DNA from: a virus
Length of the DNA stretch: 60,252 bases
Reading direction: 5' to 3' (one strand)
Virus record (IMG/VR): IMGVR_UViG_3300021599_001627
Span: 1-60,252 of that record
Made by a program: the position numbers and the translations under genes. Under the pieces are notes generated by a model, which saw only the letters and a program-made list of their open reading frames with translations, did no database searches and was not told the DNA's origin. This document shows, piece by piece, positions 1 through 60,252 of this stretch. Within the stretch, counting starts at the first letter, position 1; each line of letters starts with the position of its first letter.

Positions 1-416
1 TCGCCCTCGGAGATGCTGCCTTTGCCGCACTTGAGGTCCAGGCGCTCGGCAGCGTCGAGACGGGCTCGGATGTAGGAACGGCTGCGGCCTTGGATGCCGA
101 GTTCGCAGGCGGCGAGGTACTCCTGAGGGGTTAGGGCGTCGTTGCGGTCCATCTTCTTGGCGTAGCCGCTGCCACAACCGCCGTCGCAGGAGCACTTTTC
201 GCCTTTCGTCGCACCACAGCCGCAGTCGCTGTCCATCGGGGCCTTGGTGGACTTGGCGTTCTTGGCGCTGCGCTTGCGGTTGGTCTTGCCCTTCGGCGCG
301 TCGTCAGGCGCGGCGCCTTCGCGGGTCTCTTCAGCGGCGGATTCGGCGCTTTCGTGGGCTTTGCCCTCGCCGGGCTCCATCTCCATCGGTGGGCGCTTTT
401 TGGTGGCGACGGCCAT
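1..416 (-). CDS. Cys-rich phage head-region protein, 3' end beyond the window
   Basis: The reading frame starts at the ATG at 416 and is open to the left edge, so about 138 residues are visible and the C-terminus is missing. The N-terminal 45 residues are charged and low complexity (K, E, A, P). They are followed by a dense cysteine cluster, CGCGATKGEKCSCDGGCG, which could bind metal. A segment with EYLAACELG and then ERLDLKCGKG follows. The same 'YLAAR..RLD....KG.KC' style of segment recurs at the start and middle of the gene at 1333-4044. It lies downstream of the minor head protein gene in the same direction. I do not recognise a family; a structural or head-associated role is inferred from position only. 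Confidence 0.65.
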   Translation of the reverse strand, partial: MAVATKKRPPMEMEPGEGKAHESAESAAEETREGAAPDDAPKGKTNRKRSAKNAKSTKAPMDSDCGCGATKGEKCSCDGGCGSGYAKKMDRNDALTPQEYLAACELGIQGRSRSYIRARLDAAERLDLKCGKGSISEG

Positions 417-473
417 AGCAGTAGGGCGACGCCGCCCAGGATGTGATAGGCCAGTGTAAGAACCAGTTTCTGT

Positions 474-1385
474 CTAGGACAGCGGTGTGGGTGCAAGTTG
501 CTCGAATACCGCGGCCTTGTTGAGAGAAACAGGCTCGGTGCCTGCGGTGGCGAAAGCCTTGGCCACGTCAGCTTTATGCAGTTTCTGCATAGCCGCGTAG
601 TCCGGGTCCATCGAGGCCACGTCGGCGTCCCACGGGGCGAGGTAGCACCGGCAGCGCGGGTGGAGTGGTGCCTGGAGCTCGGCGCGGCGGTAGATCTGGG
701 CCGCTCTCGGGGCGCAAAACGGGCAGAGGCGGTCGTCGGCGGTGGCGTAGTACATCACCAGCTCGATGCCCTGCGCGGCGTAGTACGTGTTCGATGCGTC
801 GTTGTAGGCGCGCAACGATTCGGTGCGGACAATTGCTTCGGCGCGGGACTTCACCACGCCGAGCCGAGAGCGCATGTCCTGCACCATGGCGTCGGTGGGG
901 CGGCCTTCGGCGATGCCTTGGGCGACGGTTTCGGCTGCGGTCTCGGCGAACTTCTCGCCGTGGCGACGTAGGTAGCCCTTGGCCTGGCCGGCGGCGGTGA
1001 TCGTCGCTTCCAGGGGGATGGAGACATCGACGCGTGGGCCGGTCTTCACCTGACCGGTGAGCTCATCGGCGACGGTGATGCCAAAACGCCCGGCGGTGCC
1101 CACGAGGTTGCGCAGGATGCGGTCGTAGCCGTCCGCAGCGTTGGGGTTGAACGACGGGACCAGCATCCGGAACTCCTGCAGCAGCGCCAAGTTGCGCTGA
1201 GTCGGGTCGCTGTAGCCCGCCTGCATGTGCACCCGAGCGCGACGGACCAGGCGATTGAAGCTCGCGTCGAGGACACGGTTCAGCATGGTGATGGTGCCGC
1301 TCTCGGAGGTGTGGAGGAGGCGGTTGTAGCGCTCAAGCAGGTCCATAAATGCGCGGCGGCTTCTTCTCATCGACAGCATCACCAC
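474..1385 (-). CDS. Minor head / head morphogenesis protein (SPP1 gp7 / Mu F type)
   Basis: This 303-residue protein has the hallmarks of the phage Mu F / SPP1 gp7 minor head family, which sits at the portal vertex and helps procapsid assembly or DNA entry. Residues 185-200 hold the RTE segment (IVRTESLRAYNDAS). Residues 218-247 carry the zinc-knuckle-like end: DDRLCPFCAPR with Cys221 and Cys224, then LHPRCRCYL. It lies directly downstream of the portal and the 903-residue head protein, as expected. The GTG start at 1385 overlaps the upstream gene by 53 nt. The in-frame ATG at 1346 (MDLLERYNRL) would reduce the overlap to 14 nt and may be the true start. Confidence 0.88.
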   Translation of the reverse strand: MVMLSMRRSRRAFMDLLERYNRLLHTSESGTITMLNRVLDASFNRLVRRARVHMQAGYSDPTQRNLALLQEFRMLVPSFNPNAADGYDRILRNLVGTAGRFGITVADELTGQVKTGPRVDVSIPLEATITAAGQAKGYLRRHGEKFAETAAETVAQGIAEGRPTDAMVQDMRSRLGVVKSRAEAIVRTESLRAYNDASNTYYAAQGIELVMYYATADDRLCPFCAPRAAQIYRRAELQAPLHPRCRCYLAPWDADVASMDPDYAAMQKLHKADVAKAFATAGTEPVSLNKAAVFEQLAPTPLS

Positions 1386-4044
1386 GGATCATGTTCCGCA
1401 GCATGTCGAATTGGTCTTCTGGGATCTCGGTGAATTTGCCTTGGTTCTTCAGGGCCCAGAGCTTGTCCCCCTTGAGGCCGGGAATTGCCTTGAACCCGAA
1501 ACCCTCATAGATCGACTTGCGCTTCGCACCCTTGCCGTCGGCCTTATGGGGGACCGCGAAGAGGAAAGCGTCGTCGGGCAGCATGTCCAGCTGCGCCTTG
1601 TACATGGCCTTGGTGGTCCGGAGCAGCTGGCGAGCTTGACCGCTAGGCATACCGCCCTCGGCGTCATAAGTGGTGTTGATTGTGAAGCCCAAGCCGAACT
1701 GAGGGAACTTGCCGATGTTCGCTTTGCGCTCAGCACCGAAGGTCAGCAGGCTGTCTCCAACTGATCCAATCGATAGGTGAGTGCCGTTGGCAGTCACCCA
1801 GGTCGAAAAGTTGTGATCAACGTCGACCGCTTTGATCTGAGCGCCTTGGGCCCGCAAAGCCATGTGCGCTGCGGCCAGCTTGGCATCCCCTACCAACTTG
1901 CGTGCAGGCTCTCGGAACTGTTCGGGCAGTTTGTCTAGCCCGGCTTTCACCTGAGCCGTCGACAGCTTGCGGATTGCCTCCTGACTCAGGCCGGGGACCA
2001 AGGCAGCGCGGTTGCGATAGGCCAGCAGTCCGCCAACGGTCAGACCCGCTCCGGCGGTCAGAGCAACTGCAGCGCCGATAGCCCGTCCTCGTGGGGCTGC
2101 ACCCCTGCTCAGTTGTTCACCGGCACCTCGCCCCTTGCTGCACTCATGCGCCTTCGGGATGTACGAAGCGCCGCAGGGCTTTCCCAGGCGGGGGTTCTCC
2201 TTGAAGTCGGCGCGGGCGGCGAGGTAGGTGGCAGTGCGCACGAGCTCGGGGGCGAAATCGTCTTCGTCACCGCGCCTGGCGATGATCCGGTCGGCCTCGG
2301 CAGCGGCGGCCTCGGGGCTGAGGCCGTTTGTGCCACGCATCAGCATGCTGATCAGCTCGCTGCGTGAACGCAGCCGACGGCGGGCGGGGCGTTCAGCGCC
2401 CGTAGCAGGACGCGCCGGGCGGCTGGCCGCTGCTCCGGAAGGCCGCCGGGCAAGACGTGGAAAGCCGTTGGCGCGCAGGAATTCGACCGCGTCATCGGTA
2501 TTCGAGCCGGTCCAGCCCATGTCCTGGGCTGCGTAGCGGATCGCCCCATCGGAGGTGGCGTTCCAGGTGGAGCGGGTACGACCGCTGTAGTTGCCGGGGA
2601 CCACCTTCTCGTACCAGACCTTTTGCAGGACGAGCTCGGCGTGGTTGGCGCCACGGATCGTGTAGCTGTCCGCCAGGCCGACGTCGCGCTTGACCCGGTT
2701 GGCGGTGCCGACAAGCGCCGTGCGGATCGAAGCGCCGGCTTCACCGCTGGCGATGACGCGGGTGGTCGGAGAGGTGTCCTCTTTGATCGTGCGGGCGAAG
2801 TCGCCAAAGCTCTTGTCGAACCCTTTCTGGGTTTCCTCGAAGATCCCGCTGGCGATTGTGCGCGTGCTGATCTCGTCTTTGCTCGTTTTGCCGACAGAGA
2901 CGATGTCTCGGATGTAGCCGCCAAGCATGTCATTGGCGCCCTGCTGCTGGTCCGGGTTCAGGCCACGCATCCGTGGGGCGGCCGAGGACCGGGCGATCTC
3001 CACGTACCGGTTCACATCGGTGGCATTCTTCGGGTCAAGGCCCCGCTGCAGCATGTCCTGTCGCATGCTGGTGCGCGCCGACGTCAGCGCAGTGCTCAGC
3101 CTGTTCTCGATGTGGAAGCGAGAGCCGGCACCGTCACGATTGGTGATCGTCGAGGGGTCGATGCTGAACTGACGCGCCAGGTGGTGCGCAGTAGCAACTT
3201 CGCTGTACAGGCTCTTGCCGCCTACGTTGGCACCGATTGTTGAACCCATAAGGTCCGATCTGAAATTGGCGTAGTTGCCGCTGCCTTTACGCGCGTACGC
3301 CTCTTTGATTGCGGTGTCCAGGCCGGTGAAGGCACGCCGCTCTCGGGTGCTCACATGTGGGAAATAGCGTTCACCGCCGCCAGCGTTGGCGGGGTCGAAG
3401 GAAAGGTTGCGAGACACAGCGCGACCCAGGCGCTGGGCTTCGAGGCCAGCACGACGGCGCTCCTGTACACGCAGTTGGCCACTGAACGGCACTCGGTCGA
3501 GCCCCCAGCTGACCGCGCTGGTCATGGAGGTCTCGATGTCCCGCCCAATCCCGTTGCGGTACTGCGGGACCAGCAGCTTCATCCCCTCGTGGCCGCGCTG
3601 GAGGGCCCAGATGCCGAAAACAGCTGTCGCAACAGGAAGCAGAACCTTATTGACGTTCTTGCGCAGGGCTTCCTTCTGCTTGATGTTTTGACCGGGTACT
3701 GCCTTGACGATGCCGCGTTCGATAGCAGCTCTGCCGCCTTGGATATCGACAAGACTTCCTTTCTTGAAGCCTGTTACAAGACGGCGGCGGCCTCGGGCGA
3801 TTGAAGCGGCACCGGCCAGTGGGTCACCGGCGACCACCCGCGAGTGCGAGTCAGTGCCTTCGCCTTTGACCCGGCAGTTCCAGTTCGGTGGGATGCAGCG
3901 GTCACCGCAGACACGGTTGGGCGGGTTGCACTTAGGGCCTTTGGCGCTGCGGAAGTCCAGGCGCTCTCGGGCGGCCAGGTACGCCGCGGTGCGGAAGCCG
4001 TCGGGCGTTAGGGGGTGCTGGTTGTCCATCAGTACACCTCCCAT
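1333..4044 (-). CDS. Large head-associated protein with Cys motifs and a GNAT-like C-terminus
   Basis: A 903-residue protein between the portal and the gp7-type protein, overlapping both. Residues 35-60 contain KCNPPNRVCGDRCIPPNWNC, a four-cysteine pattern. A related segment (GKPCGASYIPKAHECSKG) occurs near residue 640 after TATYLAARAD, so the protein looks like two similar head segments joined together. Two hydrophobic stretches are seen near residues 145-160 and 660-680 (AVALTAGAGLTVGGLLAY). The last 150 residues end in KRKSIYEGFGFKAIPG, which resembles the last conserved segment of GNAT acetyltransferases; this is an inference from a short motif. Possible roles are an internal or ejected virion protein, or a portal accessory. 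Function is not known to me. Confidence 0.7.
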   Translation of the reverse strand: MGGVLMDNQHPLTPDGFRTAAYLAARERLDFRSAKGPKCNPPNRVCGDRCIPPNWNCRVKGEGTDSHSRVVAGDPLAGAASIARGRRRLVTGFKKGSLVDIQGGRAAIERGIVKAVPGQNIKQKEALRKNVNKVLLPVATAVFGIWALQRGHEGMKLLVPQYRNGIGRDIETSMTSAVSWGLDRVPFSGQLRVQERRRAGLEAQRLGRAVSRNLSFDPANAGGGERYFPHVSTRERRAFTGLDTAIKEAYARKGSGNYANFRSDLMGSTIGANVGGKSLYSEVATAHHLARQFSIDPSTITNRDGAGSRFHIENRLSTALTSARTSMRQDMLQRGLDPKNATDVNRYVEIARSSAAPRMRGLNPDQQQGANDMLGGYIRDIVSVGKTSKDEISTRTIASGIFEETQKGFDKSFGDFARTIKEDTSPTTRVIASGEAGASIRTALVGTANRVKRDVGLADSYTIRGANHAELVLQKVWYEKVVPGNYSGRTRSTWNATSDGAIRYAAQDMGWTGSNTDDAVEFLRANGFPRLARRPSGAAASRPARPATGAERPARRRLRSRSELISMLMRGTNGLSPEAAAAEADRIIARRGDEDDFAPELVRTATYLAARADFKENPRLGKPCGASYIPKAHECSKGRGAGEQLSRGAAPRGRAIGAAVALTAGAGLTVGGLLAYRNRAALVPGLSQEAIRKLSTAQVKAGLDKLPEQFREPARKLVGDAKLAAAHMALRAQGAQIKAVDVDHNFSTWVTANGTHLSIGSVGDSLLTFGAERKANIGKFPQFGLGFTINTTYDAEGGMPSGQARQLLRTTKAMYKAQLDMLPDDAFLFAVPHKADGKGAKRKSIYEGFGFKAIPGLKGDKLWALKNQGKFTEIPEDQFDMLRNMIRGDAVDEKKPPRIYGPA

Positions 4045-5897
4045 CCGGCGCGGAGGGCCTCAAGTTCGCCCTCGGGGACGGGGGATAGCCCTGCCACATT
4101 CTGCCGAGGGAATAGCGCAGACACGCCTTGCTTGGCGGCGCGCAACGAGGCGAAGCCTGTCACGTAGGGGCCTTCAATCAGGCTGCCGTCCGGTGTGTCG
4201 AAGCGAGCTCGGTACAGCTTGTAGCTGCGGGCGCGGTTGGGGCCGAAGACCATCAGCGGGGCCGCTGCGCTGGAGTCGGTGCGCTGGCCGTCGGGCCCGA
4301 CAAGGTGACCAGCGCGGATCGCACCGGCGGTGTGGGTGACGCGGATCCGCAGGCCGTGGGCCTCGTAGTTGTCGAAGATGTCGCCGCGCTTCGTGGCAGG
4401 AGCAGGCTCAGGTGGGGCTTCGTTCTCGGGGGGCTGCGCTTCCTGCGCCGGCGGGTTCTGCAGCGCCTGGGCCTGAGCCTCGTAGCCCATCATCTGGGAC
4501 TGGAATGACGCGTCGGCCTGTGTCACGAGCTGTTCCGAGACGACGTCGTTCAGCGCGGTCTCGATGCTGTACTCCGTTCCGGCAAAACGGGATTCACGTA
4601 CTTCAATAGCGTTGAGTACTCCGAGGTTCACGTATTGGGCGTCGACCTGGGCCATCTGTAGACGCAGGGCGGCTTTTTCCTCGTTGGTCTCGGTGAATAC
4701 CGAGGGGAAGTGTGTCGCCCAGGACTGCGGTACGCGGCCTCGGGTGGGACCTTCGCGGGAGGCGAGGATGTACGAGAACACCTCGGTAACTGGGGTGCGG
4801 CAGTACACCTCCTGCCATTGCTCGACCAGCGAGGCCCAGACGCGCTCTTCGAAGCGGCCTTCCTTGCCGAGACCGCCGGGGGAGTCGCCCATCAGGATCG
4901 AGGCGGGCCAGCCGGTGGCAGCCTGGAGATCCTTGACGAAGGGGTCGGTCGCGCTCGCGATGTTGGCGAGGGCGCGGTTGAGGAACTGCAGGTCTTCCTC
5001 GACGTCGACCACCATGCCGCCGTAGACCGAGCGGCTGAGGTTGTTGGCCTCCAGGCGCTTGCGCAGGTCGCTCTCGTTGCCGGATGCGATGCGCTGGAAC
5101 AGGCCGGGGATTTTGTGGACGAACAGGTCGGCGTCGGAGGTCATCGACTCCAGGCCCGACATGGCCGACTCGTAGCGCTTGTACGCCGCCCAGATCAGTT
5201 GGAGAACACTGTGGCCCCAGCCGGTGTTGCGGGCACGGAGCTGCCAGGGCAAGTACAGCCCGTCGAAGCGGGCGACGCGGGAGCTGTGGATGCGGACGTT
5301 GACGTAGGGGCCGTCCTGCTCCGGGGTGATGCGCTGACTCGTGGTGATCCGGTAATGACTGGGTTTGGACCAGTCGGTGATTGTGAAGTCCTCGGGAATC
5401 AGCTCGTGGCGGGAGAGTGCGACGTAGCCACGGATTGCGCGGATGCGGCTGGCGTCGACGGGTTCGTCCTCGGGGAGGCCGTCGTCAATGAGCAGCACGA
5501 GGCCAGCGCCGCCGTACAAGCGCTGCAGCTTTATCACCTCAGACAAGGCAGCGTGGAACTGCGTGGCCTTCAGGTACTCCTCGAACGAGGTGGTGACGTC
5601 CTGGGCGCCGGCGTCATCACCCCCGATGGAGATTGTGGCCCGGTGGCGCAGGATGTCGTCGGCGATGGCGTCGACATAGCGACGGGGAACGCCGTGGCTG
5701 TAGAGGGCTTCGAGCTCGCCTTGCGTTAGGAGGTAATTGGAGCCGACTGAGGTAGCAGCTGTTTTGTCTTTTCCGGCAATACCCATGCCGGTGAGGACGT
5801 TGACAAGTGCACCGTCGTTTCTATTACTACTTATATCGTTCCGGAATTTATCGGAAACAAGCGGCTCCACGGCAGGAGTGGGCGGGGGGTCATACAC
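4029..5897 (-). CDS. Portal protein (DUF1073 type)
   Basis: This 622-residue protein forms the dodecameric DNA entry ring at one capsid vertex. The body, from LYSHGVPRRYVDAIADDIL near residue 65 to about residue 450, has the order of conserved blocks I know from DUF1073-type portals, including LYGGAGLVLLIDDG, SVYGGMVVDVEEDLQFLNR and ATGWPASILMGDSPGG. Residues 500-622 form an extra C-terminal domain after a Pro/Glu-rich linker. It lies between the terminase genes and the minor head genes. The start is a GTG at 5897; an ATG four bases downstream is out of frame, and the next in-frame ATG (MGIAGKDK) is about 35 codons in. It overlaps the next gene by 16 nt. Confidence 0.88.
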   Translation of the reverse strand: MYDPPPTPAVEPLVSDKFRNDISSNRNDGALVNVLTGMGIAGKDKTAATSVGSNYLLTQGELEALYSHGVPRRYVDAIADDILRHRATISIGGDDAGAQDVTTSFEEYLKATQFHAALSEVIKLQRLYGGAGLVLLIDDGLPEDEPVDASRIRAIRGYVALSRHELIPEDFTITDWSKPSHYRITTSQRITPEQDGPYVNVRIHSSRVARFDGLYLPWQLRARNTGWGHSVLQLIWAAYKRYESAMSGLESMTSDADLFVHKIPGLFQRIASGNESDLRKRLEANNLSRSVYGGMVVDVEEDLQFLNRALANIASATDPFVKDLQAATGWPASILMGDSPGGLGKEGRFEERVWASLVEQWQEVYCRTPVTEVFSYILASREGPTRGRVPQSWATHFPSVFTETNEEKAALRLQMAQVDAQYVNLGVLNAIEVRESRFAGTEYSIETALNDVVSEQLVTQADASFQSQMMGYEAQAQALQNPPAQEAQPPENEAPPEPAPATKRGDIFDNYEAHGLRIRVTHTAGAIRAGHLVGPDGQRTDSSAAAPLMVFGPNRARSYKLYRARFDTPDGSLIEGPYVTGFASLRAAKQGVSALFPRQNVAGLSPVPEGELEALRAGWEVY

Positions 5898-5953
5898 AGA
5901 GTCTACGAGTTGAGGCTGAATTCTTGTAAGTCACACAGATCGGGAAAAATCGA

Positions 5954-6031
5954 GAGAAACTTAGCTTCAAGGCACAAAAACTTAGAGTCCGGGCACAAGA
6001 ACTCAACTTCGACCTACAAAAACTTAGAGTC
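5954..6031 (+). repeat. Imperfect 21-bp tandem repeat encoding leucine heptads
   Basis: Four imperfect 21-bp units contain the core CAAAAACTTAGAGTC or a variant, with leucine codons exactly 21 nt apart at 5960, 5981, 6002 and 6023. Read on the plus strand, in frame with the HNH gene at 6083, they encode heptads ([28 protein letters not shown]), a textbook leucine zipper. No ATG, GTG or TTG lies between the upstream stop (TAA of TTGTAAGTC) and 6083. The segment is therefore either untranslated, uses a rare start codon, or is the remnant of a longer gene. Confidence 0.7.
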
Positions 6032-6082
6032 GGTTCTGGCCGTGCTCGGGAGTCCATACGCTGGGTAAGCGGCATTCGGCGC

Positions 6083-6400
6083 ATGGTGGACCATCACATC
6101 GATGGATCCGTCCTCCTTTCGAAGCGTCTTGCCAAGCTGCGGTTCAGGCAGGGAATCCTCGATTCCTGGAAGTGCCTTTGCGCTTACTGCGGTAGGCCGG
6201 CGCGCACGCTCGATCATGTCCGCCCTCGGTGCAGAGGTGGGCACACCGTCGCGCAGAACCTGATCGCGGCTTGCGCAGACTGCAATCGAGCCAAGGGCTC
6301 GGAGTTGGACTGGGTTAGGTGGTTTCGGGCTCAGACGTTCTGGGATCCGGAACGGGAGGCGGACATATGGCTGTGGCTACATCCAGTCCGAACGGCGTAA
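6083..6400 (+). CDS. HNH endonuclease
   Basis: A 105-residue HNH nuclease, the only plus-strand gene in the head block. Cys pairs CAYC (about residue 33) and CADC (about residue 65) flank the active region [17 protein letters not shown], giving the Asp-His, Asn and structural Zn ligands of the HNH fold. HNH proteins near terminase genes can be DNA-packaging cofactors (as in HK97) or free-standing homing nucleases. Opposite orientation to terminase and portal favours the mobile kind. The ORF continues upstream in frame as a leucine-zipper segment without a normal start codon. Its 3' end overlaps the minus-strand gene at 6315-6626 on the other strand. Confidence 0.85.
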
Positions 6401-6626
6401 GTTTCCAGGCGCGGGATCTGGTGCAGTAGTTGGCTTGGCCAGCTAGGCGAAGACGGCGCAGAACACGGTCCACCAGGCGCGCCAGGGGTTCATACTCGAC
6501 GCCCTCGGGGGCGAGGCTGGCGATCGAGCGGGCGAGATGGGCGGTCTGGCCTTCACCGCGTGCGAGGTGCCAGCGCACTTGGTCTGCTGTCCAGTCTTCG
6601 AGCTCGGGGGAGAAGGTGTGGGGCAT
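6315..6626 (-). CDS. Small winged-helix-like protein
   Basis: A 103-residue protein with an N-terminal Trp/Leu-rich segment ([16 protein letters not shown]) and a C-terminal part ([29 protein letters not shown]) that reads like recognition helix plus wing of a winged-helix protein. Codon use matches the neighbouring head genes, which argues that it is real. Its ATG at 6624-6626 touches the discriminator base of the tRNA gene, so tRNA and mRNA abut in the same transcript. Its last 86 nt are antisense to the HNH gene. I do not recognise a named family. Confidence 0.55.
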
Positions 6627-6698
6627 GGGGGCCGCGAGGATCGAACTCGCCTTAGACCGATTATGAGTCGGCTGCTCTCACCAGATAGCTAGACCCCC
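6626..6698 (-). tRNA. tRNA with CAU anticodon (Met or Ile2)
   Basis: Folded by hand on the minus strand. The acceptor stem GGGGGTC pairs with GGCCCCC over 7 bp (one T-G). The D arm starts GCTATCTGGTGAGAGC. The anticodon stem GCCGA/TCGGT has loop CTCATAA, giving anticodon CAT. A 5-nt variable loop follows, then T arm GCGAG-TTCGATC-CTCGC. The discriminator is A and the CCA end is not encoded. The CAU anticodon fits elongator or initiator Met, or Ile2 if C34 is modified to lysidine; identity elements were not resolved by eye. The gene sits between terminase and the small winged-helix gene, in the same direction. Confidence 0.9.
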
Positions 6699-6731
6699 TG
6701 GTGTTGGAATTGGAAGCGGTTAAATATACAA

Positions 6732-8213
6732 TTAAATGTGGGCGAAGAACCCCGCAGTATTAGGGGACTCGGGGACGGCGCTGCAGGCGAAAGCCAACGC
6801 CATCACAGTATCGTCATGGGCCCCTGAGGCTGCTTCGCGGGATCCAGATTCCTTTTGCTGGAAAGCACGTAGCTCGTTGGGGATGGCGCCGTTGGGGAAG
6901 ATCAGCTCGTCTCGCTCCATGTAGTACAAGATGCGATCCGTTGCTACTACTTTACTGGGACGGCTAGTGCTGAACGTCTCGATAGCATAGTTAGGCAGGA
7001 TGTTGGCGAGCGCCTCTGCGATTACGGCTCCCATCGCCTGCTTCTCCACGATTACCCGCTCCGGTAGGTAATCCTCGATGAGGGACTTCACATGGCGCAA
7101 GCTGTAATCAGTGCTCTTGCCGTTCTCGTGGTACATGGCTACGACCTCGTAGGGCGTAGCAGTGATGTCCAGTACCAGAGCGGTGAAGTAATCGTTGCCC
7201 CCGGCGTTCGGGTCAATGCCGATCACGTAAGTGCGGCCGATCGAGCCGCACTCGCGCCAGTGGCCGCGGGTGGCACGGCGGATCAGGTCTGTTGGGTAGA
7301 TCTGGGTATCGGTCGCGCCGAAGGCCAGCTCGTATTCGCTGTCCCATGCGGCTTGGGTCATGCGGCGGGACTCGCGGGTCCGCTGCGCCCACTCCGGGTC
7401 AGCCCCGTAGATCGGATGCTGGCTGTAGTGGATCGCGACGCGGTTCCACGAGTCCTGCACTTCGGCCAGGGCCGTGTTCAGCTTGACGATCTCGCGGCGG
7501 CGGACGTGGTCGTACCAGTCGACCGGCGTGCCCTGGTGCCACAGCTGGCCGAACCAGTCGAGCTCGGTGTCGGGGGTCGAGGTGACGATCACCTTGGCCG
7601 CCTCGCCCACCATGGACAAGGTCGGCATGGCGCCCCGGTAGATCTCGGCGGCGCCGTCAAGGAAGGCGCCTTCGTCCATGAACAGAACGGAGCAGCTCGG
7701 GATGCCGCGGGCGGCGCGGGGTGAGGCGGGCAGGAAGTACAGCGTGCCGCGCCCCTCGATGGCGATCTGCGTGTTGCTGTCCGTCAGGTAACGGATCGAT
7801 TCGCCCTCGATGGAGTTGGCCATGGCGCGGACTCGGCGGCCGAGCTCGGAGGCGTCCTGTTGTGTCTTGGAGAAGATCACCGCGGCGAAACCGCGCTCGG
7901 TGAGGGCGCGGCACAGCAGGTAGGAGCAGACCGTCTCCGAGGCGCCCATCTGGCGCGACTTGTTGATGATCGTGTTCGGGTGCGCGTTGATGCTCTCGAC
8001 CAGCGCGATCTGGTACGCGTATGGGTCGAACGGCGCCACCGTGCCGGCCGTGCGGATCCAGGTGCGTCGTGCGAACGACGGCCAGTCGTCCACGCCCGGC
8101 AGCTTCGTTGGGGGTACGGCCGGGTCGAAGTTCGCGGCGCGTGCGGCGCGGCGGGCCAGTTCGAGGCGCAGGCGGTCGGCGCGGCGTTGCAGCTGCGAGA
8201 GGGAGGCGGTCAT
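6732..8213 (-). CDS. terL: Terminase large subunit
   Basis: The 493-residue packaging motor with ATPase and nuclease domains. The variant Walker A is KSRQMGASE at residues 85-93, Walker B is VLFMDE at 176-181, and a coupling-type segment VIVTSTPDTELDWFG follows. The C-terminal RNase H-like nuclease begins near residue 330 with YVIGIDPNAGGNDYF, and VIVEKQAMGA is a later conserved block. It cuts and pumps DNA through the portal encoded downstream. It starts 12 nt after the small-subunit stop. Length and motif order are normal for the family. Confidence 0.95.
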   Translation of the reverse strand: MTASLSQLQRRADRLRLELARRAARAANFDPAVPPTKLPGVDDWPSFARRTWIRTAGTVAPFDPYAYQIALVESINAHPNTIINKSRQMGASETVCSYLLCRALTERGFAAVIFSKTQQDASELGRRVRAMANSIEGESIRYLTDSNTQIAIEGRGTLYFLPASPRAARGIPSCSVLFMDEGAFLDGAAEIYRGAMPTLSMVGEAAKVIVTSTPDTELDWFGQLWHQGTPVDWYDHVRRREIVKLNTALAEVQDSWNRVAIHYSQHPIYGADPEWAQRTRESRRMTQAAWDSEYELAFGATDTQIYPTDLIRRATRGHWRECGSIGRTYVIGIDPNAGGNDYFTALVLDITATPYEVVAMYHENGKSTDYSLRHVKSLIEDYLPERVIVEKQAMGAVIAEALANILPNYAIETFSTSRPSKVVATDRILYYMERDELIFPNGAIPNELRAFQQKESGSREAASGAHDDTVMALAFACSAVPESPNTAGFFAHI

Positions 8214-8225
8214 GGGCGCGGGGCG

Positions 8226-8690
8226 CTACGCGTCCTCGGGGTCGGCAGAGGGCAGGAGCTCGGGGCCGTCGTCCTCGGGGGTGGCGTCGGGGATCTGCAT
8301 CAGGCCGTAGATCTGCGACTCCAGGTCCGAGACGGTGCGCTCCAGCAGCTTGCGCTCCTGGTAGGCGGCGGCGCCGTTCAACAGGGCGCGGGAGGCGGCG
8401 ATGCGGTCGCTGGCGCGGGCGTTCTGGTCGCTCATGATCTCGGTGAGCGTCGCGATGGCGTCAGGCATCAACGCCAGGCCCTTGGACTCGGAGACGTCGA
8501 TCAGCTCCTGCTGCAGGGCGTAGACGGCGCGCTGGACCGCGGGGCGTTTGCGCCAGTTGTAGAGGGCGCGCTCGGAGACGCCGAGGGCGCGGGCAACTTC
8601 GCGGCAGGTCTTACCGCGGGCGAGCAGTTCGGCGGCCATGCGCTCGTTCTCGCGGAGGCCGTCAATGAGGGACGCATTTCGTGCCGGCAT
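8226..8690 (-). CDS. terS: Terminase small subunit
   Basis: A 154-residue protein immediately upstream of terL. Residues 15-50 form a helix-turn-helix (AAELLARGKTCREVARALGVSERALYNWRKRP) of the type terminase small subunits use to bind the packaging site. A long helical middle suitable for ring oligomerisation and an acidic tail (EDDGPELLPSADPEDA) that could contact the large subunit follow. The N-terminal Asn/Leu-rich helix and the position support the call; sequence identity of this family is always low, so the assignment rests mainly on HTH plus synteny. Confidence 0.85.
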   Translation of the reverse strand: MPARNASLIDGLRENERMAAELLARGKTCREVARALGVSERALYNWRKRPAVQRAVYALQQELIDVSESKGLALMPDAIATLTEIMSDQNARASDRIAASRALLNGAAAYQERKLLERTVSDLESQIYGLMQIPDATPEDDGPELLPSADPEDA

Positions 8691-8731
8691 GTTCCGAACC
8701 GTGCTGAAGGTTGCCGAAGTTGTGCTTCAGA

Positions 8732-8908
8732 TTAGCGGGGAAAAGTGGGCGTGTTGTCGTCCCATTCGGGCACGAGATGGGCGCTGAGAAAGGTAGTGTT
8801 AGGGCAGAGTTCTTTTGCTGTAGTAATGGCGTGAGGCAGGTCTCGTGCCATTAAGTGCAGCGCAGGAGCGTGGGAGAACGTCACGCAGTAGAGCTGAAGG
8901 TGCTTCAT
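8732..8908 (-). CDS. Small hypothetical protein (58 aa)
   Basis: An ATG at 8908 lies 4 nt after the stop of the upstream gene and opens a 58-codon frame ending TAA at 8732-8734. It begins MKHLQLYCVTFSHAP and ends PEWDDNTPTFPR. It fills the only gap between the small-gene operon and the terminase small subunit. Composition is ordinary for a soluble protein; there is no membrane segment or motif that I recognise. Close coupling to the upstream gene is the main evidence that it is expressed. Confidence 0.55.
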   Translation of the reverse strand: MKHLQLYCVTFSHAPALHLMARDLPHAITTAKELCPNTTFLSAHLVPEWDDNTPTFPR

Positions 8909-8912
8909 TGGC

Positions 8913-9200
8913 TCAGCCCTCGCGCTGTTGTCGTTCTGCGGCGAAGTCCAGGTCGTAGTCCTTGCTGAGCTTCACCATGTCCTCGATTGGGCGGCATTCG
9001 TTGAAGGCCAGCTGGCAGGCGCCGCGCATGATCAGCTTTTCGGTCATGCCGGCAGCTCCGAGGACGCTCTCAAAGACCTTGAACCAGGCATGGATTGAGC
9101 AGTCGTCCATGTCGGCCTCCCAGGTGGTTGTCATCTCGCCGGGTTCGTCGATGGATCCTTGGCGGTAGCGCTCGTCGGTGAGCTTGATTTCGAGTTTCAC
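8913..9200 (-). CDS. Small hypothetical protein VKLEIKLTDERY
   Basis: I place the start at the GTG at 9200, which overlaps the TGA of the upstream gene (GTGA), giving 95 residues; the longer frame to 9245 would begin with a Pro/Arg-rich antisense-like stretch. The protein opens with a beta-like segment (VKLEIKLTDERYRQG), then TTTWEADMDDCSIHAWFKVFESVLGAAGMTEKLI. A protein with this layout (strand, then 'W.aDmdDCsI...WF.vFe.vL.aaGF') is common in phage accessory regions, but its function is unknown to me. It is the last gene but one of the small-gene operon. Confidence 0.7.
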   Translation of the reverse strand: MKLEIKLTDERYRQGSIDEPGEMTTTWEADMDDCSIHAWFKVFESVLGAAGMTEKLIMRGACQLAFNECRPIEDMVKLSKDYDLDFAAERQQREG

Positions 9201-9448
9201 TGGCCCTCCAGCTCGGCGGCGATGGCGAGGAGGTCCTTCTGGCAACGGGCAGCACCCTTCAAGAAACCAATCTCAAAGGGTGTCACTCCTGGGCACTCAC
9301 CATTGGTCACATCAAGCTGCTCAGCAGCAGCGCGGAGGGCGGCGGCGACATTCTCACGAAGATCATCCATTTGCAGCCCTGTGTCCTCGCAATCGCCTAG
9401 GAAGGCATCCAGCACCGCCTGCGCGGCGGGGGAGAGAGGTTTAGTCAT
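9197..9448 (-). CDS. Small helical protein, MTKPxSPAAQA family copy 1
   Basis: The ATG at 9448 overlaps the stop of the upstream gene by 8 nt and gives an 83-residue protein beginning MTKPLSPAAQAVLDAF; the longer frame to 9481 is unlikely. It is predicted to be all-helical, with AAALRAAAEQLDV in the middle and KDLLAIAAELEGQ at the end. The gene at 9819-10058 is a clear paralogue with the same start, the same ALRAAA segment and the same ILAIAAEL end. Function unknown; the pair belongs to the duplicated block at 9.2-12.9 kb. Confidence 0.7.
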   Translation of the reverse strand: MTKPLSPAAQAVLDAFLGDCEDTGLQMDDLRENVAAALRAAAEQLDVTNGECPGVTPFEIGFLKGAARCQKDLLAIAAELEGQ

Positions 9449-9812
9449 TGAGTTGCTCCAAAGCGCGGCGGATGGTGTCAATGCCCGAATCCATGAGCAC
9501 TATTTCGCCAGAGGTGTACCGCTGCAGAACGTCTAGCGCCTGCTCCTTCAAGCTCGGCGGCTCGGGCTGGGCGTGTTGCCAGCGGCTGTCGGGATGGCTC
9601 AAGATTGCCTCAGCCAACGCAGCAGCGCCTTTGTCGTGGTTGCCGTCAACCCTACGGATGATTGCTGCCAAACGCAGAATGTCATCTACTTCGGGCATTG
9701 GCCCCTGCGGCTCGGGCTGGGCCAGAGCGGCGCGGGCGCGGTCCACCAACTCGGCTGGCGCTACCTCTAGCCAGTCCAGCAACTCAGCGCATAGTGCTCG
9801 AAAGTCAGTCAT
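9441..9812 (-). CDS. Mosaic small protein, MTDFRALCAELLD N-terminus plus SLKEQAL...IRRALEQLND C-terminus
   Basis: This 123-residue protein is built from two modules. The first, MTDFRALCAELLDWLE...ARAALAQPEPQGP, is shared with the gene at 10055-10375. The last 40 residues (PPSLKEQALDVLQRY...DTIRRALEQLND) are shared with the genes at 10368, 10888 and 11409. It therefore looks like a recombination product of neighbouring genes. It starts 6 nt after the upstream stop. No known domain is recognised. Confidence 0.7.
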   Translation of the reverse strand: MTDFRALCAELLDWLEVAPAELVDRARAALAQPEPQGPMPEVDDILRLAAIIRRVDGNHDKGAAALAEAILSHPDSRWQHAQPEPPSLKEQALDVLQRYTSGEIVLMDSGIDTIRRALEQLND

Positions 9813-9813
9813 C

Positions 9814-9855
9814 GGTTTTCAGTGGTAGAGGTTTTCAGTGGTAGAGGTTTTCAGT
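9814..9855 (-). repeat. 16-bp tandem duplication at the 3' end of a small gene
   Basis: The sequence GGTTTTCAGTGGTAGA is present twice in a row with a third partial copy. It covers the last codons of the gene at 9819-10058, whose C-terminus reads KTSTTENLYH, and the spacer before the next start. The unit is not a multiple of three, so gain or loss of a copy would change the C-terminus. A slippage-type duplication is the simple explanation. Confidence 0.7.
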
Positions 9856-10058
9856 TCGGCGGCAATAGCGAGGATGCCTGCTCGCGTGATCTCGCGCTGC
9901 ACCGCAGCAGCGTTATCTGGCGGCCCAAACCGGTTTTCCGGCACCACCTGATCCGCAGCGGCGCGCAGGGCTGCTGCCATTGCATCGACATCCGCTGGCT
10001 CGAAGTCGCCGTAGGCGTCCAGAATTGCCTGCGCGGCGGGGGAGAAAGGTTTAGTCAT
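9819..10058 (-). CDS. Small helical protein, MTKPxSPAAQA family copy 2
   Basis: The ATG at 10058 overlaps the upstream TGA (ATGA) and gives 79 residues starting MTKPFSPAAQAILDAY. It is a paralogue of the gene at 9197-9448 (same N-terminus, AAALRAAADQV core, REITRAGILAIAAEL end). The C-terminal tail KTSTTENLYH derives from a 16-bp tandem repeat and is not shared with the paralogue. An alternative ATG 12 nt upstream (MGES) is possible but not needed. Confidence 0.7.
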   Translation of the reverse strand: MTKPFSPAAQAILDAYGDFEPADVDAMAAALRAAADQVVPENRFGPPDNAAAVQREITRAGILAIAAELKTSTTENLYH

Positions 10059-10375
10059 TGATTCCCCCATCGGGCTAAGACGGCGCGGGCGTACTCCAGT
10101 GCTGAGTGGTTTAAGCAGACACGAAAGATGCCAGGTTTGACCTGGCCGCCAGTCGCATCACTGCAGACCTTGGCCGCATAGCTGAACTCATCCCGCATCG
10201 TTTCGGGCATCAGCTCCAGTAACTCCTCATCCGTCGGCCCCTGCGGCTCGGGCTGGGCCAGAGCGGCGCGGGCATCGGCGGTGCAGATTTCAAAAAGACT
10301 CTTATGCCGCAAGGGCCAGTTGGCTTTTTCCAAGCAGTCAACCAGCTCAGCGCAAAGTGTTCGGAAGTCAGTCAT
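10055..10375 (-). CDS. Mosaic small protein, MTDFRTLCAELVD family
   Basis: I take the ATG at 10375, overlapping the upstream stop by 8 nt, as the start; the frame to 10450 is antisense-like. The resulting 106-residue protein begins MTDFRTLCAELVDCLEKAN and shares ARAALAQPEPQGP with the gene at 9441-9812. The remainder (EELLELMPETMRDEFSYAAKVCSDA...) ends with a short helix YARAVLARWGNQ. The segment 'ELMPE.M.DEFSYAAKVCSDA' resembles small phage proteins of unknown role. Confidence 0.7.
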   Translation of the reverse strand: MTDFRTLCAELVDCLEKANWPLRHKSLFEICTADARAALAQPEPQGPTDEELLELMPETMRDEFSYAAKVCSDATGGQVKPGIFRVCLNHSALEYARAVLARWGNQ

Positions 10376-10700
10376 CAATTTGCTCCAGGGCGCGGCGGAT
10401 GGTGTCACGGTCGCCCTCATTGCCGAATGAATCAACTGCATCCAGAGCATTCAGCGCCTGCTCCTTCAAGCTCGGCGGCCTAGGGCGGCGGCCTTTATGC
10501 AGCAATGAAGCAAGACGTTCGCCTTCGCAAGTGTCCCAGCCAATCAGCCACTCGCAGCACGCCTCCAGCTCCTGGTCGGCGCTCCATTGGGCGGCGTGGT
10601 GGGCAACGTACTCAGTGACAGTGCAGTAGTCCTGATGGCGGCCTTCTGTGTCCCACTGCTGCATCAGCTCCGGCGGTGGGGTGATTGGGTGGTCAGTCAT
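10368..10700 (-). CDS. PPPELVQQW-family small protein, copy A
   Basis: This 110-residue member of the family amplified in this region has three parts. The N-terminal MTDHPITPPPELMQQW and HHAAQWSADQELEACCEWL form the shared head. RPRPPSLKEQALNALDAV is the shared linker. DTIRRALEQIDD is the shared tail. The family is one I associate with picocyanobacterial phages and genomes, function unknown. It is coupled to its neighbours by an ATGA overlap upstream and an 8-nt overlap downstream. Confidence 0.75.
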   Translation of the reverse strand: MTDHPITPPPELMQQWDTEGRHQDYCTVTEYVAHHAAQWSADQELEACCEWLIGWDTCEGERLASLLHKGRRPRPPSLKEQALNALDAVDSFGNEGDRDTIRRALEQIDD

Positions 10701-10891
10701 TGATAGATCTCCATCGCTTGGTCGATTAGATCATCGAGTTGTTCTATACCGTGAAAGCCTGTTCCATTTACAGCCAAGCGGTGAGACGGATGGTATTCTT
10801 CACCGGTTTCACGGATCCACTTGACACCCTCTGTACTAAGTACGAGATTCTTCTGTCGTTTAATCCATTGGTAGCGGTCTGCATCAGTCAT
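10697..10891 (-). CDS. Small hypothetical protein (64 aa)
   Basis: Begins MTDADRYQWIKRQKNLVLST and continues with GVKWIRETGEEYHP, then a predicted C-terminal helix LDDLIDQAMEIYQ. The opening 'DA.RY.WI...........W' pattern is common in short phage proteins of unknown role. It is tightly coupled by ATGA overlaps on both sides. Base composition is slightly more AT-rich than its neighbours, a possible sign of separate acquisition. Confidence 0.7.
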   Translation of the reverse strand: MTDADRYQWIKRQKNLVLSTEGVKWIRETGEEYHPSHRLAVNGTGFHGIEQLDDLIDQAMEIYQ

Positions 10892-11247
10892 TCAGGTAGC
10901 GCCTCCAGTGCGCGGCGGATGGTGTCGTAAGCAATGTCGTCAATTTTGTCTTGGTTGTAAACGTCACCAAGCTTGATCAATGCCTGCTTCTTCAGGCTTA
11001 ACGACTTGGGGCGCATCGCTTCTTTCAATGATTCACCTACTGGAGTGATCCTTAGATGCGGCTCATTCAAGGCATTATGATCTAGCCATTTTGCATCTTC
11101 CTCAAGTTGCTGATCAGCACCCCATTGGGAGGCGCAATGGGCGATATGTAATTCATAAAGCCAATCGCGGTCTTCGTAGGCTTTTTCGGAAGCCCATTGC
11201 TCTACCAATTCGCGAGGTGGGACAATGGAATGGCAATCAGTCATCAT
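10888..11247 (-). CDS. PPPELVQQW-family small protein, copy B (divergent)
   Basis: A 119-residue diverged copy: IVPPRELVEQWASEKAYED, then HCASQWGADQQLEEDAKWL, linker SLKKQALIKLGDV and tail DTIRRALEALPE. Two ATGs in tandem at 11247 and 11244 are possible starts. The upstream frame (11237-11416) carries an in-frame amber codon. Order of the modules is the same as in the copies at 10368 and 11409. Confidence 0.72.
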   Translation of the reverse strand: MMTDCHSIVPPRELVEQWASEKAYEDRDWLYELHIAHCASQWGADQQLEEDAKWLDHNALNEPHLRITPVGESLKEAMRPKSLSLKKQALIKLGDVYNQDKIDDIAYDTIRRALEALPE

Positions 11248-11416
11248 TCAGATCCTCCGATTTGTAAGGCGGCCTGAGCTGGCCGTGTTCATCGGTGAAG
11301 CCGGCTTCGTACTAGGCCAGATGCGTTAGCACCTTGGCAATGCCATGGCGAACGCTTTGGCCCTCCTCGAACTCGTCAATCAGGCGTTGGGCGCGGGAGG
11401 TGAGGTGGTCAGTCAT
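11237..11416 (-). pseudogene. Small gene interrupted by an in-frame amber codon
   Basis: The ATG at 11416 overlaps the upstream stop by 8 nt and opens MTDHLTSRAQRLIDEFEE, a 34-codon frame that ends at TAG (11312-11314). The same frame continues without other stops for 24 more sense codons (YEAGFTDEHGQLRPPYKSED then LNDD) to TGA at 11237-11239, where it overlaps the next start in the way every other gene here does. The whole reads as one 59-residue protein with one amber codon. A nonsense mutation, sequencing error or suppressed amber are the options; the 34-residue product alone is also possible. Confidence 0.55.
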
Positions 11417-11735
11417 TGAGTTGCTCCAAGGCGCGGCGGACGACATCCAGATCACTGATGTCCCAGGCTTTCTTGTTGCCTTGGATCAGATCAATCAGGG
11501 CAAGGCTTTGCTCCTTCAAGCTCGGCGGCTTGGGGCGGCGAATCGTACGGAGATCTGTTGCAACATGTTTGCCGTCGCAAATCAATTCACGGGCAAGCAC
11601 CTCACAGCACGCCTCCAGCTCAGTGTCTGCGCCCCATTGGGCGGCGCGGGTGGCGATGTGCCCTGCCGTGAGGCCATCTTCCTCATTGATCCACTGCTGC
11701 ACCAGCTCCGGCGGTGGGGTGATGGCGTCGGTCAT
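11409..11735 (-). CDS. PPPELVQQW-family small protein, copy C
   Basis: This 108-residue copy has all three shared parts: MTDAITPPPELVQQWINEE, IATRAAQWGADTELEACCEV and RRPKPPSLKEQSLALIDL...VVRRALEQLND. It is the closest match to copy A at 10368. The conserved 'AAQWGAD.ELEACCE' helix with two adjacent cysteines suggests a shared fold. Coupled upstream by ATGA. Confidence 0.75.
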   Translation of the reverse strand: MTDAITPPPELVQQWINEEDGLTAGHIATRAAQWGADTELEACCEVLARELICDGKHVATDLRTIRRPKPPSLKEQSLALIDLIQGNKKAWDISDLDVVRRALEQLND

Positions 11736-12013
11736 TCTTCAACCTCATAGCGCTTGCCGATGGCAGTAGCCCAAGCCACCAGATCACTGGCGCGGACGAG
11801 CTGCACTCCATCTTCAGGGCCATCAGCAACACGCCAGTGGCATGAAGCAGTGTCCCTGAGAGCGCACTCAATGGCAGCCTTGGCGCCCCAGGTTGCAGCC
11901 TTAGCGGCGATGTAGAGGGTCTTGTCGCAATGGGCAGCGCCGTTGGTGTCCCATTCGGCTTCCCATTGGCGGATCACTTCAGCGGGTGGAGAGATGAGTC
12001 GTTGATCAGTCAT
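11732..12013 (-). CDS. PPPELVQQW-like small protein, copy D
   Basis: Start chosen at the ATG at 12013, overlapping the upstream stop by 8 nt (93 residues). It begins MTDQRLISPPAEVIRQWEAE and has AAKAATWGAKAAIECALRD, a diverged version of the family head, but lacks the SLKEQAL linker and IRRALEQ tail. Instead it ends VRASDLVAWATAIGKRYEVE. The longer frame to 12124 reads through antisense-like sequence and is rejected. Confidence 0.68.
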   Translation of the reverse strand: MTDQRLISPPAEVIRQWEAEWDTNGAAHCDKTLYIAAKAATWGAKAAIECALRDTASCHWRVADGPEDGVQLVRASDLVAWATAIGKRYEVEE

Positions 12014-12188
12014 CTTCGTTGGGCAGGATTTCAAGAAGGGATGTGATGCAGTGTCCCGTGGTGTTTTCAGCGCCAAGGCAGTAGCGCTCTGCTTCGCGCA
12101 GTGCCATGCGCAGCCGCTCCACAACGGGCCACGGATCGCGCAGTTCGGTGGAGAAGTCTTGGAATGGTGCTGGGTGAAAGCTAGTCAT
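12006..12188 (-). CDS. Small hypothetical protein (60 aa)
   Basis: Begins MTSFHPAPFQDFSTELRDPW and contains VVERLRMALREAERYCLGAE, a basic amphipathic helix. Starts within an ATGA overlap with the upstream gene and overlaps the next start by 8 nt. No domain recognised. Confidence 0.65.
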   Translation of the reverse strand: MTSFHPAPFQDFSTELRDPWPVVERLRMALREAERYCLGAENTTGHCITSLLEILPNEDD

Positions 12189-12601
12189 TGGTTGGCTTGG
12201 TCGTAAAGAGCGTTGACGACGATGCCACGATCGCCGGGGTACAGATCTAAGGGTTCTTCGTTAAGCCACAAGGCCATCTCACGGATTGCGGCTCGGGCTT
12301 CAGATGCCCAGTTGACGGCTTCCTCGTCCCGTTCCAGGCCGTACTCAATCCCGCTGATGGCAAGCGCCACCCGCTCCACCAGCGAACTCCTAATTTGGCT
12401 TTGATTAGGAGTTGGCTTGGAGTTGGCCTCCGCCAGAGTGCAGTAGCTGGTGCCCTCGCTGCTGGTGACGATGTGCGGGCAGGTGGCGTTGGCCTCCAGC
12501 GCCTCGACCTTGGCGCGGAGTTCGAGGAGGCAAGCGCGAGTGTCGGAAGCAAACGCTCCGGCATCAGCCCACTGCTCAGGCGTTGCTCGGTAGTCAGGCA
12601 T
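12185..12601 (-). CDS. Hypothetical protein (138 aa)
   Basis: Begins MPDYRATPEQWADAGAFAS, then a helix LLELRAKVEALEANAT suggestive of a short coiled coil. The middle holds PHIVTSSEGTSYCTLAEANS; the second half (LVERVALAISGIEYGLERDEE...ARAAIREMALWLNEE) is helical. The 'LAEA' followed by 'ERVA.AI' arrangement is typical of small accessory proteins in cyanophage gene arrays. It overlaps the upstream gene by 8 nt. Confidence 0.68.
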   Translation of the reverse strand: MPDYRATPEQWADAGAFASDTRACLLELRAKVEALEANATCPHIVTSSEGTSYCTLAEANSKPTPNQSQIRSSLVERVALAISGIEYGLERDEEAVNWASEARAAIREMALWLNEEPLDLYPGDRGIVVNALYDQANQ

Positions 12602-12815
12602 GTCTGACCACCCCCGGCAGGTTCCTAAAGTCTTCTCGTGTCATGGTCAGCGATGAGATCACGTTGACCAAGCGCTCACGTTCTTGCGTGGCACCCCATT
12701 CAGAGGCCAAGCGGGCCAGCTCGTAAGCGGCGAGTTCCGGCTTGTCATCACAGCCGAAGAGCTGAGAGCACCACTGCTGCACCAGCTCCGGTGGTGGGGT
12801 GATGGGATCAGTCAT
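12594..12815 (-). CDS. PPPELVQQW-family small protein, copy E
   Basis: Start placed at the ATG at 12815, which overlaps the stop of the tiny membrane-peptide gene (ATGA); 73 residues. It begins MTDPITPPPELVQQWCSQLF and has LARLASEWGATQERERLVNV, then a new tail (TREDFRNLPGVVRHA). The head module is the same as in copies A-D, so this is the first gene, in transcription order, of the duplicated series. Confidence 0.7.
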   Translation of the reverse strand: MTDPITPPPELVQQWCSQLFGCDDKPELAAYELARLASEWGATQERERLVNVISSLTMTREDFRNLPGVVRHA

Positions 12816-12889
12816 GACGTTCCTTTCACGTAGAGAATGCCCAATGCGACTGACCAAGCAATCATTAGAACCAGTGTTGTTGTACTCAT
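12812..12889 (-). CDS. 25-residue single-pass membrane peptide
   Basis: The ATG at 12889 overlaps the TGA of the zinc-ribbon gene, and the stop overlaps the next start, so this frame is framed by two ATGA couplings. The product, MSTTTLVLMIAWSVALGILY plus VKGTS, is essentially one transmembrane helix with a short basic end. Translational coupling on both sides is the reason to call it. Role unknown; possibly a membrane-active modulator. Confidence 0.55.
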   Translation of the reverse strand: MSTTTLVLMIAWSVALGILYVKGTS

Positions 12890-13137
12890 GATGTGACAAG
12901 TGATGCGAAGTAATCCCGAAATAGCGACCAATTCACACGTACGATGCGACCCTGCCAGCGCACTGTTCCTTTCGGAGCGACGATCTCGGTGTGCTGGATG
13001 GTCTGGAAGTGCGATCCGCAGCTCGGACAGTCCCGGCGGCGCCAAAAGTGGCCCTCGGGGGTGCGGTTGGTCCGGTTCACGTCGGTTGTCAGGCAGCCGC
13101 ACTCGGGGCAGGGCGGGCCTTGGCGGTTAATCCCCAT
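12886..13137 (-). CDS. Zinc-ribbon protein, NrdR-like
   Basis: An 83-residue protein with PPCPECGCLTTDVNRT (residues 8-23) and RRRDCPSCGSHFQTIQHTE (residues 33-51). The two CxxC pairs about 23 residues apart, with RRR before the second pair and F.T after it, match the zinc ribbon of NrdR, the repressor of ribonucleotide reductase genes. The ATP-cone of NrdR is absent, so this is a free zinc ribbon that may bind DNA. Starts within a TGATG overlap. Confidence 0.7.
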   Translation of the reverse strand: MGINRQGPPCPECGCLTTDVNRTNRTPEGHFWRRRDCPSCGSHFQTIQHTEIVAPKGTVRWQGRIVRVNWSLFRDYFASLVTS

Positions 13138-13247
13138 CAGTCCAGCCAGGAGTCGGAGGCATCGGAGCTAACCGGCGTGCGGGCCCAGCGGGCGGTGGCG
13201 CCGAGGGCGAGGCCCAGGACGATGGCGAGCAAGGCGTAGCGCTTCAT
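13137..13247 (-). CDS. Small protein with N-terminal membrane anchor or signal
   Basis: A 36-residue product, MKRYALLAIVLGLALGATAR followed by a polar tail. The basic start and hydrophobic core look like a signal peptide or membrane anchor. It is coupled to its neighbours by ATGA upstream and TGATG downstream overlaps. No further function can be read. Confidence 0.55.
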   Translation of the reverse strand: MKRYALLAIVLGLALGATARWARTPVSSDASDSWLD

Positions 13248-13414
13248 GAGGTCGTGGTGGAGGTAAAGGCGCGGAGGAGCTGGGCTTTGCGCTCGTCGAT
13301 CAGGTGGGCCGACGAGACGATGGAGCAAGGGCCGCCCTCGGGGAGGCAGATGCGGTAACAGTCGTGGCCGTGGCGGTCGACGTAGTACTCGACGCTGATG
13401 TCGTCGGGGCTCAT
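13244..13414 (-). CDS. Small hypothetical protein (56 aa)
   Basis: The start at 13414 overlaps the upstream TGA (ATGA) and yields MSPDDISVEYYVDRHGHDCY, then RICLPEGGPCSIVSS. Beta-rich with two cysteines. The larger frame to 13543 is antisense to the neighbouring gene's coding pattern and rejected. Confidence 0.62.
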   Translation of the reverse strand: MSPDDISVEYYVDRHGHDCYRICLPEGGPCSIVSSAHLIDERKAQLLRAFTSTTTS

Positions 13415-13746
13415 GGCCGCGGGCCAACGCACAGGGCGCGGCGAGAGCGGATGCGGAAGAAGTCGCGCAGCTCCGGTTCGTTCGCCATCAGCAGTCGGGC
13501 GTAGAGCGCGGAGTAGTTGTTGTTCATCTTCCATTCCGCGCACTTGTCCGTTGTCTGCAGGGCACGGTGGAACCGCACGACCTCGAACAGGGCTTTGATG
13601 CCGTAGTGGGTGCGGCCCTTGCGGCGAAAGTGCAGGGCGTGGTCCCGCAGCTCGGTGTAGACCCGCGGGTTGGCGACGTGGAACGCCCAGAAGTCACGTT
13701 CGATCCGGTCGGGCTCGTGGAGCGGAGGAGTGGCTGTGTGGGTCAT
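13411..13746 (-). CDS. Phage protein of the 'FHxxNPxVY' family
   Basis: A 111-residue protein with DFWAFHVANPRVYTELRDHA (residues 18-37), KALFEVVRFHRALQTT and KMNNNYSALYARLLMANEPE. This three-block pattern (FH..NP.VY, a Leu/Ile-rich middle with R[WF], then LNNN..S.YAR.L....P) is widespread in tailed phages as a conserved protein of unknown function, usually near replication or regulatory genes. It is well conserved here, so one of the more confident calls in the small-gene block. Confidence 0.8.
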   Translation of the reverse strand: MTHTATPPLHEPDRIERDFWAFHVANPRVYTELRDHALHFRRKGRTHYGIKALFEVVRFHRALQTTDKCAEWKMNNNYSALYARLLMANEPELRDFFRIRSRRALCVGPRP

Positions 13747-13910
13747 GCGACGTCGGGGTACTTCAGCGCAAGACCCGTGTACAGGCCACGGTTTTCGTGG
13801 TCGATGTGGTCCCGGCCATCCAGCACGTAGAGGCGGTCGAGGCGCTCCTGGCGGGCCTGCTGCGCAACAGGGTCACAAGGCAGTTCGTTCAGGTGAGGGG
13901 TGAGGGTCAT
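13743..13910 (-). CDS. Small hypothetical protein (55 aa)
   Basis: ATG at 13910, stop overlapping the next start (ATGA). Begins MTLTPHLNELPCDPVAQQAR and contains LDRLYVLDGRDHIDHENRGL, then YTGLALKYPDVA. The C-terminal half (DHENRGLYTGL) is a pattern I have seen in short phage proteins encoded next to the FHxxNPxVY family. It is too short for domain assignment. Confidence 0.62.
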   Translation of the reverse strand: MTLTPHLNELPCDPVAQQARQERLDRLYVLDGRDHIDHENRGLYTGLALKYPDVA

Positions 13911-13969
13911 CTCAGGCAGGAAAAGGACAGCAGTTTGTAGTTAGTGAAGACTACAACGGTTGTAAATGC

Positions 13970-14218
13970 TTATTGGCGTAGCAACCGTTTCAGTCGGCGC
14001 TGGAATGCCTTGGAGCGAGCGCGGTCGTAACTCGTCAGGTGCCACTGATAGCACCATGGGCAGGAGTATGCAGTTTCTGCATAACCGCGACGCCGAGTGA
14101 AGGCAACCGCCTCGGCACGGCTGCAGTACGCAGCTTTGGTGCTGCACATTGCTTGCGCACGCTGCAGAAAATCCGCGTCCGATAGGTCCAGTGGGTTGGT
14201 GTGGACGGTCGTACTCAT
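13970..14218 (-). CDS. Small basic protein with Cys pairs
   Basis: An 82-residue product with DADFLQRAQAMCSTKAAYCS, then AYSCPWCYQWHLTSYDRARS and a basic C-terminal helix FQRRLKRLLRQ. The CPWC..WH motif with upstream Cys residues suggests one zinc site. The 'Y.CPWC..WHLTS' block is common in cyanobacterial and phage small proteins. About 60 nt of non-coding DNA with a TTGTAGT/ACTACAA inverted repeat separate it from the gene downstream. Confidence 0.7.
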   Translation of the reverse strand: MSTTVHTNPLDLSDADFLQRAQAMCSTKAAYCSRAEAVAFTRRRGYAETAYSCPWCYQWHLTSYDRARSKAFQRRLKRLLRQ

Positions 14219-14397
14219 GCGTCCTCGGCGGAGAGCAGCTGCTCCAGGCGGTCGGAGTCGCTGCGCAGGGCCTGGGTAGAGCGGCCGGCGCGGTCAACGG
14301 CGGTGGCGGTGTCGCCCACGGCGCCGAGAAGGGTGCCAGCCACGGGGGCCAGCTCCTGGCAGTAGGTGGCCAGTGAAGTCCAGAACGAAGCAGCCAT
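14215..14397 (-). CDS. Small helical protein (60 aa)
   Basis: Begins MAASFWTSLATYCQELAPVA and contains a glycine/alanine-rich hydrophobic stretch GTLLGAVGDTATAVDRAG, then a helix LRSDSDRLEQLLSAEDA. The middle is only weakly hydrophobic, so membrane insertion is doubtful. Coupled to the next gene by ATGA. Confidence 0.6.
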   Translation of the reverse strand: MAASFWTSLATYCQELAPVAGTLLGAVGDTATAVDRAGRSTQALRSDSDRLEQLLSAEDA

Positions 14398-14442
14398 GGT
14401 GGGTGAGAACGAGAGGTGTGGATGAGAAAAGCGAAGCGGAGC

Positions 14443-14700
14443 TCAGTCAAGCGTTACTTCGACAATGCGGAGGCCCGGCCAGCCGAGCTCGGCCATCAGG
14501 TGGCCTCGGCGGGCCGCGGTGCTGAAGTCCACGAAGTGGACGGCGTCGCGGTAATCAGGCACGACGGCTACCGGCGGGCCGCTCACACCGGTGCAGGCAG
14601 CAAGGAATCCGTCGTCAGCACGCAGCGTGAAGCGACGGCGAGGAGAACGTGCCGGCCGGTACAAAGCGATTGGTGGAGCCGTTGTTGCGGAGATTGGCAT
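14443..14700 (-). CDS. Small hypothetical protein, start uncertain
   Basis: The C-terminal 55 residues (DDGFLAACTGVSGPPVAVVP, then AVHFVDFSTAARRGHLMAEL and GLRIVEVTLD) look like a compact alpha/beta protein and probably are real. The ATG at 14700 gives an 86-nt overlap with the upstream gene, and its first 30 residues are Arg/Pro-rich. A start near 14620, just after the upstream stop, would need a rare codon. No family recognised. Confidence 0.5.
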   Translation of the reverse strand: MPISATTAPPIALYRPARSPRRRFTLRADDGFLAACTGVSGPPVAVVPDYRDAVHFVDFSTAARRGHLMAELGWPGLRIVEVTLD

Positions 14701-14869
14701 TGGCTTTCAGGATTTCGGCTTGGGTGGCAAACGTGCTGTACAGCGCGATGCCGGTGTCGATTTGCATGAACTCGTACGCAGCAAAGCCAGCCATGGCGTA
14801 ATCCATGAGCAACAGGGGGGTATTGGTTGTGCGGAGCACGACCTGCCCTGGTTGGCGGTCTCGGCTCAC
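14615..14869 (-). CDS. Small hypothetical protein (84 aa)
   Basis: Begins MSRDRQPGQVVLRTTNTPLL, then AMAGFAAYEFMQIDTGIALY and ATQAEILKANANLRNNGSTN. The last segment reads like 'A.A.ILK.N..L..NG...R', typical of small phage proteins. No membrane segment. The 47-nt gap upstream has no clear terminator or promoter. Confidence 0.58.
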   Translation of the reverse strand: MSRDRQPGQVVLRTTNTPLLLMDYAMAGFAAYEFMQIDTGIALYSTFATQAEILKANANLRNNGSTNRFVPAGTFSSPSLHAAC

Positions 14870-14916
14870 CTGATCCAGTGTGTCGGGGTGGGTGAGCCGA
14901 GGGAAGGGCCCGATCC

Positions 14917-15324
14917 TTAAGAATCGCCAGGCCCGTGGATGCTGTAGCGACCGGCCTCGGGGGCGTCGGCGGGGACGCCTGGGTTCTCGCCGATGGCGGC
15001 GAGGAGGTGGTTCTGGTACTGGTCCATGCGGGTGAAATGAGCGACGGCGTGGATCCAGTCCGTGTCGAGCTCGTCTTCGGTTTCGATGCGGTTGTACACC
15101 GCTTCGAGCGCTGCTGAGCTCAGGGACTGCCAGGTGTTGACGAGAGTCGACAGCATCTGGGCGAAGGCCGTGTCGGTCAGTTCCCCTTTCAGGAGCTCGG
15201 CGTGGACCAGGCGCACGAGGCGTTGGTCGCGGGCGCTGAGCTCGTCGTACTCGTCGTGGAGAATCGTCAGGGTCGATTCGCTCGACCCCTCGATCAGGGC
15301 TTGCGGGGTGTCAGGGATGGCCAT
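14917..15324 (-). CDS. Hypothetical helical protein (135 aa)
   Basis: An all-helical, acidic protein beginning MAIPDTPQALIEGSSESTLT and containing EYDELSARDQRLVRLVHAEL, then WQSLSSAALEAVYNRIETED. It ends with a Pro/Gly-rich tail. It is the first gene downstream of the orphan plus-strand terminator. Function unknown. Confidence 0.62.
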   Translation of the reverse strand: MAIPDTPQALIEGSSESTLTILHDEYDELSARDQRLVRLVHAELLKGELTDTAFAQMLSTLVNTWQSLSSAALEAVYNRIETEDELDTDWIHAVAHFTRMDQYQNHLLAAIGENPGVPADAPEAGRYSIHGPGDS

Positions 15325-15392
15325 TTGGGCCGGGCGTGGGAAACTGGGAGGGCATGGTCGGTTGACTCACAGCGCCGGTCGTGTGGATGAGC

Positions 15393-15422
15393 GCGCCGGG
15401 CCTGAGAAACCCGGCGCTTTTT
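15393..15422 (+). terminator. Strong rho-independent terminator facing the plus strand
   Basis: A perfect 8-bp stem GCGCCGGG / CCCGGCGC with a 9-nt loop (CCTGAGAAA) is followed directly by TTTTT on the plus strand. Read on the minus strand the hairpin is followed by GCTCATCC, not a U tract, so the signal works only for plus-strand transcription. No plus-strand gene ends here; all neighbours are on minus. It may stop antisense transcription through the small-gene operon or end an unrecognised plus-strand RNA. Confidence 0.8.
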
Positions 15423-15427
15423 GTTGC

Positions 15428-15724
15428 TCACGCCTTGCGGATCCGGTACGTCGCGACCTGGGCGCCCGCGGCATCCATCTCCTGTACTGACAACAGGCCA
15501 CGGTTGAAGCGGTCTCGGTCGTCACGGTCGAGCCGGGGCAGGGTCACCTCAGACAAGCAGTCGGCATAAGCCGCCAACCAGTACGGCAGGTGGCCGTAGA
15601 CGTGGCGGTGCAGGATGTCGTCGGGACGGACGTATTCGAGACATTCGCCGTTGATACCTTTCTCTTTAAGCCACGCCAGGATTGATTCGTTCGTGAAGGT
15701 GATGATCGGAGCGGTCTCGGGCAT
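15428..15724 (-). CDS. Hypothetical protein (98 aa)
   Basis: Begins MPETAPIITFTNESILAWLK and contains GHLPYWLAAYADCLSEVTLP and DRDRFNRGLLSVQEMDAAGA. Acidic, mixed alpha/beta. It lies between the DUF932 gene and the plus-strand terminator. No family recognised. Confidence 0.62.
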   Translation of the reverse strand: MPETAPIITFTNESILAWLKEKGINGECLEYVRPDDILHRHVYGHLPYWLAAYADCLSEVTLPRLDRDDRDRFNRGLLSVQEMDAAGAQVATYRIRKA

Positions 15725-15820
15725 AGCTGAGGTTGTGTAAGTCGGATTGTCTGTTCCAGACTGCCGACGGTGGGCAGAGGGCGAGAGAGGCTGGTCTTAC
15801 GGCGATGCCCGCCAGCGGGG

Positions 15821-16906
15821 TCACACCAGTGCCAGGCAGGCTTCGCGGGCACGGTCGATCCGCTTGGCGCTGCTGCCACCCCAGAGGGCTTCGAGGCGGG
15901 CGCGGGCACGGTCGGTCTCGTCCTTGGCGCGGCCTGCGTCGTGTGTCTCGAACTGGGTGATGGCGTTGTACAGGCCGTACAGCGTGCCGGCGCAACCGGG
16001 CAGGTCTCGGATGCCCAGGCCGGTGTCACCGGCGTAGTGGCTGCGGATGACGTCGATCTCGGGGAGGTCGGCGATTGTGCGCTGGCGTGGCTTGCCGGTG
16101 TCCTTGTCCTTAATTGGAGAAGCAAGCTTGTCGGCGAAGGTGCTCTCCAGAACGCGCCGGGCGAGCTCGGTGGTGAGCTGGACGTTGGTCAGGGAGCGCA
16201 GCTCGTCGATCGACTGGCGGAAGGAGCGGCGCTCCAGGTCGATCAGGTGCGGCAGGTTCTCGGCGAACTGGGTGACTGATGCCGTGTGCTTCATTCGCAG
16301 ACCGGAGCCGTCACGGCTAGCCAACGTGGCGGCCTTGCCGGTCAGGTAGCTCAGCTGGTTGGCGCACCGCAGGCGGACGTCGCTGAAGAACACGCCGAAG
16401 GAGCTGGAGCCGTCGAAGCTGTTGAAGGCGTGGATGTAGCGGCGGACCCGGTCACCTGGGAGTACTTCGTCCTCGGCGCGGATTGAGGCTGTGGCGAAGA
16501 TCTTGCGGCCGTTGCGGATCGAGAGGACGTTTTCGATCTCGATGTCTTCGCGGAGGTAGTCGAGCAGGTTCACCAGGGCCGTGTTCTGGACCGGCGTGTA
16601 GCCCGAGCCGTGGATGCCCAGGAGCTGGTTGGTGTCGCTGCGAACAATCGAGCAGTGCTCGGGGGATTCGATCGGGCCGTCGGGGCCCATGAAGAAGGCG
16701 GGGCGCTTGTCGGCGGTCCAGTCCAGGCCGGCGATGGCGAATGCCTCACAGGCGGAGGCGTTCTCGGGCGTCATGGTGCCGACGCGGCCGATCAGTGGGT
16801 TCACGGCGTAGCCGCGGTCGCGATACCGGCCGTAAACCATCGGGCCGGAGCTGTCGGCGGAGAACGCGGTGCTGACGCGGTTGGGGCTGCTGAGAGTCAT
16901 TTGCAT
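15821..16906 (-). CDS. DUF932 phage/plasmid-like protein
   Basis: A 361-residue protein with the order of blocks of the DUF932 family (also modelled as 'phage/plasmid-like protein'): AFFMGPDGPIESPEHCSIVR near residue 70, LGIHGSGYTPVQNTALVNLL near 95, then GDRVRRYIHAFNSFDGSSSF, DVRLRCANQLSYL and a helical C-terminal third. These proteins are carried by many phages and plasmids near replication or recombination genes; the biochemical role is not established. A TTGACC-N17-TAGGCT promoter-like element lies about 100 nt upstream. Confidence 0.88.
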   Translation of the reverse strand: MQMTLSSPNRVSTAFSADSSGPMVYGRYRDRGYAVNPLIGRVGTMTPENASACEAFAIAGLDWTADKRPAFFMGPDGPIESPEHCSIVRSDTNQLLGIHGSGYTPVQNTALVNLLDYLREDIEIENVLSIRNGRKIFATASIRAEDEVLPGDRVRRYIHAFNSFDGSSSFGVFFSDVRLRCANQLSYLTGKAATLASRDGSGLRMKHTASVTQFAENLPHLIDLERRSFRQSIDELRSLTNVQLTTELARRVLESTFADKLASPIKDKDTGKPRQRTIADLPEIDVIRSHYAGDTGLGIRDLPGCAGTLYGLYNAITQFETHDAGRAKDETDRARARLEALWGGSSAKRIDRAREACLALV

Positions 16907-17001
16907 AGTCCTTGTTGAGAATCGGCGAAGCGCCGGTGTGGATGACGTGCGTTGATCCGAGACGCACCCCTCGGGAGGACGGGCTGTGCGGCCCTGGTCT
17001 G

Positions 17002-17030
17002 AGCCTAAGGGGGTTGAGGTGAATGGTCAA
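17002..17030 (-). promoter_or_regulatory. Promoter-like element TTGACC-N17-TAGGCT
   Basis: On the minus strand TTGACC (17025-17030) and TAGGCT (17002-17007) are separated by exactly 17 nt, about 95 nt upstream of the DUF932 start. The -35 is one base off consensus; the -10 keeps only the TA....T frame of TATAAT. The same TTGAC(N)-N17-TAGGNT layout precedes the RHH gene at 28283-28513, which raises confidence. Confidence 0.5.
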
Positions 17031-17042
17031 CCTATTCAGGAC
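17028..17042. promoter_or_regulatory. Operator-like motif GTCAACCTATTCAGG
   Basis: The plus-strand sequence GTCAACCTATTCAGG overlaps the -35 element of the promoter candidate at 17002-17030. The same motif with one to two changes occurs at 28541-28555, again on a -35, and at 18788-18802. At 28541 it is part of a perfect inverted repeat, so a dimeric repressor site is plausible. Confidence 0.5.
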
Positions 17043-17194
17043 AAGATTTCCCGCTCCAGGCCGCGTTCGATCAGGTAGGCGGCCAGGTTGGAGATCGAGC
17101 GGCCTTGTTCCGTCGAGACCTGTGCCAGGCGCTGGAAGACGCCGTGGGCCACGGTGACGGCGATGCGTTGGCTGCGACGTTGCATGTCAGTCAT
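17036..17194 (-). CDS. Ribbon-helix-helix (CopG-like) regulator
   Basis: The start at 17194 overlaps the upstream TGA (ATGA) and gives 52 residues. RSQRIAVTVAHGVFQRLAQV followed by STEQGRSISNLAAYLIERGL has the RHH layout: one short strand, a helix, a turn with S-I-S-N-L, and a second helix. RHH proteins bind DNA as dimers through the strand and often control their own operon; the palindromic GTCAACC motifs near 17035 and 28550 are possible targets. Confidence 0.72.
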   Translation of the reverse strand: MTDMQRRSQRIAVTVAHGVFQRLAQVSTEQGRSISNLAAYLIERGLEREILS

Positions 17195-17466
17195 GAGCAG
17201 GAGTCCATGAACTCGTAGTGGATGTAGGCCGACCAGAACGCGGCGTAGTCGGGGTCCTCGGGGAAAGGGCGCCCTTCGAGCTCCCAGTCGGACTCGTGCA
17301 TGCCGCAGGGGGAGTACCAACCGCCCTCGTCGCAGGTCCAGCCCGCGGCGGTGCGGATGGCGTCGATGCGGTCTTGTTCGGCCATGGCGGCCTCGGCTTG
17401 GCCGAGGTGGTCGTACCAGTTGGGGTGGCGTTCGAGTTGGAGCAGGTTGAAGGCGGGGTTACTCAT
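17191..17466 (-). CDS. Hypothetical protein (91 aa)
   Basis: Acidic and rich in Trp, Tyr and Cys: MSNPAFNLLQLERHPNWYDH, then AAGWTCDEGGWYSPCGMHES and EDPDYAAFWSAYIHYEFMDS. The paired Cys/His residues might hold a metal but the spacing is not a standard ribbon. Coupled on both sides by overlapping codons. Confidence 0.62.
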   Translation of the reverse strand: MSNPAFNLLQLERHPNWYDHLGQAEAAMAEQDRIDAIRTAAGWTCDEGGWYSPCGMHESDWELEGRPFPEDPDYAAFWSAYIHYEFMDSCS

Positions 17467-17738
17467 CAGTCCACAGCAAGGTGCAGCAGATGGGCCTCCA
17501 GGTATTGCTTCAAAGCGCCGAAGTGGAGGCGGGCGCGGTCGCGCTGGGTGCGGGCGGCGTTGAAGGCGTAGTCGCCCTGGACGTAGTAGTCGCGGGCGTT
17601 GAACTCGATCTCGGCGAAGGCGTCACACGCGGTGCAGAGCAGCTTGTAGGCGCTCTGGTAGTCGGCGAGGAGACGCTCGCGGCCGGTGCCGTTGAGGTGG
17701 ATAGACGGCAGCGGGAAGGAGGGGGCGGTGTAGGTCAT
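17466..17738 (-). CDS. Conserved phage protein 'HLNGTGRERLL' family
   Basis: A 90-residue protein containing SIHLNGTGRERLLADYQSAY, FAEIEFNARDYYVQGDYAFN and AARTQRDRARLHFGALKQYL. The combination HLNGTG...L...Y, then N.RDYY.QG and a closing helix with R...L..L..YL, is one I know from many phage accessory regions; its function is not established. The match along the full length makes it a confident conserved gene. Confidence 0.78.
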   Translation of the reverse strand: MTYTAPSFPLPSIHLNGTGRERLLADYQSAYKLLCTACDAFAEIEFNARDYYVQGDYAFNAARTQRDRARLHFGALKQYLEAHLLHLAVD

Positions 17739-17741
17739 AGC

Positions 17742-17948
17742 TCAGTTGTTCTGCAGATAGAAGAACCTCGAATCCGGGCCGAAGTCCTCCAGGTAATGGG
17801 GGAAGGCGGCCTCGATGCGGGCCTTGTTGCCGGGGTCGGCCTTGTACCAGGCGTTGGCGAGGGCGGCGCAGAAGCCGCCGCCGTGAAGCTCCATCGCCAG
17901 GAAGGTGCGGTGCAGGTCGCCGCGGGAGAGTTGGGTGGTGGTGCTCAT
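17742..17948 (-). CDS. Conserved small phage protein 'HGGGFCAALANAW'
   Basis: Start at 17948 (ATGA overlap); 68 residues. LAMELHGGGFCAALANAWYK followed by ADPGNKARIEAAFPHYLEDF is a motif shared by many short phage proteins: an N-terminal helix, HGGGF, then NR/NKARI..AFP....Y... It is often found next to the HLNGTG family, as here. Role unknown. Confidence 0.75.
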   Translation of the reverse strand: MSTTTQLSRGDLHRTFLAMELHGGGFCAALANAWYKADPGNKARIEAAFPHYLEDFGPDSRFFYLQNN

Positions 17949-18304
17949 GACTGGGCCTCTGTGATTGCGGTGTAGTGGGTGGGTGTGTTCTGCGCGATGC
18001 CGTGGGATTGCTCCCACTTCTGGGTGACTTGGAGCGCTTGCATGTCGCGCTCGGTCTCGGGGCTGTATGACCAGCGGCTGCGCTCTTTGAGCACGCAGCG
18101 GATGGCGCCCAGCTCTACGGACTGCAGACCTTGCTGTTGCATGTGGGTCAGCAGCCAGGCCCGCTCGGCGTCGTACAAAGCGGTCAGTTCTTGAATGCGG
18201 AGCTGCAGGGACCGGGCCTCGGCGAGGTGCTTGCCGACGTCGCCGGAGGGGGCGTAGGCGCGTTTGCGCCGGGGCGCGGTGCGCCGGATGAGTGTTGTTG
18301 TCAC
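17945..18304 (-). CDS. Coiled-coil protein of unknown role
   Basis: I prefer the GTG at 18304 (VTTTLIRRTAPRRKRA) because the frame up to 18388 would overlap the upstream gene and reads like antisense sequence. The 119-residue product has a central coiled coil (ARSLQLRIQELTALYDAERA), then GLQSVELGAIRCVLKERSRW and SYSPETERDMQALQVTQKWE. The 'LK.RS.W.YS.E.......L...QKWEQ..G.A' end resembles phage proteins predicted to bind DNA or nucleoproteins, but I cannot name the family. Confidence 0.62.
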   Translation of the reverse strand: MTTTLIRRTAPRRKRAYAPSGDVGKHLAEARSLQLRIQELTALYDAERAWLLTHMQQQGLQSVELGAIRCVLKERSRWSYSPETERDMQALQVTQKWEQSHGIAQNTPTHYTAITEAQS

Positions 18305-18339
18305 AGCAGAGAGAGGATGAGAGGAAAGAGGCGACCGAT

Positions 18340-18594
18340 TCAGAGATCGGTGCAGTAGGCGTCGGAGTAGTCCTCGCTGGGAGGGCACTCGTCGGGCTCC
18401 ACCAGGAGCTGGCGGAGGGTGTACGGCTCGCCGCGCTCGGCGTAGGCGGCGATCAGTTCGTCCGCTTCTTCAGCGGTCTGGGCCCAGTGCTCGTGCTCCC
18501 AGTCGTCGGATAGGAAGTGCCACACGGCGACGGGCTCGGGCTGGGGTGGGGCATCCGGCGGGCAGAACCGCTCGGCGTAGTGCGTGCTGGTCAT
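18340..18594 (-). CDS. Acidic small protein (84 aa)
   Basis: MTSTHYAERFCPPDAPPQPE, then VAVWHFLSDDWEHEHWAQTA and EEADELIAAYAERGEPYTLR. Strongly acidic, Trp-rich, no basic patch; such proteins in phage early operons sometimes mimic DNA or bind host proteins, but nothing here proves it. Coupled to the upstream gene by ATGA. Confidence 0.6.
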   Translation of the reverse strand: MTSTHYAERFCPPDAPPQPEPVAVWHFLSDDWEHEHWAQTAEEADELIAAYAERGEPYTLRQLLVEPDECPPSEDYSDAYCTDL

Positions 18595-18782
18595 GGGCCG
18601 GGGAACTGGGTGAGCGTTTGAGCGGCAGGCAGCGCGCTCGGGGTTGGGGCGGCGGAGCGGCCGTAATCGATCGCCATGGCGGCCAGGGCCAGGCCGAGGC
18701 CCACGCCCCAGGCGTATTCAGCGGCATGCCAGGGGCGCATGGGCGAACGGGTGCGGGTGCTTCTGCAGTGTGCGCGTTTCAT
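18591..18782 (-). CDS. Small membrane protein (63 aa)
   Basis: A basic N-terminus (MKRAHCRSTRTRSPMRPW) leads into a single hydrophobic helix (YAWGVGLGLALAAMAIDYG) and a short polar tail. Topology inside-positive suggests an N-in single-pass inner-membrane protein. An internal ATG at 18740 would remove the most basic residues. The GTCAACCAAATCAGG motif lies 6 nt upstream of the start. Confidence 0.55.
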   Translation of the reverse strand: MKRAHCRSTRTRSPMRPWHAAEYAWGVGLGLALAAMAIDYGRSAAPTPSALPAAQTLTQFPGP

Positions 18783-18807
18783 GGGAAAGAGTCAACCAAA
18801 TCAGGAA

Positions 18808-19518
18808 TCAGTTACGCAAGGCCACGCGAGAGGCGCGGGAGCCGTGGGCGTGGATCACGACGTTGGCCGTCGCGCCGTCGCACAAGGTGCAGGCAGCGCA
18901 GGTGGTTTTATGGCCGCGCTCGGTGGAGGCGGCGCAGTGGACCGTGCCGTCGGGGTCGGGGGTGTCGGCGGGGGTGACGAGGAACGTTGACCAGCCGTGG
19001 GCGGTGGCTTCAAGGTAGTCGGAGAAGCCGTGGCAGCTGGCTTGGAGAACACCGCGGGCCCAGGCGGCCAGCTCGGTGCGCCACTGCTGGGTGTAACCGG
19101 TATGAGCCGCTACGCGGCTGAGCAGAGGAAGCCAGACATCGGCAGGCGCAGCGCAGGGGTCGCCGGCGGAGCCGATCCGCAGGATGCGGTCGTCGAAGTC
19201 GGACGGCTCTGCCGGGGCGTAGCCGGCGCCGTGGTGCCAGCAGTTCCAGACGGCAAGGGGCGCCTGATACCAGCGGACGTAGCAGGTGTCGTTGAGGCGG
19301 TGGAGGCAGTCACCGCAGACGGAGTAGCCGTCCTCGGTGCGGAAGGCGTGGTGCGGGGGGATGTCCTGCCGCAAGATCCACGTCTGGAGCATGCCGCCGG
19401 TCTTGCCGTTGGCGGAGGACTCGGCGAAGCCGGTGGCGATGACGACGATGGGGGCGCCATCGAGCAAGGACGGACCCTCGTAGAGGACCCGCCCGTTGGT
19501 GTTGGTGGTGGTGGGCAT
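18808..19518 (-). CDS. Cys-rich conserved phage protein
   Basis: A 236-residue protein with NGKTGGMLQTWILRQDIPPH, then EDGYSVCGDCLHRLNDTCYV, RWYQAPLAVWNCW and, near the C-terminus, TERGHKTTCAACTLCDGATA. The first part (TG.M.Q.WIL..D..P..A...G.D.SVCG.C.HR....CYV....AP..V) and the closing CaaC..C.G cluster define a conserved phage family that I believe corresponds to a domain of unknown function (DUF7227-like; name from memory). Two Cys clusters suggest metal or Fe-S binding. Only 3 nt separate it from the upstream gene. Confidence 0.78.
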   Translation of the reverse strand: MPTTTNTNGRVLYEGPSLLDGAPIVVIATGFAESSANGKTGGMLQTWILRQDIPPHHAFRTEDGYSVCGDCLHRLNDTCYVRWYQAPLAVWNCWHHGAGYAPAEPSDFDDRILRIGSAGDPCAAPADVWLPLLSRVAAHTGYTQQWRTELAAWARGVLQASCHGFSDYLEATAHGWSTFLVTPADTPDPDGTVHCAASTERGHKTTCAACTLCDGATANVVIHAHGSRASRVALRN

Positions 19519-19521
19519 GAG

Positions 19522-19911
19522 TCAGAGCTCGTAATGGAACCAGCCGTAGCCGGGGCGGAAGACGTAGAGGTGCTCGCAGCCGTAGTCGCGCCAGTGGGGT
19601 TCGATGTCGGCCTCGGTGACCGTGCTCGGGGGGTCGCCGTAGTTGCTGCCATCACCGGCGCACCAGGGGCCGGCGCCGCGTTCGTGGTGGTAGAGGGGTT
19701 GGGGGTCGCGGGTGGCGTCGGACTCCCAGATCTGGGAGGTGCGGAGCGACGACATGGATCCCGGTTTGACCAGGGCGCGGACCTTGGGCAGGGAGTTGTA
19801 ATGCTCTTTGAGGATGGGGAGCTGGTGTGACGGGTAGCCGTCCCAGTGGCAGTAGACGGCGCGCACCTTGCCGGATGGCAGGGCGTAGCCGATGGCGGAG
19901 CGGGTGGCCAT
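19522..19911 (-). CDS. Conserved phage protein 'MxTRSxIGY..GKVRAVYCHWDGYP'
   Basis: I start it at the ATG at 19911 (129 residues), where the conserved N-terminus ATRSAIGYALPSGKVRAVYC begins. The longer frame adds 41 Arg/Pro-rich residues that overlap another gene. HWDGYPSHQLPILKEHYNSL follows, and the C-terminus holds DYGCEHLYVFRPGYGWFHYE. This family is very widespread in tailed phages; its structure-level role is not known to me. Confidence 0.8.
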   Translation of the reverse strand: MATRSAIGYALPSGKVRAVYCHWDGYPSHQLPILKEHYNSLPKVRALVKPGSMSSLRTSQIWESDATRDPQPLYHHERGAGPWCAGDGSNYGDPPSTVTEADIEPHWRDYGCEHLYVFRPGYGWFHYEL

Positions 19912-19916
19912 GGCGG

Positions 19917-20120
19917 TCAGGCGCGGGGGTCGGGAGTTAGGCCGAGCGCGGCGAGGGTTGCGCCGGTCGTGGCGTATGGGTTCTGTGCAGCAAGGGGGCC
20001 GCAGAACATCCAGCTGTGGAAGGTGGGAGACCACCAGAGGTCGGAGGGGTCGACACCGACAGAGCGGAGCTGATCGGCAGTCACGGGAGGGATAGCGCGA
20101 TTGGAGAAGTGGGTTTTCAT
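19917..20120 (-). CDS. Small hypothetical protein (67 aa)
   Basis: Start at 20120, in an ATGA overlap; the long frame to 20303 is rejected. MKTHFSNRAIPPVTADQLRS, VGVDPSDLWWSPTFHSWMFC, then a Gly/Ala-rich end. Trp-rich. It sits 5 nt upstream of the TRSxIGY gene. Confidence 0.6.
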   Translation of the reverse strand: MKTHFSNRAIPPVTADQLRSVGVDPSDLWWSPTFHSWMFCGPLAAQNPYATTGATLAALGLTPDPRA

Positions 20121-20284
20121 CGGCGATGATTCAGGGCAAGGTCCTTGATCTGGTCGATGTAGTCCTGGACGACTTCGAATTCGCCCTCGGTGCAGTAGCC
20201 GTCGTAATGGAACTGGTTTGCACGGGCGAAGTACTTCAGGAGGGCGTCGAAGTCCTCCGCGTGGATGGAGAGTTCTGCGTTCAT
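20117..20284 (-). CDS. Small acidic protein (55 aa)
   Basis: The ATG at 20284 overlaps the upstream stop (ATGA). The product MNAELSIHAEDFDALLKYFA, RANQFHYDGYCTEGEFEVVQ, then DYIDQIKDLALNHRR is two helices around an aromatic/acidic loop. No family assigned. Confidence 0.6.
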   Translation of the reverse strand: MNAELSIHAEDFDALLKYFARANQFHYDGYCTEGEFEVVQDYIDQIKDLALNHRR

Positions 20285-20478
20285 GCTTTTGCCCAATAGC
20301 CATTGCATTCGTGGCCGTGCTCGGTGCGGCGGTAGCCGTTGTATTGAGAGGGGTCGCGGTAGCGCCAGGTATTCCAGTTGCGGCAGGTGTGCTGCTCGTA
20401 GGCGGCGATGACCGCTTGTGCGGGGGAAAGGGTGTAGGCGAAGGTCTCGCCGGTGTCGATCCGGTGAACGGTGGTCAT
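20281..20478 (-). CDS. Small conserved phage protein (65 aa)
   Basis: Start at 20478. MTTVHRIDTGETFAYTLSPA, QAVIAAYEQHTCRNWNTWRY, then YNGYRRTEHGHECNGYWAKA. The 'ETF.YTL.P..AV..AYEQ..R.NWNTW.Y' pattern recurs in phage small proteins of unknown function; here the closing Cys/His residues are extra. The long upstream extension of the frame is Arg/Pro-rich antisense sequence. Confidence 0.68.
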   Translation of the reverse strand: MTTVHRIDTGETFAYTLSPAQAVIAAYEQHTCRNWNTWRYRDPSQYNGYRRTEHGHECNGYWAKA

Positions 20479-20501
20479 AGCGTGTGCGGTTTCTGAATGG
20501 G

Positions 20502-20735
20502 TCAGCGGTGGCGCAAAGCGGGTGGGAGCTGGCGGTTGCGGCGCGTGAGTTCCATGCCGTAGGTCGCGGCTTGGTCGAGGTAGTAGCCCTCGCGGGAAGG
20601 GTTCCAGCCGCACATTCCGGCTGCAGCTTGCTTGCAGTCGGAGATGACGTAGCGCAGGGAGTAGGCGTCCAGGGCTTTGGCGTGAGCTTCCCAGCGGGCG
20701 AAGTCGCGCTCGGTGGCGTGGGTGGTGATCATCAC
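20502..20735 (-). CDS. Small conserved phage protein (77 aa)
   Basis: MMITTHATERDFARWEAHAK, ALDAYSLRYVISDCKQAAAG, MCGWNPSREGYYLDQAATYG then a basic tail. The 'L.Y.I.DC..AA......P...GYY.DQA.TY..EL..R' pattern is common in phage accessory genes and appears complete here. It is preceded by an ATGA overlap. Confidence 0.7.
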   Translation of the reverse strand: MMITTHATERDFARWEAHAKALDAYSLRYVISDCKQAAAGMCGWNPSREGYYLDQAATYGMELTRRNRQLPPALRHR

Positions 20736-20920
20736 TGCACCTCCACAACGCGGGCGCTGTTGCCATCGGCCACGATGGAATACCGCTCAGCCAATGCCTC
20801 AGCCTGGGCTGACGTGCAGTGTTCGGTGTAGGTGACCCACTGTTGGCTCACCGCGTGTTTGAGCTGAACCTCCCAATGGGGGCCAATCAGTGATCCGGGG
20901 GGATACCAGTTGCGTTTCAT
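20732..20920 (-). CDS. Small hypothetical protein, first gene after the ncRNA terminator
   Basis: I start it at the ATG at 20920 (MKRNWYPPGSLIGPHWEVQL; 62 residues) because the frame upstream is unlike coding sequence. The remainder (VTYTEHCTSAQAEALAERYS...VVEVQ) looks like a strand-helix-strand unit. It is the 5'-most member of the chain of coupled small genes reaching down to 8732, and lies about 50 nt downstream of the terminator at 20967-20997. It may therefore be transcribed by read-through or from a promoter I cannot see. Confidence 0.6.
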   Translation of the reverse strand: MKRNWYPPGSLIGPHWEVQLKHAVSQQWVTYTEHCTSAQAEALAERYSIVADGNSARVVEVQ

Positions 20921-20966
20921 GCTGAAACTCACAGCTAGAGGGATGGAGATGCAAAGCACCTCAGCC

Positions 20967-20997
20967 AAAAGACCCCCGGACGCAGCGCGCCAGGGGG
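20967..20997 (-). terminator. Rho-independent terminator of the ~1-kb RNA
   Basis: On the minus strand CCCCCTGGCGC and GCGTCCGGGGG (20973-20997) form a GC-rich stem with a T/C mismatch and a G-T pair around a 3-nt loop, followed by TCTTTT. It lies where the hairpin-rich non-coding region ends and just before the first small gene, as expected for the 3' end of a separate transcript. Confidence 0.75.
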
Positions 20998-21345
20998 AAC
21001 TTCTGGGGGAGATGGTTTGTGCGTGTTAGGCAGAGCCGAATGCCCATTGCCACGGTCAACACGCGGTGACCGTATGTGCAGAGCCGGGGTAAGCCGGGTT
21101 GCGTATTCCCATAGGTACAGCAAGACAGTCGCGCCCCTGTTCGCCGGGGTTGCGCTGTCAGCTTCACTGCCTGCCCACTAGACAGCTACTAGCTTCGAAG
21201 GGCTCAGAGCCCGCGCCTGCTAGTGCTCACCTAGGCCCGATGGCTCGGGCGTGGGCTCGGCATCATGCCGCTGCACCTATTCCCCCATACCATCCGGGTC
21301 GGTTAGGGCTGAACACCTATCCCTAGGTGCCCTCCTCTGAGAGGC

Positions 21346-21714
21346 CCGCACAAGGCGGGTCAGCTTGTCCCTCCGGCGAAGCCAGGATTCAGACGATACG
21401 TAGGCCAGACCGCAGGCAAATCGCCGCCCCTGGTACAGACCCCGGCCCTTACGGGCTCATTGTCCGATACGTCTTCCCTCCAAGCTGGGCAGGCTCACCC
21501 GATCACGGGCTCGACACTGCGCTCGGCACGGTTGTTGTTGGTAGGGCGGAGCACAGCTCCGCAACGAGTCATCACATAGGCAGTTCATGAATAGGACGCG
21601 CCGCCGGAGCGGCTGGCCCGACCCTTCCGGATCGGTGCACCTAACCTAGCACCACAGCTGCGCGATCCGTCAAGCGGACCGGCGGCAGAATCACGAAACC
21701 CGCACAAGGTGGGA
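21346..21714 (-). repeat. Repeated hairpin CCCRC-CTTGT-GCGGG inside the ncRNA
   Basis: The plus-strand motif CCCGCACAAGGCGGG near 21346-21360 recurs as CCCGCACAAGGTGGG near 21699-21713. Both form a 5-bp stem with the identical loop CTTGT on the minus strand; the single difference (C to T) is compatible with pairing (G-C to A... read as C-G/C-A on the partner strand, weakening one end). Two identical loops at distant positions in one RNA suggest a repeated tertiary-contact or protein-binding module. Confidence 0.5.
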
Positions 21715-21901
21715 AGCGTGATCGGCGCATGGGCGCAGCAAAGCTGCGGGACCCCATGGGCCTGGTGTTCGGTTGTCTAGGTGCGGTAGGGTGACAGCCC
21801 GGACGCCTTCCGCGACGGCATCGCCGTCCGGGTCGTTTCCGGTTGTCGTTGCCAACCTAGCACGGCCACCGGGCGGGGCAAGCATCAGGCGGCTGTGTCT
21901 A

Positions 21902-21960
21902 TTGAGTCTCGGATTGAGACCTTTCGCGCGCGAAAGAGAATAGATGTCTCGTCGAGACTC
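21902..21960. promoter_or_regulatory. Cluster of palindromes upstream of the ncRNA
   Basis: Within 59 bp lie two GTCTC/GAGAC inverted repeats (GTCTC-GGATT-GAGAC and GTCTC-GTC-GAGAC) and between them the 16-bp perfect palindrome CTTTCGCGCGCGAAAG. The outer arms GAGTCTC and GAGACTC can also pair with each other, so two alternative structures are possible. This could be an operator array or a switchable RNA leader. It sits between the HTH/RHH regulator gene and the body of the ncRNA. Confidence 0.55.
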
Positions 21961-22042
21961 ACGGGTCGCAGACTTGGACAGGCTGCAACGCAGTCAGTAC
22001 ACGTCCAGGACGCTATAAAAAATGTATGTATATGTATTGCTT

Positions 22043-22432
22043 TCAGCTTAGCCTGGCTTTAGTTACAAGCCCGTTAATAATGTCAGGAATACGCACTTTG
22101 CGCTCATCAGCCTGGGCTTGGAGCCATTCAAGGTTCTCTGGCGTAAAGCGGATCGAGCGTCTGTACTTGTGCTCGTCCTCTACGCGCTTTTCACCTCGCT
22201 CTCGGGCGACAGCTTGGCGAGACGCGATGCTCTGGTACTTCTCGACGGCGTCCGAGGTAAGGTCACCTTTCTCGATAGCAGCGCGCAAGCGCAACTGAAC
22301 GGCCTGTCGGCTGATGCCTAGGGTTTTGCCGACCTCGGTCCAGGTGACGAAACCGTCGCGAGCGTAAATCAAGTCGCAGACTGATAGCAGGCGATCCAGA
22401 GAGACTTGTGAGCGCTGGACAGGCGGGCGCAT
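22043..22432 (-). CDS. Two-part DNA-binding regulator (HTH plus RHH-like C-terminus)
   Basis: A 129-residue protein. Residues 10-55 (LDRLLSVCDLIYARDGFVTW then TEVGKTLGISRQAVQLRLRA) form a helix-turn-helix. Residues 90-125 (KYRRSIRFTPENLEWLQAQA, DERKVRIPDIINGLV) look like a ribbon-helix-helix segment with a leading basic strand. Such a combination would bind DNA as a multimer. It lies between the sigma factor gene and the ncRNA and is preceded by its own promoter-like element, so control of the ncRNA region or small-gene operon is a reasonable guess. Confidence 0.72.
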   Translation of the reverse strand: MRPPVQRSQVSLDRLLSVCDLIYARDGFVTWTEVGKTLGISRQAVQLRLRAAIEKGDLTSDAVEKYQSIASRQAVARERGEKRVEDEHKYRRSIRFTPENLEWLQAQADERKVRIPDIINGLVTKARLS

Positions 22433-22454
22433 TTAGGAGTGGATGAGGGTATTT

Positions 22455-22485
22455 AGCCTAGCACCGAAGCCCCTGCACTCGTCAA
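22455..22485 (-). promoter_or_regulatory. Promoter-like element TTGACG...TGCTAGGCT
   Basis: On the minus strand TTGACG (22480-22485) precedes TGCTAGGCT (extended -10 style, 22455-22463) about 20 nt before the start of the HTH/RHH gene. The spacer to TAGGCT is 19 nt, longer than ideal. The block GTGCTAGGYT recurs at about 21645 (with TTGACG the same distance upstream) and about 21855, both in the ncRNA region, so it may be a phage promoter type. Confidence 0.45.
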
Positions 22486-22661
22486 CCCTCGCGCACGTCT
22501 TCCGCGCTCGGGGCTTGGTACAGCTCTTCGAGTTGGCGGATGAAGTCGGGTTCGGGGGTGACTTGTTCGACCATGATGCGCTCGATGCGTGGGCTAGAAG
22601 CCAGGAGCCGCAGCATCAGTAGTTCGTACCAGCGCAGGGGTACCAGGGGCTCTTTACTCAT
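22482..22661 (-). CDS. Small protein coupled to the sigma factor gene (59 aa)
   Basis: The ATG at 22661 overlaps the sigma factor stop codon (ATGA) and opens a 59-codon frame: [59 protein letters not shown]. It is all-helical with an acidic end. Its coupling to sigma suggests a partner such as a sigma modulator or anti-sigma factor, but this is inference from position alone. Confidence 0.6.
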
Positions 22662-23527
22662 GGTGTGTGACCTTGGCTGCGGAGAATGTTGCGCAGGCGG
22701 TTCAATGCCGTCTTCTGGACCTGGCCGGCGCGGGAGCGGCTGAAGCCCAGTTCGGTAGCGATGTCGCGCAAGGAGCGGTTCTCGAAGAACACGCCGTACA
22801 GGATCTGGGCTTCGACCTCGGGGAGGCGGTTCAGCGCCAGAGTCATCACCTCGCGGTTGTCCTGTAGGCGCAGGGATTCATCGGGGGAGCTGGTGGCGTT
22901 CGCGCTGTCGTAGACGATCAGGTCCATCAGGGCGTTGCCGTCGTCTGTGCACAGCGTGTCGAGCGAGCGGCACGTCGTTGTGGACTGCAGGTCGAGCATG
23001 GCCACGATGCGCTCGGGCGTGGTTTCGCAGTGCGCGGCGATCTCGTCGAAGCTGGGGGCCCGGCCGTTCGTGGCGGTGTACTCGGTAGTGAAGCGCTGCG
23101 CCCGGCCCAGTACTTCGTGGGTGTTGATCGGGAGGCGGATCGGGCGGGCCATGCTGTGGATGGCTCGGGTGATCGCCTGGCGGATCCACCAGTACGCGTA
23201 GGTGGATACCGCGTAGCCGCGCGTCGGGTCGAAGAGTTCGAGGCCGCGGATCAGGCCGAGGTTGCCTTCCTGGATCAGGTCGAGCAGATCCAGGCCCCGG
23301 TTCTGATAGCGCTTGGCGATGGACACGACCAAGCGCAGGTTGGTCTGGACCATGATCGTCATGGCGCGCTCGCCGGCGCGGCGAATGCGCGGCGGGGCGC
23401 TGTCGCGGCCGTCGGCGTGGTGCACCCAGGCGAAGATGCGTTGGCAGTGACGTAGCTGCGCCTCCTTGCTGAGGACGGGGAGCCGACCTACATCGGTCAG
23501 ATAGCTCTGGAGTTCTGTATTGGACAT
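22658..23527 (-). CDS. RNA polymerase sigma factor, cyanobacterial group-2 type
   Basis: A 289-residue sigma-70 family protein. Region 1.2 starts at [20 protein letters not shown]. Region 2 (residues 60-120) has [39 protein letters not shown] and [16 protein letters not shown], so the -10-contact residues of region 2.4 are retained. Region 3 ([10 protein letters not shown]...) and region 4 follow. The -35 helix reads [17 protein letters not shown] instead of the usual VTRERIRQIE..AL.KL, losing the conserved Glu and the second Arg. It resembles host secondary sigma factors rather than T4-type gp55. It probably directs host polymerase to phage promoters such as the TAGGNT sites. Confidence 0.92.
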
Positions 23528-23537
23528 CAGTGCATTG

Positions 23538-23879
23538 TCAACCAGAACTGGATGGGGGAGGGTAAATGAGTGTTGAAGGCTCTGGGATATGGCGCGTAGC
23601 TGGGATGTCCTGCTGAGCGGGGAGCGCGTCGCCCGAGGGCGGATGGACCTCGGGGATGGGAACAGTGTCCGGGGCGTCGTACGGCAGCCAGCCGTTCTCG
23701 GGGTTCAAGTCTCGTGTGAGGTCTTCGCCGAGGTTCCACTGGGCGCGGATGATGTCTTCGAAGCACCGTTCGAGGAGCGGCGCATAGCCTGAGTACGTGA
23801 AGGCGCCGTCAGGGCCATCGTGTAGCTCCCAGCGGTAGTAGCCGTCCTCGGTGGAGCGGATGGTGATGAGGAGGGTCAA
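23538..23879 (-). CDS. Hypothetical protein (113 aa) between thyX and sigma
   Basis: The first 60 residues ([56 protein letters not shown]) form a compact alpha/beta unit with a pattern like 'YYRWEL......G...[13 protein letters not shown]'. The last 45 residues are Pro/Ser-rich and probably disordered. The start overlaps the thyX stop by 4 nt (ATGA), so it is co-translated with thyX. Confidence 0.65.
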
Positions 23880-25546
23880 GGTGCAAGGCGGGCTTTGTGG
23901 AGACGAGTTGAGGCGTACCAGGCCGCGATGGCTGGTGACCAGGCTTCAAAGTGAGGCCAGATCAGATCGCACATCTGCTGGATTTCCTGCTGGGCGTCGC
24001 GCTTGGAACGCAGGTCCAGAAAATGCATCAGCGCTCGCAGCGAGAAGCTCACTACGAAGTGCTGGCGGATGGCGTAGGGGATGAGGTCGCGGGCATGCTC
24101 TTCTGACATGCCGCGGTCCAGGGCGAGCTTGAAGCGAGCGGCCGAGTCGATGCAGATGATGCGGTCGATCGTCCGCTGGTCCTGCGTGTACTCGTAGCTC
24201 TTACCGTTCCGGTCTCGGTAGGTGCCGACAGGGCGCAGGTAGAAGACTTCTTCCGCGTTTCGGGTGCCGTTGACCACGTCGATGATGCGCTGGCTCGTAT
24301 AGCGGCCAGAGTTGTGTACAACGATGCCATCAGCCACAAAGTTGTGATGCGGGGCCTCCATGGCGATGTCGTATGTCTGGACTGTCCCGGCCGGGCGGAT
24401 TGACAAAATGCGAACAGCATGAGCTGCCAGCCGATGACGGAGCTTGTGACAACGGGGGCACAAGACAACTATGTTGCTCGCGTTCGTTGCCAGATCAGGT
24501 CTTTCCAGTACCGGATAGACGTGGTGACAGTGCAATCTTGAATGAGGTTGTGCGCAATCTTGACAAAGGTGCCCAGCCTTTGCAAGAAGCGTTGGCCGAG
24601 CGTACTTCAACCAGTTGTAGGCGCGCTTCTCTATCGGAAGGTCATCCTTCCACGATGGATGTGACGGGCCTTGGTTGAGCTTCCCCTTTTGGAGGCTGGC
24701 AGCGTGGCGTCGGCGTCGGTCGCGCTCGGTTTCGCTGATGTCCAGTTTTTTACCTTCGTGGGAATAGGGGGGTCGTTTACGCCATGTTAGCCCGTAGTGA
24801 TAACTCCACTTTTTAACGGCTTCTGTAGAGACACCAGCAATCAATGCAACCTCCTTAGGTATTAGCCCCTTGGCGTAATGCCGCTCTAGCCACTCTTTGT
24901 TTTGATAAGTGGTGGGTGCTTTTGCGGTTGCCCTGCCATTCACCATCATAGTTTCACCTTCTTTCAGCTCACCAGCAGTCTTCCAGCCGCCTGGGGTCAA
25001 GACACGGTGCTCTGTTGTGCACCGCAAAACCTTGCCGTCAGCCAGGCTTAGTTCAAGAACTGGCTTGAGGCCACCATTGAAGACGGCAAATATGCGGTTG
25101 ACTACAAACTCGTTTCTTTCTTCGTCTAATGAGCGAAGCCTGAGGGCGCGGACCTTGCCTGGGTCCTCGTTCCAGAGAGCGGCAACCTTTTCAAGCGTTA
25201 CGGTTCCTGTCTTGATGCCATTTTTGTCAACAACGGTTATCTCGGAAGCCTGATCAAGACACTGCACGTCGAAGCTCACGCCGACCCGGTGGGTGCGGGC
25301 CTGCTGCATCACCGAGTGGGGGAACCAGCCCACGTTGAAGCTGATCTGCGGGTGCTCCAGGGGGCCGTAGTGGCCACGCTCGCCGGCGAGGAGGTGCTTG
25401 ACGACGATGGCGCCGCACTCGGCATCGGACGGGGGGTCCTCGTTGAAGACGAAGTTTTCGCTGTAGTCCTGGTGCATTGCCCACCAGATCAGCGTCTGGG
25501 GTGTTTCAGTCCGGGCGAGGACTTCGACCTTGAAATACGGGTCCAT
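23876..25546 (-). CDS. thyX: Flavin-dependent thymidylate synthase ThyX with an intein
   Basis: ThyX makes dTMP from dUMP using FAD and methylene-tetrahydrofolate. I start it at the ATG at 25546, which overlaps the upstream stop (TGATG); the frame to 25582 adds 12 residues. The enzyme halves are residues 1-95 (ending RTHRVGVSFDVQ) and 413-556 (starting SGRYTS). Joined, they restore the ThyX signature in its cyanobacterial form (THR.....FD.Q.SGRY), giving a 239-residue enzyme of normal length. Residues 96-412 are an intein inserted inside that signature. The C-terminal half holds RDLIPYAIRQHFVVSFSLRA and LRSKRDAQQEIQQMC, typical of the family. It supplies dTMP for phage DNA and lies next to a dNMP kinase-like gene. 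Confidence 0.93.
   Translation of the reverse strand: MDPYFKVEVLARTETPQTLIWWAMHQDYSENFVFNEDPPSDAECGAIVVKHLLAGERGHYGPLEHPQISFNVGWFPHSVMQQARTHRVGVSFDVQCLDQASEITVVDKNGIKTGTVTLEKVAALWNEDPGKVRALRLRSLDEERNEFVVNRIFAVFNGGLKPVLELSLADGKVLRCTTEHRVLTPGGWKTAGELKEGETMMVNGRATAKAPTTYQNKEWLERHYAKGLIPKEVALIAGVSTEAVKKWSYHYGLTWRKRPPYSHEGKKLDISETERDRRRRHAASLQKGKLNQGPSHPSWKDDLPIEKRAYNWLKYARPTLLAKAGHLCQDCAQPHSRLHCHHVYPVLERPDLATNASNIVVLCPRCHKLRHRLAAHAVRILSIRPAGTVQTYDIAMEAPHHNFVADGIVVHNSGRYTSQRIIDVVNGTRNAEEVFYLRPVGTYRDRNGKSYEYTQDQRTIDRIICIDSAARFKLALDRGMSEEHARDLIPYAIRQHFVVSFSLRALMHFLDLRSKRDAQQEIQQMCDLIWPHFEAWSPAIAAWYASTRLHKARLAP
24311..25261 (-). mobile_element. Intein with HNH homing endonuclease inside thyX
   Basis: This 317-residue protein intron has the expected splicing residues: Cys1 at the start (CLDQASEITVVDKNG), the block B TTEH (LRCTTEHRVLTPGGWKTAGE), block F near the end (TYDIAMEAPHHNFVADG) and the terminal His-Asn before Ser+1 (VVHN/SGRY). 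The centre carries an HNH nuclease: HLCQDCAQP, LHCHHVYPVL, and VVLCPRCHKLRHR, with all Zn and catalytic positions present. A helix-turn-helix-like LIPKEVALIAGVSTEAVKKW segment precedes it and may help DNA binding. All parts look intact, so splicing and homing should both be possible. Confidence 0.93.
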
Positions 25547-25782
25547 CAGCCTTTGCGGTACACGATTGGACGGGATGAGCACTCGATCTGTGCCACACGC
25601 CAGGTACGGCCCGCGGGATCGAGCAGCGTGTAATGCGGGAAGCCCAGCCAGAGCTCACCACTGACCACCTTGAAGGTCTCGTCGAAGCCACGACCTCGGA
25701 CGTAGACGCTGTTACCTAGGCGGAAGCGCCAGGGGTGGGTGAGGCGCTCTTCGAACTCGGGAACGTGAGGGTGCGGTGTCAT
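25546..25782 (-). CDS. Small conserved protein upstream of thyX (78 aa)
   Basis: Contains EERLTHPWRFRLGNSVYVRG, FDETFKVVSGELWLGFPHYT and LLDPAGRTWRVAQIECSSRP: a beta-rich 'F..G..V.V.G......V.G.L...FPHY.LLD..G..WR..Q' pattern resembling a small SH3-like barrel. It overlaps the thyX start (TGATG) and the dNMP kinase-like stop (ATGA), so the three genes are translated as a unit. Function not known to me. Confidence 0.72.
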   Translation of the reverse strand: MTPHPHVPEFEERLTHPWRFRLGNSVYVRGRGFDETFKVVSGELWLGFPHYTLLDPAGRTWRVAQIECSSRPIVYRKG

Positions 25783-26354
25783 GACGCAAGCTCGGGGGTG
25801 GTGATGTCGATGACACGGCGCACCGACTGGTACAGGTCGATCAACGTGCCGTTATTCGTCAGGCGGCGGTCGAAGTAGGGGAAGTCGTCGAGCGACCCCT
25901 CGCTGGCGTGGCTGGTGTGACGTCGAGTGCCAGGCCGAGTGACGAGCCAGAGCTCACCGCCAAGCTCGCGGATGGCTTCAGCCTCGTTGGGGAAGCGCAC
26001 GTCGTCGCAGATCACGGGCAGGTCGGAGGTCAGGTAGTACTTGACATTGCGCTTCCAGCACTTGACCCACACATCGGGGCTGATGCATTCGCGACCCCAC
26101 TCGGTGCCAAGGGTCTGCAGCAAGTGGCGAGGACTCACACCGAGCTCGGGGATAACGCGTTCTTTCTGCGCTGGGGTCAGCAGGTCGTCGACTTGGTCGT
26201 ACGTGTAACCGGCGTGTGTCAGAAAGCTGCGAACCATCGCCTTCAGTGGCGAGGCGAAACTGACTGTGCGGTAGCCGTAGGTGCTCAGGTACGACGCGAT
26301 GCTGGACTTGCCGGACTGAGGAGCAGAGCTGTAGAGACCAATCAGGCGTGGCAT
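25779..26354 (-). CDS. Deoxynucleoside monophosphate kinase-like P-loop protein
   Basis: A 191-residue P-loop protein. Walker A is APQSGKSS at residues 11-18 (preceded by PRLIGLYS). Blocks ASPLKAMVRSFL, GVSPRHLLQTLGTEWGRECI and VICDDVRFPNEAEAIRELGG follow the order seen in phage T4-type dNMP kinases and related AAA-like kinases: a strand ending in DDVRF.NEA is the second diagnostic block. It would phosphorylate dNMPs to dNDPs, complementing ThyX in making precursors for phage replication. Confidence 0.85.
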   Translation of the reverse strand: MPRLIGLYSSAPQSGKSSIASYLSTYGYRTVSFASPLKAMVRSFLTHAGYTYDQVDDLLTPAQKERVIPELGVSPRHLLQTLGTEWGRECISPDVWVKCWKRNVKYYLTSDLPVICDDVRFPNEAEAIRELGGELWLVTRPGTRRHTSHASEGSLDDFPYFDRRLTNNGTLIDLYQSVRRVIDITTPELAS

Positions 26355-26359
26355 GACAA

Positions 26360-26755
26360 TCAGGGTTGCTTGAAAAACGGTTCGAGAATGTCGGGCGAGA
26401 GAAGGCCGATGAAGGACAAGTGCATGCAGTGCCCGGCGCGGCGGTAAATCTCAGGAGGGCCGCCGCTCTCGGGGTCACCAAGCAGCGTCCACAGGAGGTT
26501 GCCCAGCTCCGTCGCGATGCGGTCCGCGTTATCGGGCTCGATGAACAGGGCTGTCACTGCGTGCAACGTCTGTTCAGCCAGCATCTCGGGGATGATTCCG
26601 ATCTCGCTGAGCTCGGCGCGCAAACTCTGCAGGGCCAAGGAGTTGGGTGCGAGCACTGCCTCGACGCTGATTTCGCGGGCCATCGCCATCTGACCGATCA
26701 ATGAGCCCGCTAAGGCTGAGGTCAGGTAGTCCTGCACAGCAGTTCTGGCAGTCAT
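26360..26755 (-). CDS. Hypothetical helical protein (131 aa)
   Basis: I start it at the ATG at 26755, overlapping the upstream TGA (TGATG). It is a mostly helical protein: MTARTAVQDYLTSALAGSLI, SLALQSLRAELSEIGIIPEM and IATELGNLLWTLLGDPESGG. The last 30 residues contain MHLSFIGLLSPDILEPFFKQ. It lies between the PD-(D/E)XK nuclease and dNMP kinase-like genes, so a role in DNA metabolism is possible but unproven. Confidence 0.62.
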   Translation of the reverse strand: MTARTAVQDYLTSALAGSLIGQMAMAREISVEAVLAPNSLALQSLRAELSEIGIIPEMLAEQTLHAVTALFIEPDNADRIATELGNLLWTLLGDPESGGPPEIYRRAGHCMHLSFIGLLSPDILEPFFKQP

Positions 26756-27444
26756 CACTTGTGGCCCCCCTTGCGCTTGCGGGCGAAGGTGAAGCGCTGC
26801 AGTCGGGCCAGAAAATGCTTGTACAGCTGCTCCAGGGCGCGAGCGTCGAGGGTCTCGATCTGCGGTGCGCTGTCGGCTATGGCGATGACGATCTTGGCCT
26901 GGGTAATGTTCAGACCCATGTGGCCGTAGACGTAGTTCGCAGCAGCGACGTATGCCGCACACTGCAGCGAGTACTCGTAGATCTTGTCCGGTTTGCGCGG
27001 GCTGTCTGCCGTTTTCCAGTCGCACAAAGTCGGCTGAGCGCCGTCCTCGGGGAGATAGCAGATGGCGTCGAGCGTGCCGGCAAAACCGTCCTTATGCCAG
27101 ACCGCGCCGATGGAGTGAATGAAGCCTTGGGTCGACTTCCAGTACGGCGTCGTGGCCACGCTGTACTCGGGTTCGCTGCCGTCGGTCAGGTAGCGCTCGA
27201 TGTTCAGGTGGTGGCCGTTGCCGCGGAAACAGGCGTACGAGCTGATGAAGTCAGCGCGCTCGGCACCGACGGATTCGCGCCAGAGTTCCAGACCGGAGTT
27301 GTCGCGACTGCCCGAGAGGATGGTGGTAACGCTGTGCAGGCTGCCGGCGGGCGTGCTGTACAGACGTTCGTCGCCCTCGTGGGAGCGGACCGGCTCGTAC
27401 CGGGGCAGAAAGGGGACGCGCCCATCAACGAGTGCGGATGTCAT
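26755..27444 (-). CDS. PD-(D/E)XK nuclease (RecB/Cas4-like)
   Basis: A 229-residue nuclease. The core GFAGTLDAICYL...TLCDWKTADSPRK near residues 128-155 supplies the Asp of the PD-like strand and the D-x-K catalytic pair, and YSLQCAAYVAAANYVYGHMG is the QxxxY helix typical of RecB/Cas4-like nucleases. VTTILSGSRDNSGLELWRES near residue 40 matches the N-terminal motif of phage PD-(D/E)XK exonucleases (T..L.......L..W). It probably processes DNA ends for recombination or replication with the nearby SSB-like protein. Confidence 0.85.
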   Translation of the reverse strand: MTSALVDGRVPFLPRYEPVRSHEGDERLYSTPAGSLHSVTTILSGSRDNSGLELWRESVGAERADFISSYACFRGNGHHLNIERYLTDGSEPEYSVATTPYWKSTQGFIHSIGAVWHKDGFAGTLDAICYLPEDGAQPTLCDWKTADSPRKPDKIYEYSLQCAAYVAAANYVYGHMGLNITQAKIVIAIADSAPQIETLDARALEQLYKHFLARLQRFTFARKRKGGHK

Positions 27445-27688
27445 GCGAGTAATCGATACCTGGCTGGGGTAGGAGCAGGTCGTTGGGCTCGCACTCGAAG
27501 AGGCCGAGAAGGGCGACGAATACTTCGGGGTCGAGGTAGCGGCTGCGGGCGAACCGAATGCGGTTCAGGGTGTTGGCGGTGAGGCCGAGCTTGCTGGCAA
27601 GGGCATGGGACGGGATGCCCCGCTTCACCGCTAAAAGCTCGATGTTCCGGGCGTAGATCCGGAGCAGGGGTGGGATGACTGATTCCAT
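27425..27688 (-). CDS. Cro/C1-type helix-turn-helix protein
   Basis: Start placed at the ATG at 27688 (87 residues); the frame beyond it is Ser/Arg-rich and overlaps the SSB-like gene. Residues 10-60 (LRIYARNIELLAVKRGIPSH, ALASKLGLTANTLNRIRFAR, LDPEVFVALLGLFECEPNDL) are a complete XRE-type five-helix domain ending in the common 'F.....DLL'. It could be the Cro/CI-like switch protein of the phage. The stop overlaps the nuclease start region by 20 nt. Confidence 0.8.
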   Translation of the reverse strand: MESVIPPLLRIYARNIELLAVKRGIPSHALASKLGLTANTLNRIRFARSRYLDPEVFVALLGLFECEPNDLLLPQPGIDYSHDIRTR

Positions 27689-27743
27689 TGTGGTTCGGGA
27701 AAAAGGGGCGGTTACAAGCCGCCCCGCTCCGGAACTGGATAGA

Positions 27744-28286
27744 TCAGGCCGAAGCTTCGGCGAAGGGGTCGTCTCCGTCGAACAGGGCCTGGAGGTTGAT
27801 GCGAACGCCGTCTTTCTCGTACGCAGCCTGGATGTCCTTGGCAACAGGACGGGGCGGAGCAGCGAGCAGGGTGTACTCGGTCTTCATGCCCTCGCCGGTT
27901 TTGCTGATCTTGATGTCGTACTGCGTGGCGTCGCCGTACTCGTCGTCCTTGACGTACTTGAAGAGCTGTTCCATCAGCGTCTTCTGCGTCATCTGCAGGA
28001 TCTTGAAGTCCTGAGAGGAGTAGTCGTAAACGACGATGGCAATAAAGCGCTTCAGCGGGGTCTGACCTTCGCGGACCTTGATGTTGGTGGGCAGCTCTGA
28101 AGGCTTGAGCTCCCAGCGGACGGGCTTGTTCTCATCGGTCCAGCCCTCAAAGCCGCTAACGCCGGTACCGAAGAAGCGCAGGCGGATCTCGCCCTCGATC
28201 TTGGACGGGTTGACGTAGCGACCAGAGCCAGAGGACTCCTTGAGGATCTCGTCGATCAGGTCAGCGGAAAGGAATGTGGCAGTCAT
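27744..28286 (-). CDS. Single-stranded DNA-binding protein-like
   Basis: A 180-residue protein with the size and end of phage SSBs: a beta-rich body (IEGEIRLRFFGTGVSGFEGW, KRFIAIVVYDYSSQDFKILQ, MTQKTLMEQLFKYVKDDEYG, QYDIKISKTGEGMKTEYTLL) and an acidic C-terminal tail (DGDDPFAEASA). The 'WD....ILQ..QKTL...L..........G....YDI.I...G.G....Y.' layout is seen in OB-fold SSBs of cyanophages and other phages. It would coat ssDNA at forks and recruit the polymerase and nuclease. Confidence 0.75.
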   Translation of the reverse strand: MTATFLSADLIDEILKESSGSGRYVNPSKIEGEIRLRFFGTGVSGFEGWTDENKPVRWELKPSELPTNIKVREGQTPLKRFIAIVVYDYSSQDFKILQMTQKTLMEQLFKYVKDDEYGDATQYDIKISKTGEGMKTEYTLLAAPPRPVAKDIQAAYEKDGVRINLQALFDGDDPFAEASA

Positions 28287-28513
28287 GGCAGGGTGTCAAT
28301 CAAAAGAGGTGACGTAAGCCGATCAGCGGCAATGGCAGTCGCAATGGCATGGTTCCGAATGACCTGCTCGCAGATCTCGGAGGGAGAGGTGCCGGTGCGT
28401 TGTGCCAGGTCGACGAGGTGTTGGTGCGCCGTGTCTGTGAGGTACAGATGGCGCTTGCGCTTCCGCTCGCCATAGAGGAGATGGGGAGTGCCCAAACCGG
28501 GGGGTCGACTCAC
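28283..28513 (-). CDS. Ribbon-helix-helix-like regulator (76 aa)
   Basis: KRKRHLYLTDTAHQHLVDLA followed by QRTGTSPSEICEQVIRNHAI has an RHH-type arrangement: basic strand, helix, S-P-S-E turn, second helix. The GTG at 28513 lies only 3 nt from a -10-like TAGGGT, so translation may be leaderless or may start at the TTG at 28495. It overlaps the SSB-like gene by ATGA. The palindromic operator at 28541-28560 just upstream suggests autoregulation. Confidence 0.65.
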   Translation of the reverse strand: MSRPPGLGTPHLLYGERKRKRHLYLTDTAHQHLVDLAQRTGTSPSEICEQVIRNHAIATAIAADRLTSPLLIDTLP

Positions 28514-28516
28514 GCC

Positions 28517-28545
28517 ACCCTAGGCGTGAACGGGGAAGGCGTCAA
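28517..28545 (-). promoter_or_regulatory. Promoter-like element TTGACG-N17-TAGGGT
   Basis: On the minus strand TTGACG (28540-28545) and TAGGGT (28517-28522) are 17 nt apart, immediately before the RHH gene. It has the same architecture as the element at 17002-17030. A -10 this close to the GTG start would give an mRNA with little or no leader. Confidence 0.5.
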
Positions 28546-28560
28546 CCGATTCAGGTTGAC
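28541..28560. promoter_or_regulatory. Palindromic operator GTCAACC-N6-GGTTGAC
   Basis: GTCAACC (28541-28547) and GGTTGAC (28554-28560) are a perfect 7-bp inverted repeat around GATTCA, overlapping the -35 hexamer of the promoter candidate at 28517-28545. One arm plus spacer (GTCAACCNATTCAGG) recurs at 17028 and, less well, at 18788. Binding by one of the phage's own RHH or Cro-like proteins would shut off this promoter. Confidence 0.6.
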
Positions 28561-28583
28561 CAATTTGGAAGAAATACCAGTGG

Positions 28584-28940
28584 TCAGCGCCGCGCTGCAA
28601 GTCGGGCGCAAACGCGCTGCCGGATGGCGCCGAGTTCGGGGTAGTCGTAGACCGCGCCGGCGATGCTGAGACTGACGTAGCCATGGGCGCGGTAGACAGG
28701 GACGACAGGGGGTTCGCCGCCTTCGTACGTGGCCTGACGCAGAAGCTCGGCGTAAGGATGCAGGTACTCCAGCTGAGCCGATTCGCAGCGCACGGGAAAG
28801 TAGCCGCTCAGCTCGTCCTCCTCGCAAATCAGCCTGACTTCGCGTGTGTAGCTGTTGTTACTGATCTTTATCGCGACCAATGTTGCGTACTCCCAGCTGA
28901 TGGTCTCGTAGCTGGTGGGGAAGTGGGTCGCGATCTGCAC
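28584..28940 (-). CDS. Hypothetical protein (118 aa)
   Basis: Starts with a GTG at 28940. MQIATHFPTSYETISWEYAT, LVAIKISNNSYTREVRLICE, then HPYAELLRQATYEGGEPPVV and VYDYPELGAIRQRVCARLAA. Beta-rich first half, helical end. The region upstream holds short direct and inverted repeats that could regulate it. No family recognised. Confidence 0.6.
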   Translation of the reverse strand: MQIATHFPTSYETISWEYATLVAIKISNNSYTREVRLICEEDELSGYFPVRCESAQLEYLHPYAELLRQATYEGGEPPVVPVYRAHGYVSLSIAGAVYDYPELGAIRQRVCARLAARR

Positions 28941-28952
28941 TAAAGGCGGTGC

Positions 28953-29027
28953 AATGTTGCTGCAATGTACCGGCGCTAACGCTGGCAGGTTTCGTTGGCA
29001 ACACTACTTGTAGTGATTTGCTAACAT
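28953..29027. promoter_or_regulatory. Repeat-rich regulatory region
   Basis: Two direct copies of TGCAATGT 11 bp apart (GTGCAATGTTGCTGCAATGT), the palindrome CACTACTTGTAGTG near 29003, and AACATTGC, an inverted partner of GCAATGTT, near 29022 occur within 75 bp of non-coding DNA upstream of the gene at 28584-28940. Such density of short repeats between two genes usually marks an operator or promoter region. Confidence 0.45.
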
Positions 29028-29030
29028 TGC

Positions 29031-29695
29031 TCAAACGTCAATGGTCCTGAGCAGGGTTTCCTCGTCCTCGGGGCCGCCGAGACTCGCCGTAAACGCAGTG
29101 ATAGCAGGCAGTTCGCGCTGTAGCTCGTTCGGGTTCCACTGGCTGCGGTTCTGAATCACAGCGACGAGCTGAGATACCCGATCGGGCTCGCGGACCGGGT
29201 AATGGGTGCAAATAATGCTGTCCAGCTCCTCGATGATGTCGTGACCCGAGGTGATCAGCAGGCGGCGGATCAGCTTCGCCCAGTTCGCCGTCACAGTGGA
29301 AGCGTGGTCGTCCGTGAAGAAGCGCGTCGTGACGTCAACGTCCCTGGGAACGCGGGCGCCGCAGAAGTGGAGCCGGGTAGTAGGAGCTTCTCTGTGGCGT
29401 AGCGGTGCAGATAGAAGTTCAGCCGCTCGATCGCCATGAAGGTGCGGGGGCCAGGGCTGAGGAGCTTGCCGTGGCGCAGGCCGCTGATCTGGGAGGAGTG
29501 CAGCCAGCCCTTGCCGCCGGGGAGCTGCAGGCAGCCCGCGGCCAGCTGAACCATCACCGGGTGGGACCAGGCGTTGGTGTCCATCCACTTGGTGAACAGG
29601 AAGGAAAAATCCAGCACCCCTCTCTCGAACTGGTCACGGATGGTCGCGTCTGGGCCTAGCCCGCAGTACGGCGCAAGCGTTGCTGGATGGGTCAC
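29031..29695 (-). pseudogene. Frameshifted gene, first of the left-going early block
   Basis: Two overlapping frames look like halves of one gene. The first starts with GTG at 29695 and is good coding sequence through NFYLHRYATEKLLLP. The second is good from about 29375 onward (LHFCGARVPRDVDVTTRFFT, TVTANWAKLIRRLLITSGHD, EELDSIICTHYPVREPDRVS) to the stop at 29031. A single -1 shift at ACTACCCGG near 29372 would join them into a protein of about 220 residues. No slippery heptamer is visible, so a 1-nt deletion (real or sequencing) is more likely than programmed frameshifting. Family not recognised. Confidence 0.6.
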
Positions 29696-29843
29696 AGGGC
29701 GTCCCTAGCGTGTTGGGCGACGTCCCAAACATAAAAGAGACAGAAGCGTTTTCGCTACTACATAAGGTTTCTTGCACCTTTTAGTCATTGTCCAGCTTTG
29801 GTTGCGCCGGTAGCGTGACCGGGGCCGGTTGGCCCGGCGCATG

Positions 29844-29866
29844 AAAAAGGGGGCCGATCTGCCCCC
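29844..29866 (-). terminator. Rho-independent terminator facing left
   Basis: On the minus strand GGGGGC-AGATCG-GCCCCC is followed by TTTTT. It lies in the 200-bp divergent region between the left-going block (start 29695) and the right-going primase gene (start 29896). It can therefore only stop leftward transcripts arising inside or beyond the replication block, insulating the left-going early genes from antisense transcription. A TATAAC (29876-29881) just to the right may be the -10 of the primase promoter. Confidence 0.7.
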
Positions 29867-29895
29867 TCATGCACCTATAACGCTGCTGAATTTAC

Positions 29896-32829
29896 ATGCT
29901 TGCTTCACAGTCCGCAAGCCTTCCCCCTGACGACCTCAGCGGAAAGGCGATCGATCTGCTGCGTCGTGGCGTCTTCCCCCGCTGGTGGCGCTTTGTGCCG
30001 GTGCACGGCAAGGACACCTACGTCGAGGAATGGCAGAACCGGCCGCTCACCGCCGAGATGTGCATCGAGGCGTACAAGGCCAAGCACTGCTACCGCGGTA
30101 TCGGCGTCGTCACTGGCGAGCACTCGCAGGGCCTGATCGCCCTCGACGTGGATGGTCCGACGGCCGATGAGCGTTACAAGGCCATCGCTGGTGACGAGTA
30201 CGAGCCCTACGGCGAGGAACGCACCATGGCCTGGACCTCGGGGAGGCCGGGGCGCAGGCAGCTCATCTACCAAGTGCCGCGGCAGCTGATTCCGGAGCTG
30301 GACAGCGTCACCAGGCTCAAGCTGACGCTTGATGGCACCTGGCGCCGCGGCTCCAAGGCCAAGGAGCAAGCCGCGGGCCTGGAGCAGAAGGCTCTGGTCG
30401 AGGGCGACCCCGAGTACGAGGAGGTCGTGCTCCGCTTCAACAAGAGTCAGAGCGTGTTGCCGGGCTCGCCACATCCGGATACCGGTGGGCGCTACCACTT
30501 CCTCAATTACAACCAGGGCAGGGTCGAGCCGGCACCGGGCTGGGTGCTCGATGCCCTGCGGCCGTTCCGCAAGCCGGTCCAGTGGCTGCCGGATTCGGTG
30601 CAGCAGGAGCTGGATGCCGAGCTCGGGGGGCAGACCGTGTTGCCGCCCAGGCAGATCCGCGGCTGGTTCTTCAAGGAGGAGGTGCAGGCCAAGCTGCGGC
30701 CTCGGCTGGCGGATCTCGTCTTCCGTCACGAGGCGTTTGAGCGGTACGGCTGGAAGGAGCGCGGCGGTGACAACCCGCAGATGATGTCCGGCTGCCCGTG
30801 GCACGGCGGCAAGAGCGGCACCAGCTTCCAGTTCTCCATGCAGAGCGGCTGCTGGGACTGCAAGGCGTGCGAGGTCGGTGGTGACCTGCTCGACTTCATC
30901 CACAAGATCAAGGTCGACAACCTCTATGCCGGCAAGCCCACCGGGGCAGATCTGGAGAAGTACGTCGCCGACCTCGCGGGGGAGATTGGCTTCAACTACC
31001 CCGAGGACGCCAGGGCCCAGGTCACCAAGGAGGTGCCGCGGCTCGTCATGAACGCCAGGGACTTCCACGAGGCCCTGATCAAGATCCACGACGAGGAGAT
31101 GAACCCCGCGCTGCGGGTGGCCCGGATGGCCGAGCTCGCGGCTGAGACGGGGCGGCGCCTCACCGGGTCGCAGTGCCTCGCGGCGATGGAGGAGTACCGC
31201 TACTACGAGGACTCACGCCGGCAGAACGAGAAGAAGCACTGGTGGCAGGACGTGGAGCGCATGCAGTTCCTCGTGCCCAACCTGCTGATGAAGCCCACCC
31301 AGGTGATGCTTCACGCTGCTGGCGGTCTCGGCAAGACGTCGGCCTGCATGGGCCTGGCCACCGCCGTGGGGCGCGGCACTCCGATGCGGATCCGCGGCAT
31401 TGAGCTGCCGGTCAAGCAGGGCCCGGTGCTCTGGATCCAGAACGACCAGAACCCGGCCAAGCTTTTGCAGGACTGCGAGGACAACGGCATCGATCCGGCC
31501 AGCGATAGCTGGTTCATCGTCAAGCGTGGCTTCCAGATCAACCACACCCACGAGTTCGCCGAGTGGATCCGGCAGTACAAGCCCGCTCTCGTGGTGGTGG
31601 ACTCGATCGGCTCCTGCAGCACCAAGATGCAGTGCGAGGAGAAGGACAAGGGTTTCGCGAGCCCCTTTTATTACTACGCAGAGAAGAACGGGGATCCGGG
31701 CTCTGATGGGTTTCCTCCGACCTCGATCATCTGGATCCACCATGACAACGCCAATGGGGAGGCCAGGGGGACGCGTTACCTCGTGGCGGCGGTCGATGAG
31801 CAGTGGCACCTCAGGACGCTCTCGGAGGATGAGCGGGAGGCGCTGAGGGAGCGGCGGCGTAGTCCAAGTAACTGCCGCATGATCCAGATCAAGAAGTCAC
31901 GCCTGGGGCGGCAGGGTGACCTGCTGGTGGTCGAGCGGGACCACGACTTTGCGTACTCGGTGTGGGACTACACCCCGACGGAGCGGCGCGAGGACCAGGG
32001 GCAGGGTGATCCGGAGCCGAACACCATGGCGCTGCGCATCGTCAAGGACCGGGTGCTGAAGGCTCGGGGTGAGGAGGGCGACGGGAACGACCGGATCACA
32101 GCCAAGGAGGTGTGGGAGCGCCTGGTCGGCGAGATGGGTGGCCAAGGCAGGCAGGCTCCGTCGAGCAGGACCGTGAAGCGGTGGCTGGATCGGTGGGTGA
32201 CGAACGGGGTGCTGAAGGAGGGGAAAAAGCGGATCGTGGCTGGCTCTAAGGCGCCGGTGTCCTCCTACACACTCCCTACCACCACCTCCTCGCGTGCGTT
32301 GCCTGCTGGGGAGTGTCCTTTGATCATCGTTCCTCCAAAACCCTTGCAGGAACAGGAAATAACGATGGACACAGCTCCATCCCCCGAGTACGATGTCCAT
32401 CGTTCTGAAGACGTTCAACCTGTTCCCGAGAACGATGGACACCAACCAGATGCGGAAAAGGATGTCCATCGTTTTTCTTCAGTCGTAGCAGTCGATCTCA
32501 GGGAACGAGGAACAACGGACACTTCCACGCGGGGTAAGAAGGAGCCCGATGGACTGCGAGGACCAGATGCAACAGCGATGGCTCCCGAGCTCGGAGAAGG
32601 CGTGCAAGCGCCTGGCGACGTGGGAGCGGAAGTTCCGGGAGGCCAAGACTCCGGGCGGCCGGCACTGGGCGATGACTCACATCTGGCGGTGCTCGACGGA
32701 CAACCATCCGATCGTCCAGCTGTGGTTGAACCGCGATCCTCGGTTCAACGACATGACGTGGACCTTCCCGTCCTGACGGAGTGGCAGGAGACGCCAGAGG
32801 ACTGGGAGCGTTTTGGTGACCAGTGGTAA
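29896..32829 (+). CDS. Primase-helicase (Prim-Pol plus zinc ribbon plus RecA-like helicase)
   Basis: A 977-residue replication protein. Residues 30-200 resemble the bifunctional primase/polymerase N-terminal domain (FVPVHGKDTYVEEWQN; GVVTGEHSQGLIALDVDGP with the acidic pair). Residues 298-322 form a zinc ribbon (CPWHGG...CWDCKAC). The helicase part has Walker A HAAGGLGKTSACMG near 472-485, the LWIQNDQNP segment, Walker B LVVVDSIGS near 563 and IIWIHHDN, typical of RepA-like RecA-fold helicases. A winged-helix-like segment (ITAKEVWERLVGEMG...TVKRWLDRW) and a disordered tail rich in DVHRxED repeats follow; the DNA of that tail carries iteron-like repeats. It unwinds and primes the phage origin. 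Confidence 0.9.
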   Translation: MLASQSASLPPDDLSGKAIDLLRRGVFPRWWRFVPVHGKDTYVEEWQNRPLTAEMCIEAYKAKHCYRGIGVVTGEHSQGLIALDVDGPTADERYKAIAGDEYEPYGEERTMAWTSGRPGRRQLIYQVPRQLIPELDSVTRLKLTLDGTWRRGSKAKEQAAGLEQKALVEGDPEYEEVVLRFNKSQSVLPGSPHPDTGGRYHFLNYNQGRVEPAPGWVLDALRPFRKPVQWLPDSVQQELDAELGGQTVLPPRQIRGWFFKEEVQAKLRPRLADLVFRHEAFERYGWKERGGDNPQMMSGCPWHGGKSGTSFQFSMQSGCWDCKACEVGGDLLDFIHKIKVDNLYAGKPTGADLEKYVADLAGEIGFNYPEDARAQVTKEVPRLVMNARDFHEALIKIHDEEMNPALRVARMAELAAETGRRLTGSQCLAAMEEYRYYEDSRRQNEKKHWWQDVERMQFLVPNLLMKPTQVMLHAAGGLGKTSACMGLATAVGRGTPMRIRGIELPVKQGPVLWIQNDQNPAKLLQDCEDNGIDPASDSWFIVKRGFQINHTHEFAEWIRQYKPALVVVDSIGSCSTKMQCEEKDKGFASPFYYYAEKNGDPGSDGFPPTSIIWIHHDNANGEARGTRYLVAAVDEQWHLRTLSEDEREALRERRRSPSNCRMIQIKKSRLGRQGDLLVVERDHDFAYSVWDYTPTERREDQGQGDPEPNTMALRIVKDRVLKARGEEGDGNDRITAKEVWERLVGEMGGQGRQAPSSRTVKRWLDRWVTNGVLKEGKKRIVAGSKAPVSSYTLPTTTSSRALPAGECPLIIVPPKPLQEQEITMDTAPSPEYDVHRSEDVQPVPENDGHQPDAEKDVHRFSSVVAVDLRERGTTDTSTRGKKEPDGLRGPDATAMAPELGEGVQAPGDVGAEVPGGQDSGRPALGDDSHLAVLDGQPSDRPAVVEPRSSVQRHDVDLPVLTEWQETPEDWERFGDQW
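32361..32522. repeat. Iteron-like inverted repeats, candidate replication origin
   Basis: AACGATGGACAC occurs at 32361-32372 and 32431-32442, and its inverse GATGTCCATCGTT at 32392-32404 and 32461-32473; a diverged AACAACGGACAC is at 32511-32522. The copies form two 43-44 bp inverted-repeat modules placed 70 bp apart. They lie in the part of the primase-helicase gene that encodes a low-complexity tail. Iterons inside the 3' part of an initiator gene are known from lambda O and related systems, hence the origin proposal. Confidence 0.6.
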
Positions 32830-32862
32830 CCAGTACCTGAACCGCGACTAGGCTGACCAGAG

Positions 32863-32902
32863 CAGGGCAAGGGGAGGGGCCGGTCAACCCCCTTCCCCCT
32901 GC
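32863..32902. terminator. GC-rich hairpin between convergent genes
   Basis: GCAGGGCAAGGGGAGGGG and CCCCCTTCCCCCTGC form a long, stable but imperfect stem around CCGGTCAA. It lies between the end of the primase-helicase gene (plus) and the end of the small minus-strand gene at 32976. There is no U tract on either side, so a bidirectional terminator or transcript-stabilising hairpin is only a suggestion. Confidence 0.4.
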
Positions 32903-32975
32903 GTCACCACCGTTCGCCGCTGGTGGCCGCGTGGCTCTGGAACTCGGAGCCCGCTGGAGCAAGCCTACTGGTCGC

Positions 32976-33176
32976 TCACTCGTAAGGGCAGTAACTGCAC
33001 CGTTCTCGGGTGATGTCCTTCAGTCCCTGCTCCATCAACTGGCAGATCAATGCCTTTGCACTGAAATGACCTTTGATCAGGGAGCGGGCCAAGTTTTTCA
33101 ACTCAGCGATGTCAGCGCAGTCGTCGATCTGCCTGATAGCTGACTCCTCCGCGAATTTCAGCGAGAGGTTGTCCAT
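32976..33176 (-). CDS. Small helical protein (66 aa), picocyanobacterial type
   Basis: MDNLSLKFAEESAIRQIDDC, ADIAELKNLARSLIKGHFSA, KALICQLMEQGLKDI, then a CSYCPYE end. The pattern 'LKFAEESAIRQID.C.D...LK.LA..LI.GH..A...I..LM' is one I associate with short proteins common in marine and freshwater Synechococcus/Prochlorococcus. It is encoded against the direction of the replication genes on both sides. All-helical, function unknown; a host-derived gene is likely. Confidence 0.7.
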   Translation of the reverse strand: MDNLSLKFAEESAIRQIDDCADIAELKNLARSLIKGHFSAKALICQLMEQGLKDITRERCSYCPYE

Positions 33177-33199
33177 CCACCTACAGCCGTTACTTCACA

Positions 33200-35149
33200 A
33201 TGCCATCGCAATTTGTTGAGGACGCGATCCGCGCACTAGAGAGTCCGGACTACGACGTCATTTCCGGGCCTGCTCACGCGGGCCTGCTTAAGCGTCGTGT
33301 GCAGGAGATCGCAGATACCGCAGCACCTATCGGGGTTGACACCGAGACAACGGGTCTTGATCCGAGGGCGAACCAAGTCCGACTGATCCAGCTGGGAACT
33401 ACAGATTTTGCTCTGATTATTGATCTCGATGGTTGGCGTCGGGAAGGGTGCCGGGCAGTCCCGTGGGAGGTGGACGGGCTACGGCAGCTCAAGGCGCTCC
33501 TCGAAGGAGGATGCCGCAAAGTGCTGCAGAACGCAGCCTTTGACCTCAACTTCCTCAGGGGCGAGGGAGTCGTGCTCGGGGGGCCGATTTTCGACACCAT
33601 GGTTGCCGCCAAGATCATCAACAACGGCACCGGCAAGCCCAACGACCTCGGGGAGATCGTCAAGCGCAATCTGAAGTGGAGCATGCCGAAGGAGCTTCAG
33701 AAGTCCAACTGGTCAGGTGAGCTCACCGCTGAGCAGTTCGTGTACTCCGCGCGAGACACGATCTGTCTGACCCACTTGGCACCACTCTTGCAGGCGAAGT
33801 TGGCTGCTGACATCGTCCGCGGGGACTACACCCTTTGGGACCTGTTCCAGCTGGAGATGCGCGTGCTGCGGCCCATCGCGTTGATGCAGTGGCACGGGTT
33901 CGGCTTCGATCGGCCGGCTGCAGAGGAGCTGCGGGTTTCGCTGACCGAGGAGTCCGAGGCGCTCAAGACCCTTTTCCTGGAGCATCTGGACCAGGAGATT
34001 CGCAACAACTCGCCGGACGACCCGAACTCGTGGTTGCCCCGCGATCCGGACGGAAGCATCAACACCAGGGAGAAGGACAGTGGCTATAAGCGGCTGGGCA
34101 CAAAACTTTACAAAGGCTTCAACCCGAGATCAGCCCAGCAAATGGCGCAGGGGTTCAAGAAGGCCGGCATCCTGCTGCCGGTTGACGAAAAGGGCACCCC
34201 GAGCCTGGACCAGAACCTGTTGGCGTTCCTCCGCAACGACTACGAGTTGATTGATCAATATCTGACGTGGAAAACAGCGATCACCAAGGTATCAAATATT
34301 GAGAAACTGCTTGAATCTATTGGGCCGGACGGACGTATCCACTGCAACTACAGGCAGATGGGCACCGAAACGGGCCGTTTGAGCGCGGCATCACCCAACC
34401 TGCAACAAGTCAATCGTGGAGCGGATTTTCGCAGCAAGTTCGTTGCACTTCCGGGGTATCTGCTGATTGTTGCTGACTTCTCTCAGGTAGAGCTTCGCGT
34501 CGCTGCTGAGCTCTCGGGGGAGCAACGGATGGTCGACGCTTATTTGGCTGGACGTGACTTGCATACGGAGACCGCTTCGTTGATCGCAAAGGTGGGTCTT
34601 GATGAGGTTACTAAGTCACAACGTACCAGTGCTAAAATGGCAAACTTCGGATTGCTATTTGGGGCGGGTCCAGCAACGCTACAAAAGCAAGCCGTCGCTC
34701 AGTACGGCATTGATATGAGTATGGAGGAGGCTAGGGAGATTGTCGAAGGCTTTCGTGAGGCTTATCCCACTCTCTATAAGTGGCAACAAGATCGGGGGTC
34801 GAGGACAACGCCTGCAGTTCACACCGCTCTCGGGCGGCGGCGCATGCTGGTGGGGTTTAATGATAAATACACTACTCGCATCAATACGCAAGTTCAGGGA
34901 ACGGCTGGTGATATTGCTAAAATCGCTATTGCAAAGTTGTGGAATTCACTCGTAAAAGCACCTGCGGATGAAGCGCGCCTCATCGCTATGGTCCACGATG
35001 AAATCGTGCTCGAAGTCAAGGAAGGTCACGAGGAGCACTGGGCGGCGCTGCTGAAGGCATCGATGGAGTCTGCAGGGTCGGAGATTTGTAAAAAGGTGCC
35101 GATCCTTGCTGAGGTGTCGTGGGGGCCGACCTGGGCTGATGCGAAATGA
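33200..35149 (+). CDS. Family A DNA polymerase with 3'-5' exonuclease
   Basis: The 649-residue phage replicative polymerase of the Pol I family. The exonuclease domain has Exo I GVDTETTGLDP near residue 47, Exo II with AAFDLNFLRGEGV and Exo III with FVYSARDTICL. The polymerase domain has motif A VADFSQVELRVAAELSG near 424, motif B KMANFGLLFGAG near 478 and motif C AMVHDEIVLEV near 599. No 5' nuclease domain is present, as usual for phages. Motif B has LLFG where bacterial enzymes have IIYG; Leu in place of the Tyr/Phe-type residue may affect nucleotide discrimination, but this needs alignment. It follows the primase-helicase in the same direction. Confidence 0.95.
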   Translation: MPSQFVEDAIRALESPDYDVISGPAHAGLLKRRVQEIADTAAPIGVDTETTGLDPRANQVRLIQLGTTDFALIIDLDGWRREGCRAVPWEVDGLRQLKALLEGGCRKVLQNAAFDLNFLRGEGVVLGGPIFDTMVAAKIINNGTGKPNDLGEIVKRNLKWSMPKELQKSNWSGELTAEQFVYSARDTICLTHLAPLLQAKLAADIVRGDYTLWDLFQLEMRVLRPIALMQWHGFGFDRPAAEELRVSLTEESEALKTLFLEHLDQEIRNNSPDDPNSWLPRDPDGSINTREKDSGYKRLGTKLYKGFNPRSAQQMAQGFKKAGILLPVDEKGTPSLDQNLLAFLRNDYELIDQYLTWKTAITKVSNIEKLLESIGPDGRIHCNYRQMGTETGRLSAASPNLQQVNRGADFRSKFVALPGYLLIVADFSQVELRVAAELSGEQRMVDAYLAGRDLHTETASLIAKVGLDEVTKSQRTSAKMANFGLLFGAGPATLQKQAVAQYGIDMSMEEAREIVEGFREAYPTLYKWQQDRGSRTTPAVHTALGRRRMLVGFNDKYTTRINTQVQGTAGDIAKIAIAKLWNSLVKAPADEARLIAMVHDEIVLEVKEGHEEHWAALLKASMESAGSEICKKVPILAEVSWGPTWADAK

Positions 35150-35211
35150 CTGACAGAGGTTTACTGGTGCCTCCATCTGTCCTAATCTGGTCGTTGTTTC
35201 CTCGCTTACCG

Positions 35212-35577
35212 ATGCTGGTTGGCAAAGAGCTTCTCGGTCTGGTCAAAGATCGGGAAAACATGAATCAGACAGAGCTTGCTCGTGAAGCTGGCTATGTCCG
35301 TCAAACCAAAACTGGCAAAGAGCAGGTTCTGGTCAAGCAGTTTTACAACGCACTGCTGCGAGCACAAGGCGTCGCGATTGCTGTGGGTAAAGCCCCTGGC
35401 AAGGTTGCGGCTTATCAGACCACGGTCCACCGCAGCGGTGTGATCCTGCTGGGCAAGACCTACTCGGCAAAGTTCAACCTGCAGCCAGGTGACGCGCTCG
35501 ACATCGTCATTGACGATGACTCCATTCGCCTGGTGCCCAAGCCGGTTGTGCCCGCGGTCAAGGCCGCCAAGGTCTGA
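35212..35577 (+). CDS. Cyanobacterial-type AbrB regulator (cyAbrB)
   Basis: I start it at the ATG at 35212 (MLVGKELLGLVKDRENMNQT; 121 residues), matching the N-terminus of the cyAbrB family; an alternative start at 35146 overlaps the polymerase stop. The N-terminal half (ELAREAGYVRQTKTGKEQVL, KQFYNALLRAQGVAI) is the cyanobacteria-specific domain. The C-terminal half (YQTTVHRSGVILLGKTYSAK then FNLQPGDALDIVIDDDSIRL) is the AbrB-like DNA-binding fold with the L.PGD.L.I pattern. In cyanobacteria these proteins regulate carbon/nitrogen balance genes. A phage copy may repress host or phage promoters. This is the strongest host-range clue in the window. Confidence 0.9.
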   Translation: MLVGKELLGLVKDRENMNQTELAREAGYVRQTKTGKEQVLVKQFYNALLRAQGVAIAVGKAPGKVAAYQTTVHRSGVILLGKTYSAKFNLQPGDALDIVIDDDSIRLVPKPVVPAVKAAKV

Positions 35578-35582
35578 CCTGA

Positions 35583-35801
35583 GTGACCGAGCTAGAAGCC
35601 CGAGCACGGTACTTGCACAGGTTGATCAAGATCGCGGAACGGCTCCCTAACGGACTGCTGCACCGGCTGGTCGATGACGCCCAGTTCTTCCACGACTGGA
35701 ACCTCCGCAAGCGCCGCGCTCGGGCTTCTGCACGTCTGGCGCAGCATCGAGCGTGGGAAGGCAAAGCTGAGGATCGGTACTGGCGCAGTGTGCAGCGCTG
35801 A
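35583..35801 (+). CDS. Small basic helical protein (72 aa)
   Basis: GTG start 5 nt after the cyAbrB stop. TELEARARYLHRLIKIAERL, PNGLLHRLVDDAQFFHDWNL, then RKRRARASARLAQHRAWEGK. Helical, strongly basic C-terminus, so nucleic-acid binding is plausible. Its 3' half is overlapped on the other strand by the gene at 35647-35982, which is unusual. Confidence 0.6.
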   Translation: MTELEARARYLHRLIKIAERLPNGLLHRLVDDAQFFHDWNLRKRRARASARLAQHRAWEGKAEDRYWRSVQR

Positions 35802-35982
35802 GCGCGGGCGCCGCCATGCGAACGACGACATCTCCGAACTCGTCGGTGCTGGCCTCGTCGAGGACAGTGAGCAGCAGGTTCCACCAGACGAAGGTGTTGT
35901 CCGGCATGTCCTGCCAGTTCGGCAGCCACTCGGTGTGAAGCTTGTGGACCCAGTCCGCAAACGCTTGATCGTCGTTCTTCAC
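35647..35982 (-). CDS. Small protein with good N-terminal half, C-terminus doubtful
   Basis: MKNDDQAFADWVHKLHTEWL, PNWQDMPDNTFVWWNLLLTV then LDEASTDEFGDVVVRMAAPA reads like a conserved acidic protein, and it is coupled to the upstream gene by ATGA. After about residue 70 the sequence becomes Arg/Gly/Pro-rich and is antisense to the basic protein at 35583-35801, so the original 3' end may have been replaced by the convergent gene. Function unknown. Confidence 0.5.
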   Translation of the reverse strand: MKNDDQAFADWVHKLHTEWLPNWQDMPDNTFVWWNLLLTVLDEASTDEFGDVVVRMAAPALSAAHCASTDPQLCLPTLDAAPDVQKPERGACGGSSRGRTGRHRPAGAAVR

Positions 35983-36251
35983 TTGGTCGACCTGTTCAGG
36001 AATTGGTCGACCGCTTTGACGCGGTGAAACCGGTAGCGAGGGCGTTGGGCGGTGCCGATGTTGCGCAGGGCGTCGCTGCGGATCACGCCTTTCGACATTT
36101 GGTACGTCAGGGCCTTGGTGTCGTGCAGTCCGACCAGGCGGCAGAACTCCTTGGAGTCCACCCAGTCGTTCTCGGGGGTGGCGGCTGTGGCGCGGATCAG
36201 CTTGTCCAGCATGCGCTCGATGTCGTCCAGGCGATTGAGGATTTCCTCCAT
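35979..36251 (-). CDS. Excisionase-like winged-helix protein
   Basis: This 90-residue protein begins with a short coiled coil (MEEILNRLDDIERMLDKLI). DWVDSKEFCRLVGLHDTKAL, TYQMSKGVIRSDALRNIGTA and RPRYRFHRVKAVDQFLNRST then form a MerR/Xis-type winged helix (helix, turn, recognition helix, basic wing, closing helix). Its place immediately downstream of the integrase, in the same direction, supports a recombination-directionality role. It could also be a simple repressor. A near-perfect inverted repeat sits right at its start. Confidence 0.7.
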   Translation of the reverse strand: MEEILNRLDDIERMLDKLIRATAATPENDWVDSKEFCRLVGLHDTKALTYQMSKGVIRSDALRNIGTAQRPRYRFHRVKAVDQFLNRSTK

Positions 36252-36282
36252 CTAGGTCTAACCAGATCTGAACAGACCCTAG
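36252..36282. promoter_or_regulatory. Inverted repeat CTAGGTCT...AGACCcTAG at the excisionase-like gene
   Basis: CTAGGTCT (36252-36259) and AGACCCTAG (36274-36282) pair with one bulged base, and the centre holds the palindrome CAGATCTG (36263-36270). It directly abuts the start codon of the excisionase-like gene and includes a TAGGGT -10-like hexamer on the minus strand. An operator or Xis-binding site is likely. Confidence 0.5.
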
Positions 36283-36289
36283 CGCAACC

Positions 36290-37420
36290 TCAGAGGGTTA
36301 GGCCGTGCATGGCTTTCTGAATCCGGTCGGCTTCGATCCACCGCTGGTAAGTCGACTGATGCACGGACAGGCTGTGCCCCATCAGTCGGGCGGCCAGGTC
36401 CGCGGCCACACCCTTGCTCATCAGGCGCAACGCGTAGGCGTGCCGCAGGTTGTACGGCTTGATCGTCACCTGATCTCTGGCGAGGGCGTCGGAGAACGCC
36501 TTGCTGAGGCCCTGGGCGGACTGACTCGGCCGACACAAATTGTGAAGATCAAACTGGCTTACCCACGCTCTCGGGCAGGGAGTGACCCGCCGGCTGCCGG
36601 TCTTGGTGGCGTCGGCCACCTCGATCCAGTCGTCCTCCAGCCAGATCAGCTCGGCGCATTCGTGGGGGCGGAGGCCGTAGGCCGCGCACATGGCAAAGGT
36701 CCAGCGCCAGTGCGGCAGAGTGACTTGCTTGAGCGCGGCCTCGATTGCCTCGTCCGACGGGATGTCGCGCTCGGTGAGCTTGTCGACGCCGTAGCCGCGG
36801 CAGGCGGCGAGCAGTGGCTCGTGATCGAGGCCGAGGGAGCGGGCCACCTGGGCCAGCAGGTTGCCCTGGTCGCGCCGGGCGGCAGTGCCCTCGGGGAGCT
36901 TTCGGATGCAGCGGAGCAGGACCCCCTCAGTGATGACCCCCGAGGGCGGCAGTTTGCGTAGGGCCGGCGCCCACTTCTTCGACCAGGCGGCGGTGCCGCG
37001 CTCGGGGGCTTTGGCGTACTTGCTGGCGTGGAGGCCCTGGGCGGCAGCGTGGAAGTCCGACACGGTGATGACGGACGCGTCAGGAGCTTCCCACGCAGTC
37101 CACGTAAAGGTGCTGGTGCGTAACTGGTGGCCCAGCTCGACGGCTTTGCGTTCGGCTTCGGGGAGGGCGGAGAACTCGGCGGGCAGTCCGAGGGCAATGC
37201 GCTGCTGGCGTCGCTGCGACGGATCGTCACGCGTTGGCAGGGTTGCCCTGAGGTGCAGGGAGGCCCCGCGCAGCTCGACAACGCACTTCTGGTGCCCGGC
37301 CTTCAGGCGGGCGTTCAGCTCTTGTAGGGCAGCGTCGAGGGCCAAGGTCTGGACTAAAACCTGGACTACTTTCCCCGTCAGCTTAGGTCTGTTTTGGTCG
37401 AGCCTGGCTGAATTAAGCAA
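36290..37420 (-). CDS. int: Tyrosine recombinase / integrase
   Basis: A 376-residue site-specific recombinase. The N-terminal 110 residues form an arm-binding-type domain, and 115-215 a core-binding domain. The catalytic domain has Arg251 (AAYGLRPHECAEL), the box II region PYNLRHAYALRL (Arg326; the usual first His of HxxR is Tyr323), His349 (RLMGHSLSVH) and the nucleophile Tyr358 (STYQRW). All but one of the usual catalytic positions are present. It lies between the excisionase-like gene and the tRNA-Pro-like attP candidate, the classical arrangement. Confidence 0.92.
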   Translation of the reverse strand: MLNSARLDQNRPKLTGKVVQVLVQTLALDAALQELNARLKAGHQKCVVELRGASLHLRATLPTRDDPSQRRQQRIALGLPAEFSALPEAERKAVELGHQLRTSTFTWTAWEAPDASVITVSDFHAAAQGLHASKYAKAPERGTAAWSKKWAPALRKLPPSGVITEGVLLRCIRKLPEGTAARRDQGNLLAQVARSLGLDHEPLLAACRGYGVDKLTERDIPSDEAIEAALKQVTLPHWRWTFAMCAAYGLRPHECAELIWLEDDWIEVADATKTGSRRVTPCPRAWVSQFDLHNLCRPSQSAQGLSKAFSDALARDQVTIKPYNLRHAYALRLMSKGVAADLAARLMGHSLSVHQSTYQRWIEADRIQKAMHGLTL

Positions 37421-37429
37421 GCCGCCACG

Positions 37430-37590
37430 GGCCTAAAAGCACTGCGCTGCAAAGAATCCGAGTGCTGGCCTGGAATTTTTCTTCTGGTGGCGTAGATGGA
37501 GTAGGCACTACCCCAAAGTGGTGCGCTACCAAGCTGCGCTACGCCCCGGACTGGGATCTCGGGGGGTGGTCTCCTGGGGTTGGCCTAAAA
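37430..37590. promoter_or_regulatory. Direct repeats GGCCTAAAA flanking the attP core (arm-type sites?)
   Basis: GGCCTAAAA is present at 37430-37438 and 37582-37590, on either side of the tRNA-like core, in the same orientation. A further TGGCCTAG follows at 37592, and GGCCT/AGGCC inverted partners occur at 37636-37648. Tyrosine integrases bind short arm-type repeats on both sides of attP; this arrangement fits, but the assignment is inference. Confidence 0.45.
37506..37548 (-). other. attP: attP-like site: 5' half of tRNA-Pro(GGG)
   Basis: Read on the minus strand from 37548 the sequence begins CGGGGCGTAGCGCAGCTTGG and continues TAGCGCACCACTTTGGGGTAGTG. This is the acceptor 5' strand, D arm and anticodon arm of a tRNA-Pro with loop TTGGGGT (anticodon GGG). 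The match then ends; no variable loop, T arm or acceptor 3' strand follows, so it is not a working tRNA. A tRNA half about 90 bp from the integrase start is what an attP core looks like. Integration would swap in the phage copy of the 5' half. Confidence 0.75.
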
Positions 37591-37625
37591 ATGGCCTAGT
37601 AGGAGGCCCCCGTCGATGGCGTTAT

Positions 37626-37920
37626 TTAAGCAGACGGCCTGCTAGGCCAACGTCGCTTGTCGGCTTCGTTGGCGGAACGGCTGTCGTACCGCAGGTTGCG
37701 CCGACTGTTGTCGGCAGTCCCGGCTGGGCCGTGGCAAACATCGAGACCCGTCGCGGTCGGGGGTGCCTTTCAGTAATTGGCCTCGGCATCGATTAAGGCG
37801 ACCGGTCCCGTCTCGGTTCACCGCCGGGATGTAACGAGGAAGACTGCGCACGCGCCCGAGATCGCTGACCTCATACAGATGCTCCCAGCCCACGACGGGT
37901 CGCCACTGTTCAGCAGTCAC
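37626..37920 (-). pseudogene. Decayed NUMOD4-HNH homing endonuclease
   Basis: The N-terminal part MTAEQWRPVVGWEHLYEVSD, LGRVRSLPRYIPAVNRDGTG, GQLLKG is a NUMOD4 domain. In the next frame the DNA encodes VCHGPAGTADNSRRNLRYDS and RSANEAD, the typical C-terminal end of HNH enzymes of this group. The middle, with the HNH active site, is missing and the two parts are out of frame, so the gene is dead by internal deletion plus frameshift. It lies next to the attP-like site. Confidence 0.75.
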
Positions 37921-37978
37921 GCGTGATCCAAAACATGAACAGTATTTAGCCTTAACTCATACCAGTCAGGTTAGGCAC

Positions 37979-39124
37979 ATGGCCAGCTCCAAGCCGAAGG
38001 GGTACACCAACAACTGGTTGGGGGTGCTGGCAGCGGCGAAGGACGCCGGGGCGAAGTTCCCCGAGCTCGTGGCGGCTCAGTGGGCACTGGAGAGCGGCTT
38101 CGGTCAGCACACCAGCGGTGAGTACAACTACTTCGGGCTCAAGGGCAGCGGCACGACTCGGCTCACGACTGAGTACGTCAACGGGGCACGGGTGCATATC
38201 GAGGCGGAGTTCATGGACTTCGCCGACCTCGGGGAGTGCGTGCGGTACCTCGTAACCCGCTGGTACAAGGACTGGGACCAGTACGAGGGGGTCAACCGGG
38301 CACCGACGCGGGCGGCGGCGGCGAAGGAGCTGGTCAAGCAGGGCTACGCCACAGACCCGCGCTACGCAGAGAAGCTGATCAAGCTCATGGACGAGCACCT
38401 ACCGGAGGTGGGCGAGCCGACGGTGGTGACGAAGGCCAAGCCGAAGGCGCTGCTGTTCCAGATCGAGGCGCACCAGGCCACCTGGCTTAAGAAGGAGCCG
38501 AAGCCGGCCACCGAGCTCGGGGATTCCGAGAAGGTTGCCGTGGTGAAGGGCAAGACCTATGGGGTATGCGCGTATAACGAAAGTGTTCAAGACGCTCACG
38601 CGAAGGTTGAGCTGGCTGCGGGGGCCGGGACTTGGTATGTGTATGAGCCGCACTGGTCGAAGGTGCAGGCCAGCGGCGAGGCGATGCCGGCCTCGGTGGA
38701 TTGGGCGGACTTCGGGTGTCTGGTTACGCCGAACCTGACGGTGGGTGAGGTGCTGCAGTGGGATAAGCGCCGGATTCCGGGACCGAACTCGTCGGTGCGA
38801 GCGCGCCTGCTGCGCACTGCCGCGGCGTTCCAGCAGGTTCGCGAGGCGTGGGGGCAGCCGCTGGGAGTGACCAGTTTTTACCGGCCGGAGCCGATCAACG
38901 GTCAGGTTGGTGGGGTGCCGGGCTCGCGCCACACCACGGGCGAGGCGATGGACATCTATCCGACGAACCGGAGCATGGAGGAGTTCTACCGGTGGATCCG
39001 AGCGCGGTGGAGCGGTGGGCTCGGGGATGGCCGCGCTCGGGGGTTCATTCACCTGGACACCCGCGGGGGTGGAGGATTTGTACCGGGTGCGGGGGCTGCG
39101 CCTGCGGCGGAGTGGCTGTACTGA
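37979..39124 (+). CDS. Two-domain endolysin (glucosaminidase plus M15 peptidase)
   Basis: A 381-residue lysis enzyme. Residues 15-145 are a glucosaminidase (FlgJ/N-acetylglucosaminidase) domain: AAQWALESGFGQHTSGEYNY with the catalytic Glu38, then FADLGECVRYLVTRWY. A linker and a beta-rich segment (residues 150-250) may bind the cell wall. Residues 255-381 are a zinc peptidase of the M15 type: TSFYRPEPINGQVGG, GSRHTTGEAMDIYP (His and Asp ligands) and FIHLDTRG (third His). It cuts both sugar and peptide bonds of peptidoglycan at the end of infection. It is the only plus-strand gene in the late region and ends one base from the fibre gene on the other strand. Confidence 0.9.
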   Translation: MASSKPKGYTNNWLGVLAAAKDAGAKFPELVAAQWALESGFGQHTSGEYNYFGLKGSGTTRLTTEYVNGARVHIEAEFMDFADLGECVRYLVTRWYKDWDQYEGVNRAPTRAAAAKELVKQGYATDPRYAEKLIKLMDEHLPEVGEPTVVTKAKPKALLFQIEAHQATWLKKEPKPATELGDSEKVAVVKGKTYGVCAYNESVQDAHAKVELAAGAGTWYVYEPHWSKVQASGEAMPASVDWADFGCLVTPNLTVGEVLQWDKRRIPGPNSSVRARLLRTAAAFQQVREAWGQPLGVTSFYRPEPINGQVGGVPGSRHTTGEAMDIYPTNRSMEEFYRWIRARWSGGLGDGRARGFIHLDTRGGGGFVPGAGAAPAAEWLY

Positions 39125-39532
39125 TCAGCTGATCGTCAGGGCGCCGTTGGTGCCGTCGAAGTCGATTGTGAAGGTTTCGCCTGAGGCGAGGGTGACGTTC
39201 GAGCCGTAGTCGTACCAGCCCAAAAGTTCCTGGCTAGGGGCGGTGCTGTTGTAGAGGGTGATATAGCGGAATGTTGCTACAGCGCCGGAAGCAGTGAGTA
39301 CTAGGTCTTGGAGTACGAGCTTGTAGATACCAGACGTTTGCCCAGAGCTAATGGTAGTAATGTTGCAGCTGCTTAGGTTGGTGTAGCTGATTTGCGTGAT
39401 ATTACTAAGTGTCGAGTTGGTGGCGACTGGAGCTGTCGCGCTCAGGGCCACAGCGAGTTGATCAGCACCGAGATCGTGTTTTTTCTCAGCGAGGGCTTCA
39501 ACCAGAGAGTTGAAGCGGTTAAAGATGGCCAT
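39125..39532 (-). CDS. Virion-associated beta-rich protein (135 aa)
   Basis: MAIFNRFNSLVEALAEKKHD, LGADQLAVALSATAPVATNS, then a Thr/Ser/Gly-rich beta body ending FDGTNGALTIS. The start 'F..F....E.LAEK.HNL.SD.L..ALS...P' and the body 'ISSGQTSGIYKLVLQDLVLT' are typical of small phage structural proteins encoded with tail fibres. Stop codons of this gene and the endolysin gene are adjacent on opposite strands. A decoration or fibre accessory role is inferred. Confidence 0.72.
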   Translation of the reverse strand: MAIFNRFNSLVEALAEKKHDLGADQLAVALSATAPVATNSTLSNITQISYTNLSSCNITTISSGQTSGIYKLVLQDLVLTASGAVATFRYITLYNSTAPSQELLGWYDYGSNVTLASGETFTIDFDGTNGALTIS

Positions 39533-39655
39533 TTATGGGTAGCCCTGGGTTTAGCGGTAGTCTAAGAAGCCCAGCCTGAGAGCTACATAGCTACTACTTA
39601 TGCGGGGCTCTAGTTGGTTACAGCGTCTTGGATCTGCTGGCCAGTGGTGGCTCCT

Positions 39656-39934
39656 TTAGCTCTTCCACGCCCCGCTGGCGCGGGTGCTGATGCTGCTCAC
39701 TGACTTCCACACGCCGCTGACCTTGACGTAGGCGGCGCTGGCTTGTTTCCAAGTGCCGGCAACATTCACCCAGACGTTGAGGCCCGTAGCAGGGCCAACC
39801 GCAACAAACGGCTGGCCTAGATACGCCACATCGAGGGATGTGGTTGTGAGTGCCTTGGCCTCAACCTGAACAAAAGGCTGGCCGAGGTAGGCAACGTCTA
39901 GCGATGTCAGATCGGTATTACTCGGCAGGGGCAT
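39656..39934 (-). CDS. Small fibre-like protein with internal repeat (92 aa)
   Basis: The 13-residue unit TSLDVAYLGQPFV occurs twice (about residues 10-22 and 32-44), followed by NVWVNVAGTWKQASAAYVKV and GVWKSVSSI, a W-rich repeat resembling fibre tip modules. Likely part of the tail fibre complex. The start region overlaps the next gene by 17 nt. Confidence 0.65.
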   Translation of the reverse strand: MPLPSNTDLTSLDVAYLGQPFVQVEAKALTTTSLDVAYLGQPFVAVGPATGLNVWVNVAGTWKQASAAYVKVSGVWKSVSSISTRASGAWKS

Positions 39935-40100
39935 TGGCTACCTCCTGTGCGGCGACAAAGGCTGCTGCTGCCTCCTGAATGGCATCCATGGTTGGGTAGT
40001 CGTTGAACTTGAAGAACTGCGCTTCAGTATTGGTGAGCACGACACGGGCGTACCACTTGCCAGCGAGGTCCTGTTCAACAGCATGGACGTGATAGGTCAT
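39918..40100 (-). CDS. Small protein of the fibre operon (60 aa)
   Basis: MTYHVHAVEQDLAGKWYARV, VLTNTEAQFFKFNDYPTMDA, IQEAAAAFVAAQEVANAPAE: a short beta part and an Ala-rich amphipathic helix. Starts 2 nt after the large fibre gene. Possibly a fibre chaperone or accessory subunit, by position only. Confidence 0.6.
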   Translation of the reverse strand: MTYHVHAVEQDLAGKWYARVVLTNTEAQFFKFNDYPTMDAIQEAAAAFVAAQEVANAPAE

Positions 40101-40102
40101 GG

Positions 40103-42550
40103 TCAGGCTTGCGAGATGGTTAGGTCATCGACCCACCCAGAGAAGGTGGTGCCGCCAAAAGCTTCAGCAGTAATTTCAACTACGCCGGTTTCAGTCGGGG
40201 TGAAGGTGACAGTTTCCTCTTCCCAGGCGTTGACAGCAACTACCGATGATGTTACGTTATTGACAACCCCAGCGATCTGACCGCCTTTGCAGACTAGGCG
40301 CATTGTCAGGCCAGCATTATCGCGTCGCATCCATGCTTTGACGGTTACCAGGGAATTGGCAGCGCAGGCGACTTTGGCAAGACTAAGTGTTACCGGCCAG
40401 TTTGCACTACGCTCGGTGTTGGTCGGTTGAATCTTCCAGCTAATTCCATTATTGGTATTGCGTTGATCCGTAGCGGAACTGACTATGGCACCGTGCATAA
40501 ATATTCTGTGACTATTAGCTGTTTGGTTATCATTTTGAGATGTTACTAAGTAATCCGAATATGAACCAAAGCCTGTAACTGGAGTAGGCGAATTCAGAGC
40601 GACGTCTTTGAGATATTGGAAGCCCGACTGACCAGTATATATATCGGAGGTAGGATTATCTTTGAAAATCAAGCTGGAAATATATGCAGTTCCAGAGGAC
40701 AGGTTGAGCCCGTAGCTGCCGTTATTTGCAAATAAAATTGACGAATTAGCCCCTTTTACATAAGCTATATTTCCGCTAATGAACATGGCGCTGAAATTAC
40801 TAACAAAGGCACCGCTTACGGTAACATTTGGACGTAGTCCCGATATACTCGGGCCACCCGCTGAGACTATAAAGCCAATATTATAAGTGCCGTAGCTAAC
40901 TTGACTTGTAAAGATGGCACTGTTTGTTGAATTATTCGACGCAATAATATCATAAACAATCCAAGAGCCAATATTTGAGCTTATATTGTTATTAAATCGA
41001 GTAAGGGCAAATCCTTGTATTACCATCCAGTTTCTGCTGTCCGCTACTATTCCGTTTCCATTGCCATTCACGCCATCAAGCCAGGTTTCAGAAGTTTTAG
41101 TACTCATATCTGTTCGATTCCAGCCGCCGCTATAAGTCGTAGGACTACCTTCAACGCCACTTTCTAATAAAGATATAACCGCTGTACTTGCCGATGCCGA
41201 GGGTCCAATTTTAATTGTTTCTCTTTTCCATGTTGTTATCGTTTCGCTAATGCCATAGTATCCACGCAATGAAGAAATGCTGGGTATAATATTTGTCTCA
41301 GCATCCAGCATGACGCGAGTACCATTAATACTTTGAATGCCCCAAAATGTTTCAGTTGCCGTATTCTTGCCAATTAAGCTAGTAAGCGTCAGGCTATCGT
41401 CAGCACTACTGGCTTTGCAGGCGATAATATTGGATAACAGGAAAGTTTGCGCACCATTATCAGTATTGACATAAAGTGCGATACTTTGAATGTTGCTGCC
41501 TAGATTTGTGTTCAAATTTACTGTTACTGGCATCCAACGTCCTATGGCAGCCAGGCTTGGGACACTAATAGTATTAACGGCTGTCGTGCCAGTCGTATCT
41601 GAGCATAAACGTAAATCAATAGCACCAGCCGCTCCAATAGTGCCGCCAGTTTGTTGTATCCAAAAACTTACTTGTTGATAGCCAGACAAATCAAGAGTGC
41701 CTGTCGCCCAGAAAGCTGCACGACCTGTTGTAAAGCCTGCAGCAATGGTAATCTGGTCGCTTCGGGCGTGTTCTTTTGTATTAACGGTATTTAGTGAAGC
41801 GGTGACGTTGGCCCCACCCGCCGAAGTCCATGCCGCACGGCCAGGACCAGTACTAGCGATATTTGCGGTAACGGCACTGGTCAAGAGAACGCGCATATTG
41901 TTACACAGTCGCGCTGTACCACTACTGCCTACACCATTTCCTGCGCTGCCGGTAAGTGTAAATGTGTTTACACCGGTATTGGTTATCTCCCAGGTACCGT
42001 TAGCGTTGGTATTTGTTAAATGCCCAGTGATTACAATAGTGTCACCTGTGCTATAGCCGTGCGCGTTGCATGTAACTGAAATTGGCGTAGTATTAGTGCT
42101 GCTGCTAATGGCTTTTGCCGCCTGCTGAATTTGACTTGTCCATACGCCATTTTGACCTAAACTTGTTGGATCTGGACTTGCTATTACGCGAATAGTATCA
42201 CCTGGTATTGTCCTTACTAGCGTGGCACCACTCGCAAAGGTTCTCCAGCGACCACCAATATAGTATTGACGATCTATGGATTGGTTCGCCAGTCCCGTGC
42301 CTCCAGATATTGCAGCAATCGTAAGCGAAGTAGAAGATACCCAGGCTCCAATTCGGTAAACCGCATAAATTGCGCCATTAAAAATACTTAGGTACTGGCC
42401 AATCAGAGATCCGTCGTTTGGAAATGACGCTCCGACACTACTGAATGTCGTACTGGTGATGCGACCATTTGTTCCTTGCGCTAGCGGTGCAAAACTGGTA
42501 CCAGCATAATTATCATTACCGTTCTCGAAATCGATGTACAGAGTAGCCAT
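40103..42550 (-). CDS. Tail fibre / receptor-binding protein with beta-helix and jelly-roll end
   Basis: An 815-residue, Ser/Thr/Asn-rich protein. The N-terminus MATLYIDFENGNDNYAGTSF resembles the start of right-handed beta-helix proteins ('Y.D...GND...GTS'). The middle consists of repeating short hydrophobic beta strands consistent with a pectate-lyase-like beta-helix. The C-terminal 120 residues (WPVTLSLAKVACAANSLVTV, KAWMRRDNAGLTMRLVCKGG, WEEETVTFTPTETGVVEITA) look like a jelly-roll carbohydrate-binding domain. It is noticeably more AT-rich than the head genes, as expected for a host-range gene exchanged between phages. Confidence 0.8.
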   Translation of the reverse strand: MATLYIDFENGNDNYAGTSFAPLAQGTNGRITSTTFSSVGASFPNDGSLIGQYLSIFNGAIYAVYRIGAWVSSTSLTIAAISGGTGLANQSIDRQYYIGGRWRTFASGATLVRTIPGDTIRVIASPDPTSLGQNGVWTSQIQQAAKAISSSTNTTPISVTCNAHGYSTGDTIVITGHLTNTNANGTWEITNTGVNTFTLTGSAGNGVGSSGTARLCNNMRVLLTSAVTANIASTGPGRAAWTSAGGANVTASLNTVNTKEHARSDQITIAAGFTTGRAAFWATGTLDLSGYQQVSFWIQQTGGTIGAAGAIDLRLCSDTTGTTAVNTISVPSLAAIGRWMPVTVNLNTNLGSNIQSIALYVNTDNGAQTFLLSNIIACKASSADDSLTLTSLIGKNTATETFWGIQSINGTRVMLDAETNIIPSISSLRGYYGISETITTWKRETIKIGPSASASTAVISLLESGVEGSPTTYSGGWNRTDMSTKTSETWLDGVNGNGNGIVADSRNWMVIQGFALTRFNNNISSNIGSWIVYDIIASNNSTNSAIFTSQVSYGTYNIGFIVSAGGPSISGLRPNVTVSGAFVSNFSAMFISGNIAYVKGANSSILFANNGSYGLNLSSGTAYISSLIFKDNPTSDIYTGQSGFQYLKDVALNSPTPVTGFGSYSDYLVTSQNDNQTANSHRIFMHGAIVSSATDQRNTNNGISWKIQPTNTERSANWPVTLSLAKVACAANSLVTVKAWMRRDNAGLTMRLVCKGGQIAGVVNNVTSSVVAVNAWEEETVTFTPTETGVVEITAEAFGGTTFSGWVDDLTISQA

Positions 42551-42558
42551 GCTTTACC

Positions 42559-42768
42559 TCAGGCGGTGTACTTGATCCAAATGTCGCCGTCGATCCCACC
42601 AGTGGGATCGGTAGTACTGGTAGTGATGTTGTTGATCTTCACCATGCTGCCAGCTGCATTCTTCACGTACAACCGACCATTGGTTGAGTCCCAAGCTGGT
42701 TCACCTTCAACAAACGATACTGCGCTCGGTACTGTGCTACCGCGCCGTAACCTCAGCGTGTTAGCCAT
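42559..42768 (-). CDS. Short fibre-tip protein (tropism-determinant-like N-terminus)
   Basis: Start placed at MANTLRLRRGSTVPSAVSFV (42768), 2 nt after the upstream stop; 69 residues. EGEPAWDSTNGRLYVKNAAG follows. The 'LRRG....PS...GEPA.....RLYVK...G' pattern is the small domain at the N-terminus of many phage fibres (major tropism determinant-like). It stands alone here. Confidence 0.7.
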   Translation of the reverse strand: MANTLRLRRGSTVPSAVSFVEGEPAWDSTNGRLYVKNAAGSMVKINNITTSTTDPTGGIDGDIWIKYTA

Positions 42769-42770
42769 GT

Positions 42771-43616
42771 TCAGAACGTCCCGCAATCCACGGTGATACC
42801 ATCAAACGTGGTGAGGTTTGTGATTGACCCACCTGTAATTGTGACGTTTATGGCGTCTTGCGTGCTAAGGGTACCCAACCCACTGATGTCCGTGTTGGGG
42901 ATAGTGGCACTCGCTGTCAGCGCTGCAGTGCCGGACCCTTTGACGTAGCCCGTCAAGCTGGTGGCACCCGTTCCCCCATAGGCCACGGAAATTGCCGTGC
43001 CCTGCCACACACCGGTGCCAATGGTGCCAACGCTGGTGAGGCTGGAGCTGGTGACCCCACTGCCCAAAGTGCTGCCGCTGAGCACGCTGGTGCCGTTGAT
43101 GTAGAACGCCTTACCGCTAGCAAGATTCAGGTGCTCGCTGCTAGTCCAGGCATCCGTGGCATCAACCCAGTTGAAGGTCTTATCCGTGGTGCCCTTGAGC
43201 GTAATGCCACCGCCATCCGCACCGGCATCAGTGGGACTAGCAGTGTCCCCAAGAACAATGTTTTTATCGTCAACTGTGATCGTGGTTGAGTTGATCGTTG
43301 TCGTCGTGCCGTTTACAGTCAGATCACCACCGACAGTGATATTGCCTGTAGTGCTGAACGAAGCGATGGTGGCACTACTGAGATCAACGGTGCCGGTAAA
43401 CGTCTTATTGCCGCTGATTGTCTGCGATGTGTCCAGCGTGATGTAGGCGCCGCTGCCGCCGATGGCAACAACACTGGTGGCTGAGCCCCCTGCTCCCCCG
43501 GTTCCAACGCCAATGAACAGCTTGGAGCTGTTCTCCGAATAGGCCAGCTCTGCATTGGCCAGCGTTGAAGGCGCTGCCGTAGCGGTTGAGCGTTTGATTC
43601 TGATCGTGTTCGGCAC
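42771..43616 (-). CDS. Tail fibre protein (281 aa), cyanophage type
   Basis: Starts MPNTIRIKRSTATAAPSTLA, NAELAYSENSSKLFIGVGTG: the same tropism-determinant-like head. It then has repeats of 'TGNITVGGDLTVNGTTTTIN', 'TVDDKNIVLGDTASPT' and ends TTFDGITVDCGTF. These strings are familiar from fibres of myo- and siphocyanophages. The Gly/Thr/Ser composition predicts a trimeric beta fibre. Confidence 0.82.
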   Translation of the reverse strand: MPNTIRIKRSTATAAPSTLANAELAYSENSSKLFIGVGTGGAGGSATSVVAIGGSGAYITLDTSQTISGNKTFTGTVDLSSATIASFSTTGNITVGGDLTVNGTTTTINSTTITVDDKNIVLGDTASPTDAGADGGGITLKGTTDKTFNWVDATDAWTSSEHLNLASGKAFYINGTSVLSGSTLGSGVTSSSLTSVGTIGTGVWQGTAISVAYGGTGATSLTGYVKGSGTAALTASATIPNTDISGLGTLSTQDAINVTITGGSITNLTTFDGITVDCGTF

Positions 43617-43664
43617 GGCGGCCTAAGGCTGAAGCTAGCCCCAGCTTATCGCTGGTCTACGATT

Positions 43665-43928
43665 TCAAAAGTTCCCACCGTCGGTAATAGTCTCTTTGGT
43701 TATAGTGCTATCTACTTTGTAAATGCCAGCGGCTCCATCGTAATAAATAAGGCTTTTATCTGTTTTGTTCGTATCGTTGATGTTGAAATTGCCTGGAGGG
43801 CCTTGCTGCCCTTCGGTGACAAGCGCAACAGTACCTGTAACGCCGGCAGAGGTGACAACAACAGATGAGTTGGCTTCGTCAGTGACAGTTATATCGACTT
43901 TGTCTACCGTAACTACGACTTGGTTCAT
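43665..43928 (-). CDS. Small structural protein with collagen-like turn (87 aa)
   Basis: Nearly pure beta sequence: MNQVVVTVDKVDITVTDEAN, VTGTVALVTEGQQGPPGNFN, then INDTNKTDKSLIYYDGAAGI. The GQQGPPG segment is a short collagen-like piece often found in fibre joints. It overlaps the upstream gene by ATGA. Confidence 0.68.
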   Translation of the reverse strand: MNQVVVTVDKVDITVTDEANSSVVVTSAGVTGTVALVTEGQQGPPGNFNINDTNKTDKSLIYYDGAAGIYKVDSTITKETITDGGNF

Positions 43929-44266
43929 GGGACTGCGGTATAGCCCTCAGCCACGGTCACGGAGCCTTCGAGGTAGTAATCGCGGTCGCCAGAAGCATTG
44001 ATGACCAGGACATCGTACGCCGCTTCGTTCGGAAGGCTCGATGTCGTTGTGTACATCAACTTCAAGCGGACTTTGCCAAGAGGGCGGCTGATGTACTCGA
44101 CGGTGAAATCGGCGTGCTTGGTCGTGCGGCTAATATCCCAGATCTGGGCGGCGACGGTACTGCCTGTAAGATTTATCGGGTTATTATTGCTATCTTTGAA
44201 CTCCAAAATGACGCTGTAATCAGCGCGGCGCTGCAATTTGATGTTGTAGACCCCAGGCTGAATCAT
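43925..44266 (-). CDS. Beta-sandwich structural protein (113 aa)
   Basis: MIQPGVYNIKLQRRADYSVI, LEFKDSNNNPINLTGSTVAA, QIWDISRTTKHADFTVEYIS. A pattern of 'Y.....L.D..G.PI.LTG......I' followed by alternating strands resembles the N-terminal baseplate-upper-protein (BppU-like) fold used in tail adaptors. A fibre-attachment role is inferred. Confidence 0.7.
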   Translation of the reverse strand: MIQPGVYNIKLQRRADYSVILEFKDSNNNPINLTGSTVAAQIWDISRTTKHADFTVEYISRPLGKVRLKLMYTTTSSLPNEAAYDVLVINASGDRDYYLEGSVTVAEGYTAVP

Positions 44267-44304
44267 GACGAGCTCCTCCTGGGGCAGTTTATCGAGCTCG
44301 GCTC

Positions 44305-44574
44305 TTAGCGAACAAGATTGCGCAATGCCGCTTTGACCGGGTCATACAAGGTGATGACCGTTTGGATTTGCGCGTCAGTGGCGCGTTTGCCGAGGGCGTC
44401 GTTCACCGCGCTCGCGATGACTCCTTCCACCTTGGCAGGGGGTGCGTTGCGAACGAGCAGCTCGGGAAGCTCCGCGTCGAGTCGCTTGTAGATATACGGC
44501 AGGACACGACGGAGGCTCTCATCGAGCGCGGCGCGCAACAGCAGCTTGCTGACACGCAGGAAGAGCTTTTTCAT
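44305..44574 (-). CDS. Helical protein next to holin-like genes (89 aa)
   Basis: Start at 44574 (ATGA overlap). MKKLFLRVSKLLLRAALDES, LRRVLPYIYKRLDAELPELL, then AKVEGVIASAVNDALGKRAT. Basic amphipathic N-terminus and helical body; possibly membrane-peripheral. It is in the same transcription unit as two small membrane proteins. Confidence 0.62.
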   Translation of the reverse strand: MKKLFLRVSKLLLRAALDESLRRVLPYIYKRLDAELPELLVRNAPPAKVEGVIASAVNDALGKRATDAQIQTVITLYDPVKAALRNLVR

Positions 44575-44828
44575 GAGTCTGATGGCGGTGGGGTGCTGCG
44601 AGACCGTCCTCGGGTGGAGGAGGTTTGGCTGGGCGACTCTGTGATGTACGCCCACATTGTCGAGGCAGCGCCGCCGGCGACAGTGAAGGCTTGCGTCCAT
44701 TGGTTTCCGCATTGACCTGGGCGACGCAGTTCGCAGCTGAGGACGTTGGCGGAGGCCATTACTAGCATGTATGAATAACAGCCGACGAGCAGCTTGAAGA
44801 CAAGGGATAAGGCAGCAGGATTATTCAT
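44571..44828 (-). CDS. Small membrane protein, holin candidate (85 aa)
   Basis: MNNPAALSLVFKLLVGCYSY, MLVMASANVLSCELRRPGQC, GNQWTQAFTVAGGAASTMWA. One or two membrane segments (residues 7-28 and about 48-66) and a polar tail of Ser/Arg/Pro. Size and topology suit a holin or spanin-like partner for the endolysin at 37979-39124. Holins share little sequence, so this remains a candidate. Confidence 0.62.
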   Translation of the reverse strand: MNNPAALSLVFKLLVGCYSYMLVMASANVLSCELRRPGQCGNQWTQAFTVAGGAASTMWAYITESPSQTSSTRGRSRSTPPPSDS

Positions 44829-45093
44829 TGTTTACCCCACATCTGGTAGCCGGCGGAATGACTTCTAGCTTTGATACTCGTTGTTCGATGCTGCCAAGAC
44901 GGCTGAGTGTTTCGCGTCGATCGGCTTTGATGTCGACGTGGAGTGTTTCGAGGCGAGTGGCGACGTTCTCGACGGCGGCTGTCAGCCGGATGACAGCATC
45001 GCGACCCTCACGTGAGCGGCTTCCCATGGCACCCAATCCCATAGCGCCCACAGTGATTGAGGCCCCGAGGGCTGCAGCAATGACCTCAACCAC
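44821..45093 (-). CDS. Membrane-anchored coiled-coil protein (90 aa)
   Basis: A hydrophobic N-terminus (VIAAALGASITVGAMGLGAM) is followed by a basic region and a coiled coil (ENVATRLETLHVDIKADRRE, TLSRLGSIEQRVSKLEVIP). This topology (TM plus coiled coil) is typical of phage lysis accessory proteins (hemolysin XhlA-like or i-spanin-like). It overlaps the holin candidate by 8 nt. Confidence 0.65.
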   Translation of the reverse strand: MVEVIAAALGASITVGAMGLGAMGSRSREGRDAVIRLTAAVENVATRLETLHVDIKADRRETLSRLGSIEQRVSKLEVIPPATRCGVNNE

Positions 45094-45150
45094 GACTAAG
45101 GCGAAGGCGACAACCTCAGGGTATCGGTGTTTCGATTAGAGGGTTGCAGC

Positions 45151-45294
45151 TCAGCGACCTTGGCCGCGGGTCTTTTTGCGTCCTCGGCGGGCTGGGCGCG
45201 AATGTTGACCTTGCCCTTGCGCTGTTGTTTTCGGGGGGCCGGACTGGAATTCGCGGCGGAGGCTAGAGATTCCGGTCTTGCTCTTGGTGGCCAA
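45151..45294 (-). CDS. Short Arg/Lys/Gln-rich protein with TTG start (47 aa)
   Basis: An in-frame TAA lies two codons before the TTG at 45294, so TTG is the only possible start. The product MATKSKTGISSLRREFQSGP, PKTTAQGQGQHSRPARRGRK, KTRGQGR is extremely basic and probably unstructured. I recall very similar short proteins in picocyanobacterial siphophages, which supports the call. The sequence looks like a DNA- or RNA-binding peptide or a virion internal peptide. Confidence 0.6.
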   Translation of the reverse strand: MATKSKTGISSLRREFQSGPPKTTAQGQGQHSRPARRGRKKTRGQGR

Positions 45295-45330
45295 CGCTTA
45301 GCGGCGACTGATCCAAGCTACAGAGAATGA

Positions 45331-46110
45331 TTAACCGGAGTACACGATGTTGACTGCACCAGCATCGAAGGTATCGGTACCGTTAACAGTTGTAATGCGC
45401 ACGCGGTCAAGAACAGCTGCCAGGGTGACACTGCCCCCAGCGCAGGAAGCCTGGGCAGTGTCGCTACTACCGGTTGCTGATGACATCACCCACTGATTCG
45501 CGTTGATGAGGGTAATGGATGCTTCTCCGTGGGAAATGGTAGTAGCGGCTCGCGCTGCGGTTACCAGCAGACCTGTTGTTGAGTTGGCTGTAGATGCTGT
45601 CGACGTGAAAGCTCCTGAGGTATAGCCAGTTGTTGTTACACCGCTAGATGTGCCCAGTTGAATCTGCAGATTAGACGTGCCACTTGTACTGACACCAGCG
45701 AACATGACAGTAATTCGCTTTGTCCAGCTTGGAATGGTGGTGAAATCGATTGATGCGCCACTTGTGCTGGCCTGTGCGGTTGCACGGATGATGCGCGCGC
45801 GGTCGACCCAGCTCTGAGTGCCGGAACCATCTGTTGCTACGACTTGATCAGCAGTGCCAGAAGCTGTAGGGGCGACCAGCAGGCCCAGGTTGGTGGTTGC
45901 CAGAGTCCCGATAGTGATCCATCCGGTATTGGCGGCGTTACGCAGCTTCAGCAGACCCGTCGTGACGTCAGCCCAAGGCTGGTACGCATACGTCGTGGTC
46001 GGGGCGGTGGCTCCGCTGTTCAGCGATACAGCAGCGGCGAGGGCGTTGTTGAGGTCGGCGCGTACGGCGGCGCCGCTGGCGTTATCGATGATGTAATCGT
46101 GTTGCGCCAT
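45331..46110 (-). CDS. Tail fibre / tip protein (259 aa)
   Basis: N-terminus MAQHDYIIDNASGAAVRADL, NNALAAAVSLNSGATAPTTT, YAYQPWADVTTGLLKLRNAA, NTGWITIGTL is a conserved cyanophage/phage fibre start that is thought to attach to the tail tip. The C-terminal two thirds are Ser/Thr-rich beta sequence. It follows the gpJ-like genes by 2 nt. Confidence 0.82.
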   Translation of the reverse strand: MAQHDYIIDNASGAAVRADLNNALAAAVSLNSGATAPTTTYAYQPWADVTTGLLKLRNAANTGWITIGTLATTNLGLLVAPTASGTADQVVATDGSGTQSWVDRARIIRATAQASTSGASIDFTTIPSWTKRITVMFAGVSTSGTSNLQIQLGTSSGVTTTGYTSGAFTSTASTANSTTGLLVTAARAATTISHGEASITLINANQWVMSSATGSSDTAQASCAGGSVTLAAVLDRVRITTVNGTDTFDAGAVNIVYSG

Positions 46111-46112
46111 GG

Positions 46113-47405
46113 TCAGTACCTCCTTCCGTAGCCGACTGCGGTGTAGGTGAAGTCGCGGTTCACAGGATTGTCACCGCTGTCATAGAAGGTTAGCTGGAAG
46201 CCACTTGCGCTGATCGAGGCAAGGGTGAAGTGATCACCACTATTAAGATCGATAGGAGTAATATTAACGGCGGGTGCTTGGTAAAACGCATTTTCAAATG
46301 TCGCTGTGTAAGTGGTGGAACTACTGGTCAGCACAGTGGAGTGCGCGACTCGTTGCTGAAGCTCAGCTGTGACACCGAGCTCGGTCACGACAAGGTTCTG
46401 GTTGATTTGGGCGCTTGTTAGGGCGACTTTGAACTCGAACACCCGTCCTCGGAGGAGGTTGTTGGTGCAGACGCGCCAGGCGCTCCAGCTTGAGCCGTAA
46501 TCAAAATCAGGCCACTCATCGATGGGGGCGGTGTTGCTGTCGACGAGTACGGGTATGGTGCCGCTCTCGGTGGTGCGGACGTAGAGCCCGGCGTTGGCGT
46601 CGGTAATGTCGACACCGTCAAAGTCGCCCCATGTATCGATGTAGGCGATGTTCTCGTCCATCGCCGTGATGATGTTGAACGGCTCGACCGCAAGCCGGCG
46701 GGTCAGGTTCAGGTCGTAGACAGCACCGAGGTCGATTAGAGCGTCAAAGGCGTAGCTTCCTGATGTTTTGACCCCGCCGAGGGAGTCGAGCTCGGCGAGC
46801 CCGTCAAAGTTTCCGTCAAGGGCGAGAGAGTCAAAGTCGTATTTGAGGACCAGCCCGCCTCGCCCTGCGTCGTAGTTAAGCCCCGTGAGATCGCCCAGGA
46901 ACCCTGCGGTGTCTTCTTGAACGTCCTGAACGGTCAGGCGGCGTTGGGGTCTAGGCGGCTTGATTGTGGTGATCGCCGCGGCGCTGGAGCGAACACCAGT
47001 ACTGCTGCTGTACTTGAGGAGGTAAGTGCCCTGCAACAGGGGGACGACTGCAGTGTTCTGGGCTCCGGAGACGCGGGGGATTATCTCGGTGCTGTAGTTC
47101 CAGTCCGAGGCTTCGAGGTTGGGGGAGTGATTGATGATGACTTGGCCGCCCACCGTGACGTTGACGTCATCGGTGCGGTCCCAGGTCAGTAGGCCAGTGG
47201 TTTCATCGAGCGGGGTGATGGAGGCACCGCTGATGGTGAGGGGGACGTTGGCTTGGGGGCTGACGTACTGCTGGACGGAGGTGACGTCGGAGCGCACACC
47301 GAGACCGTTGATCGCGACGACTTCGATCTCGTACAGGCCAGGTGCGATGCCAGCGAGGTCGAGTGTCGGGGACTTGGTTGTGACTGTCTGCCAGTTGTAG
47401 CTCAT
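46113..47405 (-). CDS. C-terminal half of a split gpJ-like tail tip protein
   Basis: The 430-residue product begins inside a fibronectin type III domain: MSYNWQTVTTKSPTLDLAGI then APGLYEIEVVAINGLGVRSD is the second half of an FN3 as seen in lambda-type J proteins. Further beta domains include PLTISGASITPLDETTGLLTWDR and a host-contact C-terminus ending FTYTAVGYGRRY. Its ATG overlaps the stop of the 703-residue gpJ-like gene (TAATG), so translation is coupled. In most relatives J is one chain. Confidence 0.8.
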   Translation of the reverse strand: MSYNWQTVTTKSPTLDLAGIAPGLYEIEVVAINGLGVRSDVTSVQQYVSPQANVPLTISGASITPLDETTGLLTWDRTDDVNVTVGGQVIINHSPNLEASDWNYSTEIIPRVSGAQNTAVVPLLQGTYLLKYSSSTGVRSSAAAITTIKPPRPQRRLTVQDVQEDTAGFLGDLTGLNYDAGRGGLVLKYDFDSLALDGNFDGLAELDSLGGVKTSGSYAFDALIDLGAVYDLNLTRRLAVEPFNIITAMDENIAYIDTWGDFDGVDITDANAGLYVRTTESGTIPVLVDSNTAPIDEWPDFDYGSSWSAWRVCTNNLLRGRVFEFKVALTSAQINQNLVVTELGVTAELQQRVAHSTVLTSSSTTYTATFENAFYQAPAVNITPIDLNSGDHFTLASISASGFQLTFYDSGDNPVNRDFTYTAVGYGRRY

Positions 47406-49516
47406 TAGCTTACGAGGCGGTAACGAACTTCGTACTGGAGAGCGGTGGGATCATCTTGCCAACTGAGATAAAGTTTGTTGGTGACTTGACCGTTAGTCGA
47501 AACAGTCGCTGTTGACGCGGTGACGTTTTTGGGGTCACTGGGCTTGCTAACTGTGAGAGGTAGATACGTCTTAGTATTTAGTGGGACGTCCCGTTCGATG
47601 TAATCGTACTTGCTGGGGTGGTGGGCGACTGCTGTGACGACGTACTCGGTGCCGTTCTGTTCTTGGATGTTCAGCACGCGCCAGAGGGATCTGCGCATGC
47701 TGTCGTTGTTGTAGATGAAGACGCCCCCGGTGAGGGGAGTGGCAGTGAATGCCGTGCTCACTGTGATGCGGTTGCCGCTGACGGCAGAAACGGATCGGAC
47801 ATCGACACCTCCGTTCTCCAGGGTGACGTGGACCGTGGGGTTGCCGGTCAAGGGGAGGTCGGTGGCCTCCGGCGCGTCAATCAAGATGAAGGTGGAGCCA
47901 CCTTTTTTGATTCGGCCACCGCGGCGGGCGCCCGAGCGCAGGGGATCGGAGACGGCGATGATCGTGCCGGGTCGGACCGAGATGCCGGCGTCGATGCTGG
48001 TGGTAAAGCTGACGACCTCGGTCTCGTGTTGCTCGGTGTAGAGGAGCCACTCACCGACGCGGCGGGCTTGGCTTCGGCTGGTGCATGCGAAAGCGGTGAC
48101 CTCGGCTGTTACCACTCCGTACTGCGCGATGGCAGCTGGGTCCTCGACAGATTCAAAGGCTGTCTCCTGGAGATTGGTATCCAGGTAACCGACCACGACG
48201 ACGGAGTGCCGCGTCTTGAGGCTGCTTCCGCTGTACTGAAAGCCTTCCTCGCCGACGTTGGTCTGGTTGAAAACGTAGAGAGGGGCAGAGGGACTGTCCT
48301 GAGAAATGGTCAGGGAGCCGGCGCTCCAGTAGGGCATGGCTCGGAACACCGAGCACATATCGTTGATGAGCTTGTACGCCTCGTCTTGATTCTGGATTGA
48401 GATGTTGCACAGGAAGCGAGGCTCGAGGATAGGCGCGTTGTTGCTGTTGTACAGACCGGACGGTACCAGGGTGTTGCAGTACAGACTTGCGGCGTAAAAC
48501 GACCACTTGTCCAGATTGATTGAATGAATGTGTTGACCAAATCCGTAGCGGCAGTTTGTCAGCAGATCCCATAGGCACCAGGCGGGATCGGCGCACCACT
48601 GGGCGGCACTGAAAGTTCCGTCCCATGTGCCGGAGTAGATCAAAGCTCCGTTCTCGGGGTTAACGGAGGCGTTCGAGGGGATTTTGACCTTGATTCCGCG
48701 GATGCGATAAGACCGCGAAGGAATCGAGGAGAACTCTTTGGCGTTGATCTCCCAAGCGACCATCGCGCTGTTCGGATAGGTCAGTTTGGCATCAACAATT
48801 TCGGTGTAGCTGGTCCATTTGAAGTCGTCTTGAACCTTGACGTTGCTTGTGTCGTCCGTGAGACGTTCGACACGGATTTGGGCCGGGAACGCTCCGTCTA
48901 TAGGTACATTGTGGCTTTTTTGGAATGGGTCTGCTGAACGTCCGCTTACCGCGTGTGTGTCACCTACTTGTTGGAAACTACCACCGGAATACGCAATAAG
49001 GATTTTGTATTTGACCTTGAGCCCTTCAATGTCGCCGTTATCCTCTAGCCTCTGCAGAGCTTGCCAAGTCAAAGTGACCCGAACTCGGTCCACGTTTGTG
49101 TCATTGATCTGGCGGGTGACGGGTGCTTTCTCTTTGACCTCGACATCGACGCCGACTTCGCGCTCAACAGCAGTGAATCCTGGTATGTATTCCTGGTTTT
49201 GTGTGCCCCAGCGAACTTTAAGATCGTTATCGTCTACGCGTTGAAAGTTGTAGTCGGTCTTATTCAGGTCGCTGATCTTAGCCGCGGCTTGGAGGATAGG
49301 CGTCTTGTCGAGGTAGATGTCCTTCAGCATCGCCTTGTCGTAGTCGGCGCTGCCACGGGTGTAGGCGCGTGCGGATGGGAAGCCCTCGATCTCGCCCTCG
49401 CTGATCAGGTCGATGACACGGGCGTAGGCCCGCGAATCAAGGTTGTCCTCATCAGTGGATGGGCTGTAGGAGCCACCACCGCCTTTACCCCCGCCGCCGG
49501 CACCGATGATTGTCAT
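47405..49516 (-). CDS. Tip attachment protein J-like (N-terminal part)
   Basis: A 703-residue central tail-tip hub protein. The glycine-rich N-terminus (IGAGGGGKGGGG) and DNLDSRAYARVIDLISEGEI, EGFPSARAYTRGSADYDKAM are diagnostic of lambda gpJ relatives. DPAWCLWDLLTNCRYGFG near residue 310 and DEAYKLINDMCSVFRAMPYW near 380 are further conserved blocks. The C-terminus enters an FN3 domain (NVTASTATVSTNGQVTNKLY, LSWQDDPTALQYEVRYRLVS) that is cut by the stop codon and completed by the next gene. It contacts the receptor complex and closes the tail tube. Confidence 0.9.
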   Translation of the reverse strand: MTIIGAGGGGKGGGGSYSPSTDEDNLDSRAYARVIDLISEGEIEGFPSARAYTRGSADYDKAMLKDIYLDKTPILQAAAKISDLNKTDYNFQRVDDNDLKVRWGTQNQEYIPGFTAVEREVGVDVEVKEKAPVTRQINDTNVDRVRVTLTWQALQRLEDNGDIEGLKVKYKILIAYSGGSFQQVGDTHAVSGRSADPFQKSHNVPIDGAFPAQIRVERLTDDTSNVKVQDDFKWTSYTEIVDAKLTYPNSAMVAWEINAKEFSSIPSRSYRIRGIKVKIPSNASVNPENGALIYSGTWDGTFSAAQWCADPAWCLWDLLTNCRYGFGQHIHSINLDKWSFYAASLYCNTLVPSGLYNSNNAPILEPRFLCNISIQNQDEAYKLINDMCSVFRAMPYWSAGSLTISQDSPSAPLYVFNQTNVGEEGFQYSGSSLKTRHSVVVVGYLDTNLQETAFESVEDPAAIAQYGVVTAEVTAFACTSRSQARRVGEWLLYTEQHETEVVSFTTSIDAGISVRPGTIIAVSDPLRSGARRGGRIKKGGSTFILIDAPEATDLPLTGNPTVHVTLENGGVDVRSVSAVSGNRITVSTAFTATPLTGGVFIYNNDSMRRSLWRVLNIQEQNGTEYVVTAVAHHPSKYDYIERDVPLNTKTYLPLTVSKPSDPKNVTASTATVSTNGQVTNKLYLSWQDDPTALQYEVRYRLVS

Positions 49517-50085
49517 GACTTGACGCGCTCGGTGGAGACGCCGGCACTAACCACGATGCTGCCGACGACGGTTTCGCCGTAGACGATGGGGATGGGGAGG
49601 CCAGCACGGCTGACGTTTTGGATGCCGGAGAAGCTGTAGGACTTCTGCTTCGGGTCTTTCTGTTCCTGAGATGTCTGTGGTGTAGGTGCCAGCAGCTGGG
49701 CAACACCCCCGAGAACGAGGCTGGCGCCGATGCCGAAGGCAATGCTCTTGAGTGCAATCCCAGCCAGGAGCGCGGTGCCGGGGATGAAAAAGGAAGCGGC
49801 GACCAGGAGGGCCCCGACGATGATGCGACCGATGGCTCCGGCGCCGGAGAGCACTGGGGTGATGGTGATAACTTCCTCGGCGCCCACGGGGTAGTGGATT
49901 TCGTCCTCGGTGAGGATGTGGCGGCCGGCGCGCACGCGGTAGTGCTGCTCGACCATGTGCACTTCGAGGTGGGGGAAATTGGCGATCAGGAAGCGGACGG
50001 CCTCGGCTACAGATGACACGTCAGCGCGGAAGGTGTGCTGCCCGAGCTCTTTGGCCAACCGTCCGTAGACACGTATGAGGCGCAT
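49513..50085 (-). CDS. Tail assembly protein I-like
   Basis: 190 residues. MRLIRVYGRLAKELGQHTFR and AVRFLIANFPHLEVHMVEQH form the ubiquitin-like N-terminal domain; EIHYPVGAEEVITITPVLSG precedes a hydrophobic glycine-rich segment (IGRIIVGALLVAASFFIPGT); the C-terminus is NVSRAGLPIPIVYGETVVGS. This is the order in lambda gpI relatives, which assist tail-tip assembly. It overlaps the gpJ-like gene by ATGA. Confidence 0.88.
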   Translation of the reverse strand: MRLIRVYGRLAKELGQHTFRADVSSVAEAVRFLIANFPHLEVHMVEQHYRVRAGRHILTEDEIHYPVGAEEVITITPVLSGAGAIGRIIVGALLVAASFFIPGTALLAGIALKSIAFGIGASLVLGGVAQLLAPTPQTSQEQKDPKQKSYSFSGIQNVSRAGLPIPIVYGETVVGSIVVSAGVSTERVKS

Positions 50086-50088
50086 AGT

Positions 50089-50817
50089 TCAGCCGCGCTG
50101 GAGCTTTGTCCAATCGTAATGGCGGATGATTTTTCCGGTACATTTCTGGAGCCAGCCACCGTATAGATCACAGCTACTAAGACGACCACGTAGATGATGT
50201 AGTAAGAGTTGATCGCCTACATAGACACCAATATGGTCGAGCCCCGTACTGTTTAGTGAGAGCAAGATGGCGTCGCCACGTTTTAGTTCGTCGTCCTCGG
50301 GGACACGGGTGAATCCGGCTTCTTGCCAACAGTCGTCGAAAAAGGGTTTTCGCTCGAATTCCAGGGGGTCGATGGGACGGTCCCAGTCACGGATGTGAAC
50401 GCCGTTCTCGGCGTACCAGTCACGCACCAGGGCCCAGCAGTCGGTCAGGCTCCAGACCCATTCGCGGCCGACGAGCGGAGCGCGGAAGCCACACGGTTCG
50501 ATGTGGTCCCAGGTGCTTAGGTCCGGGTTGCAGATGGACCACGGAAGGCCGGACTTTTCGCAACCGACGCGATCAGCTTCGCTGGCGCTGGCGGCGGTGT
50601 ACGGGTGGCTGTGGAAGACCTCGATGATTTGGCCGGCGTCCTCGGTGGCGGCGTAGTCATCAGGATCCAGGATGAACATCTCCGAGGCGTTGGCAGCCCG
50701 GTTGCGGCAGGGGAAGTAGCGCTCACGGCCTTTGACGATGGCTACGAGGCCGCAAGCTTCTCGGGGATGTTCAGCGCGGGCGTGAGCGAGGGCGGCAGCG
50801 CGGGTGTCGTCGTTCAT
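50089..50817 (-). CDS. Tail assembly protein K-like (JAB plus NlpC/P60)
   Basis: Start at 50817 within a TGATG overlap; 242 residues. The N-terminal JAB/MPN metallopeptidase has IEVFHSHPYTAASASEAD. The C-terminal NlpC/P60 peptidase has TDCWALVRDWYAENG (catalytic Cys) and LDHIGVYVGD (His). Lambda gpK carries the same two domains; it acts at the tail tip, probably cutting peptidoglycan during DNA entry. The frame continuing to 51003 is antisense-like and rejected. Confidence 0.9.
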   Translation of the reverse strand: MNDDTRAAALAHARAEHPREACGLVAIVKGRERYFPCRNRAANASEMFILDPDDYAATEDAGQIIEVFHSHPYTAASASEADRVGCEKSGLPWSICNPDLSTWDHIEPCGFRAPLVGREWVWSLTDCWALVRDWYAENGVHIRDWDRPIDPLEFERKPFFDDCWQEAGFTRVPEDDELKRGDAILLSLNSTGLDHIGVYVGDQLLLHHLRGRLSSCDLYGGWLQKCTGKIIRHYDWTKLQRG

Positions 50818-51566
50818 CAGACGGTGTACTGACCGATGCCGGGGAAGCCTCCGAAGGGGAGTGATTGATTCACCCCGAAGCGTTTCTCGCAGCTGGTCAC
50901 TCGTTTGCCGCAGACGTCGAGGCTTTCCGAGGGGGTCGTGTTGTCGCTCTCGTCGTAGAAAGCGGTGCCGACGTAGCCACACTCGGTGCTGCGGTACTGC
51001 CACTGGCAGATGTTGCCAATAGTTTGGCGCTTGGGGGCCCGGACACCGGCGAGATCGAACGCAGCGACGAGCTCGAATTCCACGAGGTCGCGTGTCTCGG
51101 TGGCCTTGCGGTCGATGTAGTAGATCTCGTCTGGGAGGGACGCCGTGGAGTCCGGGGTCCCGAACGGATTGGTGTTTCCCTCGAAATTCACGGCGTCGAG
51201 GAAGCGCGCAAGGGTGCGGATTCGTTTGACCTCGGCACCGACGAGGTCGGAATTGGCTGTGATCTGGTTGATCTCCAGCAGGACGGCGGTGATGGTTCCG
51301 TCGACGTTGGCAATGCGGATTTTGGGGCGAGGGAGCGAGCCCTGGCCGGAGTACTCAAAGCCGTCAGCTTCGACTGGCCAGGCGTAGTAAGTTGCGCCAC
51401 CCCAGACGACGTGGCCTGAAACGGCCTTGGCGTTGACGCCGGAGTGGAAGCGGTAGACCTCGCAGGCGCCGTGGAGACGTGGGGAGGTTTTGACTTCGAA
51501 GAGTTCGATCAGCGCACTCGGGTGAAGACTGGCGAGCTCGGTGCGAACCTGGGCGGTGATGGTCAT
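50817..51566 (-). CDS. Minor tail protein L-like
   Basis: A 249-residue gpL homologue. LHPSALIELFEVKTSPRLHG and YAWPVEADGFEYSGQGSLPR, then IRIANVDGTITAVL form the first domain. The C-terminal domain holds the four cysteines (ICQWQYRSTECGY and CGKRVTSCEKRF) that bind an Fe-S cluster in lambda gpL. It lies between the gpM-like and gpK-like genes exactly as in lambda. Confidence 0.9.
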   Translation of the reverse strand: MTITAQVRTELASLHPSALIELFEVKTSPRLHGACEVYRFHSGVNAKAVSGHVVWGGATYYAWPVEADGFEYSGQGSLPRPKIRIANVDGTITAVLLEINQITANSDLVGAEVKRIRTLARFLDAVNFEGNTNPFGTPDSTASLPDEIYYIDRKATETRDLVEFELVAAFDLAGVRAPKRQTIGNICQWQYRSTECGYVGTAFYDESDNTTPSESLDVCGKRVTSCEKRFGVNQSLPFGGFPGIGQYTV

Positions 51567-51570
51567 GAGA

Positions 51571-53343
51571 TCACACTAGGTCAGTTGTGTATAAGTTGTA
51601 TTGATAAGTACTGGACGCATCTACACTTGTTCTTGAAAAATAAAAAGGCACTACTGGCCTTAAGGTGGATGCACCATTCATAGTCACTTTTCCTACTGGC
51701 GAATAATACGTTGTTAACGGTGTATTCCGCGAAAATCCCTGAGCTGATGCCGTGTAGATATTTGTCGCTAGCGTTGTGTAGCCACCAACTTTTGAAGCTC
51801 TCCCGCCAAAAGCCTGAAAGACTGGGTAAGTGCCTGTGTTGATATAGGCATTATTAGAGAATGCGTTTCTTGAGGCGACAACCCTGTTAGTGGGAAGATG
51901 ATAGCCGCGATCAGAATGCCAGCCATATGAATCGTTGGACACAAAATTTGTATTGCTTCCGGCGATTATATTCTCAGTGATAAGCGTAGAGAGATCAAAG
52001 CTATATTTGGAAGACTTCATCGAAGCGTTTGGCTGCGGGTAGGATCCGTTGGAGTAAAGATAAATTCCGTCATCTAGAATGGCAATTTCCTTGACAATTG
52101 GTTGCGCTATTGCGGTTTGACTAATGAAGTTTCCAGATTTATCAAAATAGAAAAGCCATTCAGGTGTGGCGACAAGGCACCCAGTCCCGTATCGAACGAC
52201 GGCAACGCCCGACCCGTTTGCGTTGTACCTATCAAAACTATTGGATATTGGTACAAAATCTTCGTCTAAGCGAATGACTAGAAGATATGCGGCTCTTTTG
52301 TCGAATAGTAACGATGTACCATCGTCGAATTGAATAAAAGCCGAAGAATTGGCCGTCCAAACGCTAAGGTAATACAGTCCACCATAGCTGATGTTCCACG
52401 ATGTTACTAAAGTTCCTGTGTTTGCGTTGACGATATCGTAAGTTAAATACCCAAGCTCATGTCGAACCATCATGATGTATTTCTGAAGTCGAATATATTC
52501 CATGCCGATTGTATGGCCCTGCGTAACGGTATTACCAGGTATGCCCATGCCCAGCTTAAATTCTCCGTTTGTGTCGTACACAGCGAACTTATCGTGCCCG
52601 TAGCCAAAGTACGAAGGAAGAAAACAAACAATGCTTTCTTTGTTGTTTCCTATGTCACAAATCAATGTTTCATCAATGTAATCACCAAGTGGTTGCGTAG
52701 TTTGAAAGATATCATTAAAAGCATGCTCCTTTGTCCATATAACTTCCCCGTTAAGCCTTCGCTTTGTTATTGCAAACTTCTCAGTGGTTGTTGACATTAG
52801 GCTATAAGAATTGCCCATCGCGTCTGTGACCAGGCTCGATGATGTAACGGCACCTACGAAATTGGGATTGTACAGCCAAGGGGCGTTAGCGAATGGGGCT
52901 GTCATTACTGACACCCAGAAATCGGTTCCAATGTCTCCGTAATCACCTTCGCATAATATGTCTGATTGGCATGATGCAAGAGCAGGGCTAAGAGTTGGAA
53001 TGTATAGTTCAAATACGCGACGAAAACTTGCACTTAAACGATAGGTAATAGGGTTGTCTTGCTCTATCGTCCACTCATCACAGCGAAAACGAAGCGCAGT
53101 CACCGAATCAGGTGGCTGCCATTCAAACCATTCGCCTGCATCGGCGCGGGCCTGAAGAAAGGTTTCTACTTCTTGTACTGCTTCTAGCTCCAGTAGCCAA
53201 GTTAGGTCCCACTCCGACCTCGGGGTATTAAGACCGAATACCAACGAGGACTCGTATCCATCACCGAGGGCAGTTGTGATGCGTTCCTGATCAGAGCGCT
53301 TACTCGCTGGATAGGTCGGGTTAATCGCGGGAAATGTCGCCAT
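51571..53343 (-). CDS. Minor tail protein M-like with large C-terminal domain
   Basis: Residues 1-115 match the gpM-type tail fold: RITTALGDGYESSLVFGLNT, RSEWDLTWLLELEAVQEVET, FRCDEWTIEQDNPITYRLSA, SFRRVFELYI. The gene at 58070-58771 is a paralogue of this part. The remaining 470 residues are an AT-rich, beta-repeat domain, perhaps a propeller (repeated strands such as WLFYFDKSGNFISQ and LVIRLDEDFVPISN). This suggests an added receptor or surface-binding module on a tail-tip protein. Confidence 0.8.
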   Translation of the reverse strand: MATFPAINPTYPASKRSDQERITTALGDGYESSLVFGLNTPRSEWDLTWLLELEAVQEVETFLQARADAGEWFEWQPPDSVTALRFRCDEWTIEQDNPITYRLSASFRRVFELYIPTLSPALASCQSDILCEGDYGDIGTDFWVSVMTAPFANAPWLYNPNFVGAVTSSSLVTDAMGNSYSLMSTTTEKFAITKRRLNGEVIWTKEHAFNDIFQTTQPLGDYIDETLICDIGNNKESIVCFLPSYFGYGHDKFAVYDTNGEFKLGMGIPGNTVTQGHTIGMEYIRLQKYIMMVRHELGYLTYDIVNANTGTLVTSWNISYGGLYYLSVWTANSSAFIQFDDGTSLLFDKRAAYLLVIRLDEDFVPISNSFDRYNANGSGVAVVRYGTGCLVATPEWLFYFDKSGNFISQTAIAQPIVKEIAILDDGIYLYSNGSYPQPNASMKSSKYSFDLSTLITENIIAGSNTNFVSNDSYGWHSDRGYHLPTNRVVASRNAFSNNAYINTGTYPVFQAFGGRASKVGGYTTLATNIYTASAQGFSRNTPLTTYYSPVGKVTMNGASTLRPVVPFYFSRTSVDASSTYQYNLYTTDLV

Positions 53344-53346
53344 GGC

Positions 53347-53559
53347 TTACCACTTGCTCAACGGACAGCTTGACTGCTGAAAACGCACTTTGACGTAGAC
53401 AAAACAGCCGCAGGCGCCACACTGGTTGATGTAGGGGCGTAGGCGGGCGCAGGACCTACAGATTGTGAGTCGTTCTCGGGCTACTTGGCCGAGTACAACC
53501 AGCCCCGTGCTTGCAGACGGTTCAGAGTCGCAGCAGGTTGTCTGGGACGCCTCTTCCAT
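53347..53559 (-). CDS. Small Cys-rich protein (zinc ribbon)
   Basis: Start at 53559 (second of two tandem Met codons). TICRSCARLRPYINQCGACG, CFVYVKVRFQQSSCPLSKW: CxxC....CxxCxCf....r....CP.gkW is a small ribbon known in phage tail regions (the pattern also appears in DUF6171-like proteins; name from memory). It is overlapped by the LamG gene stop. Role unknown. Confidence 0.72.
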   Translation of the reverse strand: MEEASQTTCCDSEPSASTGLVVLGQVARERLTICRSCARLRPYINQCGACGCFVYVKVRFQQSSCPLSKW

Positions 53560-56500
53560 CACGAGTTCGGGAACTGGGCCGTTGGCGGGGTGAAGGCAGC
53601 GGTGTAGCGGGCGATGCCCTTGGTGATGCGGAGGGAGTCGATGTAGCCAGTCATATATTGCTGATCACCATCAGCATTCCGGCCTATAGACATCGCACCA
53701 GTGCCAGAGATATTTGTCGAGACTGTAGTTGTAGCTAGCTGTGTACCATTTAAGAATATATATGCGTTTGTGCCACTTCTGGTCACGGCTAGATGATTCC
53801 ACGTCGCAGTAGAGGGCGCAGTCCAGTTTCCTGTTATTTGGGTTGCATAAGCCGAACCGTTGCCAAACGCACAAACAACTGAAGTAGACGTTGCTTGCAA
53901 CAACCACGCGTAATTCGACGCACTCCAAACGCCAGCGAAAGTTTGGGAGGTCCCTGAAAAGGCAACTGATACATTAAACCAAAGCTCTATGGTGAAATTG
54001 TCAATGCCAAATAACAAACTGGTAGAGCTGCATGATAGATAGTCGCCAGTCCCATCAAACAACGCACTCGCGCCGCCAAACTTGCTCTGCGCCGTCGAGA
54101 TCTGCGCGTTGCCGTTGGCTGTGACCGCCAGGGCGTTGTAACTGTGATCAGGGAAGTACGTGCTTGCGTTTGCTCCATTCATGTGGAGCAGTAGCGAGAC
54201 AGCGCCGAAGTTGGGGTCGATGACGGGGATCGGGTGTGGGGCGACGGGAGGCGTGAAGGCGGCGGTGTAGCGGGCTACGCCTTTTGTGATACGGAGGTCG
54301 TCGATGTAGCCATTGAACGTAAAACTGGTGCTGTAGTAAAGCCCAATGTTGAGCCCGTTGCTTGCATAATTTACGGAATCACTAATTGATGCGCCCTGCG
54401 CGACTCCATTAACATACAATGTTAAAGAACTGGATGCTCTTACTAGCGCTATATGATACCAAACACCACCGGTTACAGTGTACGCCCTCAAATAAGGCGT
54501 GTTGCCTGAATAAATTGCAAAATTGCTGCCATCGTAGCCAAGGGCAATGCCAGCGGTTGAGCTTGGAGGCGTGCCAGGATATAGATGGAAAATCCCTCCA
54601 TTTGTTACTGTATTCCAACGAACCCAACATTCAAATGTAAAGTCACCAGGCAGGTCTAGGGGCGTATTTGGAGAACTATAAAGCCAATCCCCCGTCCCAT
54701 CGAAATACAAACTCGACCCGCCGAACCTGCTCTGCGTCGTGCTGATCTGAGCGTTACCATTGGGCGCCAGCGTCAGGCCGTTGCTGCTGCGGTCTGCGAT
54801 GACCGTGCTCGCGTTGGCGCCGTTGCCGTTCAGCAGTAGCGAGACCGAGCTGAAGCTGGCGTCGGTCTCGGACCAGACGGGATGGGCAATGGTGGGCGGC
54901 AGGAAGTTAGTGGTGTAGCGGGCGACTCCGTTCGTAATCCGATAGTCGTCTAAATACCCATCCATGCCATAGCCGGTCGATGACCAGTCCATGCCAATAC
55001 GAACAGCGGTTCGTGTTAAATTTCCGGCGTTGCTATAGCTAGCGCTTTGAACCGTGCCATTTACAAATACGCGCCAAGCGCTGCCCGCTCGCGTCAGTGC
55101 TACGTGAACCCATGTGTTTAACGGCAAAATATCAGTGCTGACCAAATTAAATCCGGCCAAATATATGAATAATTGCCCAATGGAGTTGACCCCCCAAACA
55201 AAACCAGAGCCGTCGCCATCACTGGTGCGGGACTCATAGAGCATTCGGTAAGTTGCGTAACTTCTCATTCGCACCCACGTTTCAATCGTAAAGTCATTGG
55301 CACCAAAGGCGGCAATCGTGCAAGTCAGATAGTCGCCTGACCCATCGAACGCGCCACTTGCGCCGCCAAACTTCGACTCCGCCGTGCTGATCTTCGCATC
55401 GCCATTGGCGAACACTGCCTTCGGCGTCAGCGAACTATCCGTGAAAGTGGTAGAGTTGTTAGCTCCATCCATCTTCAGCAGCAGCGAGACGTTACTCAGG
55501 TAGGGGTCGCTGCTGGTGTCGGCGTTGATCGGAGCAGTGGGAGGGGTGAAGTTGGTGGTATAGCGGGCGTGGCCCTTGATGATGCGGAGATCGTCGATGT
55601 AGCCGGCAAACCCTGCTGTAACTCCGGTGCGATCTGCGCCAATACCGATGTTATGCGCAGCATTGACTACAAGTGATGCAGAGCTTGTGAAAGTGTTGGT
55701 CTGAGCCCCGTCAACAAATGTTCGGAATGTGGTTCCGGAACGAGTAACTGCCAAGTGGTACCATCTGTTTGCCTGTGGCGCAGGCAGCATTACGACTTGG
55801 CTGGCTATATCCCAGGACGTGTTGTTTGAACTTGAGTAAAAAGCAATACGGTTATTGGGGCCGTCGTAGTAAATAAGCCAAGCTCCATACGCGCCTGACG
55901 TCCATCCCTTTGTCACAATGCCCCTATCGACGCCGCTCCATGCTGTTGCATTAATCCAAAGCTCAACAGTGAAGTCACCGGTTCCAAAATCAAAGCCATC
56001 CGCCGTAGGGATTGTCAGGCCATCCCCGCTCCCGTCAAACGCTGCACTCGTCAGCCCCCACTTGTACTGCGCGTTGCTGATCTTGGCGTTGCCGTAGGTG
56101 GTGACAGGTAGGCGGTCAGCGCGATCGAAGAAGCCGGTGCTGTTGTTCGGCCCCTCCATCGGCATCCAGAGGGTGCTGGCGCCCAGGTAGGGGTCGGCCA
56201 GAGTGCCGTAGTCGGCGTGGGGCAGCGGCGGGATGAAGTTAGCAATGTAGCGGGCTACGCCTTTTGTGATGCGAACATCGTCGATATAACCGGTGTAGGT
56301 GCGTCCTGCGTACTCGATGTCTTGGCCGATGATTACGGAAGAGCTGCCCACTGACGTAGACACGCTTGCCTTTGAAGCAGCCTGCACACCGTCAATAAAC
56401 ATGTAGACAGTGGTGCCACTGCGCACAAATGCGAAGTGATGCCACTTGTTATCATTGAGACCGGTAACACTACTTTTGAAGAAAAGACTATTGCTCCACT

Positions 56501-57704
56501 CACGCCAATAAACCTCAGGAGCGCCGTCACCAGTTGCTCCGTTGAGCGAGATCAGGATGCCGCCAGCGCCGCTATACGGACGTGTAAGCATCGCTGCATA
56601 GTTATTCGTGGCGTTCGACTTGAACCACCATTCGTAGGTGAAGTCACCAGTGCCGAAAGTGAATCCGCTATTTGTGTCTGCGATGGTGAGAAAATCGCCC
56701 GTACCATCGAAATAGGCACTGGATACTCCGTAGCGTTTGTCCGCCGTACTGAGCTTGGCGTCGCCACTTGACGTCACCGTTCTCGCGCCAGGCGATCGAT
56801 CTGTGAACGTCGTGCTGTTGTTGCTGCCATTCAAGGGCAGTAGCAAGCTCACATAGTTATAGAAGGGATCAGCAATGGAAGCTCCATCATTTTCAAACGC
56901 TGCGGTTGGGACGGAGAAAGTCGATGTGTAGCGACAGTAACCCTTCGTAATTCGCAGCTCGTCAATAAAGCCATCAAAGTTACCACCAGTAGAAGCACCA
57001 GTCGGTTCGGCGGCCGAAATAGCAATAGCATTGCCGTATGATGGCGCGACAGCATCAACTGTTGAACTGCCAGATCCCTTTTCTTGGCCGTTTACAAAAA
57101 CTTTTACAGCACTTCCGCTTCTGCTAGCCGCAATGTGATACCACTGTCCAGTTGACATGCCATGCACGCCAGTCGCCGTTGCAGAGCTAAAGTCAGTTAT
57201 ATTAACAACGATATTTGTGCTTGTTAAGTAAAAATCAAACCCTGGGTTGGCATTTGCTGGCCCCCATCCGCATATCCAGAAAGATCCTGGATAGCCACTC
57301 GTTGGCAGGCTGTTGAGGTATACCCAGGCTTCGATTGTAAAATCACCAGCTCCAAACACAAATTCATTTTTAGTGGTTGCAACATTTAGCCGACCACCGC
57401 TGGCGCGGACAAAATTACCCGAGGCACCACCAAATTTTGATTGACTTGTTGTAATCGAAGAACTGACGGCAGTTACAGCAAGATTGCGGAGCGAACTATC
57501 TGCGAATGCTGTTGCTCCATTGCTACCATCCATATGCAGCAGCAACGTCACATATTCGTAGAACTCGTCAAAAGAACCGGCACCAACTGGCCACAGGCCG
57601 GCCGCACGACGAGCAAACACTTGCTCCATCGCCCAGACGCCAGGATTGCTTGCCAGGCTCCAAGTAGGCCGACCGCCCAGGTAGCCGCCCTCAAGGCGCT
57701 TCAT
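53559..57704 (-). CDS. Giant LamG-repeat virion protein (six concanavalin-like modules)
   Basis: A 1381-residue protein made of six tandem LamG/concanavalin A-like modules of about 220 residues. Each begins like YVTLLLHMDGSNGATAFADS, has a SKFGGASG.FDG.GDYL segment and FTIE.WV, and ends like GYIDDLRITKGVARYT. The six end motifs (RITKG, RITKG, RIIKG, RITNG, RITKG, RITKG) are clear. LamG modules bind carbohydrates and are common on phage surfaces; six in one chain suggests a long, sugar-binding side fibre or tail-tip decoration. The N-terminal 45 residues (SLASNPGVWAMEQVF) may anchor it. The DNA is AT-richer than flanking genes. Confidence 0.85.
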   Translation of the reverse strand: MKRLEGGYLGGRPTWSLASNPGVWAMEQVFARRAAGLWPVGAGSFDEFYEYVTLLLHMDGSNGATAFADSSLRNLAVTAVSSSITTSQSKFGGASGNFVRASGGRLNVATTKNEFVFGAGDFTIEAWVYLNSLPTSGYPGSFWICGWGPANANPGFDFYLTSTNIVVNITDFSSATATGVHGMSTGQWYHIAASRSGSAVKVFVNGQEKGSGSSTVDAVAPSYGNAIAISAAEPTGASTGGNFDGFIDELRITKGYCRYTSTFSVPTAAFENDGASIADPFYNYVSLLLPLNGSNNSTTFTDRSPGARTVTSSGDAKLSTADKRYGVSSAYFDGTGDFLTIADTNSGFTFGTGDFTYEWWFKSNATNNYAAMLTRPYSGAGGILISLNGATGDGAPEVYWREWSNSLFFKSSVTGLNDNKWHHFAFVRSGTTVYMFIDGVQAASKASVSTSVGSSSVIIGQDIEYAGRTYTGYIDDVRITKGVARYIANFIPPLPHADYGTLADPYLGASTLWMPMEGPNNSTGFFDRADRLPVTTYGNAKISNAQYKWGLTSAAFDGSGDGLTIPTADGFDFGTGDFTVELWINATAWSGVDRGIVTKGWTSGAYGAWLIYYDGPNNRIAFYSSSNNTSWDIASQVVMLPAPQANRWYHLAVTRSGTTFRTFVDGAQTNTFTSSASLVVNAAHNIGIGADRTGVTAGFAGYIDDLRIIKGHARYTTNFTPPTAPINADTSSDPYLSNVSLLLKMDGANNSTTFTDSSLTPKAVFANGDAKISTAESKFGGASGAFDGSGDYLTCTIAAFGANDFTIETWVRMRSYATYRMLYESRTSDGDGSGFVWGVNSIGQLFIYLAGFNLVSTDILPLNTWVHVALTRAGSAWRVFVNGTVQSASYSNAGNLTRTAVRIGMDWSSTGYGMDGYLDDYRITNGVARYTTNFLPPTIAHPVWSETDASFSSVSLLLNGNGANASTVIADRSSNGLTLAPNGNAQISTTQSRFGGSSLYFDGTGDWLYSSPNTPLDLPGDFTFECWVRWNTVTNGGIFHLYPGTPPSSTAGIALGYDGSNFAIYSGNTPYLRAYTVTGGVWYHIALVRASSSLTLYVNGVAQGASISDSVNYASNGLNIGLYYSTSFTFNGYIDDLRITKGVARYTAAFTPPVAPHPIPVIDPNFGAVSLLLHMNGANASTYFPDHSYNALAVTANGNAQISTAQSKFGGASALFDGTGDYLSCSSTSLLFGIDNFTIELWFNVSVAFSGTSQTFAGVWSASNYAWLLQATSTSVVCAFGNGSAYATQITGNWTAPSTATWNHLAVTRSGTNAYIFLNGTQLATTTVSTNISGTGAMSIGRNADGDQQYMTGYIDSLRITKGIARYTAAFTPPTAQFPNS

Positions 57705-58063
57705 CAGGAAATCTCCTCGTAGCTGATGGTCAGATCAATCTTGCCGCTGGTACTGCCCTTGGCATAGATCGCGTCGCCTTCTTCTAAGTAGATATATTCT
57801 TCTTTTGATAGTACAACTAAGGTTGAATTAACTGGAACTGAAATAGCGTTTGCGATGTAAGTATTAGCAGCGCTGCGGTAAACCGTAATATCAACAGAAA
57901 AAGCAGATGTTGTGTCAATATTGGCCGCGCGAATCGTATTGACTTTCAGTACTTTATTGCTACTAGCCCCATTGCTAAGCGCGGCCGCCAACGTACTCGT
58001 GCACGAGTACGTTGCTGTCTTCCCCGTGATTGTCGCAGGGGCCTTTAGGTTAGGGGCTGTCAT
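57704..58063 (-). CDS. Small beta virion protein (119 aa)
   Basis: MTAPNLKAPATITGKTATYS, CTSTLAAALSNGASSNKVLK, VNTIRAANIDTTSAFSVDIT, then EEYIYLEEGDAIYAKGSTSG. Pattern of small phage coat-accessory or tail proteins ('KV..I..AN.....A..VT........'; 'L.EGD.I...A'). Often found next to LamG-type genes. Shares one base with the LamG gene start. Confidence 0.75.
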   Translation of the reverse strand: MTAPNLKAPATITGKTATYSCTSTLAAALSNGASSNKVLKVNTIRAANIDTTSAFSVDITVYRSAANTYIANAISVPVNSTLVVLSKEEYIYLEEGDAIYAKGSTSGKIDLTISYEEIS

Positions 58064-58069
58064 GGCCGT

Positions 58070-58771
58070 TTAATCACCCCACCAATCTACTTGGAAGTCA
58101 CGGTCCCACCCATAGAGCTGATCGCTCATGCTGCCGAAGTAATTGCTACTTAAGCTGAAATAGATCAGCGTAGCTGATGCTCCTGTTGTGCTAATTGTGC
58201 CGAGTTCACTCAGTAGCAACAAGCCTCTGTAGAAAGTGGCATCAGCGCCTGTGATGCTATACGAACCTGTGTCTACGGGTATAGGAATGTCGATCTGGAA
58301 GTAGCTATCAACACCACTTACAGCAATCGTCCCTAAATCGACTGCCATCACATAGTCACGACGAATTCTGAATTCCTTAAATGCAACTTGCACGGACCCG
58401 ACACCCGGCGCCATGCTCGGCAGGTCGAAGCCGAAGACTTGCCTCAGCCGAGCTCGGAGCTCGAAGACTTTGTGATTACTGACGGTCTTCGTCCAGTCAT
58501 CGCATCGGTAGTACCCCTGTACCCCATTGGGCGGTGTCCAGAGGAACCACTCGTTCTGCGCGGCCCGAGTCGCCAAAAAGGTGTCGAGCGTGTTGGCATC
58601 GGTGAACGGCAGCAGCCACTGGACGTCCCACTCAGGTGACGTTTGGTTCAGGCCAACCGTGGCGCGCTGTTCAATTCCCCACGCTGGGCGGCGACTCCCC
58701 CGCACTCGGGGGCGCACCACCTTGCGGATCGGATAAATGGGGGCGAATGGTGGCAGATGAAAATCGCTCAT
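58070..58771 (-). CDS. Minor tail protein M-like, second copy (233 aa)
   Basis: Residues 25-125 parallel the N-terminus of the protein at 51571-53343: SPEWDVQWLLPFTDANTLDT, FLATRAAQNEWFLWTPPNGV, YRCDDWTKTVSNHKVFELRA, RLRQVF. This is the lambda gpM-type fold. The C-terminal 110 residues are beta repeats (FRIRRDYVMAVDLGTIAV...). It follows the tape measure gene immediately, the canonical place for gpM, so this is probably the original copy. Confidence 0.85.
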   Translation of the reverse strand: MSDFHLPPFAPIYPIRKVVRPRVRGSRRPAWGIEQRATVGLNQTSPEWDVQWLLPFTDANTLDTFLATRAAQNEWFLWTPPNGVQGYYRCDDWTKTVSNHKVFELRARLRQVFGFDLPSMAPGVGSVQVAFKEFRIRRDYVMAVDLGTIAVSGVDSYFQIDIPIPVDTGSYSITGADATFYRGLLLLSELGTISTTGASATLIYFSLSSNYFGSMSDQLYGWDRDFQVDWWGD

Positions 58772-58773
58772 CT

Positions 58774-60252
58774 TCAGCTAGCCAGTAGGCCACCCGGCCG
58801 TTTCATGCGGAGAATCTCCTCCTGTACAGCGCTGGCGATGACCTTGCCGATTTGCTCGCTCTTCTTCGAGTCCCCTTGGGCCTGGGTGCCTTTGGCATCG
58901 ACGTTGACGTTGACGCTGACATTGCCCGAGCTCGTGGCGCCGGAGCGATCGAAGCTGACCGGGATGCTCTTGCCGTCTGGCAACGGTACGAAGGCTTCGG
59001 GTTTGGAGCCCTCGCCGAAGAGCGCCACCTGGGGGCTGTTGGCGATTCCGCCTCCGGCGTAGGAGCGCAGGGGCAGCGGACCATTAGAGGTCATGATGCC
59101 GCCGGAGGCGAAGCCGAACATTGAGCCACCGCCAAGGGGTGACGCAAGGGCTTTGAGCAACGGCTTCAGCACCATCGTTTGGAAGATGATGCGAGTCAGG
59201 TCGGTGAGGATGTTGGCGGCGAGCTGGCGGAAGTTCGTCGTACCTGTCGTCAGCAGCTCGACGAACGCGTTGGACATCGCGCCGAGGGTGTTCTTGGTGA
59301 AGTCCTGCATCTGGCTCTTGAGGGTGCCGAGGCTGGCGGCGTACTCCTCCAGGCCCTGTTTCATCCCACCCCAGGCCGACTCCCAGCGGTTGTCGACCTG
59401 CCACGCGAGCGCGGTTTTTGCTGCCTGTTGAGCGGCAGCGAAGCCTTGAATCGCCAGGATGTTGGAGTTGTACTCGACACGGGCGTCCTCCAGGCTCTTT
59501 TTGAGGTTGTTGAGGGTCTGGATCTCCTGAGCGGTTACTGCAGTACCGGCTGCCCGTTTTGTTGCAATAGCGTCCTCGGCTACTGCAATGTCTTTTTGTA
59601 TCTCAGTGTTCTTGGCATCGTATTCCCGCGCCGCGGCGATGACCTTCATTTGAGTGTCAATCTGTTCAGGGCTAAAGCCCTCAAGCTGCATACGCGTACC
59701 GACCATTAGGTCGTTCTGTTGGTTGCGAATGTCTTTCGTATTGTCTTTGAATGACTTGCGCAGACTTTCAATTACTGTTTGAGCTCGCGTGATGGCGAGG
59801 ATCTGCCCTTCGAGATTTTTGATCTCGGTGAGGTCTTTCTTGCGCTTTTCAATCTGTTCCGTGATCTTCTTCTCTAGTTCGACGAGCTCTGCTTTCTTGA
59901 CGCCCTCGGCTTTGGCGGCGGCTTCCTGGATCTCCTTGCGCTCGCGGTCCATGATCAGAAGCTCTTTCTGATAGCGGACTTCAATTGCAGCGCGATCTGG
60001 GTCGTAGGCGTCCGATTTCGAGCTCGCGAACGCCTTCAGCGAGAGCTGGGCCTCGATCAGTTGATCCTTGTACTGCTCAACCTGCGCTCGCGGGAAGGCG
60101 GCCTTGGCGATTTCTTCGAAGGCCGCTTTGGTCTTGGCTTCAGTCAGAGCGGCCTGCAATGCGCGCAGGCGCTCCATGGCGGATGAGACGTTGCGCACTG
60201 CTGCGGCGTATTTGTCCACCGCGGGAGTCCCGATGGCGTCGAAGTTCGGCGC
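58774..60252 (-). CDS. Tail tape measure protein (C-terminal part, 5' end beyond window)
   Basis: The frame is open to the right edge; about 490 residues are visible and the N-terminus is missing. Long coiled coils (KKAELVELEKKITEQIEKRK and ANSMERLRALQ-like helices) are followed by a lambda gpH-like end: WQVDNRWESAWGGMKQGLEE, MSNAFVELLTTGTTNFRQLA, NILTDLTRIIFQTMVLKPLL, then a Gly-rich hydrophobic FGFASGGIMTSNG. It sets tail length and is extruded during infection. Its direction, entering from the right edge while head genes leave on the left, supports a circular map. Confidence 0.9.
   Translation of the reverse strand, partial: APNFDAIGTPAVDKYAAAVRNVSSAMERLRALQAALTEAKTKAAFEEIAKAAFPRAQVEQYKDQLIEAQLSLKAFASSKSDAYDPDRAAIEVRYQKELLIMDRERKEIQEAAAKAEGVKKAELVELEKKITEQIEKRKKDLTEIKNLEGQILAITRAQTVIESLRKSFKDNTKDIRNQQNDLMVGTRMQLEGFSPEQIDTQMKVIAAAREYDAKNTEIQKDIAVAEDAIATKRAAGTAVTAQEIQTLNNLKKSLEDARVEYNSNILAIQGFAAAQQAAKTALAWQVDNRWESAWGGMKQGLEEYAASLGTLKSQMQDFTKNTLGAMSNAFVELLTTGTTNFRQLAANILTDLTRIIFQTMVLKPLLKALASPLGGGSMFGFASGGIMTSNGPLPLRSYAGGGIANSPQVALFGEGSKPEAFVPLPDGKSIPVSFDRSGATSSGNVSVNVNVDAKGTQAQGDSKKSEQIGKVIASAVQEEILRMKRPGGLLAS

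Follow-up and report, generated by a model that had tools for sequence, protein, structure and literature searches.

Introduction

Can a phage sigma factor that keeps the body of a cyanobacterial sigma factor but carries a changed −35 recognition helix direct the host RNA polymerase to promoters of the phage's own? The question is raised by a gene in the IMG/VR record IMGVR_UViG_3300021599_001627, positions 1–60,252. The window referred to below is this whole stretch of DNA, which is one virus record of 60,252 bases. A preliminary description of its sequence had proposed that the gene encodes a cyanobacterial-type sigma factor with regions 1.2, 2, 3, and 4, a canonical region 2.4, an altered region 4.2 helix, and a shifted −35 preference.

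Phage sigma factors take different forms, and T4 gp55 is a small protein rather than a full-length one. It redirects the host core polymerase to late genes (PMC5780444). Phage-encoded sigma factors of the cyanobacterial type are known in several cyanosiphoviruses (PMC3751600; PMC6157547; S-CBS1 and S-CBS3 records; P-SS2, PMC2784084). In a small number of searches of the open-licence literature, no description of an altered −35 helix was found. Phage sigma factors of this type are thus already known; what is new here is the change in the reading helix.

The Phage and Its Probable Host

That the gene is phage-encoded is borne out by the virus record itself, with its terminase, portal, tail, and integrase genes. 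The window encodes a large terminase, a portal protein, a tape measure protein, a lambda J-like tail protein, an endolysin, a Prim-Pol primase, a DNA polymerase, and ThyX; the integrase match is weak. Taken together, the terminase, portal, tail, lysis, and replication genes and the weak integrase indicate a siphovirus. A cyanobacterium is most likely the host, because the nearest cultured terminases are those of Cylindrospermopsis and Nodularia siphoviruses, and the nearest ThyX proteins (58%) are those of Synechococcus phages. A search with the first 25 kb of the window found no cultured phage that matched at the nucleotide level.

The weak integrase gene (36290–37420) adjoins a stretch at 37420–37565 on the minus strand, CGGGGCGTAGCGCAGCTTGGTAGCGCACCACTTTGGG, which by eye is the 5′ half of a tRNA-Pro gene and is near-identical in the related genome G001. 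This stretch is a likely attP site, which would make a temperate life cycle possible. The ThyX gene (23876–25582, minus strand) is split by an intein carrying an HNH endonuclease domain. A tRNA-Met (CAT) gene (6626–6698, minus strand) lies near the portal gene, directly upstream of a doubtful short ORF (6315–6626).

Domain Architecture of the Sigma Factor

The sigma ORF is intact, from its ATG start to its stop, at exactly the location first described, and its strand, which had not been given, is the minus strand (Table 1). Pfam Sigma70_r2, Sigma70_r3, and Sigma70_r4 each score above their curated cut-offs, which places the protein in the sigma-70 family. Region 1.2 is recognisable and canonical, so that all four regions are present as proposed, and residues 105–124 confirm the canonical region 2.4. 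The AlphaFold2 model (mean pLDDT 81.6) contains the helices of all domains, including the helix-turn-helix of region 4. SigA and RpoS structures match the model along about 290 residues, with low TM-scores that are read as a reflection of the domain arrangement.

The assignment to the cyanobacterial type holds in the sense that the best NCBIfam model is TIGR02997 (cyanobacterial RpoD/SigA), though at 224.6 bits the protein falls below the cut-off of 384.5 and hence outside that subfamily as scored. Membership of sigma-28/group 3 is not indicated either, since the FliA_WhiG model gives 94.9 bits for the whole protein. The presence of regions 1.2–4 without region 1.1 agrees with group 2, whereas the canonical recognition residues of a group 2 region 4.2 are replaced (E585S and R588G).

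Table 1. Coordinates of the sigma gene, its parts, its neighbours, and promoter-like sites in the window.
Feature	Position	Strand	Basis or remark
Sigma-70 family factor, 289 aa, regions 1.2, 2, 3, 4	22658..23527	−	ORF, Pfam, AlphaFold2
Canonical region 2.3–2.4, residues 105–124	23156..23215	−	Sequence
Region 4.2 recognition helix SRSRAGQVQ, residues 263–271, E585S and R588G (E. coli numbering)	22715..22741	−	Sequence
59-aa protein, start overlapping the sigma stop (ATGA)	22482..22661	−	Conserved LRWYExWxLxxLxxSPRI; beside sigma in most relatives
129-aa regulator, downstream of sigma, conserved	22043..22432	−	N-terminal helix-turn-helix below Pfam cut-offs; C-terminal stretch ribbon-helix-helix-like by eye
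Conserved promoter P1, GGTTGACG-N17-TAGGGT, ahead of the leftward run of genes that includes sigma	28517..28547	−	Same position in 6/6 relatives compared
Promoter-like P2, GGTTGACG-N19-TAGGCT, TGC extended −10, ahead of the 129-aa regulator gene	22455..22487	−	Sequence
Promoter-like P3, GGTTGACT-N17-CACACT	18767..18797	−	Sequence
Promoter-like P4, GGTTGACC-N17-TAGGCT, upstream of a DUF932 gene	17002..17032	−	Sequence
Promoter-like TTGTCC-N17-TAGCGT, upstream of the primase	29788..29816	+	Conserved in four relatives

The Altered Recognition Helix

Compared with TRERIRQIE of E. coli, the helix carries the changes T583S, E585S, I587A, R588G, and E591Q and keeps R584, R586, and Q589. The claimed loss of one Glu and one Arg from the −35 contact set is therefore correct, and E591 is lost besides. 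The same helix occurs in three contigs at 93% identity and in two at 76–80%; its recurrence in several contigs rules out a sequencing accident. Near variants of the form S/C/T-R-S/C-R-A-G/S-Q-V/I/L-Q were found in relatives at 59–64% identity.

Published work places E585 in contact with the C of the −33 G:C pair and assigns the reading of −31 to R584; R588 probably holds E585 in position, and the substitutions E585Q and R588H relax the specificity at −33 (PMC2613000; PMC10911233). Given these roles of E585 and R588 at −33 (PMC2613000), a relaxed or changed reading of −33 is a sound prediction for the phage factor. The shifted −35 preference of the preliminary description is a reasonable deduction from these residue functions; its TAGGNT promoter candidates display no shifted −35 element.

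The region 4 profile of the window's clade matches sigma-28 FliA best (9e-11; best SigA 9.1e-8) and without gaps. The better fit of FliA structures arises mostly from a shorter loop and an S-R-x-S/G-Q pattern. FliA, like the window protein, has Ser at the E585 site, and it has Ser where the window protein has Gly at the R588 site. The window protein differs from FliA-WhiG factors in its group 2 regions 1.2–3 and its retained R584.

Ancestry and Known Relatives

Among the matches listed from the collections searched, relatives at 55–94% identity occur only in viral contigs, and the highest-scoring cellular proteins are group 2 sigma factors of cyanobacteria, with 37–44% identity. Maximum-likelihood analysis of 104 sequences put the window protein in a phage-only clade of 35 rows (support 96). 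Its own group comprises 12 rows (support 100) on a long stem of about 1.1 changes per site. The picture was the same, again with a support of 96 for the phage-only clade, when the helix columns were left out of the alignment. The phylogeny suggested as a check thus placed the protein outside every host clade sampled, rather than within a host clade that shares its helix. Some of the deep joins involve long branches; the exact sister group is accordingly unsure, and the separation from host sigma factors is unaffected.

The group 2 RpoD-like sigma factors of S-CBS1, S-CBS3, KBS-S-2A, and S-LBS1 are likewise phage-borne, full-length, and of the cyanobacterial RpoD type, with 36–38% identity among the matches listed. 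The first three group with the window protein in the phage-only clade, to the exclusion of host factors (support 96); S-LBS1 was not placed. These three keep Glu585 and Arg588 (SRERIRQ, SREAIRQ, and SRERVRQ), whereas the window protein does not. The cyanobacterial group 2 factors of the SigB–SigE type share regions 1.2–4 and the best family model (TIGR02997) with it, but they retain an acidic residue (E or D) at 585 and also R588. The sigma factor of the cyanosiphovirus P-SS2 has also been called group 2 (PMC2784084); it is very divergent and has no recognisable 4.2 helix of the window type.

Spread of the Double Change

E or D at 585 together with R at 588 was kept in all 43 cyanobacterial sigma factors sampled from groups 1 and 2. 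Within the phage-only clade, each position was kept in 15 of 35 sequences, and both were lost in the other 20. When 60 viral sequences were added (n = 159), both were kept in 105 and both lost in 50, with four discordant cases. The double loss was found in 50 of 116 non-host sequences, almost all from phages, and in none of the 43 host factors. E585 and R588 therefore look like a coupled pair that is nearly always lost together. The tree needs only about 5–7 changes for the whole pattern, and a sign test on independent pairs was not significant, the pairs being too few to reach significance; coupling was dropped as a phylogenetic test for this reason. On the sequences compared, the double change is a lineage trait.

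The helix as a whole also varies more in phages, with an identity of 0.42 between phage pairs versus 0.755 between host pairs (region 2.4: 0.80 versus 0.87). Comparison at matched overall divergence gave a lower helix conservation for phages than for hosts in each identity bin, with region 2.4 about equally conserved in both. It is tentatively suggested, as a reading less likely than not, that the −35 helix has been rewired several times over in cyanophage sigma factors while their group 2 body was conserved, that E585 and R588 may shift as a unit towards a sigma-28-like pattern, and that −35 codes belonging to each lineage might separate late genes from host SigA.

Gene Neighbourhood

The order of sigma, the small LRWYE protein, and the regulator is kept in most relatives, in some with an extra small gene between. 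The 59-aa protein has no Pfam match and no match in cultured phages; as a guess, it and the 129-aa regulator are candidate partners of the sigma factor. The regulator is followed by a non-coding gap of 1.19 kb (20852–22042) without predicted genes. It contains two promoter-like sites, GTGCTAGGTT, conserved in G001, and small RNAs are possible there.

Promoter Classes in Related Genomes

Promoters were compared in seven related genomes (the window, G001–G005, and G008), with genes called by a simple script and not by a standard gene finder. The sole robust conserved class was GGTTGAC-N17-TANNNT, often with TAGGNT, which has an ordinary −35 element. GTTGAC dyads were observed 13 times versus 0.3 expected, as few distinct promoters repeated as orthologues; they lie at several loci, and GTTGAC always has a further G before it. 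The window has four GGTTGAC promoters, none of them upstream of structural genes. Of its 19 TAGGNT sites, 12 lie between genes, in 11.5% of the sequence. The proposal that TAGGNT marks this sigma factor's own promoters is not supported, as the conserved −35 elements are TTGAC and P1 stands upstream of the sigma gene. Because P1 precedes the sigma factor's own operon, it is most likely read by host SigA.

No distinct −35 promoter class for the window factor emerged from the de novo searches, which gave only the GGTTGAC and TTGTCC dyads; the primase dyad TTGTCC-N17-TANNNT is present in five of the seven genomes. For TT[ACT]AC-N17-TANNNT, with 2 sites against an expectation of 0.39 (p 0.06), enrichment was not clear, and a FliA-like TAAA −35 element showed none. 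TTTCC-N17-TANNNT was dropped as a class, having few sites, mostly at single loci. A de novo EM motif search of upstream regions was dominated by base composition and gave no usable motif, and a spaced-word search by gene family found no clear late motif. A (T/C)ANNCTGG pattern was noted by eye near some late genes.

In clades with a canonical helix (K, M, and H), no strong TTGAC class was found, the counts being too small to infer a code. The related SKARLQA/SRGRLQK clade has 18 TTGAC promoters versus 1.1 expected. In one of its phages, G022, near-consensus TTGACA-N17-TATAAT sites lie almost wholly in an early-looking block of small genes and are absent upstream of large, presumably structural, genes. 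This pattern fits a division in which host SigA reads the early genes and another factor the rest. The sites form an array (L230, G022 40001–60000) in which every promoter serves a single small gene or a short group of them and has the element AATAAATGC upstream.

An imperfect dyad, GTCAACC-N6-GGTTGAC (28545–28565), overlaps the −35 element of P1, and partial half-sites, CCTGAATNGGTTGAC, occur at P3, at P4, and in the sigma leader. Instead of belonging to a promoter code, the dyad may serve as the operator for a phage regulator.

Proposed Role and Alternatives

With modest confidence, the protein is taken to be a functional phage sigma factor whose body is of group 2 (SigA-like) and whose −35 helix is changed; it would give the host core access to phage promoters on which host SigA performs poorly. 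It would be made early or in mid infection from the host-type promoter P1 (TTGACG-N17-TAGGGT), within a run of nucleotide and replication genes. Through its intact region 2, in which the core-binding sequence is conserved, it would bind the host core polymerase, and through the canonical region 2.4 it would melt ordinary TANNNT −10 boxes. The −35 region would be read with the changed helix; without E585 and R588, the requirement for G at −33 is expected to disappear or to change, and the retained R584 should still read −31. The promoters served in this way would probably be those of later genes.

It is also conceivable, though rather doubtful, that ordinary specificity is kept. The factor would then read GGTTGAC-N17-TANNNT, perhaps via the extra GG, the helix change would alter affinity only, and its role would be one of dosage, flooding the host core with a phage copy. 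This is the one strongly enriched class in the seven genomes, and the TTGAC promoters of the SKARLQA/SRGRLQK clade point the same way: clades with altered helices have strong TTGAC promoters, so their sigma factors could read TTGAC. However, a host sigma factor must be the first to read the GGTTGAC promoter before the sigma operon, the 13 sites reduce to a few repeated promoters, and E585 and R588 are the very residues that read −33G. An unlikely alternative is weak −35 dependence, with the 59-aa protein or the 129-aa regulator as a partner at extended −10 promoters such as those in the gap. The conserved gene order would suit such a partner, as would the TGC-TAGG(T/C)T sites that G001 shares (22460, 21859, and 21648), but these sites are few, and the regulator may instead act on the GTCAACC-N6-GGTTGAC sites as an ordinary repressor. 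That the gene was copied recently from one host sigma factor whose helix polymorphism pre-existed in the host is very improbable; its best cellular matches are indeed cyanobacterial group 2 factors, but the phage-only clade and its long stem contradict a recent copy, and no host sequence sampled has this helix.

Conclusions

Gene timing in cyanobacterial phages that encode sigma factors is largely unmeasured. If the helix change is neutral, the finding is that of an ordinary phage sigma factor. A family of the favoured kind, with a fixed body and −10 reading and a variable −35 helix, would provide a natural set for tests of E585 and R588 in −35 specificity. It would also help to single out the promoters of importance in abundant cyanophages.
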